This document shows, one piece after another, positions 1-44,131 of a stretch of DNA of 44,131 nt. Location: positions 1-44,131 of IMG/VR virus record IMGVR_UViG_3300036790_000794; one strand, 5' to 3'. Position 1 is the stretch's first letter; each line of letters opens with the position of its first letter. The notes beneath the pieces were generated by a model. That model was not told where the DNA came from. It made no database searches and was given only the letters and a program-made list of their open reading frames with translations. A program made the translations under genes and the position numbers. This stretch comes from a virus.

Positions 1-750
1 ATGAACCGTCCTGGGGCCGAAACTCGCACCGTCCCTTCGATTTCTACTGCCGAGGCTGAGAACTTCTTTACTGAAGGCTCGCCTGCGTGGCCTGCTGAAA
101 CCCGTGAGCTTGAGGCTCATTCCAACCTTTCCAAACTGCCGGCGACTGCGCGCGGCCGTGCGTATATGCCTGGCGCTGTGTCGCCGGAGCTGGCTGCGTA
201 TCTGGATTCGACCGGCATGGAGCCTTCCGATGCGCCCGGAACTACTGCGGGGCTGACGCTGGAGCTTTCGCCGCGGGAAGTTGTGGAGCTGCGGGAGTTC
301 AGCCGCAACGATGAAGAGCGCGACCGGCTGATTGCGCAGCTGATCTTTGCTTCGCGCGACCTGGTGGCGATGTTCATCCGCGAGGCGGTCGCGGATCTGG
401 ATGAGCCGGCGCGGTGCCTTTATTGCACGGCGAAGGCGCGCGTAGCGCGGGAGCTGGTTCACGAGTCGACCTGCAAAGCCGGGCGTGTTGCGGGCGTTCT
501 GAGCGATCTCGTCAACACCGCGGCTGACTCTATCGGCATTCCGCAGGCGCGGCTGGCCGAAGCGCCGGCGGCAATCGATCTGTTGTGCTTTGCATGCGGC
601 GAGCGCGGCGGCGAATGGATGCGCGGCGACGCTGCGGTCGGGCCGGCAGCTATTACGAAGGGCAATCAGCGCGTGACCGGCGACAACGCCGGCAGCGGGA
701 TTTATCTCTACACCCATAAGTGCGCTGTGAAGACCGGCGGTGCGCAATGA
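1..750 (+). CDS. Hypothetical phage protein with Cys pairs
   Basis: A 249-residue protein of unknown function. The window begins exactly on its first visible ATG, so the true start could lie further left. The N-terminal third is Pro/Glu/Ser rich and probably flexible. The middle (about residues 85-130) is helical and charged. Two Cys pairs (CLYC near residue 138 and CFAC near 198) with further single Cys residues suggest a zinc-binding C-terminal half. The stop overlaps the next start (ATGA at 747-750), so it is probably translationally coupled to the ParB-like gene. I do not recognise the family. Confidence 0.7.
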   Translation: MNRPGAETRTVPSISTAEAENFFTEGSPAWPAETRELEAHSNLSKLPATARGRAYMPGAVSPELAAYLDSTGMEPSDAPGTTAGLTLELSPREVVELREFSRNDEERDRLIAQLIFASRDLVAMFIREAVADLDEPARCLYCTAKARVARELVHESTCKAGRVAGVLSDLVNTAADSIGIPQARLAEAPAAIDLLCFACGERGGEWMRGDAAVGPAAITKGNQRVTGDNAGSGIYLYTHKCAVKTGGAQ

Positions 751-2558
751 CGGCCGCGAAGGTTTCTTCTGTCGGCGCAACGGTTGGCCAGGTCGAAGAG
801 ATTCCGATCGAGGCCCTGTTTCTCTCCCCGCTCGAATCGCGGAAAACGATGGACCAGGCTGCGCTCAAAGAGTTGTCTGCGTCGATCGAACGCGATGGCA
901 TCCTGGAGCCGCTGACGGTTCGGCCGCATGGAATCCCGAACGGCCATAAGCTGGCAGAGCAGCACTACGAGATTGTGGCGGGGCAGAGGCGCTATCTGGC
1001 ATCCAAGCTCGCCGGCAAGCCGACGTGCCCCTGCATCGTGCGCAAGATGACTGATGCGGAGGCGCTGGAATGGGGGATCGTGAGCAACCTGCAGCGCGAA
1101 GGGCTTGCGCCGCTGCAGGAGGCCGCCGGCTTCAGGGAGCTGTTGGCTGCGCCTGGCGCGACAGTTGAGTCGATTGCGGCGAAGCTGGCGAAGTCGCCGA
1201 GTTATGTGGGGCGCAGGCTTGGGCTGCTGGGCGCGATCGCCGCGGTGCGGGATGCGCTGGAAGCGAATGCGATTGAGGTTGGGCATGCGCTGGAGCTGGC
1301 GCGGCTGAGCGAGATGCAGCAGGAACACTTTCTGGAGCAGCTCAACGTGGGCTGGCAGATTCCTGATACGGATGGCGTTGTCGCCCTCGATGAGGATGAT
1401 TTCGAAGACGACCCGGAGGATGAACGGGATTTCGATTCCGACGACGAGGAATCTGATCGACCGGCCGGAGCGATGGTCTGGAAGCCGACTCCGATCTCTG
1501 TTGCTGACCTCAAGCGGCGCATTACGCAACGTTTGCTGAGGGTGCTGAGTGACGCGCCGTTCCCGCTCGATGACGAGATTCCGCCGATGGCCTGCACGGC
1601 ATGCCCGAAGCGGAGCAGCAATGTGGCGCTGCTGTTTGACGACTGCGCGCAGGATACCTGCACGGACCGCGCTTGCTTTGACGCGAAGGTTAAGGTCTGG
1701 ATCAAGCACGAGCTCCAGAAGGCTGCCGACGAGAAGCGCAAGCTGGTGATGATCACCGACGGCTGGAGCAGCATCCAGGGCGCGATCGCCGACTATCACG
1801 TCACGATCTTCAAGGCCAGTGACGATGAATGCCCGAATGCCGAGGATGCGATCTGGATGGACGGCGAGAAGGCCGGTCGCCGAGCGCGGATCTGCAAGGG
1901 CGGTGATTGCAAGAAGCATGGCAGTGGAGCGTCTGCGTCGGGCGGCGGCTCGCGGAGCAGCTTGGCGAAGCGCGAGGATCCGGAGAAGACGAAGGCTGAA
2001 CGCAAAAAGCTGCTGGCGCGGGTGAAGGCTGAGAAGGCCTATCGCGAGGCGCTGTTTGGCGCGATTGCGAAGGCGCCTGTGTCGGTGACGGCCGCGCTCG
2101 ATCTCAACCTTGACGTTTGCGAGTATGCCATCTATCGCGCGAACACGCAGAACGGCGACAAGGTTGCGGAGATCCTGGGCTGGCCGAATGGCATCTTCGG
2201 CTGGGGCAGCAAGAAAGCGCTGCGCGAGCAGCTGCTGAAGCTCAAGCCTCCGGAGCGGCAGCGCGTGGCGATGCTGATCGCCAACGCGACTGAGCTCGTG
2301 GTGTCTGAGCATGACCTGAGCCGCAAGGCAGAGGACCTGGAGAAGCTCGCCGGGCTGCTCGGCGTGGATGCGAAGAAGATTCGCGCAGCGAGCGAGCCGA
2401 AGGCTGATGTCAAGCCTGTGCAGCCGGCGAAGAAGGCCCCGGCTAAGAAGGCTCCGGCTAAGAAAAAGTCGATCCTCTCATCTGCTGCGAAAAAGCGGAT
2501 TGCGGACGCCCAGAAGAAGCGCTGGAGCGCCGCGAAGAAGAAGGCGGTGCGCAAGTGA
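747..2558 (+). CDS. ParB/RepB/Spo0J-family DNA-binding protein
   Basis: 603 residues from the ATG overlapping the upstream stop. The N-terminus is a ParB/sulfiredoxin-like domain (about 15-115) with the family motifs ending in VAGQRRYLAS and a SNLQREGLAPLQEA segment. A helix-turn-helix region follows (KSPSYVGRRLGLL). After it comes a strongly acidic stretch encoded at about 1385-1460, then a Cys cluster (CTACPKR ... CTDRACF) as in other phage ParB-like proteins. The chain ends in a Lys/Ala/Pro tail with repeated KKAPA units, like histone H1. Phage ParB homologues bind and may nick DNA or regulate transcription; partition is not implied because no ParA is visible. The family call is strong, the role is inferred. 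Confidence 0.88.
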   Translation: MTAAKVSSVGATVGQVEEIPIEALFLSPLESRKTMDQAALKELSASIERDGILEPLTVRPHGIPNGHKLAEQHYEIVAGQRRYLASKLAGKPTCPCIVRKMTDAEALEWGIVSNLQREGLAPLQEAAGFRELLAAPGATVESIAAKLAKSPSYVGRRLGLLGAIAAVRDALEANAIEVGHALELARLSEMQQEHFLEQLNVGWQIPDTDGVVALDEDDFEDDPEDERDFDSDDEESDRPAGAMVWKPTPISVADLKRRITQRLLRVLSDAPFPLDDEIPPMACTACPKRSSNVALLFDDCAQDTCTDRACFDAKVKVWIKHELQKAADEKRKLVMITDGWSSIQGAIADYHVTIFKASDDECPNAEDAIWMDGEKAGRRARICKGGDCKKHGSGASASGGGSRSSLAKREDPEKTKAERKKLLARVKAEKAYREALFGAIAKAPVSVTAALDLNLDVCEYAIYRANTQNGDKVAEILGWPNGIFGWGSKKALREQLLKLKPPERQRVAMLIANATELVVSEHDLSRKAEDLEKLAGLLGVDAKKIRAASEPKADVKPVQPAKKAPAKKAPAKKKSILSSAAKKRIADAQKKRWSAAKKKAVRK

Positions 2559-2698
2559 TGGCCGGGTTCTGGCATGGGCTGGAGATCGGCGTGGTGATTG
2601 GCGCCGCGATGGTGGCCCTCCCCGTGAGCCGGGCGTTGACCGAACCTGGTTGGCGCCCGGGCTTCACCTGGAAGCGGGCGAAGTGGAGGCGGCTGTGA
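2558..2698 (+). CDS. Small single-pass membrane protein
   Basis: 46 residues starting MAGFWHGLEIGVVIGAAMV. One hydrophobic segment covers residues 8-22, followed by a basic Trp/Arg-rich C-terminus, which predicts one membrane span with a positive cytoplasmic tail. The ATG shares one base with the preceding stop and the stop overlaps the next GTG, so it sits in a coupled chain. No family recognised. The overlap pattern is the main evidence that it is real. Confidence 0.55.
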   Translation: MAGFWHGLEIGVVIGAAMVALPVSRALTEPGWRPGFTWKRAKWRRL

Positions 2699-2937
2699 GT
2701 CTGGTGCGGCCAGGGGTTTGCCGGCATTGCGGATGCTGCGAGGAGGAGCCGTGTTCGTTGTGCATGGCTCACCACGGCGGGTGCAGCTTTACGAATCGGC
2801 AGCAGCTGGTGTGCGTGGGCGATCCATGCGTGAGGGCGGAGCGGATGCGCGTGGAGCGCAATGCGGAGCTGGGACGGCAGTGGCGCAGCGAGGGTCTGAC
2901 GCGGGCCGGGCTGCGCAAGAAAGGGAGGGCGGCGTGA
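2695..2937 (+). CDS. Phage zinc-ribbon-like Cys-rich protein
   Basis: 80 residues with a GTG start overlapping the upstream stop. The N-terminal half is packed with Cys: CRHCGCCEEEPCSLC, then GGC and CVGDPC. This resembles the small phage proteins with a CxxCGC...C...GGCxW...LC pattern that are annotated as zinc-binding. The second half is basic and helical (Arg-rich). It probably binds zinc and possibly nucleic acid. No more specific role can be read from the sequence. Confidence 0.7.
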   Translation: MSLVRPGVCRHCGCCEEEPCSLCMAHHGGCSFTNRQQLVCVGDPCVRAERMRVERNAELGRQWRSEGLTRAGLRKKGRAA

Positions 2938-3254
2938 ACGGACAGGGATCGGAGAACAGGGATCAGTTTTCAGTTGCTGAAACCGGGCTGGCGATTGTGC
3001 CGCGGTTGAACGCTACGGCGATCGAGGGGCGGATCTGTCCGGGGTGTCTTGAGCTGTCACTCGATGGCGGCTATTGCTCGCGGTGCCGCGAAGAGGTTGA
3101 AGCTCTGGAGCGGGATCGCAACACGGGTACGGACGGGGGCGGCCTTATTTATTTCCTGGGTGTGTGCGCGGTGATGGGGTGGTTTGTGTGGGAGCTGCGT
3201 GGCTGGTGGATGCAGTGGCCTGAAGTGATTCGCGAGTTCTGGAGGGGGTATTGA
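2934..3254 (+). CDS. Zinc-ribbon protein with C-terminal membrane segment
   Basis: 106 residues, GTG start in a GTGA overlap. Residues 3-15 are encoded by a degenerate heptad repeat (see repeat at 2939). A CPGC...CSRC pair in the middle predicts a zinc ribbon. A hydrophobic segment near the C-terminus (LIYFLGVCAVMGWFVW) predicts one membrane span. The topology suggests a soluble zinc domain anchored to the inner membrane. Function unknown. The N-terminus looks altered by the repeat, so the ancestral start may have been different. Confidence 0.6.
   Translation: MNGQGSENRDQFSVAETGLAIVPRLNATAIEGRICPGCLELSLDGGYCSRCREEVEALERDRNTGTDGGGLIYFLGVCAVMGWFVWELRGWWMQWPEVIREFWRGY
2939..2973 (+). repeat. 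Degenerate 7-bp tandem repeat (TCAG core)
   Basis: Five consecutive heptads ending in CAG or a one-base variant: CGGACAG, GGATCGG, AGAACAG, GGATCAG, TTTTCAG. The array lies just inside the start of the preceding CDS entry and is translated as part of its N-terminus. It has the same 7-nt period and TCAG core as the arrays at 4699, 4962, 5257, 5657, 17893 and 40071. Confidence 0.6.
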
Positions 3255-3649
3255 TGGCGGAAAAGAAGGATGCACCTGAGGAGCCGCAAGAAGAAGCGGT
3301 CTCGATCAACATCGGCAACATCAACGAAGGCGCGGCGATCAGCCAGTTTGATCTCGCGCTCGAAAAAGTGCTGGCCAACATTGTGGATCTGTCGACGGTG
3401 GCGACGGCTACGCGGAGCATAACGCTCCAGGTAGTCTTCAAGCCGCACTCAGATCGCATCAAGGTTGAAACCGAAATTCACGTGAGCGCGAAGCTTGCGG
3501 CGGCGGAATCGCACAAAGGCACGATGTTTGTGGGCAAGACGGAGGAGGGCGGCTTTATCGCGCTCGATGCCGATCCGCGCCAGATGCAGTTCTGGAGCGT
3601 GCCGAAGCCGCAGGAGACGCCGGTTATCAAATTCTCGAACGGCAAGTAG
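3254..3649 (+). CDS. Conserved phage protein ('replication terminator protein' family name)
   Basis: 131 residues from the ATG at 3254, which shares one base with the upstream stop. The order INIGNINEGAAISQFD, then a helix with LANIVDLSTVATATR, then alternating beta strands (TLQVVFKP, VETEIHVSAKLA) matches a widespread small phage protein. That family is often labelled replication terminator protein in phages of Gram-positive bacteria, although the name has little experimental support. The next gene is its usual neighbour. It probably acts in early phage DNA metabolism; that is inferred from the conserved pairing only. Confidence 0.6.
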   Translation: MAEKKDAPEEPQEEAVSINIGNINEGAAISQFDLALEKVLANIVDLSTVATATRSITLQVVFKPHSDRIKVETEIHVSAKLAAAESHKGTMFVGKTEEGGFIALDADPRQMQFWSVPKPQETPVIKFSNGK

Positions 3650-3694
3650 TGCCGGTCGACCAACACGCAGGGCAACCGCGAAGAGGGGTGAGGA

Positions 3695-4435
3695 ATGAAG
3701 GACATTTTGCAATATCTGTTTGGCCGGCTCAAGGATGTGCGGCCAGTTACACATGAGATCAATGGGCAGCATTACGCAGTGGCCGCGGATGGGACACTGG
3801 CGCAGCCTGTGCGGGACCTTGCGCCACAATGGGATGCACCGACGTTCAAGGTACTCACGCTGACGGCGTTGGCTGAGCTCTATGCGGCCAAGGTCGACGA
3901 GTTTCCGGAGAACGTGGCGCTGCACGTCGTGGATCATCTGACGGTGCAGCTTGTAAGTCTTAAGGCTGACGTGTTCGGGCGCCGGCACGTGTATGCGCAG
4001 GCCGGGCATGTGCAGGATACCTGCTTCAAGTTCAACGAATATATGCCGGCTGAAAAGTTTCTGATCGACCTGCGAACGAGCTTCTTATACAACGACGATG
4101 CGGTCATTGTGCAGAAAGTCTGCTCAAACCTCGAAAGCGGAATGAGCGTGAACGTGGCTGACGATGGTGTGTCGCAGGCGCTCGAAGTGAAGGCTGGGAC
4201 CGGCTCGAAATCGGGCGTCACGATTCCGGCCGAGGGGATCGGCCTGATCCCCTGGCGCACGTTTCGCGATGCCGCGCCGGTTGAATCAAAGTTCCTGCTC
4301 CGGCTCAAGGGCGTGAAGGACGGGCTCCCGCAGGTCGCGCTCTATGAGATTGATCAGAAGTGGAAGTTGGACACCATTCACAGCATTGGCGAGTGGCTGC
4401 GCAGGCACGTGAAGGACGCGCGGATTATCGCTTGA
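3695..4435 (+). CDS. Conserved phage protein, DUF2303/YfdQ-like
   Basis: 246 residues, with a purine-rich GGGGTGAGG ribosome site before the ATG. The arrangement resembles phage proteins grouped near DUF2303 (YfdQ) or the partner of the preceding gene: a mid segment predicting LTLTALAELYAAKVDEF, a central QDTCFKFNEYMPAEKFLIDL, the signature DDGVSQALEVKAG, then PWRTFRDAAPVESKFLLRL. Function is unknown in all relatives. The call rests on motif order and pairing, not on a search. Confidence 0.55.
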   Translation: MKDILQYLFGRLKDVRPVTHEINGQHYAVAADGTLAQPVRDLAPQWDAPTFKVLTLTALAELYAAKVDEFPENVALHVVDHLTVQLVSLKADVFGRRHVYAQAGHVQDTCFKFNEYMPAEKFLIDLRTSFLYNDDAVIVQKVCSNLESGMSVNVADDGVSQALEVKAGTGSKSGVTIPAEGIGLIPWRTFRDAAPVESKFLLRLKGVKDGLPQVALYEIDQKWKLDTIHSIGEWLRRHVKDARIIA

Positions 4436-4737
4436 TTGAGTTTCGCGCCGGGCGCTAAACCGGCGTGAGCGCGCGGTGGGTTCCGTTGCCAGGCCTGCCG
4501 CGCGTGAAGGTTCTGCGCCGGGGTGCGAGCCACGGTGTGGAGGGTGCGGCGGGGCCGGGGAAAGCGAGCGTGGAGGCCTGGCGAGTTGGCCAGCATGTCG
4601 CGGGTAGATAGCCGCGGGGAAGAAACCAGTAGCCCAACCTAAGCGCGGGTAAATTAGCAGGCCAGCGATGACACCCGCGCCGCTGCACCGAAGAGTAGAG
4701 ATCAGGGATCAGGGGTCAGAGATCAGATGGAGGCGTG
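4436..4737 (+). other. 302-nt gene-free gap with three inverted repeats, possible structured RNA
   Basis: No plausible ORF on either strand. Visible stems are: CGCCG 4446-4450 with CGGCG 4461-4465; GCCAGGCCT 4488-4496 with AGGCCTGGC 4574-4582 (9 bp, long range); and GCGCGGGT 4643-4650 with ACCCGCGC 4673-4680 (8 bp, 22-nt loop). No U-tract follows any stem, so these are not ordinary terminators. The right end holds a heptad array and the GGAGG site of the next gene. A phage non-coding RNA or a replication/recombination site are both possible. Confidence 0.35.
4699..4726 (+). repeat. 7-bp tandem repeat, 4 units (RGATCAG)
   Basis: Four exact-phase heptads: AGATCAG, GGATCAG, GGGTCAG, AGATCAG, 28 nt in total. 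It sits directly upstream of the ribosome binding site of the gene at 4738. An inverted copy follows that gene at 4962. Confidence 0.8.
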
Positions 4738-4965
4738 ATGGACAGCATTGAAATGTCGAAGGCGATTCGTGACCGGGCGCAAAAGTTGCGCGATGCAGAT
4801 ATCGACAATCCGCCGACGGTGGGCGAACTGAATGACGATGCGGAGTTGCTACGCGTATTGGCGCGCATCGTCGAGGGCGCCGGGATAGAGCGGGCGTTCG
4901 GTTCGCCTGGCGACTGGGGCTACTCGCATCCGATCGGCCGCGCTCTCGCTGCGCGTGCTAGCTGA
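4738..4965 (+). CDS. Hypothetical small protein flanked by heptad repeats
   Basis: 75 residues (MDSIEMSKAIRDRAQKL...). The ATG at 4738 is chosen over a GTG one codon earlier because GGAGG at 4729-4733 is better placed. The chain is mostly charged helix, ending in a Gly/Ala-rich tail without Cys or membrane segments. Its stop codon TGA (4963-4965) lies inside a heptad repeat, so the repeat defines the C-terminus. Heptad arrays in opposite orientation lie on both sides, an arrangement that could mark a small mobile or inserted unit. Family unknown. Confidence 0.5.
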   Translation: MDSIEMSKAIRDRAQKLRDADIDNPPTVGELNDDAELLRVLARIVEGAGIERAFGSPGDWGYSHPIGRALAARAS

Positions 4966-4982
4966 TCTCTGATCTCTGACCA
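4962..4982 (-). repeat. 7-bp tandem repeat, 3 units, inverted orientation
   Basis: CTGATCT, CTGATCT and CTGACCA read on the plus strand, the reverse complement of the RGATCAG array at 4699. The stop codon of the gene at 4738 is contained in the first unit. Confidence 0.75.
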
Positions 4983-4997
4983 CTGGAGCGAAGCGAC

Positions 4998-5258
4998 ATG
5001 CCTAAGACGCCGCCGGATTGGACCAGGACGGGGACGGTTGAGGGGTATGCGGGGTATCTGCGGAAGAGCTCGGACGCGATCTGCGTGCTGGTGATCCGGC
5101 CGCATGACTCGGTGTTCGCTGTCGATCCGCGGTGCGCGCCGGAAGATGCGCAGCGGCTGGTTGAGGAATATGTGCCGCGGCTGGCGGCGCAGGTGCATCA
5201 CGCGCGGCTCGCGAAGAAGCAGGCGGCGCGGCTGGAGCTGGGGCCGGTGGCGGAGTAG
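4998..5258 (+). CDS. Hypothetical protein
   Basis: 86 residues, with a GGAGCGAAG purine stretch before the ATG. The N-terminal 45 residues predict a compact alpha/beta unit (GTVEGYAGYLRKSSDAICVLVIRP contains a beta hairpin-like run) and the C-terminal half is an amphipathic helix rich in Ala, Arg and Lys. No Cys pair, signal peptide or membrane span. The stop codon TAG is immediately joined to a heptad repeat. No family recognised. Confidence 0.55.
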   Translation: MPKTPPDWTRTGTVEGYAGYLRKSSDAICVLVIRPHDSVFAVDPRCAPEDAQRLVEEYVPRLAAQVHHARLAKKQAARLELGPVAE

Positions 5259-5284
5259 CTGTCAGCCGTCAGCTTTCAGCTTGA
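5257..5284 (+). repeat. 7-bp tandem repeat, 4 units (AGCTGTC type)
   Basis: AGCTGTC, AGCCGTC, AGCTTTC, AGCTTGA: 28 nt starting inside the stop codon of the upstream gene. Rotating the unit gives GTCAGCT, which shares the TCAG core with the RGATCAG family. Confidence 0.7.
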
Positions 5285-5295
5285 GTGAGGTTGCG

Positions 5296-5676
5296 ATGAG
5301 GGTTTTGGCTTGGACTGGCGTGGTGGCTTTCGGGTGCTGGGTGATTGCGCGGATCTGCGCTGAGCCGCTGTCCGGGATCGATATGTGCGTGGCCGGGTTG
5401 CTGGTTATCGGGGTGATCTGGCTTGCGGATCTGGATGGCTTCGATGAGGAAGTGGCGGGGCTGGCGCGGGATATTGCGGATGTGAATGCTGTCGCGCTGG
5501 TTGAGTCGTGTTCGGTGGCTGAGGAGATCGATGGCGTGGAGTGGCGCGATCTTTCAGATCGGGAGTTTGACTACCTGGCTGAGCTTGAGGATGAACTGCG
5601 GTATCTGGAGCTGCGCGGGAAGCTGGAGCGGCATCCGACGCGGGTGCGGTGCGTGCGGCTGATAGCCGCGGGCTGA
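5296..5676 (+). CDS. Membrane protein with two N-terminal spans
   Basis: 126 residues from the ATG at 5296, with a GAGTGAGG purine stretch upstream. Two hydrophobic segments (about residues 3-20 and 30-48) predict a hairpin in the inner membrane. Residues 50-120 form an acidic, helical soluble tail (many Glu/Asp, DREFDYLAELEDELRYLEL), likely a coiled coil. The last residues and the stop lie inside a heptad repeat. Such small early membrane proteins often act in exclusion or replication anchoring, but nothing here decides this. Confidence 0.6.
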   Translation: MRVLAWTGVVAFGCWVIARICAEPLSGIDMCVAGLLVIGVIWLADLDGFDEEVAGLARDIADVNAVALVESCSVAEEIDGVEWRDLSDREFDYLAELEDELRYLELRGKLERHPTRVRCVRLIAAG

Positions 5677-5684
5677 AAGCTGGT
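5657..5684 (-). repeat. Degenerate 7-bp repeat, 4 units, inverted
   Basis: GGCTGAT, AGCCGCG, GGCTGAA, AGCTGGT on the plus strand. On the minus strand the TCAG core reappears. It covers the last codons and the stop of the upstream membrane-protein gene. Weaker than the arrays at 4699 and 40071. Confidence 0.45.
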
Positions 5685-5689
5685 TTGCT

Positions 5690-5893
5690 ATGCCTCATCA
5701 CTTTACGAAGAGCACGGTGAGTGCGGTGTTCTGGTGCAAGAAGTGCGCGCGGGAGACGGAGCATCGGGTGCTGGGCGGCCGGCGCGGGCCTTGCGTGGTT
5801 TGCCTGGCGAAGCTCGATTCCGACGCTGCGGCGCGTAAGACGGTGGCGAAGCCGGCGGTGCAGTTGGGGATGTTTGGTGGCGAGGATCGATGA
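5690..5893 (+). CDS. Small zinc-ribbon phage protein
   Basis: 67 residues with two Cys pairs, CKKC near residue 16 and CVVC near 35, separated by ETEHRVLGGRRGP. This CxxC-(~16)-CxxC spacing with a His and Arg-rich connector is common in short phage zinc-ribbon proteins. A flexible Lys/Ala tail follows. The stop overlaps the next ATG (5890-5893, ATGA). It probably binds nucleic acid or acts as an adaptor. Confidence 0.65.
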   Translation: MPHHFTKSTVSAVFWCKKCARETEHRVLGGRRGPCVVCLAKLDSDAAARKTVAKPAVQLGMFGGEDR

Positions 5894-6240
5894 GCGCGAC
5901 TGAGAGCGGGAAGGTAAATGCGGGCCCTTCGACTCCGCTGAAGGGCGCTTCGCTCAGGATGCCGCGGCGCGAGCGGCCGGAGGATGGCGGGATTGCTTGG
6001 CATGAGAAGCTGCACGCGTTTGAGTGCCTGGGATGCGGGGAGTTTCACGAGGTGCACAGCGCGGCGCGGCGGACCCCGGACAGGCTGGCGGAGCTGCGGG
6101 AGTTTCTGGTGGTGGATCACACGGAGTGCTGGGAGTTTGCGGATCCGCAGATGGCGCGGGATGCGCGGCGGTTTCGGAAGCGGAAGAAGCTGGAGCGGAA
6201 TCTGGCGGGGCAGCGGGTTGCGTGGAGGGGTGGGTTGTGA
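5890..6240 (+). CDS. Hypothetical protein with CxxC and inserted palindromic element
   Basis: 116 residues. The N-terminus (NAGPSTPLKGASLRMP) is encoded by a palindromic element at 5925-5945 plus CGCTTCGCTCAGGAT, a sequence of the kind seen between genes in many high-GC genomes. The conserved part may therefore start at the in-frame ATG 5959. The rest has CLGC near residue 48 followed by several His/Glu residues and a strongly basic C-terminus (RFRKRKKLERNL). Possible zinc/nucleic-acid binding. Overlaps the next gene by GTGA. Confidence 0.6.
   Translation: MSATESGKVNAGPSTPLKGASLRMPRRERPEDGGIAWHEKLHAFECLGCGEFHEVHSAARRTPDRLAELREFLVVDHTECWEFADPQMARDARRFRKRKKLERNLAGQRVAWRGGL
5925..5945. repeat. 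Short palindromic element inside a coding region
   Basis: CCCTTC and GAAGGG flank a 9-nt centre (GACTCCGCT), followed by GCGCTTCGCTCAGGAT. It resembles interspersed intergenic palindromes of high-GC bacteria. Here it lies in frame within a gene's 5' end. Confidence 0.5.
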
Positions 6241-6917
6241 ACGGTCGTGCATGGACTGACGACGAGCTGGCGATGGTGCGCGAACTATACGCGGACGTGT
6301 CTACGAAAGAGATCGCGGCGCGGATCGGACGCACCGCGACGACGATCTATCAGGCGGCGCAGAGATTGGGGCTGCGTAAAAGCGCGGTATATCTGGCGTC
6401 TCCGGCGGCGTGCAGGCTGCGGCGCGGAAGTCATCCCGGCGTGGCGACTCAGTTCAAGAAAGGGATTGTGCCGCACAACAAAGGCGTGAGGCGGCCAGGG
6501 TGGTCAGTGGGGCGCATGCGCGAGACGCAGTTTAAGAAAGGTGACCGCCTCGGGGCCGCGCAGCGTAACTGGAAACCGATCGGCACGATCCGCGCGGACC
6601 ACGAAGGATATCTGCGCATCAAGGTGCGTGAGCATCGGCCAGGCGAGCATACGGGCTTCGGCAACACCAGCGTCTGGCCGCTGTTAAGCCGCCACGTGTG
6701 GGAGAAGCATCGCGGGCCGATTCCAGCGGGCCACGCTGTGATCTTCAAGGATGGCGACCGGTCGAAGTGCGAGATCGGCAATCTGGAGTTGATTTCGCGT
6801 GCCGACCTGTGCCGGCGCAATTCGATTCATAACCTGCCGGCGGACCTGAAGGAAGTGATCTACCTGAAGGGATCGATCCGGGCAACCGTAACGAAGCGGA
6901 GAAAGAAGGCGGCATGA
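6237..6917 (+). CDS. HNH endonuclease with N-terminal HTH
   Basis: 226 residues, GTG start in a GTGA overlap. Residues 5-45 form a helix-turn-helix (WTDDELAMVRELY ... IAARIGRTATTIYQAAQRLGL). The middle has repeated TQFKKG motifs, DNA-contact motifs typical of this phage HNH subfamily. The catalytic region contains SRHVWEKHRGPIPAGH, then IFKDGD and the IGNLELISR segment, matching the HNH_3 type, ending with RRNSIHNLP. Such enzymes make site-specific cuts; near terminase genes they can assist packaging, or they can be free-standing homing enzymes. No intron is visible beside it. Confidence 0.88.
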   Translation: MNGRAWTDDELAMVRELYADVSTKEIAARIGRTATTIYQAAQRLGLRKSAVYLASPAACRLRRGSHPGVATQFKKGIVPHNKGVRRPGWSVGRMRETQFKKGDRLGAAQRNWKPIGTIRADHEGYLRIKVREHRPGEHTGFGNTSVWPLLSRHVWEKHRGPIPAGHAVIFKDGDRSKCEIGNLELISRADLCRRNSIHNLPADLKEVIYLKGSIRATVTKRRKKAA

Positions 6918-7162
6918 AAAATACGATGGGGGATCTGCGCAATCACCTCTTTGAAACGCTGGAGGCCTTGAAGGACACCGACAAGCCGATGGAGATCGAT
7001 CGCGCGTTGGCTGTTGCCGAAGTAGCTGACAAGATTATCGAGACGGCGAAGGTTGAGGTCGCATTCATCAAGGTGACGGGTTCGAGCGGCGAGGGATCAT
7101 TTGTGGAGCTGCGCGATCTGGTAGTCGAGAAGAAGCTGCAGCTCGCGCAGAGGACGGCCTGA
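6914..7162 (+). CDS. Conserved small phage protein next to HNH gene
   Basis: 82 residues, starting in an ATGA overlap with the HNH gene. The pattern (LRNHLFETLEAL, charged linker, then RALAVAEVADKIIETAKVEV) matches a short helical protein often found directly beside HNH or replication genes in prophages. No Cys, no membrane span. It is probably a DNA-metabolism accessory; no function has been established for this group to my knowledge. Confidence 0.65.
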   Translation: MKNTMGDLRNHLFETLEALKDTDKPMEIDRALAVAEVADKIIETAKVEVAFIKVTGSSGEGSFVELRDLVVEKKLQLAQRTA

Positions 7163-7170
7163 ACTAATCC

Positions 7171-7227
7171 ATGGCAAACCTTGTTGCTGGGCCCGCGCAT
7201 CTGGCGCGGCTGGGGAAATCTCTGTGA
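7171..7227 (+). CDS. Possible 18-codon leader peptide
   Basis: MANLVAGPAHLARLGKSL followed by TGA, whose TGA overlaps the GTG start of the replication gene at 7224 in the GTGA manner used elsewhere in this operon. There is no convincing ribosome site. It may serve only for translational coupling. Confidence 0.25.
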   Translation: MANLVAGPAHLARLGKSL

Positions 7228-8213
7228 GCGTGCGGGTGATGGCTCAGGTGTGGGACTGCGGCGGTTTGCAGGACAGGACTCTGGTGGACGTGCTGGTACA
7301 GCTTGCCAATTCGGGCGACGATGACGGCGGTAATTCGTTTCCCGGCAACAAGCTGATTGCTGCGCGGACGCGTCTCAGCCCGCGCCAGGTGGTGCGCGCG
7401 ATCGCATCGCTGGAGCGCGAGGGATGGATCACGATTGTGCAGCGTGGATCGGGGCGGCCGACGGGCAATACCACGCTCGAACGGGCGGCTTACAAATCGC
7501 AATACCAGATCAATGTGGCGAAGCTGAAAGAGTGTCAGGCTGTCACCTTTTCTAAGCGCAGGAAAAGGGTGACACTGAAGCCGGAAAAGGGTGACATGGG
7601 GACGCAAAAGGGTGACAACCACGACAAACCCCCAGACCCCCATATAGGAGTAACCGTCCTTGAACCGTCCTTGAACCAACTACACGAACCGGAACCGCAA
7701 AACGCGTCTGCTGCCTTTGCGCAAGACGATGCGTTGACTCCCGGGCAGCAAGAGCACCTCGATAGGCTCGCTGCGGAGGGTGTCAGGCCTGGTGCGATGA
7801 GCGTGGAGGATTGGCGCAGGTGTTACGCGGCCGAGAACCGGGAAGCTCGGGAGCTGTGCGCGGCGGGGAGTGCGAAGGAGATCGAACTGCGGCGCGAGTA
7901 TTCGAGCGATCTGGAAACGGCGATCAGGCGCGTGCGGCTGAAATGCGGGTTTGCGTGGGAGGAGGGCGACAAGCTGGAGCCGGTGATGGATCGGGTTTTT
8001 CGGGATCAGCTGGAGCTGGGGCGGCCGGTGTGGCGGACAGCGTCGGAGATCGCGGATGCGTGGCTGTTGCAGCGTAAACAGGGTTTGAGGCTGCGTGCGC
8101 GGTTTGGACCGGTGGCGTTTATCCGCGATGGGCACTGGCTCGATTCGGCTGGATGGCACTGGAATGCCGACGTGGTGGCGAAAGAGAATGCCGCCCGTGT
8201 GGGCTCGCGATGA
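7224..8213 (+). CDS. Replication initiator-like helix-turn-helix protein
   Basis: 329 residues from GTG 7224 (the alternative in-frame ATG is 7239). Residues 10-95 form a winged helix: MAQVWDCGGLQDRTLVDVL, LIAARTRLSPRQVVRAIASLEREGWI, as in phage O-like/DnaT-like replication proteins. A variable linker (about 110-150) contains KGD motifs encoded by iteron-like repeats and a proline-rich DPHIGVTV segment. The C-terminal half is helical and basic without a Walker motif, so it is an initiator or helicase loader rather than a helicase. By analogy with lambda O the gene may contain the phage origin. No polymerase or helicase gene is present in the window. Confidence 0.75.
   Translation: MSVRVMAQVWDCGGLQDRTLVDVLVQLANSGDDDGGNSFPGNKLIAARTRLSPRQVVRAIASLEREGWITIVQRGSGRPTGNTTLERAAYKSQYQINVAKLKECQAVTFSKRRKRVTLKPEKGDMGTQKGDNHDKPPDPHIGVTVLEPSLNQLHEPEPQNASAAFAQDDALTPGQQEHLDRLAAEGVRPGAMSVEDWRRCYAAENREARELCAAGSAKEIELRREYSSDLETAIRRVRLKCGFAWEEGDKLEPVMDRVFRDQLELGRPVWRTASEIADAWLLQRKQGLRLRARFGPVAFIRDGHWLDSAGWHWNADVVAKENAARVGSR
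7541..7617 (+). promoter_or_regulatory. Iteron-like repeats, candidate replication origin
   Basis: AAAAGGGTGACA occurs three times on the plus strand, starting at 7563, 7585 and 7606 (22 and 21 nt apart). A near-copy in reverse, TGTCACCTTTT, lies at 7541-7551. The copies fall in different reading frames of the host gene (KRVT, then EKGD and QKGD), so the DNA sequence rather than the protein is conserved. Spacing of about two helical turns is typical of initiator-binding iterons. Confidence 0.6.
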
Positions 8214-8461
8214 AGATCCTGGCGGAGCATCACGTGGAGGCGCTGATTGCGCGGTTTGAGTTTCGCGCGGCGAGCGAGGGGAGTACTCCGGAGGAGAAGC
8301 AGCTCGCGGAGTGGTCGATTCTGTGTCTGCGGGAGCTGCTGCGTCTGCGCGCCTCGGCGAAGGCTCGCGTTGGGGGGGGGGCATGGCCAGTGAAGAGCAA
8401 CGGGCTTGCGTCGGCGGTCGCGGTATCACGAAGGATCTTCGAGTTCCGGTGGAGGGGGTAA
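8210..8461 (+). CDS. Hypothetical protein interrupted by a 10-G tract
   Basis: 83 residues starting at ATG 8210 (ATGA overlap). The first 54 residues are a helical, Glu/Arg-rich domain. A run of ten G (8372-8381) then encodes GGG plus one G. The rest (AWPVKSNGLASAVAV...) looks unlike a conserved tail. With one extra G, translation would pass into the 8383-8469 frame and end in a GTGA overlap with the next gene, as its neighbours do. The true C-terminus is uncertain. Confidence 0.5.
   Translation: MKILAEHHVEALIARFEFRAASEGSTPEEKQLAEWSILCLRELLRLRASAKARVGGGAWPVKSNGLASAVAVSRRIFEFRWRG
8372..8381 (+). repeat. Homopolymer of ten G
   Basis: A 10-nt G run inside a coding region, prone to slippage in replication, transcription or sequencing. 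It separates two overlapping reading frames that would fuse with 11 G. Confidence 0.85.
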
Positions 8462-8469
8462 TCCGGTGA
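8383..8469 (+). CDS. Small overlapping ORF or frameshifted C-terminus
   Basis: 28 codons beginning MASEEQRACVGG. The stop TGA overlaps the GTG start of the next gene, the arrangement used by nearly every neighbour. It may be an independent peptide (no clear ribosome site, because the G-run precedes the ATG), or the real end of the 8210 gene if the G-tract has 11 G in vivo. Confidence 0.35.
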   Translation: MASEEQRACVGGRGITKDLRVPVEGVIR

Positions 8470-8654
8470 CGCGCGTGGTTTGTGTGGCTACGCTGCGGCG
8501 CGGGGCGCTGGCTGAGCCGGAGCTGGTGGATCGGCTGACGGCGTATCACGTGCTGGAGCTGCGCAGGGTGCGCACGCTGGTCGCGCAGGCTGAGCGCGAT
8601 CCGGAGATCTCGATTTTAGAAATGCGCAGGTTGCAGGATTGGAGTGCGGCGTGA
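8466..8654 (+). CDS. Hypothetical helical protein
   Basis: 62 residues, GTG start and stop both in GTGA overlaps. Mostly helical and charged (ELVDRLTAYHVLELRRVRTLVAQAERD). One short hydrophobic strand at the N-terminus is too short for a span. It sits immediately before the XRE regulator. No family recognised. Confidence 0.5.
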   Translation: MTRVVCVATLRRGALAEPELVDRLTAYHVLELRRVRTLVAQAERDPEISILEMRRLQDWSAA

Positions 8655-8941
8655 CGCTGAATCTGGAAAAAGAAGAGCGTGACCTGGCTGCTGCGATTGG
8701 AGCTCGCATCTTCGTCATCCGGCGCCGTAGAAAGTTGAGAGCCGCGCAGCTGGCGCGTCAGGTCGGAGTTCATCCCAACACAATCTACAGAGTTGAAGCG
8801 GGCGCGGCGCGCTGCTCTGTGTTGGTTCTCTGCCGCATTTCGATGATCCTGGATGTCGAAATCGCTGACCTGATAGGGATTTCCTCAGATGCTTCACCAT
8901 CCTTGGTGCATCTGTGTGGACGCGATGAAAATCGGGCATAG
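8651..8941 (+). CDS. XRE-family helix-turn-helix regulator
   Basis: 96 residues, GTG start. Residues about 12-70 form the five-helix XRE/Cro-CI DNA-binding domain: IGARIFVIRRRRKL, AAQLARQVGVHPNTIYRVEAG, LVLCRISMILDVEIADLIG. No oligomerisation or peptidase domain follows, so it is Cro-like in size. Its position at the end of the early block suggests control of the switch to packaging and late genes. The operator is not identifiable. Confidence 0.85.
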   Translation: MTLNLEKEERDLAAAIGARIFVIRRRRKLRAAQLARQVGVHPNTIYRVEAGAARCSVLVLCRISMILDVEIADLIGISSDASPSLVHLCGRDENRA

Positions 8942-9038
8942 TTTCTGCTAGAGTTCTCCCTGTTTGCTCCTGAAAGCTTCCGTGTTGTTTGGGGTTTTGA
9001 GGGGTACGCTTCCGATCGGCGATAGGATCGGCTCCCCA

Positions 9039-9350
9039 ATGCAAAAAAACACTCGTGTCTTCAATCTCAGCAATAACGCCACGCTGAAGCATGGCCAGGC
9101 GCTGCGCGCAGTGGAGGATTCGACTGCCGCGTGGGTGGAGTTCGGCCGCTCGATTCGCATGCTGACGCTGGCTGAGTCGATTGCGCTCCGCAATGCGCAG
9201 GCGCAGATGCGTGAGCCGCTGCCGGTTGCGGAGATTCCGGGGCTGCGGTTCGAGGCTCCGCTGACTGCGCCGGGCTCGGTGCGGCGCGAGGTGCAGTTGG
9301 CGTGGGAGGCGGATCGCATGATCGCCATGAGTGATCTGAGTCGGGCCTGA
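9039..9350 (+). CDS. Hypothetical protein upstream of terminase
   Basis: 103 residues. ATG 9039 is chosen because an upstream TTG at 8964 lacks a ribosome site, while AGGA lies about 11 nt before 9039. The chain is helical (GQALRAVEDSTAAWVEFGRSIRML ... ALRNAQAQM), without Cys or membrane segments. The stop overlaps the next ATG by one base. The 97 nt before it carry no strong promoter that I could identify. Function unknown. Confidence 0.6.
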   Translation: MQKNTRVFNLSNNATLKHGQALRAVEDSTAAWVEFGRSIRMLTLAESIALRNAQAQMREPLPVAEIPGLRFEAPLTAPGSVRREVQLAWEADRMIAMSDLSRA

Positions 9351-9598
9351 TGGCTGGCGGGGATGATGCCGCCGCTCAGGTTGCGGGATTGTTCGCTGGC
9401 GGAATGTCGATTGCGCAACTGGCTGACGAGTGGGGCGAGGATGCGGCTTGGGTTGAAGCTGCGATCCGCGTTGCGTTGCTCGGGTACATTCCCAAGCGTG
9501 AAGGTGGGACGAAGATTTCGCGGACTGAGGCTCGCGCGGAACGGAAGGAAGATGTGCGGGCGCTGCGGGCTGCGCAGGGCGTGTTGGAGTGGGAGTGA
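9350..9598 (+). CDS. Small HTH-like protein before terminase
   Basis: 82 residues. Residues 12-42 (VAGLFAGGMSIAQLADEWGEDAAWVEAAIR) read as a helix-turn-helix, followed by a basic, Arg/Glu-rich tail. It overlaps the terminase small subunit start by one base. Such short HTH proteins often precede or duplicate the DNA-recognition role of TerS; a role in packaging-site recognition or late regulation is inferred. Confidence 0.55.
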   Translation: MAGGDDAAAQVAGLFAGGMSIAQLADEWGEDAAWVEAAIRVALLGYIPKREGGTKISRTEARAERKEDVRALRAAQGVLEWE

Positions 9599-10113
9599 TG
9601 GACGGGAAACTGACACCGAAGCAGGCAATCTTTGCGAGAGAATTCGCTCTCACCGGGAACCGGAAACAGTCGGCGATTGTGGCCGGATGTCCGGAAGCCG
9701 GAGCTGCGGTGACAGCCGACCGATGGCTAAAGAATGCTAATGTTTCGGCTGCCGTGAGCGCAGAACAGGCGCGGCTGGCGCAAAAGTATGAGGTTCGCGC
9801 GGATCGCACGCTGGGTGTGTTGGCCAGGATCGCGTATCACGACGCGCTGGAGATGTATGACGCGGATGGGTACCTGCTGCCGATCCATTGCATGAGCGAG
9901 GCGGCGCGCACTGCGATTGCCGGCTTTGACGTGGAGACGACGGATGGCCCGGGCCTGGTGCGCACGGTTGTGCAGAAGGTGAAGGTTGCGGACCGGATTC
10001 GCGCGGCGGAGCTGCTGGGCAAGTATCAGAAGCTCTGGACGGACAAGTTTGAGCATGACCACCGCGTGACGCTGGAGCAGCTGGTTAGTGGCGAGCGGGA
10101 CGCAGCAGCTTAG
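9598..10113 (+). CDS. terS: Terminase small subunit
   Basis: 171 residues from ATG 9598. The N-terminus (LTPKQAIFAREFALTGNRKQSAIVAG ... AAVTADRWLKNANVSAAVSAEQ) is the Terminase_2 DNA-recognition domain. The conserved middle has LGVLARIAYHDALEMYDADG. A C-terminal helix (KVADRIRAAELLGKYQKLW) follows. It recognises the phage packaging site and regulates the large subunit. The large subunit starts inside its 3' end (26-nt overlap), supporting the pair. Confidence 0.92.
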   Translation: MDGKLTPKQAIFAREFALTGNRKQSAIVAGCPEAGAAVTADRWLKNANVSAAVSAEQARLAQKYEVRADRTLGVLARIAYHDALEMYDADGYLLPIHCMSEAARTAIAGFDVETTDGPGLVRTVVQKVKVADRIRAAELLGKYQKLWTDKFEHDHRVTLEQLVSGERDAAA

Positions 10114-11569
10114 CGGCGGCGCTTCGGCGCGCATTGCTGAGTGGCGGCGGGATCCGCTGAAGTTTGTGCGCGAGGTGTTTGGCGCGGAGCCGGATGCGTG
10201 GCAGGCTGAAGTTCTGCAATTGCTGGGCAAGCCTGGACGGAAGCGCGTGGCGATGAAGGCCTGCGCGGGGCCGGGCAAGACGGCGGTGCTGGCGTGGGTT
10301 GGGTGGCACAGGCTGGCCTGCTTCGCGGCGAAGAACGAGCATCCGAAGGGGATCGCGGTTTCAATCACCGGCGACAATCTGCGCCGCAACCTGTGGGCGG
10401 AGATGGCGCGGTGGCAGAATGCGAGCCCGTTTCTGCAGCGCGCGTTTGAGTGGACGGGCGCGCGGATCTCGGCGCGGGATCATGCGGAGACCTGGTTCCT
10501 GACGGCGACGAGCTGGCCGAAGACTGCCGATCTGGAAACGATCGGGCGCACGCTTTCGGGGCTGCACTCGCGATTTCCGTTTTACCTGATCGACGAGAGC
10601 GGCGATATTCCGCCGAACCTGCTGCGCAGCGCGGAGCAGGGATTGTCGAGCTGCGAAGACGGACTGATTATTACCGCCGGCAATACGACGAGCCAGACGG
10701 GGCTGCTGTACGAAGTGAGCGTGCGGCTGCGCGGCGAGTGGGATCAGGGCAAGTGGGTGGTGATCTCGATCACTGCCGATCCGGACGACGTGAAGCGGAC
10801 GCCGCGCGTGGATATCGAGTGGGCGCGGCAGCAGATTGCGACGTACGGGCGCGAGAATCCCTGGGTGATGGCGTACGTGCTGGGGCAGTTTCCGCCTGGC
10901 TCGATCAACGCGCTGCTGAGCGTGGAAGAAGTGGAAGCGGCGATGAACCGCTCGCCGGCGAAGGGCAGCTATGAATGGGCTGTGAAGCGCCTGGGCGTGG
11001 ACGTGGCGCGTTTCGGCGACGATCGTACGGTGCATTTTCCGCGACAGGGATTGGCGGCGTTTCAGCCGGCGATCATGCGGCATGCGCGTGGCAGCGCGGT
11101 CAGCGTGGACATTGCCAACCGCGCGATGGGGATGATGAACGAGCTCGACATCGAGGAGGCGTTCTTCGACGATACGGTGGGTTGGGCGCATGGCGCGGTG
11201 GATGTGATGCGCGCGACCGGTCGTCAGGTGTATGCGATCCGATTCGATGCACCGAGCCCGAATCCGCGTTACTTGAACATGCGGGCGCAGATGTGGATGC
11301 AGATGGCAGATTGGGTGAAGACGGGGTGCATGCCGCATATCCCGGAGATGATTTCGGAACTCACGATGCCGACTTACTTCTTTTCGAGCGGTAAGTTTCA
11401 GATCGAGGCGAAGGATCAGATCAAGAAGCGGCTTGGACGGTCGCCGGATCTGGCCGATGCGCTGGCGCTGACGTTTGCGCTGCCAGATGCGCCGGCGCGG
11501 CGCGAGTCACTGATTCCGGGAAGCGGGCGGGAAAGCCCGCTGGAGTATGACCCTTATGCCCACATGTGA
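10088..11569 (+). CDS. terL: Terminase large subunit
   Basis: 493 residues from GTG 10088. It is the ATPase motor and nuclease that fills and cuts concatemeric DNA. Walker A is ACAGPGKT (about 58-65), Walker B is FYLIDES (about 165-171), and the coupling region has TAGNTTSQTG. The RNase H-like nuclease begins with GVDVARFGDDRT (about 303) and has a further acidic site in FFDDTVG and near DLADALALTF at the C-terminus. All motor and nuclease motifs look intact, and the length is usual for the family. Confidence 0.95.
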   Translation: MASGTQQLSGGASARIAEWRRDPLKFVREVFGAEPDAWQAEVLQLLGKPGRKRVAMKACAGPGKTAVLAWVGWHRLACFAAKNEHPKGIAVSITGDNLRRNLWAEMARWQNASPFLQRAFEWTGARISARDHAETWFLTATSWPKTADLETIGRTLSGLHSRFPFYLIDESGDIPPNLLRSAEQGLSSCEDGLIITAGNTTSQTGLLYEVSVRLRGEWDQGKWVVISITADPDDVKRTPRVDIEWARQQIATYGRENPWVMAYVLGQFPPGSINALLSVEEVEAAMNRSPAKGSYEWAVKRLGVDVARFGDDRTVHFPRQGLAAFQPAIMRHARGSAVSVDIANRAMGMMNELDIEEAFFDDTVGWAHGAVDVMRATGRQVYAIRFDAPSPNPRYLNMRAQMWMQMADWVKTGCMPHIPEMISELTMPTYFFSSGKFQIEAKDQIKKRLGRSPDLADALALTFALPDAPARRESLIPGSGRESPLEYDPYAHM

Positions 11570-12065
11570 ACCATCCCAGCGACGTGAACGGGTCGCCGGG
11601 GGCCCCGTTGAGATTCGGAAGTGCCGCGCGGCGGAGATCTTCGACGATCCTGCGAGTGTGGGGCTGTTTGCTGAATATGCGGCTGAATGCGTGAATCCTG
11701 TGATTGGAGCCCCCGCGACCCCTGAGGTAGCCATGTATGAGGCGATGGAAGGGGTTGGGTTTGGTCGGTGTTTCGGCGCCTATGTTGCGGGCGAGCTCTG
11801 CGGCTTTGCTTTTGTTATGGCGGGTGCGCTTCCTGGTTACGCTGCCCCTCATGCTCGCGTGGAAAGGATCTTCGTTTCCGATAGGGTGCGGGCAGTCGGC
11901 CTTGGACGCAAATTGATGGCAGCGATCGAGGATTCCGCGAAGAGCGAAGGCTGCGAAGACATATCCTACAGCGCGCCTGCGGGCAGCAGGCTGGCGCGGC
12001 TTCTGTTTCTTCAGTCCGGCGATTACGTCAACACGAACCACATTTTTTGCAGGAGCCTGGCTTGA
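11547..12065 (+). CDS. GNAT-family N-acetyltransferase
   Basis: 172 residues from ATG 11547; ATG 11556 is an alternative with better spacing to GGAG. The GNAT fold is visible: a strand/helix entry (VEIRKCRAAE), GAYVAGELCGFAFVMAG, the V-x-R-I-F-V strand, the acetyl-CoA loop VRAVGLGRKLMAAIED (variant of QxxGxG/A), and the C-terminal FLQSGDYVNTNHIFCR. Acetyltransferases at this place occur in other podoviruses, where they may modify host or virion proteins. The substrate is unknown. Confidence 0.8.
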   Translation: MTLMPTCEPSQRRERVAGGPVEIRKCRAAEIFDDPASVGLFAEYAAECVNPVIGAPATPEVAMYEAMEGVGFGRCFGAYVAGELCGFAFVMAGALPGYAAPHARVERIFVSDRVRAVGLGRKLMAAIEDSAKSEGCEDISYSAPAGSRLARLLFLQSGDYVNTNHIFCRSLA

Positions 12066-12520
12066 GTGTTCTGGTGGACTGGAAGGCGTCGCTGCCGGCG
12101 CTTACTCCGGGGATGCTGCGAAAGGTTGCCGCACTCGAGGAGCTGGTGCTTGCTCAGGACCAGGTGCAGATTCCGACGGATCACGTGCTCCATGGCGGCA
12201 TGTACGCACGCACGATTGTGATGCCGAAAGAGACGGTACTCACCGGCGCGCTGATGAAGAGGGCGACGCTGGTGATTGCGACAGGATCGGTGGCTGTGCT
12301 GGCCGGCGAGGAATGGCTGGAGCTTGAGGGCTACAACGTACTGCCGGCCAGCGCTGGACGCAAGCAGGTGTTTGTCTCGCGCTCGCCGGTGATCATCACG
12401 ATGCTGTTTCCGACGCAGGCGAAGACGGTGGAAGAGGCCGAGGCGGAGTTTACCGATGAGGCTGACCGGCTGTTGAGCCGCCGGCAGGATGCGAACACAA
12501 TCCTGATCACGGGAGAGTGA
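12062..12520 (+). CDS. Cupin-like phage virion-associated protein
   Basis: 152 residues from TTG 12062 (TTGA overlap; AGGAG seven nt upstream). The chain is a beta-rich jelly-roll: HVLHGGMYARTIVMP, GALMKRATLVIATGSVAVLAG, LEGYNVLPASAGRKQVF, then the conserved tail FPTQAKTVEEAEAEFTDEAD. This is a common conserved protein in podovirus-like prophages between terminase and portal. The HGG motif could bind metal as in cupins. The role may be structural or enzymatic; not known. Confidence 0.6.
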   Translation: MSVLVDWKASLPALTPGMLRKVAALEELVLAQDQVQIPTDHVLHGGMYARTIVMPKETVLTGALMKRATLVIATGSVAVLAGEEWLELEGYNVLPASAGRKQVFVSRSPVIITMLFPTQAKTVEEAEAEFTDEADRLLSRRQDANTILITGE

Positions 12521-12522
12521 CG

Positions 12523-12723
12523 ATGGCGAGCAACGCGAAGAAAGTTGTGGACCGGTGGGCGCGAAAGGCATTCAAGCCGAGTCATAAAGGCCGGCTGCAT
12601 CGCGCGCTGGGTGTGGCGCTCGACAAGCCGATACCGGCTGCGAAGTTGCGCGAGGCGCTGGCCGGCAAGCATGGGTCGAAGGTGAAAGAGATGGCTGAAG
12701 CGGATCACAACATCAACAAGTAG
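12523..12723 (+). CDS. Small basic phage protein
   Basis: 66 residues; ATG 12523 preferred over GTG 12517. Very basic (Lys/Arg) with a helical repeat of Ala/Lys (VVDRWARKAFKPSHKGRLHRAL). The composition suggests DNA or capsid-interior binding. Proteins of this kind often occur between terminase and portal genes in related prophages. No finer function. Confidence 0.55.
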   Translation: MASNAKKVVDRWARKAFKPSHKGRLHRALGVALDKPIPAAKLREALAGKHGSKVKEMAEADHNINK

Positions 12724-12744
12724 CAACGCTGAACGGAGAGTGTG

Positions 12745-13098
12745 ATGGCTGGATCGATATCTGCAGCGACCCTCGCAGCGGTAATTGGCGCGACTGCGGC
12801 TGCAGGCACGGCAGCGTACGGCGTTTACAACGGCCAGAAACAGCAGGGGGCGCAGAAGAAGGCGCTGGCGCAGCAGAACCAGGCGCAGCAGCAGGCCGAG
12901 GCCAGCTCGCTTTCCACGGAGCGCCAGGGCGCGGTTGCACAGAACGCCGCCAATCAGCAGACCCCGAATGTCTCGGCTATTCTGGCGCGCGCGGCGACGA
13001 TGGGCAACACGGGGCTGAGCAGCACGATGCTGACCGGGCCATCGGGCGTGAGCGGTAGCAGTTTGAACCTGGGCAAGTCTACGCTGCTGGGGAGTTGA
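12745..13098 (+). CDS. Small virion-type protein, Gln/Ala rich
   Basis: 117 residues, GGAGAG before ATG 12745. A hydrophobic Ala/Gly N-terminal segment (residues 6-25) may insert in a membrane, followed by a Gln-rich helix (QKKALAQQNQAQQQAEAS) and a Ser/Gly-rich C-terminus. The composition resembles short ejection or tail accessory proteins. Family not recognised. Confidence 0.5.
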   Translation: MAGSISAATLAAVIGATAAAGTAAYGVYNGQKQQGAQKKALAQQNQAQQQAEASSLSTERQGAVAQNAANQQTPNVSAILARAATMGNTGLSSTMLTGPSGVSGSSLNLGKSTLLGS

Positions 13099-13099
13099 G

Positions 13100-13315
13100 T
13101 TGAACTCTAAGCGGCGTCCGCATTTCGTCCCAGCCAACTTTCGATTCACCTGCAGCGAGTGCGCGGGAGATTTTCCTCAAGGCTCGTTCTTGATGTTGTG
13201 GCGCGAGGATCTGGCGCCTCGCATTCTTTCCATGGGTGTGAGGCCTGCACGGCGCTCGTTCTGTGAAGAGTGCGGGAAACTGCTTTTGGAATCTCTGGAG
13301 CCAGTGGATGCCTGA
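13100..13315 (+). CDS. Zinc-ribbon protein next to portal
   Basis: 71 residues, TTG start with GGAG 5 nt upstream. Cys pairs CSEC near residue 18 and CEEC near residue 55 frame a basic middle (RPARRSF), a likely zinc ribbon. The stop lies 8 nt inside the portal gene. It belongs to the set of small Cys-rich proteins of this phage; function unknown. Confidence 0.55.
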   Translation: MNSKRRPHFVPANFRFTCSECAGDFPQGSFLMLWREDLAPRILSMGVRPARRSFCEECGKLLLESLEPVDA

Positions 13316-14987
13316 AAACTTCAACACGATGCGGCAGAAGCTTTTGATGCGCTGGGGACAACTGCGCACGGAGCGGGCGAGCTGGTGGGGGCACTGGCAG
13401 GAGATCTCCACGTACATGCTGCCGTGGTCGGGACGGTATTTCCGGCAGGATCGCGACAAGGGCATCCGGCGGAACAACCAGATCTACGACAACACGGCGA
13501 TCCGCGCGCTGCGCACGCTGGGCGCCGGACTGATGGCCGGCGCGACGAGCCCGGCGCGGCCGTGGTTCCGGCTGGGCACGCATGATCCCGGGCTGAACAA
13601 TGCGCAGAATGTGAAGCTGTGGCTGAGCGATGTAGCCGAACGGATGCACGCGGTGTTTCAGAAGTCGAACACGTATCGCGCGCTGCAGCAGGTGTATGAG
13701 GAGATGGGCGCGTTCGGCACGGGCGCGGATATTATCCTGCCGGACTTCAACACCGTGATTCATCACTATCCGCTGACCATTGGCGAGTACGCGATCGGGA
13801 CGGACTGGCAGGGCAACGTCGTGACGCTGTACCGCGAGTTTGAGAAGACGGTCAGCGAGATGGTGAAGGAGTTCGGCAAAGAGAACTGCTCGCCGACGGT
13901 GCAGTCGATGTACGACAATGGCCAGCTCGGCGCGTGGGTTCCGATCATTCATGCGATCGAGCCGCGCTCGGACCGGGACCCATCAAAGCGCGATGCGCGG
14001 AATATGGAGTGGGGCAGCTGGTACTTCGAGCTGAGCGGCGAGACGGACAAGTGCCTGCGCGAGGGCGGATTCAAGCAGTTTCCTGCGGTGGTTCCGCGGT
14101 GGGCTGTGGCCGGCGGCGATATGTACGGCAACTCGCCGGGCATGGAAGCGCTGGGGGACGTGAAGCAACTGCAGCAGGAGCAACTGCGCAAGGCGCAGGG
14201 CATTGACTACCAGACGAATCCGCCGTTGCAGGTTCCTGTCGGCCTGAAGAACCGCGATGTGGAGCGGCTGCCGGGCGGGATCACATTTATTCCCGACGGC
14301 GCCGCGGGGTCGAAGATCGAGGCCGCTTTCGAAGTGAACCTCAACCTGAGCGAGCTGCTAGAGGACATTCAGGACGTGCGGGAGCGCATCCGGAGCAGCT
14401 TTTTTGCCGACGTGTTCATGATGCTGGCGAACTCGGAAAATCCGCAGATGACGGCGACCGAGGTTGCGGAGCGTAAAGAAGAAAAGATGCTCATGATGGG
14501 GCCGGTGCTGGAACGGCTGAACAATGAGCTGCTGTTTCCGCTGATCGAAATCACGTTTACGCACATGGTGCAGATGGGTGCGCTGCCGCCGGCGCCGCAG
14601 GAGCTCGCGGGGATGGATCTGAGCGTCGAGTTCATCTCGATGCTGGCCGAGGCACAGCGCGCGATCGGCGTGAACAGCGTAGACCGGTTTGTGGGCAGCC
14701 TGGGCACGGTGGCGCAGATGAAGCCGGATGTGCTGGACAAGTTCGACGCGGATGCGTGGGCCGACGACTACAGCGACCGGCTCGGCGTGGACCCGAAGCT
14801 GATTGTGGCGAGCGACCAGGTCGTGATGATCCGGCAGGCGCGCGCGAAGGCGCAGGCTGCGCAACAGCAGGCGGCGGCCTCGCAGCAGGTGAGCCAGACG
14901 GCGAAGAATCTGGCACAGGCGCCGACGGGCGCGAATTCAAACGCGCTGAACGATGTGATGAATCAGTTCAGCGGGTACACCGGGTAG
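13308..14987 (+). CDS. Head-to-tail connector (portal) protein
   Basis: 559 residues from ATG 13308. It forms the ring through which DNA enters and leaves the head. The N-terminal region (RASWWGHWQEISTYMLPW, RRNNQIYDNTAIRALRTLGAG, MAGATSPARPWF) is the signature of T7/epsilon15-type connectors (PF12236 group). The middle has GNSPGMEALGDVKQLQ and the C-terminus MTATEVAERKEE, then a helical, Gln/Ala-rich tail. The length is typical of podovirus portals. This identity fixes the virion type. Confidence 0.93.
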   Translation: MPENFNTMRQKLLMRWGQLRTERASWWGHWQEISTYMLPWSGRYFRQDRDKGIRRNNQIYDNTAIRALRTLGAGLMAGATSPARPWFRLGTHDPGLNNAQNVKLWLSDVAERMHAVFQKSNTYRALQQVYEEMGAFGTGADIILPDFNTVIHHYPLTIGEYAIGTDWQGNVVTLYREFEKTVSEMVKEFGKENCSPTVQSMYDNGQLGAWVPIIHAIEPRSDRDPSKRDARNMEWGSWYFELSGETDKCLREGGFKQFPAVVPRWAVAGGDMYGNSPGMEALGDVKQLQQEQLRKAQGIDYQTNPPLQVPVGLKNRDVERLPGGITFIPDGAAGSKIEAAFEVNLNLSELLEDIQDVRERIRSSFFADVFMMLANSENPQMTATEVAERKEEKMLMMGPVLERLNNELLFPLIEITFTHMVQMGALPPAPQELAGMDLSVEFISMLAEAQRAIGVNSVDRFVGSLGTVAQMKPDVLDKFDADAWADDYSDRLGVDPKLIVASDQVVMIRQARAKAQAAQQQAAASQQVSQTAKNLAQAPTGANSNALNDVMNQFSGYTG

Positions 14988-15004
14988 CGCGGGAATCTGG
15001 AGGG

Positions 15005-15337
15005 ATGATGGCAAGCCTGATCAACATGGAAACCACGCCGGCGGAGGCGAAGGAATACACGCAGCCTTCGGTGGCGGATGCGCCGAAGTATCCGTGGGGG
15101 CTTTGCATCACCCTCAATGACGACTCTCTGGACAAGCTGGGCGTGAAGACGCTGCCTGCGGTTGGCACCGAGGTAACGATTGTCGCGAAGGCGACCGTGA
15201 GCCGGACCAGTGAGAACGCAACCGAGGGCAACGGGAACTGCGCCACCATGGACCTGCAGATTACCGATATGCAGATCGATGGGCTGGAGGCGGATCTGTT
15301 TGGGCGCGCGGCCGACATGCTGTACGGGAAAAAATGA
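15005..15337 (+). CDS. Capsid staple-like protein
   Basis: 110 residues; two ATGs (15005 and 15008) follow GGAGGG very closely, so the start could be a few codons later. The motif order (SLINMETTPAEAKEY, SEAP-like APKYPWGLCITLNDDSLDKLG, then beta strands VGTEVTIVAKATVSR and SLQITDM-like MDLQITDMQI) matches small proteins annotated as capsid staple in podovirus prophages. They lock capsomers on the head surface. Position between portal and scaffold agrees. Confidence 0.75.
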   Translation: MMASLINMETTPAEAKEYTQPSVADAPKYPWGLCITLNDDSLDKLGVKTLPAVGTEVTIVAKATVSRTSENATEGNGNCATMDLQITDMQIDGLEADLFGRAADMLYGKK

Positions 15338-15672
15338 GGAGCTACGACCCGATTGACCTGCCCGGGCAGCAGGACGACAAGCGCGAAGCGGATGCGCGGA
15401 AGCGCGTGGCCCGCGAGGCGGAGATCGCGGATGTGAAGTGGCTGATGAGCTCACCGCGCGGCCGGCGCGTGATGTGGCGGCTGATTGAGCTTTCGGGGCC
15501 GTTCCGGCTTTCTTTCGACACGAACGCCATGAAGATGGCCTTCAACGAAGGGAACAGGAACCTGGGAAACCAGTTATTCAACGAGGTTATGACGCTGTGC
15601 CCGGAGATGTATCCGGTGATGGTGAAGGAGCAAAAAGATGGCAGAGACGGCAACGGCAAACAATCCAACTGA
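15334..15672 (+). CDS. Bbp19-like phage protein
   Basis: 112 residues, ATGA overlap. The sequence DVKWLMSSPRGRRVMWRLIE, then LSFDTNAMKMAFNEGNRNLG and LCPEMYPVMVKEQ, fits the Bbp19 domain of Bordetella phage BPP-1 and many podovirus-like prophages. The role is in head or DNA packaging, not established in detail. Its 3' end overlaps the scaffold gene by 35 nt in another frame. Confidence 0.8.
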   Translation: MRSYDPIDLPGQQDDKREADARKRVAREAEIADVKWLMSSPRGRRVMWRLIELSGPFRLSFDTNAMKMAFNEGNRNLGNQLFNEVMTLCPEMYPVMVKEQKDGRDGNGKQSN

Positions 15673-16294
15673 AGCCAGCGCCTCTTCAGAGGCGCCCGCA
15701 ACATTGCTGGCAACGGCCAGCGACGGCGCGGGCAAAACACAGCAGACGCAGACTACGGAGACTCCAGCAGCGCCCGCTGCTGAGACACCTGCGAGGGAAA
15801 CCCTGAAGACGGAATCGACCGAGGCCCCCGTTGTGCCGGAGAAGTACACCTTCACGGCTCCGGAGGGTTCGGAGTACGATCCCGAGATCCTGGAATCCTT
15901 CAGCGGCGCGGCGAAAGAGGCCGGACTGACGCAGGATGCGGCGCAGAAGCTGATCGAGAAGATGGCGCCCGCGCTTGCGGCTCGCCAGGTCGATCAGGTG
16001 CAGGCGATCCATCAGGAATGGCGCGACGCGTCGAGCGTTGATAAGGAATTCGGCGGCGACAAGCTGCTCGAAAACCTCGCCGTAGCGCGCAAGGCGCGCG
16101 ACGCCTTTGGAACGCCTGAGCTGCACAAGCTGCTGGAAGACACTGGCCTGGGGAATCATCCGGAGGTTCTCCGGTTCATGTTCCGGGCTGGCAAGGCGAT
16201 CAGCGAGGACGGGTTTGTGGGCGGCCGAACCGGCTCGGGTGTGCCGGTGAATGCTGCAAGCGTCCTCTATGACAAGACACCCGCGAAAGGATAA
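15638..16294 (+). CDS. Scaffold / capsid assembly protein
   Basis: 218 residues. The first 65 residues are a low-complexity Ala/Thr/Glu/Pro-rich segment. This is followed by VVPEKYTFTAPEGSEYDPEILESF, a motif of phage scaffold proteins, then a long helical region (LIEKMAPALAARQVDQVQAI) and a C-terminal KLLEDTGLGNHPEVLRFMFRAG segment that binds the coat. Position just before the major capsid gene supports the call. It is expected to guide procapsid assembly and then leave. Confidence 0.85.
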   Translation: MAETATANNPTEASASSEAPATLLATASDGAGKTQQTQTTETPAAPAAETPARETLKTESTEAPVVPEKYTFTAPEGSEYDPEILESFSGAAKEAGLTQDAAQKLIEKMAPALAARQVDQVQAIHQEWRDASSVDKEFGGDKLLENLAVARKARDAFGTPELHKLLEDTGLGNHPEVLRFMFRAGKAISEDGFVGGRTGSGVPVNAASVLYDKTPAKG

Positions 16295-16300
16295 ACGGAT

Positions 16301-17368
16301 ATGGCTTTACTTCCCGCTGTTTCAGGGCATAACACCCTGATCGATATTGCAAAATCGTTTGGCCCGGACGGAAAGGTCGCGATCCTGGCCGAGCTCCTGA
16401 ACCAATCGAACGAGATCATCCAGTACCTGCCGTTCATTGAAGGCAACCTGCCGACGGGACACAAGGGCTCGGTGCGCGCAGGATTGCCGACGGTGGCGCT
16501 GCGCCGGTTCTACAAAGGCGTTCCGCCGTCAAAGTCGGGCCGCGACACGGTGGAAGATATCTGCGCGATGCTCGAAGGGCGCAACGAAATCGACAAGGAC
16601 ATCGCCGAGCTGAACGGCAACACGGCGGCATTCCGGATGTCGGAGGGTTTGGCCTTTACCGAGGCGATGAATCAGACCTTCGCGCAGCAGATGATGTATG
16701 GCAACACGGCGACGAACAAAGACGGCGTTCTTGGCCTGACGCCGCGGTACAACGCGATCAGCGGCGCGACGAATGGCGCGAACGTACTGAGCGCGGGCGC
16801 CTCGGGCTCGGACAACACCTCGGTGTGGCTGCTCGTTCCGGGCGAGAACACGGTGACCGGCATCTATCCGAAGGCATCGAAGGCCGGCCTTGAGCAGGAA
16901 GACCTGGGCGTGATCGATGCCTTCGATTCCAGCAACAACCGGTATCGCGCGTATGCCGAGCGGTGGACCTGGAAGTTTGGTCTGCACGTGAAGGACTGGC
17001 GCTACGCGGTGCGCATCGCCAACATCGACGTGAGCGATCTGATCGGCCAGACCGGAACGCAGGCGCTGACGGCCGCGACCTGGCTGCCGGTGATGATGAT
17101 GCGGGCGTTCCAGCGCATTCCGTGGCAGGGAAATGGCCCGGCGTTCTTCCTCGCCAACCGCACAGTGAAAGAGATGCTTTCTGTGGCCGCGGTGATGAAG
17201 ACGTTCTACGGCTTGACCATCGAGCAGTCGGGCAACCAGTTCGGCAAGGTGGGACCGGGCAGCACGGCCGGCACGGGCACGGGCGGCACGGGCGGCCGGC
17301 TGGCTTTCTTCGGAACTCCGGTGCTGACCGTGGACCAGATCCTTCTGACCGAGTCGGTAGTCAGCTAA
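16301..17368 (+). CDS. Major capsid protein
   Basis: 355 residues, HK97-like coat of the podovirus BPP-1/P22-like group. It begins MALLPAVSGHNTLIDIAKSF and has the typical SNEIIQYLPFIEGN, PTGHKGSVRAGLP, RRFYKGVPPSKS and FRMSEGLAFTEAMNQTFAQQ motifs, a beta-rich P-domain (WTWKFGLHVKDWRYAVRI), and the C-terminal GRLAFFGTPVLTVDQI. The Gly/Thr-rich loop at about 320 is a flexible insertion. No decorating fusion is seen. Confidence 0.93.
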   Translation: MALLPAVSGHNTLIDIAKSFGPDGKVAILAELLNQSNEIIQYLPFIEGNLPTGHKGSVRAGLPTVALRRFYKGVPPSKSGRDTVEDICAMLEGRNEIDKDIAELNGNTAAFRMSEGLAFTEAMNQTFAQQMMYGNTATNKDGVLGLTPRYNAISGATNGANVLSAGASGSDNTSVWLLVPGENTVTGIYPKASKAGLEQEDLGVIDAFDSSNNRYRAYAERWTWKFGLHVKDWRYAVRIANIDVSDLIGQTGTQALTAATWLPVMMMRAFQRIPWQGNGPAFFLANRTVKEMLSVAAVMKTFYGLTIEQSGNQFGKVGPGSTAGTGTGGTGGRLAFFGTPVLTVDQILLTESVVS

Positions 17369-17443
17369 CGCGATCGGGCAAATCTTGTAACGCAAGCAAC
17401 CTTGATGCGGGCGTCTGTTGACGGCCCAGGAAGCGAGAATGCG

Positions 17444-17884
17444 ATGGGAATGATTGATTCAGAACTTGTACTTGCCGAGGCGCAGGCGGTTACGGCTACC
17501 GGCGATACCGGCAGCACGAACACCTACGACACCGGCAACGCTCAACTGGGAGACGCCGGCCAGACGGGCGAAAACCTGTGGGCTAACGTGGTGTGCAGCA
17601 CGACGGCAACGTCGGGCGGTGGTGCAACGATCGCTGGGGTGCTGCAGAGCTCGACGGACGACGCGACGTGGGTGGACGCGGTTGCCGGACCGGCGATTGC
17701 GGTGGCCAGCGTTACGGCGGGAACGGTGCTGCTGCAGGTGCAGCCGCCTCCGGGAATGTCGCGTTACTGGCGTACGGTCATCCGCGTTGGCACGGCAGTC
17801 CTCACGGCCGGCGCGTTCGATTCGTACATCTCGAACACGATCCAGCGGAACGTGGCGCGGCCCTCGGGCTTCGTGGTCGAGTAA
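17444..17884 (+). CDS. Bbp16-like capsid cement protein
   Basis: 146 residues from ATG 17444. The pattern IDSELVLAEAQAVTATGDT, a beta-sandwich with WANVVCSTTATSGGGA, GVLQSSTDDATW, and the Arg/Tyr strand GMSRYWRTVIRVG matches the Bbp16 family, small proteins that decorate and stabilise the capsid of BPP-1-like podoviruses. Position directly after the capsid gene agrees. Confidence 0.75.
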   Translation: MGMIDSELVLAEAQAVTATGDTGSTNTYDTGNAQLGDAGQTGENLWANVVCSTTATSGGGATIAGVLQSSTDDATWVDAVAGPAIAVASVTAGTVLLQVQPPPGMSRYWRTVIRVGTAVLTAGAFDSYISNTIQRNVARPSGFVVE

Positions 17885-17892
17885 CCGAAAAC

Positions 17893-17920
17893 GGCTGTTG
17901 GCTGTCAGCTATCAGCTCAA
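17893..17920 (+). repeat. 7-bp tandem repeat, 4 units (AGCTATC type)
   Basis: GGCTGTT, GGCTGTC, AGCTATC, AGCTCAA: 28 nt just after the cement protein stop. TCAG at 17905 and 17912 keeps the 7-nt phase shared with the other arrays. Confidence 0.7.
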
Positions 17921-17980
17921 GACAATAACGTGTCTGCGGGGATCGTGAGATCTCCGCGGACGGAATGCGAGGAACCGAAG

Positions 17981-18259
17981 ATGGAAGTCAGGGCACTCAG
18001 GGATCATTTTCACGAAGGCGAACTTCGCAAGGAAGACGAGAAGTTCGAATACAACGGCCGGGCGCATCGGCATATTGAGCCGGTGGACCCGAAGCACAAG
18101 AAGGCATTTGAAGAGGATCTGAAAAAGGTTACGGCCGAGCAGGCGAAAAAGAAGGCCGACAATCTTGCAAAGGCGACGCCGGCAACGCTGGCTCCGCCGG
18201 CGGCAGCTGCTGCCGTTGCGGAACCTCCGGCGCCTCCAGATCCTCCCCAGACAGACTAG
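17981..18259 (+). CDS. Small Ala/Pro-rich phage protein
   Basis: 92 residues from ATG 17981 with GAGGAA upstream; a longer in-frame GTG start at 17930 is less likely. The N-terminal 45 residues (MEVRALRDHFHEGELRKEDEKFEYNGRAHRH) form a conserved-looking acidic/basic unit. A Lys-rich helix follows, then a Pro/Ala tail ending PPDPPQTD. It is the last gene before the terminator, so it closes the head operon. Function unknown. Confidence 0.6.
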   Translation: MEVRALRDHFHEGELRKEDEKFEYNGRAHRHIEPVDPKHKKAFEEDLKKVTAEQAKKKADNLAKATPATLAPPAAAAAVAEPPAPPDPPQTD

Positions 18260-18276
18260 TTCCACGGGCAACGTGA

Positions 18277-18308
18277 AGGCCCGGGAAAGCTTTCTCGGGC
18301 CTATTTTT
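18277..18308 (+). terminator. Intrinsic terminator after head operon
   Basis: AGGCCCGGGAAAG (18277-18289) pairs with CTTTCTCGGGCCT (18290-18302), a near-perfect 13-bp stem with almost no loop, followed by ATTTTT (18303-18308). It separates the head genes from the tail genes. Tail transcription must read through or start anew beyond it; the start of the next gene is only 15 nt away. Confidence 0.85.
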
Positions 18309-18322
18309 CTGCGAGGGCGCGC

Positions 18323-19060
18323 ATGAGTGAAGTGACGATCTGCAACCTGGCGCTGAGTCATATCGGCGATACGGCTACGGTGATGAGCATCAAGCCGCCG
18401 GACTCGTCGGTGCAGGCGCAGCTCTGCGCACGCTTCTACTACGTGGCGCGCAATGCGGTGCTGGAGATGGCAGCGTGGGGGTTTGCGACGAGGCGCGTGA
18501 AGCTGGCGGAACTGTGGGGGCCGCATTGCAACTGGGACGATCCGGCGTGCGCCGCGCTTCCGGGGTACTGGCATCACCACACGTGGCGCTTCGGCTACGC
18601 GCTACCGAGCGCGGTGATCAATGCGCTGGCGGTGCAGCAGAAGGACGCGCCGGACGACTACGAGGCGTTTTTCGGGCCGGTCGAAAAGGATTATTTTCCG
18701 CCGTATCCGCAGGGCTACCTGCCGGTGCCCGGCGCGCCTTTGATGGTGCCCCAGCCGTTTCAGATCGAGGCGCTGGAGAACGGGAACCAGGTGGTGCTGA
18801 CGAACGTGCCGGATGCGGTGCTGCGGTATACGACGGTGGTTGACGATACGTCGAAGTTCAGCCCGCTGTTCATGCTGACGCTGAGCCACCTGCTTGCTTC
18901 GATGCTGGCAGGGCCGATCATCAAGGGCGATGCGGGGGGCGCGGCGGCAGCGCAGCAGCTGGAGATGTTCAACGCGATCAAGGGGCAGGCTGCGGCGAGC
19001 GATGCGAATCAGCGCAAGACGCGGGTTGAGCCTGCTGTTAGCTGGATACGGGGACGCTGA
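18323..19060 (+). CDS. Tail tubular protein A-like (gp11-type) adaptor
   Basis: 245 residues. The N-terminus SEVTICNLALSHIGD is characteristic of T7 gp11-like and related podovirus head-tail adaptor proteins, followed by FYYVARNAVLEMAAWGFATRR, a Trp/His-rich region, and the C-terminal HLLASMLAGPIIKGD and AIKGQAAASDANQR. It forms the ring below the portal. No truncation visible. Confidence 0.85.
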   Translation: MSEVTICNLALSHIGDTATVMSIKPPDSSVQAQLCARFYYVARNAVLEMAAWGFATRRVKLAELWGPHCNWDDPACAALPGYWHHHTWRFGYALPSAVINALAVQQKDAPDDYEAFFGPVEKDYFPPYPQGYLPVPGAPLMVPQPFQIEALENGNQVVLTNVPDAVLRYTTVVDDTSKFSPLFMLTLSHLLASMLAGPIIKGDAGGAAAAQQLEMFNAIKGQAAASDANQRKTRVEPAVSWIRGR

Positions 19061-22000
19061 TGCCGAGCATGCGCACGTATTACCGGAGCTTCGCGGGCGG
19101 CGAGCTCTCGCCGGAGATGTACGGGCGTATCGACGACGCCAAGTTTCAGTCGGGCGCGGCGAAGGTGCAGAACTTTGTGATCACGCCGACGGGGACGGCG
19201 AAGAACCGGGCCGGCTTTGCTTTTGTGAAGGCGACCAAGAACAACGGGCCAGCGCGGCTGATCGGGTTCACCTACAGCCTGAATCAGACGATGGTGATCG
19301 AGCTGGGCAACGGCTACGCGCGGTTTCACACGCAGGGAGCGACGCTGCAATACAATGTTTCGCAGCGCGAGTACATTCCGCAGAGTGCGGTGACTTTTTC
19401 GGTTGCCAACCCTACGGTTGTGACCTGGACGGCAAACCAGCTGCTGCAGGGCGATCTGATCAGTTTCGGCACGGTGGCGCATGGGGACCGCGTGCCGACG
19501 GGGATTGATCCGAACGTCTTCTACTCGGTGCAGTTTCTCGCCGCAAACACATTCGAGATTAAGGATCCTACGACCGGGAATCTTGTTGCGGTGACGGATG
19601 CAGGCGCGGGAACGATCTACGCAATCAAGGAATATGTGCCGGGCGAGCTGTGCAGCTATAGCGGGTCATTCTATTACTGCTTCGCGGAGTTTGCCGAGAC
19701 TCCGTCGATCCCTTCGAACCCCTCTGCACAGCCAGCGAACTTTTCTCTGCTGCCGTCTGACCTCACCTACGAGATCCCGACGCCGTACCAGGCGGCGGAC
19801 CTGTTCGGCATCCACTATGCGCAGAGCGCGGACGTGATGACGCTGGTGCACCCGAACTATCCGCCTGCCGAGCTGAGCCGGCTGGGCGCGACGGAGTGGG
19901 TGCTGTCGACGATTGACTTCGGGCCGCCGCTGAGCACGCCGCAGAGTGTGGCAGTCGCGGCGTCTCCGGGGTTCCTGGCGCAGATTGCGAGCATCACGAC
20001 GGCCGATCCGGCGCTGATTACGACGGTATCGAATCACACGCTGGCGCTGGGGGACGGCATCTATATCGCCAACCTGACGGCGACGATCGGCGGCTCGCCG
20101 ACGGTGATGGACGGCTTCTACATGGTCGACAGCGTGCCGGTTGACGGGGACGGCAACCTGATCAACGATGAGCTGACTGTGATGGACTACAGCGGCAACG
20201 TGCTCGATTCTTCAGGGTGGTCGAGCTACGCGGCTACGGACCCATCGCTGCCGATCACGATTCAGTACGGGACGAAGATCTTCAACATTACAAGTTTTTA
20301 TGAAGTGCAGGCGATCGCCTCCGATGGCGTGACGACGAGCGCGCTGAGCAGCTCGGGCGCGAACGTGCTGAACAATCTCGACGTGCCGGGAAGCTACAAC
20401 ACAATCACCTGGGCCGCGGTTCCGAATGCGCAGAGTTACAACGTCTACAAGCAGCTCAATGGACTGTGGGGCTACATCGGGAACACCCAGGCGCTGACCT
20501 TTGCGGACAACAATATTGCGCCGGACATGAGCATCACACCGGGGACGCCGGACGCGGTGTTTTCGGGCGCGGGCAATTATCCGGGCGCGGTGTGCTATTT
20601 CCAGCAGCGGCGGTGCTTTGGCGGAACGACCAACGCGCCGAACAACGCATGGATGTCGAACTCGGGCACGGAGAGCATGTTCAGCTACTCGCTTCCGTCG
20701 CTGGATACGGACCGCGTGGCCTTCCGCGTGGCCGCGCTGCAGGCGGACGTGATCCAGCACATGGTTCCGATGCTGCAGCTGATCATGCTGACCAGCGAGA
20801 GCGAGTTTGCGGTGGTTCCGGTGAACTCGCAGGCGATCACGCCGACGTCGGTGTCGGTCGATCCGCAGAGCTATATCGGGGCGTCGGGTGTGCAGCCGAC
20901 GATCATCAATACGACGATGGTCTACGCGGCGGCGCGCGGCGGCCACGTGCGCGAGATGGGCTACGCCTGGACGGTGAACGGCTACATGACGGGCGATCTG
21001 AGCCTGCGTGCGGCGCACCTGTTCGACACGCTGACCATCGTGGATCAGGCTTACTCGAAGTCGCCGTGGCCGATTGTGTGGTTCGTGTCGAGCAGCGGGC
21101 AGCTTCTGGGTCTGACTTACATTCCCGAGGAGCAGCTCGGCGCGTGGCATGAGCACGTGACGGAGGGAACCTTCCAGAGCATTGCCTGCGTCGCGGAAGG
21201 GACTGAGGACGTGCTCTACGCCGTGATTACACGGATCATCGACGGGCAGACGGTGAATTATGTCGAGCGGATGCAGTCGCGGTTCTTCACGGAGCTTGCG
21301 GATGCGTTCTTCGTAGATGCGGGCTCGACTTTCGATGCGCAGGATGGCGTGACGGCGGATACGACGGTGACTCTCTCGCCGACTACGCGGCCCGGGCCGG
21401 GCGGCGGAGTTACCGATTGGTTTGACGTGGGCATCGCGTCATCGAAGTCGATCTTTGTTTATCCGACGCAGAGCGACGTGGGCAGCCTGATTATTGTGCA
21501 GGACTCGAGCGGCAACAAATACCGCATACGCATCCTGTCGACGAGCTCGACGGAAGAGGCCAGCGGGCTGGTGCTGGATGTGTTGCCGGTTGAGTTCACC
21601 GGGCCGGCAACGCATCCGCCGATCAGTGCGTGGGAGTGGGCGCGCCTGACGATCAGCGGGTTGACGTGGCTGGAAGGGGCGATGGTTGCGGTGCTGGCGG
21701 ACGGCGCCGTGCAATCGCCGAAGACGGTGACGGGCGGCGCGATCACGTTGGATCAGCCGGCGACGATTGCGCAGATCGGGCTGCCCTACACGTGCGACCT
21801 GGAGACGCTGCCGGCGGTGCTGCAGCTCGACGGGTACGGCCAGGGGCGCATGAAGAACATCAACCGGGCGTGGGTAAAGGTGTACCAATCGAGCGGCATC
21901 TTTGTGGGCCCGGATTGCGACCATCTGACCGAGATCAAGACGCGGACGACGGAGCCTTATGGCTCGCCGCCGGCACTCAAGAGCACGGAGCTGATGGTGC

Positions 22001-22107
22001 TGACAACGCCGAGCTGGCAGACTTCAGGGCAGACGTTGATCCGGCAGCAGGAGCCGCTGCCGCTGGATGTGGTGGGGTTGACGCTGGAGGTGGTGATCGG
22101 TGGCTAG
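19060..22107 (+). CDS. Tail tubular protein B-like (tail nozzle) protein
   Basis: 1015 residues, ATG shared with the upstream stop. The opening TYYRSFAGGELSPEMYGRIDDAKFQSG and VQNFVITPTGTAKNRAGF is the hallmark of podovirus nozzle proteins. Residues about 410-490 form an inserted fibronectin-III-like domain (TWAAVPNAQSYNVYKQ), then the conserved CYFQQRRCFGGT, SMFSYSLPSLDTD and TSESEFAV. The C-terminal part is beta-rich. It makes the distal tail tube and holds the fibres. Intact. Confidence 0.9.
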   Translation: MPSMRTYYRSFAGGELSPEMYGRIDDAKFQSGAAKVQNFVITPTGTAKNRAGFAFVKATKNNGPARLIGFTYSLNQTMVIELGNGYARFHTQGATLQYNVSQREYIPQSAVTFSVANPTVVTWTANQLLQGDLISFGTVAHGDRVPTGIDPNVFYSVQFLAANTFEIKDPTTGNLVAVTDAGAGTIYAIKEYVPGELCSYSGSFYYCFAEFAETPSIPSNPSAQPANFSLLPSDLTYEIPTPYQAADLFGIHYAQSADVMTLVHPNYPPAELSRLGATEWVLSTIDFGPPLSTPQSVAVAASPGFLAQIASITTADPALITTVSNHTLALGDGIYIANLTATIGGSPTVMDGFYMVDSVPVDGDGNLINDELTVMDYSGNVLDSSGWSSYAATDPSLPITIQYGTKIFNITSFYEVQAIASDGVTTSALSSSGANVLNNLDVPGSYNTITWAAVPNAQSYNVYKQLNGLWGYIGNTQALTFADNNIAPDMSITPGTPDAVFSGAGNYPGAVCYFQQRRCFGGTTNAPNNAWMSNSGTESMFSYSLPSLDTDRVAFRVAALQADVIQHMVPMLQLIMLTSESEFAVVPVNSQAITPTSVSVDPQSYIGASGVQPTIINTTMVYAAARGGHVREMGYAWTVNGYMTGDLSLRAAHLFDTLTIVDQAYSKSPWPIVWFVSSSGQLLGLTYIPEEQLGAWHEHVTEGTFQSIACVAEGTEDVLYAVITRIIDGQTVNYVERMQSRFFTELADAFFVDAGSTFDAQDGVTADTTVTLSPTTRPGPGGGVTDWFDVGIASSKSIFVYPTQSDVGSLIIVQDSSGNKYRIRILSTSSTEEASGLVLDVLPVEFTGPATHPPISAWEWARLTISGLTWLEGAMVAVLADGAVQSPKTVTGGAITLDQPATIAQIGLPYTCDLETLPAVLQLDGYGQGRMKNINRAWVKVYQSSGIFVGPDCDHLTEIKTRTTEPYGSPPALKSTELMVLTTPSWQTSGQTLIRQQEPLPLDVVGLTLEVVIGG

Positions 22108-22903
22108 CGCTCTCTTCACGATCCCTTTCATCTCAGACGGCAGCGACGTGACGGACGGCTTTGCCGGGCCGACTTCGGGATCTGGATCCGGACCGAATTT
22201 CCTGACGTCGAGCTGGGACTCGATCCAGAACTGGTTTACGGGCGGCAACGCCAACACAAGCGGCATGTCGCCCGTGATGGCGCAGACGGCGAAGACGGGG
22301 CAGTCGCTGAAGAATGTCGGGCTGCTGACGACGGTGCTGGGCGGCGTGAGCTCGGCGATCGGGTCGTTTTATGCCGCGCAGACGGCGCAGTATCAGGAGA
22401 AGTCGCAGGCCTCGGGGTTCGCTTTCCAGAGCGACATGGCGGCGATCAATTCGAGCCGCGCGGAGATGACGGCCGAGTCGATCGAGGAGGCTGGGAAGAA
22501 CCAGGTTGCGAACTACACGATGCAGGAGGGCCAGCAGAAGGCTGGGGCGACGGCTTCGATGGCGGCGCGCGGCATTGCGCTGGGCCAAGGCAGCGCGGCG
22601 GATGTGGCCGCGAGCATGGATGTGGAGAAGAGCCTGAATGTGCTGGCCATCAACTCAAACACCACGCGGCAGGCCTGGGCGGCGCGGGAGCAGGGAACGA
22701 ATTACGCGAATCAAAGTCTGCTGGACCGTACGAGTTCCGTGAATGCGTTGCGCGGGGCGAACACGATCAGCCCGTTTGGCAACACGGTGAACAGCCTGCT
22801 TGGCTCGGCTACGCAGATTGCCGGGCGATGGGATTACAACCGCTGGCTGCAGATGCGGCAGGCGCAGGGCGCGCCGGCTCCGCAGGTCGGGATAGGAAGC
22901 TGA
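22100..22903 (+). CDS. Internal virion / ejection protein (gp14-like)
   Basis: 267 residues, GTG start 8 nt inside the previous gene. A Gly/Ser-rich N-terminus is followed by an amphipathic hydrophobic segment (VGLLTTVLGGVSSAIGSFYAA) that could insert in the outer membrane after ejection, and a long Gln/Ala/Ser helix region with SMAARGIALGQGSAADVAASMDV. Its order after the nozzle and before two larger proteins matches T7 gp14-gp15-gp16 organisation. The identity is by position and composition. Confidence 0.75.
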   Translation: MASALFTIPFISDGSDVTDGFAGPTSGSGSGPNFLTSSWDSIQNWFTGGNANTSGMSPVMAQTAKTGQSLKNVGLLTTVLGGVSSAIGSFYAAQTAQYQEKSQASGFAFQSDMAAINSSRAEMTAESIEEAGKNQVANYTMQEGQQKAGATASMAARGIALGQGSAADVAASMDVEKSLNVLAINSNTTRQAWAAREQGTNYANQSLLDRTSSVNALRGANTISPFGNTVNSLLGSATQIAGRWDYNRWLQMRQAQGAPAPQVGIGS

Positions 22904-22907
22904 CGAG

Positions 22908-25070
22908 ATGCCTTTGACTCCCCAGACCTTTGCGCGCGGCGGTACTTCGATGGTGCCCGATACGTTCACGCCCAGCGTGAGCCAGGGCGAGACGCCGCTT
23001 TCGCCGGCATCGAGCCCATGGGTAAGCCCGATGAAGAATGCGGCGCCGGGACTGCTGAGCCAGACGGGGCAGACGCTGACCGAGGCCGGCGACACAGAAA
23101 CGCGCGTGGGCGACACCATTGGCGATCGCGTGCAGGCGACGATGGACGATGCCCAGACGAAGGCTGCGGAGAACCAGTTTCTGCAGGCGGCGCTGCCGGC
23201 GCTGGGGCAGTACAGGACGACGGAAGGCATCAACGCGACGCAGCAGTGGGATCCAACCGCGCAGGCCATTTCAAAGGCGAAGCAGGATGCGCGCGCGACG
23301 CTGGCTAACCCCATTCAGCAACGCATGTTCGACCAGGTGGCGAACGATCATATGCTGAGCTTCAGCCAGCAGATGAGCGACCACCGGTCTGTCGAAGAAG
23401 TGCAGTACGGGAAGCAGCAGGCAAACGACCGCGCGGACAGCATGAATGTGCTGGCTATGAATGCTTACCTCGGCGGAAGGCAGTCCGACTATCAGAAGTA
23501 CAGCGGCCAGGCGGATGACGAGACGCGAGCTGTGGCGCAACTGAGCGGCGCGCAACCGGATGGGGCTCCGGATAGCGACGCTACGCAGGCGATGCTGCGG
23601 GCGAAGCGTGGCGTGCTGGCGCAGGGCGTGGTCGCGGGACTGCTGGATAAGCATGCCTATAACGAGGCGGCCGACTACTTCCAGAATGTGCAGGGGAACC
23701 TGGATGTGCCGGCGGCTGAGCGGCTGGGCAATGCGATCAAGAGCGTGACGCTGCAGGAGAGCGCGAAGACGGACGGCGAGAAGGCTGTGATGGCCGCGAA
23801 GGGCATCACGGGGCCCGGCGTGCTGCAGCCTCCGGTTGCGGCGGCGACGATCTCGACGACAGATGGGATCAACGGCATCGACCTGCATACGGCGCAGGGA
23901 ACGCCGGTGCGCGCGCCTGCGAGCGGGACGGTGAGCAAGGTCTGGAACGATGAGGCGAACGGCGGCGGCCTGACGGTGCAGATGCAGATGCCGGGCGGCT
24001 ATACGGCCGAGTTCAACCACCTGAGCGCGGCGAACTATACGGACGGGCAGAAGATCACCATCGGCCAGGTGCTGGGGCTGAGCGGCAAGGATGATTCCGG
24101 CCAGGGCGTCGTGAACTACAGCATGACCGATAAAGATGGCCAGCAGATCGATCCGCGGCAGGCGTCGAGCGCGCCGATGGACCCGAAGAACTTCAACGCG
24201 CCGGCGGATGAGGAGAAGGCTGTCGACTGGATCAACTCGAACGTGGCCGACCCGGATGAACGCAAGATGGCCGAGGGGTACGTGCGCGGGATCGCCAGCA
24301 CCAACCGGCAGATTACGAACCAGGAGCACGCGGCGGCGTTGAAGCAGGCTACGGATTTCTGGCTGCAGAACGGGAAGTCGATTGCGAACCTGCCGGCGAA
24401 TATCAAGATGCAACTGACGCCGGAGGATATCGACAGCTTTACGCAACAGGCGACGGCCGCTAAGAACGATCCGCAGACGGAGATTGATTTCCTGAGCGGC
24501 AAGACGCCGCTCACTCCCGACAATGTAAAAGCTGCGTACAGCCAGGGCAAGCTGAGCGACGACGGCTACGTGAAGTGGTCCGGCGAGGCGCTGAAACTTC
24601 AGAACGATCCACAGAAAACGAGGCAGGTTTCGATTGATCACGATCAGCTGACGGACCTCTTCAGCGTGAACCAACTGCCCGACATGGCGTATCCGAAGAA
24701 CGATGCTGACCGTGAGAATCGCGTGGAGATGGAAACGGCGATCAAGAACGAGATCGACAACCAGCAGCAGAAGGCCAACCGCGAGCTGAGCTGGCAGGAA
24801 AAGGGAAAGATCGCGCGGGACATGGTGATCGACAAGGTGTACACGTCTGGATGGCCCAACACCAACAGCGGACTGATGCCGGTGGCTACCCTCACGCCCG
24901 ATGAGCAAAATAAAGCGACTGTTTGGATTGGGAATCAGAGCGTGCGGATGATGGATATCCCAGCGCCGGCGACGGAGCGTGCGATGCAGGATCTGCGGTC
25001 CAGCGGGCTGCCAGCCACGCAGGCGAATATCGCCAAATGGTGGCTCCTGGGCGGAAAGCCGAAGCAATGA
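22908..25070 (+). CDS. Internal virion protein with degenerate M23 domain
   Basis: 720 residues. The first 300 residues are helical and Gln/Ala-rich, as in ejection proteins. Residues about 315-425 resemble an M23/LytM peptidase: NGIDLHTAQGTPVRAPASG, then AEFNHLSAANYTDG and GLSGKDDSGQ. However, the first zinc His of the HxxxD motif is Ile here, and the HxH near the C-terminus of the fold is replaced by VNY, so zinc catalysis is unlikely. The C-terminal half is helical with a basic end. It corresponds to the gp15-like slot. The fold may have become structural or peptidoglycan-binding. Confidence 0.75.
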   Translation: MPLTPQTFARGGTSMVPDTFTPSVSQGETPLSPASSPWVSPMKNAAPGLLSQTGQTLTEAGDTETRVGDTIGDRVQATMDDAQTKAAENQFLQAALPALGQYRTTEGINATQQWDPTAQAISKAKQDARATLANPIQQRMFDQVANDHMLSFSQQMSDHRSVEEVQYGKQQANDRADSMNVLAMNAYLGGRQSDYQKYSGQADDETRAVAQLSGAQPDGAPDSDATQAMLRAKRGVLAQGVVAGLLDKHAYNEAADYFQNVQGNLDVPAAERLGNAIKSVTLQESAKTDGEKAVMAAKGITGPGVLQPPVAAATISTTDGINGIDLHTAQGTPVRAPASGTVSKVWNDEANGGGLTVQMQMPGGYTAEFNHLSAANYTDGQKITIGQVLGLSGKDDSGQGVVNYSMTDKDGQQIDPRQASSAPMDPKNFNAPADEEKAVDWINSNVADPDERKMAEGYVRGIASTNRQITNQEHAAALKQATDFWLQNGKSIANLPANIKMQLTPEDIDSFTQQATAAKNDPQTEIDFLSGKTPLTPDNVKAAYSQGKLSDDGYVKWSGEALKLQNDPQKTRQVSIDHDQLTDLFSVNQLPDMAYPKNDADRENRVEMETAIKNEIDNQQQKANRELSWQEKGKIARDMVIDKVYTSGWPNTNSGLMPVATLTPDEQNKATVWIGNQSVRMMDIPAPATERAMQDLRSSGLPATQANIAKWWLLGGKPKQ

Positions 25071-28000
25071 CGCCCGGATCGCCGCTCAGTATCGCGCAGC
25101 AGATGCTGCAGGACGGATCGGCCCCGGATATGCCGTCCACGCAGCAGGGCGGCGCCGTTCCGATGCGTGCGGTGGTCGCGGCGGCGTCCACGCAGAATCC
25201 GGACGCAGAGGCGCATGCGCAGCAGCTCTCGCAGCAGACGGGAATGGGCGTTGACCTGGTGCGCCACAATCCGCAGGCTGCGCAGCAGCGGGCTACGGCT
25301 GCGGATCTCGACCGGCGCGACCTGGAGATCACGAATCCGATTCTGGCGCGGCAACTGCAGGACCCGAACTTCGCCGGCGTGGCGCATGACGATCTGGATA
25401 GCCTGACGGCGATCGAGCAGGGCGCGGCGCAACTGCGGGCGCAGGCGCAGAACAGCGCTGGGTTGGCCGGGCTGACGCCGACGCAGCGGCAGGCGGTGAT
25501 GGACGACCGGACGCGCGCGGCGATGGAGCAGTATCAAGGCGGCGGCGGGATCGGATTCTTGAACCGAGCGTGGGCTGAGACGAAGTCGGTTGCAGGCAAC
25601 ATCGATGCGGGCGTTTTTGGGGCGGCTAAGCCACTGATCGACGCCGGCGGAGCAGCGGTTCAGGGGGTTCTAGAGAGCCCTAAACCATTGATGGATGCAG
25701 CTACAGGGCTGGACCCTGACCTTGAGGGGTTGAAGAACGTGTGGGTAAACCCCCGGACGTTCGCAATACAGCGGGCTACGGGCGCTGTGCAGGATTACCT
25801 GTTGCGCCATATCCAGCAGGGACCGCAGCAATATCTCACCGATCCGCAGACGGGTCAGCAATTCAGGAACCCGGATTACGCGTGGTGGGGCCGGAACCTC
25901 GTGAACGCGTTCGAGCAGGTTCCTGGACAGTACGCGGCTTTCTACGCAGGCGGTGCGGGTGCGGGCGCGGCTGGCGAGGCCGCAAGTGCGGAAGGGTCGG
26001 CGGCAGAGATCTCGCCGCTAGCCGGAACGGTCGCGCCGGGTGCGATGGCTGAAAGCCAGAGCGTGCCGGCACTGCTGGGGACCCAGGCTGCTCAGACTAC
26101 CTATGCGCAGGCGCGGGCCAGGGGCGCGGATCAGAAAACGGCGATTGCGGCGGCGCTGACGTCGGGACTGTCGAACTACGCGCTGATGGGTAGAATGCCT
26201 GGACCGGTTGAAACGCCGGGGGTACTGAGCGCTGCGGGCCAGTGGGCTGGGCGCAGCGTCGCTATGGGAACGGGCATGACCGTGACCGACAACGCGATCG
26301 CGCGGAGCTACGATCCGAACCGCAGCCTGCTGGAAGGTCTGCCGCAGTCGATTGCGACCATGGGAGCATTCGAGGGCGTGGGCGGCTTCGGCGACGTGGT
26401 GAGCCACATCACAGACGCGGTTGCGGCGTCGAAGTTGGCAAAGCGTGCACCTGAAGTTTCTCAGCAGAATCTCGATGCGAACTTCGAGGGCGATGAGAGC
26501 CTGCGGATTCCGGCGCAGGAGTTCGTGGATTATTTTCAGGGCAAGAAGCTGGACCCGGCGGCGATGGCGAACCAGGTGGGCGTGACAAACCTGGAAGAGG
26601 CGGCCGCAGCGGGATCGGACCTGGAGATCCCGAAGGCGAACTTCTTTGGCAAGCTCGATCCGGAGCATCAGAAGGGACTGCTGCCGGACGTTGTGGACCC
26701 GTCGACGGACCTGACGATGAAGCAGGCCGAGGCCGGGCGCACGGAGCTGCAGGATTGGGTCTCCAACGGCGGCGCGGCGAAGCTGCAGGCTGAGTATGAA
26801 CAGGCGGATGCGGAGACGCAGGCCACGCCGGAGTGGCAGCAAGTTCAGAGCGATCTGAAGCAGCGGTACGTGGACGCCGGCGAGACGGATACGGCTGCGG
26901 ACAGCTATGCGACGCTGCAGGCGAATGCGATTGCGAACCTGGCGAAGAACGCCGGGCTGAAGCCGGACGAGCTGCTGGCGCTGCATAATCCGAAGCTGAC
27001 GGTTGGGGAAGCGCCCGGAACGGTGCTGCATCAGTCGGGGGTGGACGACGAAGGATCGGAAGTACCCGCGGAGCCGGCCGCGGCGCCGCCGGGGGCTTCG
27101 CCGCGCGGATGGTTTCAGATGCGGCCGGACGGCAGCTACGAGATCGGCAAAACCTCGCTCGGCGATATGAGCACGTTTATCCATGAGCCGGCGCATGCGT
27201 ATCTGGAGATGTTTCGCGAGTTGACGCAGCGCGAGGGCGCGAGCCAGCCGCTGAAGGATGACTTCGACAAGATTGCGAAGTGGCTGGGCACTACTCCTGA
27301 AGAGGCGTACGAGCACGGCTTCACGACTGAGCAGCATGAGCAGTGGGCGCGTGCGAATGAAGAGTACGTGCGCGAAGGGAAGGCGCCGAGCTCGGGATTG
27401 ACGCGGGCGTTTCACAATTTCAGCGTGTGGCTCAGCTCGATCTACCGGCGCGCGGGAGGCCTGGGCGTGGAGATGAGTCCCGACATTCGCGGCGTGATGG
27501 ACCGGCTCTATGCCGGTGAGGATGCCGTGAACCGGGCTGGCCAGGAGTCAAGCGAGAGGCTCTTTGCCAGCCCGGAAGAAGCTGGATGGACGGATGCGGA
27601 GTATCGCAATTACGCCGATGCGAAGGGGCTTGAGGTCGACAAGGCGCGGGAGCAAGTGAAGGCCGAGATGAACGAGGCGGCCGCGCGTGAGACGACGCAG
27701 AAGTGGCGTGAGGCTCGCGGCGATGTGCGCGACGCGGTGACCGAGCAGCTGGACGCGCGGCCGGAGTACACGGCGATCCGCAGCCTGCGGCGCGGCAAGC
27801 TGGACGATGGCACGGAGATGACGCTGAACCGGGACGAGCTGGTGAAGCAGTTCGGCGAGGATCGCGTGAAGGCGCTGCAGAAGCTGCATCCGGGGCTGTA
27901 CAGGTCTGAAGGCGGCACGGATGCGGAGACTGCCGGCGAGCTGTTTGGGTTTGGCTCGGGCGATGAGATGATGCGGGCGCTCGAAGCGGCGCCGCGACGG

Positions 28001-30835
28001 TCGATAGCGATAGAGCAAGGCACGCGCGATTATCTGGTTAATAAATATGGCGACGTGCGCTATGACGGCACGCTGATGGACAGGGCGCGCTTCAATCTCG
28101 AAAATCAAGAACGCGCGGGCAGCATCTATCGCGAGTTGAGGGCGCTGCGTGAGCGCGTGGCGAGCCTGACGAAGAAGGCTGCGGATGTTCGCGCGGTGAA
28201 CGACTCGATTGCGCCGCTGGAGCATTATCAGGAGGCGGCGGCGCGGATGGTCGATCAGAAGTCGATCGCCGATCTGCAGCCGAGCCGGTACTTGAATGCG
28301 ACCCGGATGTTTTCGCGGGAGGCCTTTGATGCGCTGCGCAAGGGTGACGCGCAGCGGGCGGCCGAGGCGAAGAACAAGGAGCTGTTGAATCACTTTCTCT
28401 ATCGCGAGGCGGTGAAGGCGCAGGATTACGCCGGCAAGTTCGAGAGCTACGCGAAGAGGATGCAGAGCATCGGCATCCAGCAGCGGATGGGGCTTGCGGG
28501 CAGCGACTATCGCGAGCAGTTCAACTGGCTGCTGGCGCGCTACAAGCTGGGTCCGACTCCCGTGGCTCCGGAGCGGCCGCTGCGGGCGTGGGCTGACGAT
28601 GTGTACTCGAACGGCAACGAGCCGGCGATTGCGCCGGGCATTTTGAACGAAGGCAAATTCGCGGACTACCGCAACGTGCCGCTGAGCGAGATCCACGACG
28701 TGCATGACGCGCTGGTGAACATCCGGCACCTGGCCATGCAGGAGTTCAAGATGTTTGTGCAGGGCAAGCAGGTGAGGTTTGCCGATGCCAAGCAGTCGAT
28801 GATCGAGTCTGCGCGGGAGAACCTGAAGTCGAAGCCGGAGAAGATCTTCGACGAGAACCGCGGCATGGGTGAGCGCATCGCGGACAAGCTGCAGCAGGGC
28901 GATGCGCTGCTGGTGCGCATGGAGCGGATGATCGAGTGGCTCGACGGCGGCAAGACGGGGCCGTGGCATGACAACCTGTGGAACCTCTCAGCTGATGCAC
29001 AGGGCGATGAGTACGACCTGCAGGAGAAGGTGACGAAGCCGATCTCCGACGCGATCCGCAATATTCCGGACGAGATGCGGCGGCGCATGTGGACGGAGAA
29101 GGTTGCAGTCGACGGGATTCCGGAGGCGCTGACGCGCCGCCGACTGGTTTCGATTGCCATGAACATGGGCAACGAGGGCAACCTCGACCGGCTGCAGAAG
29201 ACGTTCGACCACTTCGGCTGGGACCGCGACGCGATCAGCAAGATCGGCGGGATGCTCACGCGCGATGAGTGGCAGTTTGTGCAGAAAACGTGGGACTCAC
29301 TGAAGCCGATCGGCGATCGCATGAACGAGTTGCAGAAACGGCTGACCGGTTTGCCGCCGGCGATGGTGAAGGCAATTCCGTTCAAGGTTGCGCTGGATGA
29401 CGGCGGAGAGATGCAGCTCGATGGCGGCTACTTCCCCATCCGGATGGACCCAAGATTTTCAGATCGCGGCGTGCAGCAGGACGCGAAGGAGTCAGCGCAG
29501 AACGCGATGCAGTCAGGCTATGTGCGCGCGACGACGTCGAAGGGCTACACGAAGGAGCGCACCGGCTTTGGCGGCCCGCTGGATCTCGACTTCGAGCGCG
29601 CGCTGACGGATCACCTGGCGAAGGCGACGAAGGATCTTTCGCACCGGGAGTTCATGCTGTCAAGTCAGCGGCTGCTGCTGGACACGGAGGTACGCAAGTC
29701 GCTCAGAGAGACGCTGGGGCCGGCATACGAAAAGCAGTTCATGCCGTGGCTGCGGACGATCATCAATGACCGCAACGGGAGCGTCGGCCAGGGCGTGGAG
29801 GCGATCAGCAACGCGATGCAGGCGCTGCGCGGGAATATCGTGGCGGCATCGGTGGGCTTCAAGGTGTCGACGGCGCTGCTGCAGATCTCGCACGCGCCCA
29901 GGATGCTGCTCTACGCGAAGCCGGGATCGCTGGCGCAGGCGCTGGGGGATTTTCTGGCACGGCCGCGGGAGATCACCGAAGAGAACCGCGAGCTTTCTCC
30001 GAACGAGATGCGGTTCCGCGGCGACAATCTTGACCGCGATGTGCGCGCGGTGCTGCAGAACCCGACGTTCCGCGGAGGCTATGAGCAGAAGGTTGCGACG
30101 GCCGCGCGGTGGACCCTGCAGACAGTGGATCACCTGTTCAGCCATACGCTGTGGCGCGCGGCCTATAACGATGGGCTCCGGACGTATGCCGATCTGCCGG
30201 TGGATGAGGCACAGCAGAAGGCGGTCTACGAGGCCGACAGTGCGGTGCGGCTGGGATTGGGAACGTCGGCTCCGAAGGATCTGCCGGCGATCATGCGCAA
30301 CAACGACATGAACAAGCTGCTGACGACGCTGTACGGTTTCCATAACGGGGTCTATAACCAGCTGCGCGACAATGCGCACCAGTTCATGCAGGGCGGCAGT
30401 GTGGGCAAGCTGACTTACGCGACCATTCTGACCGCGGTGCTACCGGCGGTGCTGGGATCGCTGGTGACGGGCGACGGGCCGAAGAACGGCGAGAATCCTG
30501 GCCTGTGGGCGGCGAAGCGGGCGCTGCTGTTTTCGGCCGACACGATTCCGGTGCTGGGCTCGATTGCTGAGTACATGGCGAATGGGCATGACATGCAGTT
30601 CACGCCGATCGAGAGCGTGATGCAGCAAGGGGCTAAAGCCGCGATGGAAGCCGCGGCCGACAAGCCTAACAAGGATTGGATGGGGGTTGGGCTGGATGCC
30701 GGCGGTGCGGCTGGAGAGTTGTTCGGGGTGCCTGGTTCGCAGCAGGTGGTGAAGACGATCCGGTATATCAGGCGTGCGAACGCGGGGAAGGTTGCAAACC
30801 CGAGCTTGTGGGGGGCGTTTGCGGGGGGAAGGTAG
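25067..30835 (+). CDS. Giant internal virion protein with HExxH motif
   Basis: 1922 residues from ATG 25067 (ATGA overlap), in the gp16 slot of the ejection module. Residues 1-250 are Gln/Ala helices. At 706-710 lies HEPAH, followed by a helical segment with EQWARANEEYVREGKAPSSG and VEMSPDIRGVMDRLYAGE, the layout of zincin-like domains in phage large polyvalent proteins; the EE would be the third zinc ligand. The remaining 1000+ residues are helical and charged, with no transglycosylase signature. It is likely ejected with DNA and may cut host proteins or cross the envelope. The last 68 nt overlap an antisense gene. Confidence 0.8.
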   Translation: MTPGSPLSIAQQMLQDGSAPDMPSTQQGGAVPMRAVVAAASTQNPDAEAHAQQLSQQTGMGVDLVRHNPQAAQQRATAADLDRRDLEITNPILARQLQDPNFAGVAHDDLDSLTAIEQGAAQLRAQAQNSAGLAGLTPTQRQAVMDDRTRAAMEQYQGGGGIGFLNRAWAETKSVAGNIDAGVFGAAKPLIDAGGAAVQGVLESPKPLMDAATGLDPDLEGLKNVWVNPRTFAIQRATGAVQDYLLRHIQQGPQQYLTDPQTGQQFRNPDYAWWGRNLVNAFEQVPGQYAAFYAGGAGAGAAGEAASAEGSAAEISPLAGTVAPGAMAESQSVPALLGTQAAQTTYAQARARGADQKTAIAAALTSGLSNYALMGRMPGPVETPGVLSAAGQWAGRSVAMGTGMTVTDNAIARSYDPNRSLLEGLPQSIATMGAFEGVGGFGDVVSHITDAVAASKLAKRAPEVSQQNLDANFEGDESLRIPAQEFVDYFQGKKLDPAAMANQVGVTNLEEAAAAGSDLEIPKANFFGKLDPEHQKGLLPDVVDPSTDLTMKQAEAGRTELQDWVSNGGAAKLQAEYEQADAETQATPEWQQVQSDLKQRYVDAGETDTAADSYATLQANAIANLAKNAGLKPDELLALHNPKLTVGEAPGTVLHQSGVDDEGSEVPAEPAAAPPGASPRGWFQMRPDGSYEIGKTSLGDMSTFIHEPAHAYLEMFRELTQREGASQPLKDDFDKIAKWLGTTPEEAYEHGFTTEQHEQWARANEEYVREGKAPSSGLTRAFHNFSVWLSSIYRRAGGLGVEMSPDIRGVMDRLYAGEDAVNRAGQESSERLFASPEEAGWTDAEYRNYADAKGLEVDKAREQVKAEMNEAAARETTQKWREARGDVRDAVTEQLDARPEYTAIRSLRRGKLDDGTEMTLNRDELVKQFGEDRVKALQKLHPGLYRSEGGTDAETAGELFGFGSGDEMMRALEAAPRRSIAIEQGTRDYLVNKYGDVRYDGTLMDRARFNLENQERAGSIYRELRALRERVASLTKKAADVRAVNDSIAPLEHYQEAAARMVDQKSIADLQPSRYLNATRMFSREAFDALRKGDAQRAAEAKNKELLNHFLYREAVKAQDYAGKFESYAKRMQSIGIQQRMGLAGSDYREQFNWLLARYKLGPTPVAPERPLRAWADDVYSNGNEPAIAPGILNEGKFADYRNVPLSEIHDVHDALVNIRHLAMQEFKMFVQGKQVRFADAKQSMIESARENLKSKPEKIFDENRGMGERIADKLQQGDALLVRMERMIEWLDGGKTGPWHDNLWNLSADAQGDEYDLQEKVTKPISDAIRNIPDEMRRRMWTEKVAVDGIPEALTRRRLVSIAMNMGNEGNLDRLQKTFDHFGWDRDAISKIGGMLTRDEWQFVQKTWDSLKPIGDRMNELQKRLTGLPPAMVKAIPFKVALDDGGEMQLDGGYFPIRMDPRFSDRGVQQDAKESAQNAMQSGYVRATTSKGYTKERTGFGGPLDLDFERALTDHLAKATKDLSHREFMLSSQRLLLDTEVRKSLRETLGPAYEKQFMPWLRTIINDRNGSVGQGVEAISNAMQALRGNIVAASVGFKVSTALLQISHAPRMLLYAKPGSLAQALGDFLARPREITEENRELSPNEMRFRGDNLDRDVRAVLQNPTFRGGYEQKVATAARWTLQTVDHLFSHTLWRAAYNDGLRTYADLPVDEAQQKAVYEADSAVRLGLGTSAPKDLPAIMRNNDMNKLLTTLYGFHNGVYNQLRDNAHQFMQGGSVGKLTYATILTAVLPAVLGSLVTGDGPKNGENPGLWAAKRALLFSADTIPVLGSIAEYMANGHDMQFTPIESVMQQGAKAAMEAAADKPNKDWMGVGLDAGGAAGELFGVPGSQQVVKTIRYIRRANAGKVANPSLWGAFAGGR

Positions 30836-31061
30836 CTTGCCGCGCCTGGCGGTCAAGCCGATCGTAATACCGCGCGCCAGCGTAAGCGCCGCCGTAAGCG
30901 AACAGGAAAAAGATTGTGCCGTAGGCAAGCTGAACGAGCGGGCCGGTGCCAGCCCAGTGCGGTATGCGCACAAAGAGGGCCACGAATGCGCCGCCCATGA
31001 TCGCGCCGGGGGCAATGTAGCGCCAGGGCGAACCTAACTTGTTTACGTACTCGTAACTCAT
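30768..31061 (-). CDS. Small membrane protein of the antisense cargo pair
   Basis: 97 residues, minus strand, ATG at 31061 with GGAGG seven nt upstream. Two hydrophobic segments (about residues 14-32 and 42-62, APGAIMGGAFVALFV and LAYGTIFFLFAYGGAYAG) predict two spans with a basic, Pro-rich tail. It is 19 nt downstream of the secreted-protein gene at 31081, so they form an operon. Its 3' end runs 68 nt into the 3' end of the giant virion gene on the opposite strand. A lysogeny-expressed exclusion factor is possible. Confidence 0.7.
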   Translation of the reverse strand: MSYEYVNKLGSPWRYIAPGAIMGGAFVALFVRIPHWAGTGPLVQLAYGTIFFLFAYGGAYAGARYYDRLDRQARQATFPPQTPPTSSGLQPSPRSHA

Positions 31062-31080
31062 CTCGCTACCTCCGTCGATT

Positions 31081-31530
31081 TCATTTCTGCCCGTTCATGA
31101 AGTTGTTCTTCAGGTGTTTGGCGATGGCTTCCGCTAAAGACTGAATACCTGCCGGGCCGCCATTTGCTTTCCGCACCTGATAAGCCCACACGACGGCATC
31201 GCTCTTGACCAGCTGAACACTTACCGAAGAGCTACCGTCAGCACCCACGCAGTATGCAAGCAGGCATCTTGCAAATTGACTGGCTCCGGATTCGGTGTGC
31301 GCGTTTACCCCGGAGGCCTTCAGGACGTAATCGGCCTTCGATTTGTCTGTCACTATCTGCACCGGAACGTGTTTCTTGATGATCGCGGCTGCGAGAGAGG
31401 TCTGGAAGTTAGGTTCGGCTTCGATGTAGATACCGGGGCGTTGCGCTTCCTGGGCATCGGCGATGCGATTCATGCCGAAGCATACAGCCAGCGCGACGCA
31501 TGCAACTGTCACTGCGTTCCTACGTGACAT
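31081..31530 (-). CDS. Secreted cargo protein (acidobacterial family)
   Basis: 149 residues from ATG 31530 (TAGGAG just upstream on the minus strand). The N-terminus MSRRNAVTVACVALAVCFGM is a Sec signal peptide with cleavage near ADA-Q. The mature part (QTSLAAAIIKKHVPVQIVTD, SKADYVLKASGV, SVSVQLVKSDAVVWAYQVRK, SLAEAIAKHLKNNF) resembles a family common in acidobacterial genomes, with no known function. It is oriented against the late phage genes, which is typical of morons expressed in the lysogen. Probably acquired from the host lineage. Confidence 0.75.
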   Translation of the reverse strand: MSRRNAVTVACVALAVCFGMNRIADAQEAQRPGIYIEAEPNFQTSLAAAIIKKHVPVQIVTDKSKADYVLKASGVNAHTESGASQFARCLLAYCVGADGSSSVSVQLVKSDAVVWAYQVRKANGGPAGIQSLAEAIAKHLKNNFMNGQK

Positions 31531-31565
31531 TCGTCGTCTCCTATCCAATCTTTCGTGAGGTCAAC

Positions 31566-31571
31566 AGTTTA
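31566..31571 (-). promoter_or_regulatory. Possible extended -10 for the cargo operon
   Basis: On the minus strand TGC precedes TAAACT, giving an extended -10-like TGNTAAACT about 36 nt before the ATG at 31530. No good -35 is seen. An independent promoter is expected for a gene facing the late transcription unit. Confidence 0.35.
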
Positions 31572-31634
31572 GCACGCGCTTTGCGGCGCGGCGTTCGCAT
31601 TGGTGTGCGCGGGCGTTACCAAGGAGTCTTACCC

Positions 31635-32414
31635 ATGACGATCAGCTCTACTTCGCGGGTGGCGGGACCGTTCAATGGGACGGGCTCGGCCTCCAACTTT
31701 CCGATCATGTTCGCGGTTTTTGCGGCGACGGATGTCTACGTTACGACGTTGAATGTAGCGACGGGCGCGACCGCGGTGCTGGCGCTGACGACGGATTACA
31801 CGGTGGCGCTGAACGCAGATCAGAACGGGAATCCGGGCGGATCGATCACGCTGACTTCAGGCGGCCAGACGGGCGGCGTGCTGGCTGCCGGATACCGGCT
31901 GGCGATTACGACGGAGATGCCCGCGGTGCAGGGTCTGGACCTGACCAATGGCGGCGCGTTCTATCCGGACGTGATCAATGCTGCGCTGGACACGCTGACG
32001 ATCCTGGTGCAGCAGCTCGGGGTGCTGGCGGCGCGGTCGCTGCAGGTTCCGATTGTGGACTCCGGCGCGGGGGTTGTTTTGCCGCCGGCGGCTGAACGTG
32101 TGGGCAACCTGCTGGGGTTTGACGGCGAGGGCAACGTGGAGATGGTTGCGATGGCCGGCGGCGGGGGCGGCTCGGGCGGCAGCATTCCGGTGGCGCAGGC
32201 GGCGGTGGGCACGGTGGACGGGACGAATACGGCGTTCACGTTCACTGCAACGGCGACGACGCCGCCGGTGCCGATGGTGTACGCGGGCGGCGTGTTTCAG
32301 AGCCCGACGGCGGATTACGACACGCCGGTAACGCTGGTTTCAGGAAACACCTGGCAGCTCACTTTTGTTACCGCGCCTGCTGTGGGGCCCATCACCGTGG
32401 TGTTGTTCGCGTGA
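31635..32414 (+). CDS. Tail fibre protein, T7 gp17 N-terminus-like
   Basis: 259 residues; ATG 31635 with AAGGAG nine nt upstream. The N-terminal 150 residues (SSTSRVAGPFNGTGSASNFPIMF ... TDYTVALNADQNGNPGGSITLT ... TEMPAVQGLDLTNGGAFYPDVINAALD) are the T7 tail-fibre attachment domain that docks to the nozzle. A Gly-rich linker (about 174-184) and a short beta-rich end follow. It is too short to be a whole receptor-binding fibre, so it likely acts as an adaptor for other receptor-binding proteins. Confidence 0.85.
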   Translation: MTISSTSRVAGPFNGTGSASNFPIMFAVFAATDVYVTTLNVATGATAVLALTTDYTVALNADQNGNPGGSITLTSGGQTGGVLAAGYRLAITTEMPAVQGLDLTNGGAFYPDVINAALDTLTILVQQLGVLAARSLQVPIVDSGAGVVLPPAAERVGNLLGFDGEGNVEMVAMAGGGGGSGGSIPVAQAAVGTVDGTNTAFTFTATATTPPVPMVYAGGVFQSPTADYDTPVTLVSGNTWQLTFVTAPAVGPITVVLFA

Positions 32415-32428
32415 GAAGAGGGAGGACC

Positions 32429-35400
32429 ATGAAGAACCTGCTATTTATTTGCGCGGCGACACTTGCGGTTTCTGCGGCGGCGCAGACGCCGACTCCGCAG
32501 TACCAGCCCAAGATCCCTGGCCGCGGGCTGGATGTTTATCCCAACATGACGAGCCCGACTGGGTACAACGGGGACACTTCTTACTGCGGGACGTCGACGG
32601 CGCAGAGTGTTCTTGACTACGGTGCGGGGTATCCGGGGTGGATTTATAGCGACAATCCGCTTACGGCCGATCCTACGGTGAAGTGCCAGACGCCTTACCT
32701 GGATGACCCCACGTTGACTGCGCCGAGCCCTTCGCTGCCGATCAATTCAGCTGGGATCAACACGCTGAAGCCGGGCACTTACCAGTTTCCGGGCACGGTC
32801 AACGTGCCTTCATACCATATTTATCAGGGGCTGTTCGACTCGCAGGACAATACCAACACGACCAGCACCGCCGGCGTGGTGGTGGAACCAGCGACGACGG
32901 GCGCCAACACGTTTGCGCTGCAGCCACACGGGACGCAGGGCGGCAATGCGCTGATCAATCTTGGGTGCCCGCCGAGCACTACCGGCGGCTGCCTTGCGAT
33001 TGGCTCAGTGGTGCGCAGGCTATTCCTGAAAGGGCTGGGAGTACCGAGCCTTATCGGCGTTTCGAACTACTTCACGCAGCAATTCGGCAGCATCGACCAC
33101 AACCAGTTCGTAGGATTTGCCACGTGCATCCGGCTGGGCGGATACGGGACCGGCGGCGGCGCGCAGAACTTCAGCACCGTGTATCAGAACTCCTGCCAGC
33201 CGGAGATGCCGCAAGCGACGCCGGGTTCGGATCAAGCGATTGTGGTCTCGGGCGGCTATTACTCGCAGCAGCCTGCGATCACGGTTACAGGCACCTGCAC
33301 GGTGCTTCCGAGTCTTGCGGCGGACGGCACATTTCCGGGTGCCGTGACTGGTGTTCATGGCGTTGCGCCGAACTATTACGGGTACGGCTGCAGTTCGGTG
33401 ACGCTGACCGTTTCATCGACCTATGGCTCCGGGGCGATGCTGACGCCGATCTACGAGACGCAGCCGCAGATGCCGGGGATCTACGCCGACGGGCATTCGG
33501 CAGGCGGATCGATGGACGAGAATTCCGTGGTGGCCGGCTCCGGCGAGGTTATCCCATACGGCTTCAAGGTCGAGGCCGGCAACTGGCAAGTGCATCACGA
33601 TTACTGCGAGTCGGTGATTACCTGTTTCGGGCTCGGAGAGACTCAGACGAGCGGCATCAACGGCGTGCTGGTTGAGGGTATGCACACGCAGGCGGCTAAC
33701 TGGCCAGGCTTCGACATGATCGATGTCGGGACCGCTTCGGGCGGCAAGGTCGGACTCTTTGCGGCCGCGGATGAGGGCTCCGGAATGGCGTGGCTGGTTC
33801 GCGATCCCTATCACGGCGTGTTCATTCCTTCGATTCCAGCGGTGGGTCCGTCTTCAGGATGGGCGGGGAACGGCGGCCAGCTTGGGTTGTACGCCACTAC
33901 GCCGGGCGGACGGGTGCTGAGCACCGAGCCTCAAGTTACGTCGACTATTTCTATTGGCCCGACGGCTCCGAACTGCGGGTCCGGGTGCAGCTCGACTAAC
34001 TCGCCTGTGGCCTTTGTGCCTGCGAAGTTCGTGAACGGCGACTACCAGACGATGACCATCACGGATACCGATATTCCAGCGGGCATCTTCACCAACGTGG
34101 TTCCATCGGCGAGTTACCTTCAGGCTTCGACGGCGACCAAGCTTGGCGAGTCGCCGCTGATCCTCGATGGCGCCGGCACCGTTGGCGATTATGTGGTGCC
34201 GAGCACGACGACGGTGGCTCCTGCCGCGCCTGGCGGCGTTGCGCATGGCGCTGTGGGGCACGATTCAGGCTACTCGCCGAGCAATCCGCCGTTTACCAAC
34301 ATCACTACGCTGGGCACGATTCACGATGACAAGTCTTCAGGCAATGCGGTGGGATTTGTATCCGCGCCGAGCGGGATCTCCTGCACCCCGACCGGGAGCG
34401 GGCCGCTGACAGTGACGCTGACGTTTGCGTATGTGACGTCGGCGGATCAGACGATGAGCGCGACGGATGTGGTAACGGTGACCGGCGTGCCGGCCTACTT
34501 CAGCGAAGGCACCTACATTACCTGCTCGGGCTTCGCGTCGACGCCGACCGCCATCTACATCACGAGCGTGACGGGCGGGACGGCGCCGACGATCACGGCG
34601 AACTGCGGAAGCGATGGCGGGACGACGGGCCTCACTATCTCGGGCACCGGCGGGAGCGGCTATACGCTGCCGCCGACGGCTGTGTTTACCGGAGGCGGAT
34701 TTTCGACTGAGCCGACATTCAATTTCCATGTGAGCGGCGGGGCGATTACGGGCTGGGACATTGTTGGCCGTGGTGCTGGCTGCACGGGCAGCGCGACCGG
34801 GACGCTCACGAACAATGTGCGCACCACGGGGCGCATCGCGGTGAGCTACTCGACCAGCAGCGTCAAGATTTACGGCCAGGAGGGGGATGGAACGGTTCCA
34901 CCGGCGGCGGGGCAGATTGCGCCGAACATCGATGTGGACATCAAGACGTGGCCGGGGATCACCGTGGCGTCGGCTTACAACGATGTGCCGGATTTCGATT
35001 TCATTAACGAGACCTGGACGCTGGACCCGATCTACGCGTATAGCTCGACGACGGATACAGAAGGCTACAACTCTATCATCTACACGGGCACGGGCTCGCC
35101 GGTCACTTTGCCTCACCGGGCCGGATCGACTGCGATGACGGTGACGCCGAACACTACCTACACTTTTACAGGCAAGGTGGATGCGCGATATATCACGGCC
35201 GGAACCGCCTCGATCTACATCTGCGAGCCGGGGACCGGGTGCGCTACCTCGTACCTGATTGTCAACCAGACGAACGGGCAGACGGGGCTTATTGGCGGGA
35301 CGATTACCACGGGCTCCGGAGTCACCAGCCTGGAGTTCGACTATGTGCTCAATGCCGTGACGGTCAGCAGCGGGCAGAATGTGGTGTTCAGCCAGCCGCA

Positions 35401-36082
35401 GTTGAATGCCGGGCAGAATGCTTATCTCTACTGGGAGACGCTGCCGCCGAGCGTGCCGGCGCTGAAGACGAATGCGCTGAGTCATATTATTCCGGCGACA
35501 TCGGGGGGAGGGAGCGCCTTTGCGGGCGGCGTGGGCGCGAGCTACCAGGATGTGACGGAGATCGCGGCGCCGGCAGATCCGGCCTCGGGCAATGACCGGC
35601 TTTATACCGATAGCAGCACGCACAAGTTCGCGTGCCTCACGTCGGCCGGGGCGAGCTGTATGCCGAGCGGCAGCGGCAACGTGAATGCAGGCGCAGCGCT
35701 CGCGAACAATCAGCCGGTGAACGGCCAGGGCAGCGCGAATGCCGGCACGGGCTTTACGCCGACGACGGCTGGCACGATCACTGCCGGGAAGCTAGCCTGC
35801 TATACGGCCAGTAATACGGTCGGCAACTGCACGGGGACGCCCTCGGTGAACATCATCGGAGTGTTCAATTCTTCGACAACCTGGATCGCAAGCGGAGAGG
35901 CTTCGATCACGCTGGATGGCACGGTCAACGTGACGGCTGGAGATCTTCTCTGCGCTTCATCGACGGCCGGAGTTTCGCATGACAACGGCCTGGTGGCCTG
36001 CGCTACGGGTGAGTGGGTTGGCGTGGTGAAGACGACCGCGTCGAGTGTTTCATCGGCAACCGCTTTCATTGCACTGAGGTAA
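32429..36082 (+). CDS. Large secreted tail-region protein with signal peptide
   Basis: 1217 residues from ATG 32429 (GGAGGA upstream). It opens with MKNLLFICAATLAVSAAAQT, a Sec signal peptide with an AxA cleavage site, which is unusual for a virion protein. Residues 30-600 read as a beta-helix/pectate-lyase-like region with repeated short strands, followed by beta-sandwich segments. A conserved tail module (VTEIAAPADPASGNDRLYTD, FACLTSAGASCMPSG) and a C-terminal beta domain ending SSATAFIALR close it. It may be a tail spike or an exported adhesin. No catalytic motif is clear. Confidence 0.75.
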   Translation: MKNLLFICAATLAVSAAAQTPTPQYQPKIPGRGLDVYPNMTSPTGYNGDTSYCGTSTAQSVLDYGAGYPGWIYSDNPLTADPTVKCQTPYLDDPTLTAPSPSLPINSAGINTLKPGTYQFPGTVNVPSYHIYQGLFDSQDNTNTTSTAGVVVEPATTGANTFALQPHGTQGGNALINLGCPPSTTGGCLAIGSVVRRLFLKGLGVPSLIGVSNYFTQQFGSIDHNQFVGFATCIRLGGYGTGGGAQNFSTVYQNSCQPEMPQATPGSDQAIVVSGGYYSQQPAITVTGTCTVLPSLAADGTFPGAVTGVHGVAPNYYGYGCSSVTLTVSSTYGSGAMLTPIYETQPQMPGIYADGHSAGGSMDENSVVAGSGEVIPYGFKVEAGNWQVHHDYCESVITCFGLGETQTSGINGVLVEGMHTQAANWPGFDMIDVGTASGGKVGLFAAADEGSGMAWLVRDPYHGVFIPSIPAVGPSSGWAGNGGQLGLYATTPGGRVLSTEPQVTSTISIGPTAPNCGSGCSSTNSPVAFVPAKFVNGDYQTMTITDTDIPAGIFTNVVPSASYLQASTATKLGESPLILDGAGTVGDYVVPSTTTVAPAAPGGVAHGAVGHDSGYSPSNPPFTNITTLGTIHDDKSSGNAVGFVSAPSGISCTPTGSGPLTVTLTFAYVTSADQTMSATDVVTVTGVPAYFSEGTYITCSGFASTPTAIYITSVTGGTAPTITANCGSDGGTTGLTISGTGGSGYTLPPTAVFTGGGFSTEPTFNFHVSGGAITGWDIVGRGAGCTGSATGTLTNNVRTTGRIAVSYSTSSVKIYGQEGDGTVPPAAGQIAPNIDVDIKTWPGITVASAYNDVPDFDFINETWTLDPIYAYSSTTDTEGYNSIIYTGTGSPVTLPHRAGSTAMTVTPNTTYTFTGKVDARYITAGTASIYICEPGTGCATSYLIVNQTNGQTGLIGGTITTGSGVTSLEFDYVLNAVTVSSGQNVVFSQPQLNAGQNAYLYWETLPPSVPALKTNALSHIIPATSGGGSAFAGGVGASYQDVTEIAAPADPASGNDRLYTDSSTHKFACLTSAGASCMPSGSGNVNAGAALANNQPVNGQGSANAGTGFTPTTAGTITAGKLACYTASNTVGNCTGTPSVNIIGVFNSSTTWIASGEASITLDGTVNVTAGDLLCASSTAGVSHDNGLVACATGEWVGVVKTTASSVSSATAFIALR

Positions 36083-36086
36083 ACAA

Positions 36087-37469
36087 ATGAGAAAAGTAAT
36101 TCTGCTGTGCGGCCTGCTGATGCTGGCCGCGGTTGGGCATCTGCACGCCCAGACGGTGCAATGCCAGACGGCCTCGGGCGCTTGGGGTCCATGTCCCCTC
36201 AATGCGAGCGTTCAGCTATTCAGCGCGCAGGCGGCGACGGGCACGGCCACGTCGACGGCGCAGAAGGTCTATAACTTCTCGATGAACGGCGCGATTCTGA
36301 CGACGTTCGCCGGGATCACGGGATCTCCATCCGGGTGCACGGTGCAGATCAAGACCGGCGACTCGCTTGGCAACCTGGTGAACAACGGGTCAGCCATTTC
36401 AGAGACCGTTTCGAATGGGTCGACATACGGTGCCTTCGTATCTTCTACGGAGCCGCAGTCTGACGAGATCGAGGCGGTGTGGAGTTGTAGCACCACTTAT
36501 CCGAGCGCTGGCACAATCAGCCTGGAATATGTGCCCAGCACGGTCTCGGTACCGGTGGATTCGAACGGCTACCTGAAGGTGAACCTGGCGGCGAACTCTA
36601 ACGGCGCGATTGGGGTGACTGGGACTTTCTGGCAGGCGACACAGCCGGTGTCGGGAACTTTCTGGCAGACCACGCAGCCTGTCTCGATCGCTTCGCTGCC
36701 GGCGCTGCCTTCCAACCAATCGGTGAACATTGCGCAACTGCTGGGCTCGGCGCCGGGCGCGACGAATCCGTTTTATGCATGGCTGACGGATGGGACGAAC
36801 GCAGCGGGAGCTTTTGCCAACTACGGCACGTCGCCTGGCGCGGTGAAGGTTCCGGGGATGAATGCGTATGTGACCAACATACCAGCGGTAACGCAGTCTG
36901 GGAATTGGACGGCGCGGTCGGTAGGCAACGGCGGGGCGATCATGGATGCCGCCGCAGGAGCGGCCGCCGGAGCCAATTCGCTGCTGAGCGGTTGCGAATA
37001 TGTATCTTCTGCACCGACGCTTACCACTGGCGAGCAGGAGCCGTGCCTGATGGACGCGGCCGGCAATCACCTGGTGAACGTGAAGACGGCGCTTCCGGCG
37101 GGCACGAACAACGTGGGCGGCTTTATGCCAACGCCTACGACTTCATCGTCTCAGGCTACGGCAATCTGTTTGCTGGCGGCGAATACGACGGCTGCTTCGT
37201 GCAAGTCCGGGGCCGGAAATCTGTATGGGTTTTCGCTTTACAATCCGAACTCGACTTTGTGCGTGCTGCAGATCTTCAACACGTCGAGCGTGACGCTGGG
37301 CACGACGCAGGAGCTGCTAGACATCCCGGTGTTGCCGACGGGTGGCAATAATTACGCGTATGTTTTCCCGGTGAACTTCAGTGCGGATATTTACGTGGCT
37401 TCGACGACCGCGGCGCATGGCGCTTCAACCTGCTCGACCGGGATGCTGGTGAATCTCTTCTATGAATAA
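36087..37469 (+). CDS. Secreted beta-rich protein with GTFWQ repeats
   Basis: 460 residues. The N-terminus MRKVILLCGLLMLAAVGHLH followed by AQ is a Sec signal peptide. Residues 20-160 are beta-rich with paired Cys (CQTASGAWGPC). Two tandem repeats near residue 180, GTFWQATQPVS and GTFWQTTQPVS, precede a variable region. The C-terminus (CVLQIFNTSSVTLGT, YVFPVNFSADIYVAST) reads like a phage tail C-terminal domain. The gene starts 4 nt after the previous stop, so the four exported proteins form one unit. Confidence 0.7.
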   Translation: MRKVILLCGLLMLAAVGHLHAQTVQCQTASGAWGPCPLNASVQLFSAQAATGTATSTAQKVYNFSMNGAILTTFAGITGSPSGCTVQIKTGDSLGNLVNNGSAISETVSNGSTYGAFVSSTEPQSDEIEAVWSCSTTYPSAGTISLEYVPSTVSVPVDSNGYLKVNLAANSNGAIGVTGTFWQATQPVSGTFWQTTQPVSIASLPALPSNQSVNIAQLLGSAPGATNPFYAWLTDGTNAAGAFANYGTSPGAVKVPGMNAYVTNIPAVTQSGNWTARSVGNGGAIMDAAAGAAAGANSLLSGCEYVSSAPTLTTGEQEPCLMDAAGNHLVNVKTALPAGTNNVGGFMPTPTTSSSQATAICLLAANTTAASCKSGAGNLYGFSLYNPNSTLCVLQIFNTSSVTLGTTQELLDIPVLPTGGNNYAYVFPVNFSADIYVASTTAAHGASTCSTGMLVNLFYE

Positions 37470-39027
37470 GCTTGCGGCATTTCTCGCGGTTTTGATCTGC
37501 TGGCCGCTCATGGCCCAGGCCCCGAGCGAGCTATTGCTTGTAGGCCAGGGGGCGATGGTGGCGAGCGGCGCGCCGACAACCCCTACGTTTGTCTCTTCGG
37601 TTGGAGAGTCGAGCACGGCGCAATATCCGTCGAGCGGGGCGGCTGTCAAAACTTTCTACTTCACGCTGGCCCAGCCTGCGCAGGTCGGCGACTGTATCTT
37701 TGTCTATTCGACTACCGGCGCGAGCGCGGCCTTGACGGGCTGGGCCGCATCGGATGATGGCAGCAATACCTATAGCCTGCTGACCAGCGCGGTGGACACC
37801 ACGGACGGCGGAACGATTGCGATCTTCTCGGCGAAAGCGACGACAGCGGCGACCAAGGTCTCCGTCACCTGGACGAGCGCCGCGCAGATCTATGTCAGCG
37901 GCGGCGCTATGGTGTCGGCCGGCACGGGATCATCCTGCGCGGCCGATCAGAGCTGGAACAATGCGGCGACTTCGACGAGCACAACCGTGAACGCAGGCTC
38001 GGCCGGGAAGACGACATCGGCGAGCGGCGATCTGATGTTGATGTGCGCACTGGGCACACAGGGACTGACGGGACCGATCAGCGCGGGCTCGCAGACCAAT
38101 ATCACCTGGAAGATCGTGCCCGGCACACCGCAATACTACTTCCATTCCGGGTGCCAGTGGGGCATCTACAGCTCGACGGCTTCGATCAACCCATCGATGA
38201 CGTTTGGAACGGCCGACACTTATGTGGCCGTGGCTGTGGCCGTCAAAGCCGGCAGCGGCGGTGTGACGCCCTCGACGGGCAAGGTTCCCGTCTCGATAGG
38301 CCACTATGACATAAGCGGATGGACGGGGAACAACTGCAACACGCTGAATTGCACGGTCACTGAGCAGCTCGCGGTCCAAGCGGGCGGCGCGCTGGTTATC
38401 ACTGAATCCACTTACTGCGATTCGAGCAACAACGGTTACACGGTCAAGGGCATCACCTCGTCACCGTCGTACACGTGGACCAAGATCACCGGAACCTTTT
38501 ATACGGGCCAATGTCCGTCTTCCGGCTTCTCGGAGATGTGGTACGCGCTGGGGGTTGCGCCTACCTCGAATGTGACGCTCACGCTGACCATGAACGGGCC
38601 GGTGGGCGGAGCGACGGGAGAAGAGCCCGACGATCCCATGATCATCTACGACGTGCAGAACGTCACGGCGCTCGATACATCGGGCGTGGCCAGCGGGCAG
38701 CAGAGCTCTACGGGGAATCTTTCAACGGCGAGCTTAACGCCTTCGTCGAGCGGAGAATTTATTGTCGCTGTGCAATCGGAGGATTTCTGGGGCGTCGCCG
38801 GCGTTACGGGCGGTCTGACGAGCTTTCAGATGGGAAGCTGGCTGAATACATCGAGTCTGGATCAGTGCGACTATCCCACGCCTGGGTACACGCCGCCGAA
38901 CATTCCTGATGAGTGCAACGGCGCCGGCTGGGGAAACAACACTTCAACATCAACCTTCACCGCGACGTACACGACGAGTGGCATCGCGGCGCAGTACTGG
39001 GCTGCGGTGATTGCGGCATTCAAATGA
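37462..39027 (+). CDS. Secreted beta-rich protein, multiple Cys
   Basis: 521 residues, overlapping the upstream gene by 8 nt. The signal peptide is MNKLAAFLAVLICWPLMAQA. The mature protein consists of two similar beta-sandwich halves (first: FYFTLAQPAQVGDCIFVYST ... TKVSVTWTSAAQIYVSGGAM; second: SEMWYALGVAPTSNVTLTLT ... EFIVAVQSEDFWGV), each ending in a WAA/VAVAVK strand. Many Cys residues suggest disulfides formed outside the cytoplasm. It looks like a surface-binding protein; the receptor is unknown. Confidence 0.7.
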   Translation: MNKLAAFLAVLICWPLMAQAPSELLLVGQGAMVASGAPTTPTFVSSVGESSTAQYPSSGAAVKTFYFTLAQPAQVGDCIFVYSTTGASAALTGWAASDDGSNTYSLLTSAVDTTDGGTIAIFSAKATTAATKVSVTWTSAAQIYVSGGAMVSAGTGSSCAADQSWNNAATSTSTTVNAGSAGKTTSASGDLMLMCALGTQGLTGPISAGSQTNITWKIVPGTPQYYFHSGCQWGIYSSTASINPSMTFGTADTYVAVAVAVKAGSGGVTPSTGKVPVSIGHYDISGWTGNNCNTLNCTVTEQLAVQAGGALVITESTYCDSSNNGYTVKGITSSPSYTWTKITGTFYTGQCPSSGFSEMWYALGVAPTSNVTLTLTMNGPVGGATGEEPDDPMIIYDVQNVTALDTSGVASGQQSSTGNLSTASLTPSSSGEFIVAVQSEDFWGVAGVTGGLTSFQMGSWLNTSSLDQCDYPTPGYTPPNIPDECNGAGWGNNTSTSTFTATYTTSGIAAQYWAAVIAAFK

Positions 39028-39035
39028 GGAGGAAT

Positions 39036-39452
39036 ATGAAACGGATTGCGATTTTTGCTTTGATGATGGCGGCGGCTTCGCTGGCTGGAGCTGCTCAAAC
39101 GGTAACGCTGACCGGACCAACCGTGCAGAACGGGAGCATCACCTGGACCGCTGCGGCTGCTGTTTCTGGCGGCTGGGGTGGTTGCACCGCGGCGCAGGCC
39201 TGCGACTACTCAGTCTATGCGCTGAGAGGGGCGAGCTGCCCGGCCACGATCGTTGGGTCTGCGGGCTGGACGGAGGTGGCGCCGGCGGTGACGGGGACGA
39301 GCTTCACCGATGCGACGGAGGCGGCGGGGACCAGCGTTTCGTATGTGGTGTACACGACGCAGAGCGGAAATCAGAGCGGGCCTTCGAACTGCATCACGGT
39401 GGCTTACCCTTTCGACCCTGCCCCGCCAAGCAATGTTGCGGGACAGGGTTGA
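39036..39452 (+). CDS. Small secreted FnIII-like protein
   Basis: 138 residues; AGGAGG before ATG 39036. Signal peptide MKRIAIFALMMAAASLAGAA. The mature domain is a single fibronectin-III-like sandwich (QTVTLTGPTVQNGSITW, YSVYALRGASCP, VSYVVYTTQSGNQSGPSNC) with four Cys. It is the last of four consecutive exported proteins in the fibre region. It may act as an adhesive or decoy module; function not known. Confidence 0.65.
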   Translation: MKRIAIFALMMAAASLAGAAQTVTLTGPTVQNGSITWTAAAAVSGGWGGCTAAQACDYSVYALRGASCPATIVGSAGWTEVAPAVTGTSFTDATEAAGTSVSYVVYTTQSGNQSGPSNCITVAYPFDPAPPSNVAGQG

Positions 39453-39502
39453 TGGGATTGATCTGCCGACTGCTGAATTTGTTTTGACGGGAGGGCTCGA
39501 CG

Positions 39503-39793
39503 ATGGACCAGGCCGCGCTGCAGTTCCAGGAGCAGCTTCACAAGCAGAACCAGGAAAGGTTTCAGCGGATGGAGGACCTGCAGATCGAGCAGGTGGCCAC
39601 ACTGGCCCGTATCGAAGAGAACACCAAGCAGATTCCGCAGTTGACCCAAAGGGTTTCCGACCTCGAAAGGGTGAGGGATCGCATGACGGGGGCGCTTGCG
39701 GCCGTGGGGACTCTCGCCGCTTTGCTGGGAGCCGTCCTGGGGGCGGCGCTGACTGAGTTGGTTCACTGGATCGGTCAGAAGCTTATTCGTTAG
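39503..39793 (+). CDS. Holin-like coiled-coil/TM protein (XhlA-like)
   Basis: 96 residues; GGGAGGG before the ATG. A long Gln/Glu coiled coil (residues 5-60, QNQERFQRMEDLQIEQVATL ... TQRVSDLERVRDRM) is followed by one hydrophobic segment (about 63-85) and a short basic tail. This is the layout of XhlA/haemolysin-type holin accessory proteins of phage lysis cassettes. No lysozyme is found beside it. Confidence 0.6.
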   Translation: MDQAALQFQEQLHKQNQERFQRMEDLQIEQVATLARIEENTKQIPQLTQRVSDLERVRDRMTGALAAVGTLAALLGAVLGAALTELVHWIGQKLIR

Positions 39794-39878
39794 GTCTTGC
39801 GGCGCTCCATTGCGGGCGCTGGTTCAACTTCAACCAGGTAACAATCCGGGCGCGTGGCGCTCGCGAGGAGGCGTGTTT

Positions 39879-40733
39879 ATGTTTTCGAATATCTGGCAAC
39901 ATCCTAAGACTTCGGCGGCCGGGGTGCTGATCGCGATTGTTGCGATCGCCGGCGTGTTTTCACAGCAGGGCGTGACGCTGGGGAATGCGGGCACGGGAAC
40001 GGTGGTGGCGCTGGTGGCGGCTTGCGCTACGGCGCTGCTGGGGTTGCTGGCGCGGGATCCGCAAGTGCAGGGATCAGAGATCAGAGATCAGGGATCAGCC
40101 GGTACGCCGCAGAAGCTGGGCATGATTATGCTGGTTGCGATTCTTTGTGCGTGCTGGGCTGCTTCGCCGGCGAGGGCTCAGGCTGCAGCTCCGGCTGCTG
40201 CCAGCACCGGGTTTGTGGCGTCGACAGATGTGCTCGCGATTGGCGGCCCAAGCGGCTGGAGTGCCGGCAATCGCACGAACGAAGACTACGATCTTCTGGA
40301 ATTTGGGGCGACGAAATCAAACCGCTTGTTCCTTGAGGGCGTCGAGCTCCTGGCTCCGTCGGCCGGCTTCTCGATCTATGGCGGCGGCGTCAAGCTGCAG
40401 CCCGATATCTCGAGCATCCTGAAAAAGACCAACCTGCCGACGGGGAACTTTCTCGCGTTCCTCGATGGCTCGGTCGGCAACACGATCTATGCGACGGGAC
40501 CGAACCACGTGGGCGTGATCGTCGGCGGTGGGTTGCAGTACATCACAACCTCCACGATGACCTGGAACACTCTGCGCTTCGATGAGATCCTGGCGGGCGG
40601 CAAGCATTACCCGTCGCTGTCTACTGGCATTTCGCTCTACTTCGGCGGGACGCCGGCGTCGGCGGCGGCTTCGCCGAACGTGAAGCGATCGCTGCTGCGC
40701 AGGATTGCGACGGCCACGGCGGCGACGAAGTAA
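39879..40733 (+). CDS. Holin-like protein fused to a secreted protein across a heptad repeat
   Basis: 284 residues, GAGGAGG before ATG 39879. Residues 1-63 (SNIWQHPKTSAAGVLIAIVA ... VVALVAACATALLGLLARDP) form a two-span holin-like membrane protein. Residues 65-77 come from a 28-nt heptad repeat. At about residue 83 a second signal-peptide-like start (MIMLVAILCACWAASPARAQA) begins a beta-rich domain (FLEGVELLAPSAGFSIYGGG ... ISLYFGG) like an outer-membrane or exported protein. Two ancestral genes appear joined in frame by the repeat. Confidence 0.65.
   Translation: MFSNIWQHPKTSAAGVLIAIVAIAGVFSQQGVTLGNAGTGTVVALVAACATALLGLLARDPQVQGSEIRDQGSAGTPQKLGMIMLVAILCACWAASPARAQAAAPAAASTGFVASTDVLAIGGPSGWSAGNRTNEDYDLLEFGATKSNRLFLEGVELLAPSAGFSIYGGGVKLQPDISSILKKTNLPTGNFLAFLDGSVGNTIYATGPNHVGVIVGGGLQYITTSTMTWNTLRFDEILAGGKHYPSLSTGISLYFGGTPASAAASPNVKRSLLRRIATATAATK
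40071..40098 (+). repeat. 7-bp tandem repeat, 4 units, inside a CDS (RGATCAG)
   Basis: GGATCAG, AGATCAG, AGATCAG, GGATCAG: 28 nt, TCAG at 40074, 40081, 40088 and 40095. Because 28 is not a multiple of three, insertion here changes the downstream frame and can explain the gene fusion it bridges. Confidence 0.85.
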
Positions 40734-40737
40734 GCCG

Positions 40738-40986
40738 ATGGATGCGCAAGCTACTCGCGGGCCCGCGTGCGATGCGGACCTGAACTATCCGCACCCTGGC
40801 CAGGTCGTGATGACGGATGCAGGCGTTCTCTGCAACTGGGTCGCGCTCTGCCAGTGGTGCGGCGAGCTGTGGGCGCAGCACGACCATGCGACCGGCGCTT
40901 GCCCGAACCGCAATGAGCATGGGCTCAATCTCAGGTTCACGGTGCGGGGCTGGGTTGCGCAGGGATCGATCGGCGGCCCCTGGTGA
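40738..40986 (+). CDS. Small Cys/His-rich protein
   Basis: 82 residues, starting 4 nt after the upstream stop. Cys and His residues (CNWVALCQWCGELWAQHDH ... CPNRNEH) suggest a zinc-binding fold. The sequence has no signal peptide. The stop overlaps the next GTG. It is in the late region near the lysis and accessory genes, without a recognised family. Confidence 0.55.
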   Translation: MDAQATRGPACDADLNYPHPGQVVMTDAGVLCNWVALCQWCGELWAQHDHATGACPNRNEHGLNLRFTVRGWVAQGSIGGPW

Positions 40987-41261
40987 GCGCGCTGGGGTTT
41001 GTCGAGGAGATCTTCTCGCGGTACCAGGGAGGGCCTGGCAACGTTCGGCGCGTCACGCTGAGGCAACTTCTGAAGATCGAGGAGCTGATCAACGAGGGCT
41101 CGGACGCCGGCGCGGTGACGCGTGGCGCTCCGGGCTCTTTTCTTTGGAAGCCTGACGGCCGCTGGAAATATGTAGTCACGCGCGACCTGGTGGGGAACAA
41201 GCACACACTGACGCGGTTCGCGAAGATCATGGCGGATGGGATGCCCACGCTGTTTGGTTGA
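40983..41261 (+). CDS. Hypothetical phage accessory protein
   Basis: 92 residues, GTG start in a GTGA overlap. Basic/mixed charge, helix-strand pattern (VRRVTLRQLLKIEELINEGSDAG, then FLWKPDGRWKYVVTRD). No Cys, signal peptide or membrane segment. Placed just before the Acb2/Tad1-like gene, it could be another counter-defence or accessory gene, but this is only guilt by position. Confidence 0.5.
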   Translation: MSALGFVEEIFSRYQGGPGNVRRVTLRQLLKIEELINEGSDAGAVTRGAPGSFLWKPDGRWKYVVTRDLVGNKHTLTRFAKIMADGMPTLFG

Positions 41262-41290
41262 ACCGGCAACGGAGCTGTTGCGGAGGATTT

Positions 41291-41524
41291 ATGGAAAATC
41301 AACATCGTCAGATCAAGGGGTATCGCGAATTGAATGAGATCGAGATCGCCCTGATGAACAAAATCAAGGCGAAGGGCGCGGAACTCGGCGAGCTCATTGC
41401 CGACCTCGGCAACTCTGAAGGCGACACGAAGGCCGACCCGCGTTGGCTTGCGATCGGAAAGACGCATCTGCAAGAGGGGCTGATGGCGCTCACGCGGAGC
41501 ATCGCCAAACCTGAATTCTTTTAA
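41291..41524 (+). CDS. Acb2/Tad1-family signalling-nucleotide sponge
   Basis: 77 residues from ATG 41291 (GGAGG upstream). The sequence ENQHRQIKGYRELNEIEIAL, MNKIKAKGAELGELIADL, then DPRWLAIGKTHLQEGLMALT and RSIAKPEFF reads as the Acb2/Tad1 hairpin domain. Characterised members form oligomers that sequester cyclic oligonucleotides or gcADPR-type signals, blocking CBASS or Thoeris defence. The Trp-containing last helix and the NQH start are family hallmarks. Binding specificity cannot be read here. Its stop overlaps the stop of the integrase by 4 nt, tail to tail. Confidence 0.8.
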   Translation: MENQHRQIKGYRELNEIEIALMNKIKAKGAELGELIADLGNSEGDTKADPRWLAIGKTHLQEGLMALTRSIAKPEFF

Positions 41525-42735
41525 GCTGAACTGCGCCGGCGTCTTTCTTCAAGCTCGGACGCCGGCGCCTTCTTCTTTGGCTCGATGGCTACGACGGCGG
41601 CGTATTTCACGCGCTTGCGCTGATGGGCGTAGTACTCGACCATTTTTTGATCGACGTGGCCGGCGATCGCGCGGACGGTCTCCGGGTCGACGCCGTTTTC
41701 AAGCAGCCTGGTGATGCAGTGGTGACGCAGATCGTGCGGCTTCAGGTGCGGCGTCTTAGTAGCTTTGCGCAACTGATTCCAGCTACAGCGCAGGAACCAC
41801 CGCGAAGGCGCGCGCTCCGGCGCCCAGGTGTGATTCCGATGGCGGAAGGGAAAGAGGAAGTGTTGGGGCTCGCAGCTACCGGCCTTCAAGGCGCGCTTGT
41901 AGCACTGCTCGACGGCCCACTTGGCGACTGAGTTGAGGGCGATCATGCGCGGGCGGCTGTCGTTCTTCACGGCATCTTCCGGAATGTAGATCTCGGAGAT
42001 CTCGCCATCGGGCCGCAGGAATATGTTTCTGAACCGCAGGCCGCGCAGCTCGCAGCCGGCGGCCGTGGTGTTGTTGGTGATGGCGGCGACCCAGTAGGCG
42101 AGCTCGGCCTCCGGATGCCGGGCAGCGATCTTGAAGAAGCGTTCTTCGTCTTCTTCGCTCAGGATCTGGCGCGGGCTCCATGATTTGACGGGCAGCGGAA
42201 AGTAGAACGGCTTGATGTGCTGCCAGAGCCGGCAGTGGGTGAGGATCTGGCCCAGGGCGCAGATCTCGTGATTGATGCGCATGTTGGCCGCTTTTCGCTT
42301 CCAGGGACTGATCTCCTCGCCATCCACGCGAATGAGGTTGGCCTGGCGCGCGATCTGGTAAGAGCGAATGTGGCCGGGCGTGATCTGGCGCAGGCAGAGC
42401 TTGTCGAAGAATTTGCCGAGCGCGTTGAGGTAATCGTCTGTGGTTTCGTGGGTGCGTTTCTTGAGGCCGGTATCCTGGGCGCGGAGCAGCTTCCAGAATT
42501 TGACGGCCTCACCGAAGGGCAGAACCGAGATGTTGATCTTTTCGGCCTGCAGCGCGACGTTGGCAGACCGGCATGCCGGACAGGCTTTATGGTCTGGGGT
42601 GTGCTCTTCTGAACGGAAATAAGTTAATGGGCCCAATGTGTCTATGGCTTCCGCCTCGACCTGGGCCGTCCAGAGGTCGGGGGGATCCTGGGCTTGCGGC
42701 GCGCTTTCGTTGAGGAAGTTTAGTTGATGAAACAT
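41521..42735 (-). CDS. int: Tyrosine-family phage integrase
   Basis: 404 residues on the minus strand; ATG 42735 has GAGG six nt upstream. A CPAC zinc-like pair (52-55) and an N-terminal SAM-like DNA-binding domain (about 70-185, EAVKFWKLLRAQDTG ... NHEICALGQILTHC) precede the catalytic domain. Catalytic residues: R231 (CELRGLRFRN), H334-D-L-R337 (LKPHDLRHH), H360 (AGHVD), Y369 (EYYAH). A Lys-rich tail ends it. It performs integration at the tRNA-Arg site on its right and is expected to need an excisionase for release. Confidence 0.95.
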   Translation of the reverse strand: MFHQLNFLNESAPQAQDPPDLWTAQVEAEAIDTLGPLTYFRSEEHTPDHKACPACRSANVALQAEKINISVLPFGEAVKFWKLLRAQDTGLKKRTHETTDDYLNALGKFFDKLCLRQITPGHIRSYQIARQANLIRVDGEEISPWKRKAANMRINHEICALGQILTHCRLWQHIKPFYFPLPVKSWSPRQILSEEDEERFFKIAARHPEAELAYWVAAITNNTTAAGCELRGLRFRNIFLRPDGEISEIYIPEDAVKNDSRPRMIALNSVAKWAVEQCYKRALKAGSCEPQHFLFPFRHRNHTWAPERAPSRWFLRCSWNQLRKATKTPHLKPHDLRHHCITRLLENGVDPETVRAIAGHVDQKMVEYYAHQRKRVKYAAVVAIEPKKKAPASELEERRRRSSA

Positions 42736-42801
42736 TAGCAGCCTCGATCGGGAAAGAATGAACAGCAATTACTGCGCGGGGTGCCTTTGGTAACCATTTG
42801 G

Positions 42802-42868
42802 TGTGCATCGAAAGCACATGCAATGGGCATAACGCATGCATAAAATACACATTCGGCTAACGTTATGC
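42802..42868. promoter_or_regulatory. Inverted repeats in the int/regulator control region
   Basis: TGTGC (42802) and GCACA (42814-42818) flank 7 nt. GCATAACG (42827-42834) and CGTTATGC (42861-42868) form an 8-bp perfect inverted repeat; the right arm overlaps the possible -10 (TATGCT 42864-42869) of the regulator at 42876. This is the natural position for operators controlling the divergent integrase and regulator genes. Confidence 0.45.
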
Positions 42869-42875
42869 TCTTTGT

Positions 42876-43073
42876 ATGGCCCTGAAACGGAAACACGTGA
42901 TGTTTAGCGAGGCGCTGGCCGACGTGGTCAAACAGCTAGAACTGAAGTGGGAGATGGATTTCTCCAGCGCTGTGCGGCACTGCGTGGTGCTTGTAGCCGA
43001 AAAAGAGGGGATCAGCGCCCGTTCTCCTTCGCAGCCGGGGAGGAAACGTCAGAAGCCGCACCAAGACAGTTAA
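42876..43073 (+). CDS. Small RHH-like regulator, apparently leaderless
   Basis: 65 residues, ATG 42876, divergent from the integrase. The first 45 residues (KRKHVMFSEALADVVKQLELKW, FSSAVRHCVVLVAEKEG) fit a ribbon-helix-helix DNA-binding unit; the end is basic and disordered. No ribosome site precedes the ATG, but a TATGCT -10-like box ends 6 nt before it, which would give a leaderless mRNA. It likely controls lysogeny or excision. Confidence 0.6.
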   Translation: MALKRKHVMFSEALADVVKQLELKWEMDFSSAVRHCVVLVAEKEGISARSPSQPGRKRQKPHQDS

Positions 43074-43088
43074 TACCGTAATGGTATT
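43072..43088. promoter_or_regulatory. Candidate operator between the two small regulators
   Basis: AATACC (43072-43077) and GGTATT (43083-43088) form a perfect 6-bp inverted repeat around GTAAT, about 77 nt before the second RHH gene. Confidence 0.35.
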
Positions 43089-43121
43089 TTACGCAACACA
43101 TAAAATACGCGAAGGCGGTAC

Positions 43122-43157
43122 TTCCGGTTTGCAAACGGAAACTTTTAGGTGTATCTT
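43122..43157 (+). promoter_or_regulatory. Promoter and operator of the second RHH regulator
   Basis: TTGCAA (43129-43134), a 17-nt spacer, and TATCTT (43152-43157) form a good sigma70-type promoter. The -35 lies inside a near-palindrome, TTCCGGTTTGCAAACGGAA (43122-43140), a likely operator. The ATG at 43165 is 7 nt beyond the -10. Confidence 0.55.
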
Positions 43158-43164
43158 CGTGCGC

Positions 43165-43398
43165 ATGAAACAGGTAAAAACCCAAACACCTCGGAAGCCA
43201 TCCGCGGGCAGCAAGCGGCTGCGCGGCCGGCCTAAAGTGGAGAATTCGAAAGGGAATGCTACGCTGCGGCTCGACCAGGAAATGATCGACGACCTCGAAG
43301 CGTGCGACCTGGAGACGGGCCACAACGGGCGTTCGGCGCTGATCAGAAGATTTATTGCGGAAGGGCTGCAGCGGTGGCGTGCGCAAAAAACCGCTTGA
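43165..43398 (+). CDS. Ribbon-helix-helix DNA-binding regulator
   Basis: 77 residues from ATG 43165. A basic N-terminus (KRLRGRPKVENSKG, with an AT-hook-like RGRP) precedes the RHH core NATLRLDQEMIDDLEACDLE, then GHNGRSALIRRFIAEGLQ. This matches small CopG/Arc-like repressors. There is no ribosome site, and the -10 box (TATCTT) ends 7 nt before the ATG, so the transcript would start at or near the ATG, as with lambda cI from PRM. It may repress its own promoter and phage genes. Confidence 0.75.
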   Translation: MKQVKTQTPRKPSAGSKRLRGRPKVENSKGNATLRLDQEMIDDLEACDLETGHNGRSALIRRFIAEGLQRWRAQKTA

Positions 43399-43405
43399 CA
43401 ATTTT

Positions 43406-43422
43406 GAATTGCGAGCCAATTC
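43406..43422. repeat. Inverted repeat next to the attachment site
   Basis: GAATTG and CAATTC flank CGAGC. TTGACA (43395-43400) immediately precedes it, overlapping the regulator stop. It may be a -35 without a clear -10, or an integrase/accessory binding site. Confidence 0.3.
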
Positions 43423-43470
43423 TATTCACGGATTCAAAAACATCTCTGAGCTGCTGCAGTTTGAAGCTCT

Positions 43471-43504
43471 GAACGCAGTCTTGAGCACCGGCTCAAATGC
43501 GTTC
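43471..43504. other. Hairpin abutting the attachment core
   Basis: GAACGCA (43471-43477) pairs with TGCGTTC (43498-43504) and TTGAGC (43481-43486) with GCTCAA (43491-43496) around ACCG. The hairpin ends one base before the tRNA-like sequence. It contains GAGCACCGGC, a copy of tRNA sequence repeated 22-23 nt to the right. Candidate integrase arm or core site. Confidence 0.5.
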
Positions 43505-43505
43505 A

Positions 43506-43559
43506 AGCACCGGCCTTCTAAGCCGGGGGTTGTGGGTTCGATTCCCGCCTCGCCTACCA
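43506..43559 (+). tRNA. tRNA-Arg(TCT) 3' part, attachment site
   Basis: Anticodon stem CCGGC/GCCGG around the loop CTTCTAA (anticodon TCT), variable GGGTT, T arm GTGGG-TTCGATT-CCCGC, acceptor strand CTCGCCT, discriminator A and CCA. The 5' acceptor strand and D arm are absent upstream, so this is a 3' fragment, not a working gene. The intact tRNA-Arg should lie at the left end of the prophage in the same orientation. A weak hairpin (AATCAC 43570 / GTGATT 43583) follows. Confidence 0.85.
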
Positions 43560-43620
43560 CTTTCCAATCAATCACTTACCGGGTGATTCCTCTCGCGCTG
43601 CTTTAATAACTCCTGAATTC

Positions 43621-44131
43621 CTATTGCACCGTAAGGCTCGTCACCGCCGACGTGCTCGCCGTCCCGCTCGTGGCGGTTGCGGTAATCGTGCCAGTTCCCG
43701 CCGTGGCCGTAGTTGCCGCGGTCACCGTTACGGTAGCGCTGGCTCCCGGCTTCACGCTCGCGGGATTAAAGCTCACCGTAACGCCGGTCGGAGCCGTTGC
43801 CTTCAGCGTCACAGCGTTGGTGAAGCCGCTGCTGGCGCCCACCGCAACCGTGAAGGTGATGGTTTTACCGCGCACGACGCTTACCGACGTTGTCCCCGGA
43901 GTCACAATCAGAGTGGGTGCAATCACGGTGACGCCCTCACTCGCTGCAACCGTCGATGAGCCGCTAACGCCCTTGACTGCAATCATGCCCGTTCCGGCCG
44001 CAGCCGTAGTTGCCGCAGTGACGGTTGCCGTCGCGCTGGCTCCCGGCTTCACGCTCGCCGGACTAAAGCTCACCGTAACGCCGGTCGGTGCCGTAGCCGA
44101 CAACGTCACCGCATTGCTAAATCCGCTGGTA
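43621..44131 (-). CDS. Host Ig-like repeat surface protein, C-terminal end
   Basis: Partial gene on the minus strand; the N-terminal part lies beyond the right edge. Two copies of a 99-residue unit are visible, with GFTNAVTLKATAPTGVTVSF, NPASVKPGASATVTVTAAT and TITATATSG. They are about 297 nt apart at DNA level and highly similar. Each repeat reads as an Ig-like/BACON-type beta-sandwich. Ends with SAVTSLTVQ. Probably a large extracellular adhesin or enzyme tail of the host, not phage, since it lies past the attachment site. Confidence 0.8.
   Translation of the reverse strand, partial: TSGFSNAVTLSATAPTGVTVSFSPASVKPGASATATVTAATTAAAGTGMIAVKGVSGSSTVAASEGVTVIAPTLIVTPGTTSVSVVRGKTITFTVAVGASSGFTNAVTLKATAPTGVTVSFNPASVKPGASATVTVTAATTATAGTGTITATATSGTASTSAVTSLTVQ

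Follow-up and report, generated by a model that had tools for sequence, protein, structure and literature searches.

Consecutive signal-peptide proteins behind a short T7-type tail anchor in a soil phage: candidate exported receptor-binding spikes

Four consecutive genes, termed A to D, lie directly 3' of a T7-type tail fibre gene in a soil virus (IMG/VR record IMGVR_UViG_3300036790_000794), and each encodes a protein with a predicted Sec signal peptide. The whole stretch of DNA that was analyzed, 44,131 nucleotides, is called the window. The run had been pointed out in an initial annotation, and re-reading of the frames returned the same four proteins of 1217, 460, 521 and 138 residues. As judged from predicted signal peptides and gene order, the pattern is real and recurrent among tail genes, including those of cultured viruses of Acidobacteriota. 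The best explanation, which is considered probable, is that A–D are exported, split receptor-binding spikes or fibres that would dock on the anchor at or after lysis. The phage is a T7/BPP-1-like podovirus, temperate as judged from an integrase encoded in the window, and its host most likely belongs to the Acidobacteriota. Signal peptides, gene order, the identity of the anchor, the link to short anchors, the TPQYxP motif, cysteine parity and the arrangement in cultured phages were computed directly. The genes concerned are the following.

25067–30835, + strand: T7 gp16-like giant internal virion protein (phrog_9880), 0 Cys, just upstream of the fibre region
31635–32414, + strand: fibre anchor/adaptor, 259 aa, no signal peptide, no Cys, with phrog_1640, Dpo36 and 8ck1_B matches
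32429–36082, + strand: gene A, 1217 aa, signal peptide 1–18, mature TPQYQP N-terminus, 24 mature Cys
36087–37469, + strand: gene B, 460 aa, signal peptide 1–21, GTFWQATQPVSGTFWQTTQPVS repeat, 10 mature Cys
37462–39027, + strand: gene C, 521 aa, signal peptide 1–18 or 1–19, 10 mature Cys
39036–39452, + strand: gene D, small, 138 aa, signal peptide 1–19, 4 mature Cys
39503–39793, + strand: small protein directly downstream of D, probably lysis-associated, with weak hemolysin XhlA/holin-type matches (phrog_937, E = 7.2e-4)

Genes A–D are spaced as a tight late-type operon, with 14 nt between the anchor gene and A, 4 between A and B, −8 between B and C, and 8 between C and D. No promoter-like site was found inside the operon on that strand. 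Shine-Dalgarno sequences are strong for A (GGGAGG) and D and weaker for B. None was found at the annotated start of C, which overlaps the stop of B, and a weak alternative start exists at residue 32. The start of C is therefore the least certain of the four.

Signal peptides were scored with a rule-based detector (not SignalP) calibrated on E. coli K-12, T7 and lambda, with a cut-off of 4.7. Five out of five known exported E. coli proteins scored at least 4.7, and the few false calls were mostly membrane anchors. All four proteins pass, as had been anticipated, with n-, h- and c-regions and an AxA-type cleavage site in each.

32429–32482, + strand: signal peptide of A, score 5.61, cut after residue 18 (SAAA^QTP)
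36087–36149, + strand: signal peptide of B, score 5.65, cut after residue 21 (LHA^Q)
37462–37515, + strand: signal peptide of C, score 4.88, residues 1–18 or 1–19 (MA^Q)
39036–39092, + strand: signal peptide of D, score 5.70, residues 1–19

No lipobox was found in A–D, so the signal peptides are of type SPI. Random draws from the composition of each protein matched its score in 0–0.05% of trials; as background, 21 of 559 genes in viral loci have a predicted signal peptide. With this detector, none of the upstream virion genes on the + strand scores at least 4.7. Export of A–D is well supported by these predictions and very probably takes place.

The gene preceding A, which had been taken for a complete T7-like fibre, turned out to encode an anchor only, without a receptor-binding domain. 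Residues ~1–140 form the T7-type tail-anchoring N-terminal domain (phrog_1640 tail protein, E = 1.3e-26). Among PDB sequences, this protein matches the Dpo36 tail fibre (E = 9.8e-19), and its AlphaFold2 model (pLDDT 66) matches 8ck1_B, the tail fibre anchor of Carin 1 (E = 4.8e-07). Among 396 Acidobacteriota genomes, an anchor of this kind occurs in only 2. The window phage shows no other evident receptor-binding protein. The C-terminal module of the anchor, about 65 residues long (~190–259), is common to two relatives, L090 and L098, and absent from a third, L089, all three having been found with the gp16-like protein as the query. It is proposed as a candidate docking site. The idea that this module is specific to exported systems was dropped, since weak copies in the fibres of L084 and L085 mark it as a generic fibre module.

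A signal-peptide gene directly follows the short anchor in three of three cases (the window, L090 and L098), versus none of 13 relatives with a full-length fibre (p = 0.0018). The tail-module position is the same in L090 and L098 as in the window, with a single exported gene there. In all three phages, the motif TPQYxP stands directly after the predicted cut of the first exported protein. Among 3164 gene calls, it was otherwise encountered once, at residue 339 of an unrelated protein. The exported protein of L098, an Acidobacteria prophage, matches PF12708 above the cut-off, as a pectate-lyase-type spike, and a PHROG of EPS depolymerases/tail spikes. The one-chain, non-exported fibre of L089 also matches PF12708 above the cut-off and belongs to the same family. 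In L116, the match to a spike domain (beta-helix/pectate lyase) is borderline.

Runs of consecutive signal-peptide, Cys-rich proteins with even numbers of cysteines were also found in the cultured Tunturiibacter phages Tunturi_1, Tunturi_2 and Tunturi_4, where the annotations read 'tail spike', pectin lyase, 'tail protein' and 'virion structural protein'. The runs in Tunturi_1 and L002, which lie between structural genes or after them, comprise four or five exported proteins that are consecutive or nearly so. The Tunturi phages belong to phage groups other than that of the window; their published description does not mention signal peptides, and the structural role given there comes from annotation (PMC11924767). 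No integrase was reported for Tunturi_1 and Tunturi_2 (PMC11924767), and this speaks against such runs serving lysogeny alone. The fibres of Tunturi_3 and those examined in Tunturi_5 have no signal peptides. A scan with gp11 of Tunturi_1 returned no viral relatives.

The cysteine richness noted initially was borne out. The mature forms of A, B, C and D contain 24, 10, 10 and 4 cysteines, or 2.0–3.4% of their residues, versus 0–1.6% in the virion proteins of the window, and the number is even in all four. Over all runs of signal-peptide genes, it is even in 37 of 43 proteins; for run proteins with at least eight cysteines, the proportion is 23/23, versus 66/114 (58%) in controls. As controls with at least two cysteines are even in 61% of cases, small counts dominating, the controls rather than 50% were taken as the yardstick. 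In an Acidobacteria host genome, all seven exported proteins with at least four cysteines have an even number, versus 74 of 134 others, and among full-length non-exported fibres the count is 5 of 10. Such even counts are in keeping with disulfide bonds made outside the cytoplasm. That disulfide formation would be the sole purpose of export was discarded, because the proteins of L019 and L022 have few and odd cysteines despite their signal peptides.

Profile searches with Pfam and PHROGs were unproductive for A, C and D and showed no known spike domain in A–D, and a PDB sequence search with A was likewise unproductive. No relatives were found by searching viral contigs with A, C and D, nor a phage collection with A. 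An AlphaFold2 model of residues 19–658 of A, calculated without an alignment, had a pLDDT of 30, and no fold is claimed for A. Its C-terminal region shares 42% identity with a portion of an exported protein of a prophage in an Acidobacteriota genome (G420/L116), and A is proposed as the putative main exported spike or fibre. The C-terminal domain of B (~335–460) is common to a non-exported phage protein in L009, and B is proposed as a candidate fibre protein. For C, the relatives are encoded on Acidobacteriota chromosomes, and one of them has a clear signal peptide; it may therefore be that C, and perhaps also D, does not belong to the virion.

From these observations we infer export and cleavage, disulfide formation, docking, presence in the virion and timing, as follows. 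In contrast to the relatives, in which the fibre is one cytoplasmic chain, the function would here be split between an anchor and separate receptor-binding parts. The cytoplasmic anchor of 259 residues would stay on the tail, while the receptor-binding proteins would pass through Sec, be cut by signal peptidase I, and acquire their disulfide-bonded fold beyond the cytoplasm. Once the cell has been opened by holin and endolysin, these exported spikes would encounter the virions set free and attach to the anchor. Docking of A would probably involve the mature N-terminal TPQYxP segment and the C-terminal module of the anchor. Presence of A–D in virions is a prediction of the scheme that appears reasonably likely to hold. 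Of the three roles suggested initially, fibres folding in the periplasm, adhesins and receptor masking, the first is favoured by the fibre position behind an anchor-only stub, the spike family shared by L098 and L089, and the cysteine parity; the other two retain some plausibility, above all where B, C and D are concerned.

The exported proteins could instead act apart from the virion, as free exopolysaccharide-degrading spikes that aid release or spread, as adhesins, or as receptor-masking or exclusion proteins. The clear signal peptides agree with this, as do the secreted-type host relatives of C, the EPS depolymerase match of the L098 protein, the temperate nature of the phage, and the precedent of lambda Lom, an exported protein whose gene follows directly on the tail-tip gene J. 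It is judged unlikely, as it leaves unexplained why a signal-peptide gene follows where the anchor is truncated; moreover, the fibre gene is an anchor with no other evident receptor-binding protein, the operon is tight, late-type and devoid of an internal promoter-like site on its strand, and the same kind of run is present in Tunturi_1 and Tunturi_2. A mixed cassette is given somewhat less than an even chance: A, and perhaps B, would be exported and become part of the virion as spikes, whereas C and D would be secreted proteins of host origin that serve another purpose, for example modification of the surface. The restriction of TPQYxP to A, the occurrence of the C-terminal domain of B in a non-exported protein, the chromosomal setting of the relatives of C, and the single exported gene of L090 and L098 all point this way, against which the runs of Tunturi_1 and L002 suggest that adsorption machineries of several proteins are common. 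This arrangement is a sub-case compatible with the best explanation as regards A.

Tail assembly in tailed phages normally takes place in the cytoplasm, and the signal peptides might accordingly be unused, or the hydrophobic N-terminus might serve as a tether or assembly aid; the lack of a Shine-Dalgarno sequence at the annotated start of C is in line with this. Such a reading is highly improbable given the SPI cleavage motif in each protein, the conserved TPQYxP that three phages have just behind the predicted cleavage site, and a cysteine parity like that of exported host proteins and unlike that of cytoplasmic fibres.

Stable disulfide bonds are not normally formed in the cytoplasm, where tailed-phage virions are taken to be completed. 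That some tailed phages, especially those of Acidobacteriota, have a Sec-exported, disulfide-bonded host-recognition apparatus, with the virion completed outside the cytoplasm at or after lysis, is viewed as an even proposition on these sequence data. If true, exported spikes would constitute a second assembly route for tailed phages and would explain the apparent absence of a receptor-binding protein in these phages. Adsorption genes would then be found among products that are readily passed over as secreted proteins of bacteria or as unknowns, and the production of such proteins for study would have to change.

No earlier description of exported, disulfide-rich split tail spikes was found in the literature. 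The gp16-like protein is 27–33% identical to those of BPP-1/AF/CP2-type podoviruses and Carin1, and the T7-type anchor is likewise related to theirs (compare the Carin1 tail structure 8ck1). Unlike the window phage, the examined relatives of this type have a single full-length fibre or spike without a signal peptide. Lambda Lom resembles the present proteins in scoring as exported and in its place after a tail gene, but it is a single small outer-membrane protein, whereas the window encodes four proteins of up to 1217 residues with fibre/spike features. The split receptor-binding system of podoviruses is exemplified by Klebsiella phage KP34, with gp49 as the anchor and gp57 as the spike (PMC8262889). 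As in KP34, where the spike attaches to the anchor indirectly, the window has a separate T7-type anchor without an enzymatic or receptor-binding domain. Signal peptides are absent from both KP34 proteins (anchor, 307 aa; spike, 630 aa), whereas the distal proteins of the window all have one and are Cys-rich with even counts. The exported, Cys-rich distal proteins thus differ from the known anchor/spike design, which itself is not new. KP34 also offers a counterpoint to a need for export, as its split anchor and spike work without a signal peptide.

The four reading frames first described 3′ of the fibre gene were recovered as a compact block, with spacings of 14, 4, −8 and 8 nt for anchor/A, A/B, B/C and C/D. 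The genes concerned are:

25067–30835 (+), T7 gp16-like internal virion protein
31635–32414 (+), fibre gene (the anchor)
32429–36082 (+), gene A, 1217 residues
36087–37469 (+), gene B, 460 residues
37462–39027 (+), gene C, 521 residues
39036–39452 (+), gene D, 138 residues

Ribosome-binding sites are strong for A and D and weaker for B; the start of C overlaps B. As initially annotated, A–D each carry a predicted signal peptide (4/4), according to a rule-based Sec/SPI detector for which E. coli K-12, T7 and lambda served as calibration; it called none of the window's upstream + strand virion genes. The cleavage sites are of SPI type, and a lipobox is absent. About 4% of genes in viral loci far from query matches reach this score level (21/559), so that four consecutive cases are not due to chance. 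The proteins are indeed Cys-rich, with 24, 10, 10 and 4 mature Cys, all even.

The window phage has an integrase and T7-like genes for portal, head and tail and for a gp16-like protein; we infer its host from L098, an Acidobacteria prophage. The gene before A had been termed T7-fibre-like, which holds for its tail-anchoring part. The protein has 259 residues in all, no Cys and no signal peptide. Residues 1–140 match a podovirus fibre tail-anchoring domain (phrog_1640; PDB Dpo36), and a structural match to the Carin 1 fibre anchor 8ck1_B was obtained with an AF2 model built on 11 sequences. No receptor-binding domain of known type was found in the remaining module of about 65 residues; therefore the phage has no evident receptor-binding part unless it is A–D.

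Most likely, the anchor is split from exported, disulfide-bonded spikes that dock at or after lysis. The anchor would join tails in the cytoplasm; A–D would cross via Sec, be cleaved and, in the periplasm, acquire disulfides as they fold. On lysis, the spikes would then meet the virions and dock. The split anchor/spike design is already known from Klebsiella phage KP34 (PMC8262889), whose spike is devoid of signal peptide, whereas one is predicted on each of A–D. No description of Sec-exported tail proteins was found among the titles and abstracts listed by full-text literature searches, which is weak evidence of novelty because most subscription journals lie outside this coverage.

Nearest phages located with the gp16-like protein as query
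L089: gp16-like protein 70% identical; single 974-residue fibre in which the anchor continues into a PF12708 pectate-lyase spike, without signal peptide
L090: 67% identical; 248-residue anchor, then 524-residue signal-peptide protein
L098: 66% identical; prophage in an Acidobacteria assembly; 247-residue anchor, then 1089-residue signal-peptide protein

The exported protein of L098 matches PF12708 above cut-off, as well as EPS depolymerase and tail spike. Among all T7-type anchors found, a signal-peptide gene directly follows 3/3 short and 0/13 full-length ones (p = 0.0018, somewhat optimistic as several of the 13 full-length fibres are close Pseudomonas kin). The exported proteins of the window (A), L090 and L098 all carry TPQYxP at their mature N-termini; the only other occurrence in 3164 gene calls is at residue 339 of a protein unrelated to them. 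A C-terminal module common to the three anchors is missing from L089, and the unrelated L083 encodes a 77-residue stand-alone module of this kind, followed by a signal-peptide fibre-like gene. On these grounds a docking pair is proposed, in which the anchor module would bind the TPQYxP segment.

The strongest parallel is provided by cultured Tunturiibacter phages (PMC11924767). The main text of that paper does not mention signal peptides. In Tunturi_1, signal peptides are found on gp12, gp13, gp14 (tail spike), gp16 and gp17 (virion structural protein), with 20, 10, 20, 1 and 32 mature Cys, and the Tunturi_2 run is similar. Tunturi_4 gp113 and gp114 have signal peptides and 8 and 20 Cys, downstream of a 146-residue stub-like gene. 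Signal peptides are absent from Tunturi_3 fibres and from the Tunturi_5 fibres examined. gp17 (L146 19474–23028; L203 18902–22744) is 96 residues longer in Tunturi_2 than in Tunturi_1 and has 34 Cys instead of 32, a difference that gain of Cys in pairs would predict.

The GTFWQATQPVS repeat of B recurs in many phage proteins. In unrelated phages, signal-peptide relatives of B belong to series of two to five exported proteins encoded near genes for portal, head, head closure, baseplate or tail fibre. Export was predicted for 15/58 genes near such a relative and 21/559 far off (p = 8e-8), in a sample of loci biased toward relatives of B, with mechanical gene calls. Further Acidobacteriota cases include L116 (929 and 1083 residues, 20 and 24 Cys). 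The third gene of the exported run in L026 (12043–14622) has a twin-arginine-like N-terminus (MKLSRRHLLATASAAALWG), which suggests a tail-region protein exported via Tat instead of Sec.

Alternatively, the signal peptides of A–D could be unused. Cys parity is a line of evidence beyond signal-peptide prediction: disulfide-forming exported proteins tend to even counts, a criterion applied in mycobacteria (PMC12421883). In an Acidobacteria host genome, counts are even in 7/7 exported proteins with at least 4 Cys and in 74/134 others. They are even in 37/43 proteins of exported phage gene runs (29/35 with one representative per homology cluster), in 23/23 of those with at least 8 Cys versus 66/114 controls (Fisher p = 1.5e-5), and in 5/10 full-length non-exported fibres. 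Cys density is 2.0% in exported runs versus 0.74%. The even counts argue that the proteins function outside the cytoplasm. Disulfides alone do not account for export, since in the runs of L019 and L022 Cys are few and odd. Export without the disulfide signature is represented by L019 4729–8130, L022 4659–7327 and L031 3469–6689, where exported proteins with few Cys lie near or after baseplate/tail-fibre genes.

A–D might also be secreted for non-virion roles, and a mixed cassette is a serious possibility, favoured by the relatives of C being chromosomal proteins; gene C may have been acquired from the host. Confidence in these rivals overlaps that in docking spikes, because a mixed cassette is compatible with the latter for A. 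In the Acidobacteriota genomes L118, L119 and L120, relatives of C lie in regions without recognised phage genes.

Other genes lie near the block. Between gp16 and the anchor, a small gene (31081–31548, −) resembles a moron; it has a predicted signal peptide (score 4.8–5.0) and matches no family. Similar-looking small membrane proteins, encoded on the opposite strand, occupy the slot just 3′ of gp16 in the window (30768–31061, −) and L090 (2976–3188, −) and may represent an exclusion or immunity gene; in L089 another membrane protein lies there (12536–13039). At 39879–40733, a single frame joins a holin-like two-helix N-terminus to an apparent second signal peptide (MIMLVAILCACWAASPARA^Q), followed by a β-rich, outer-membrane-protein-like domain; a short GATCAGAGATCAGAGATCAG repeat lies immediately 5′ of the join.
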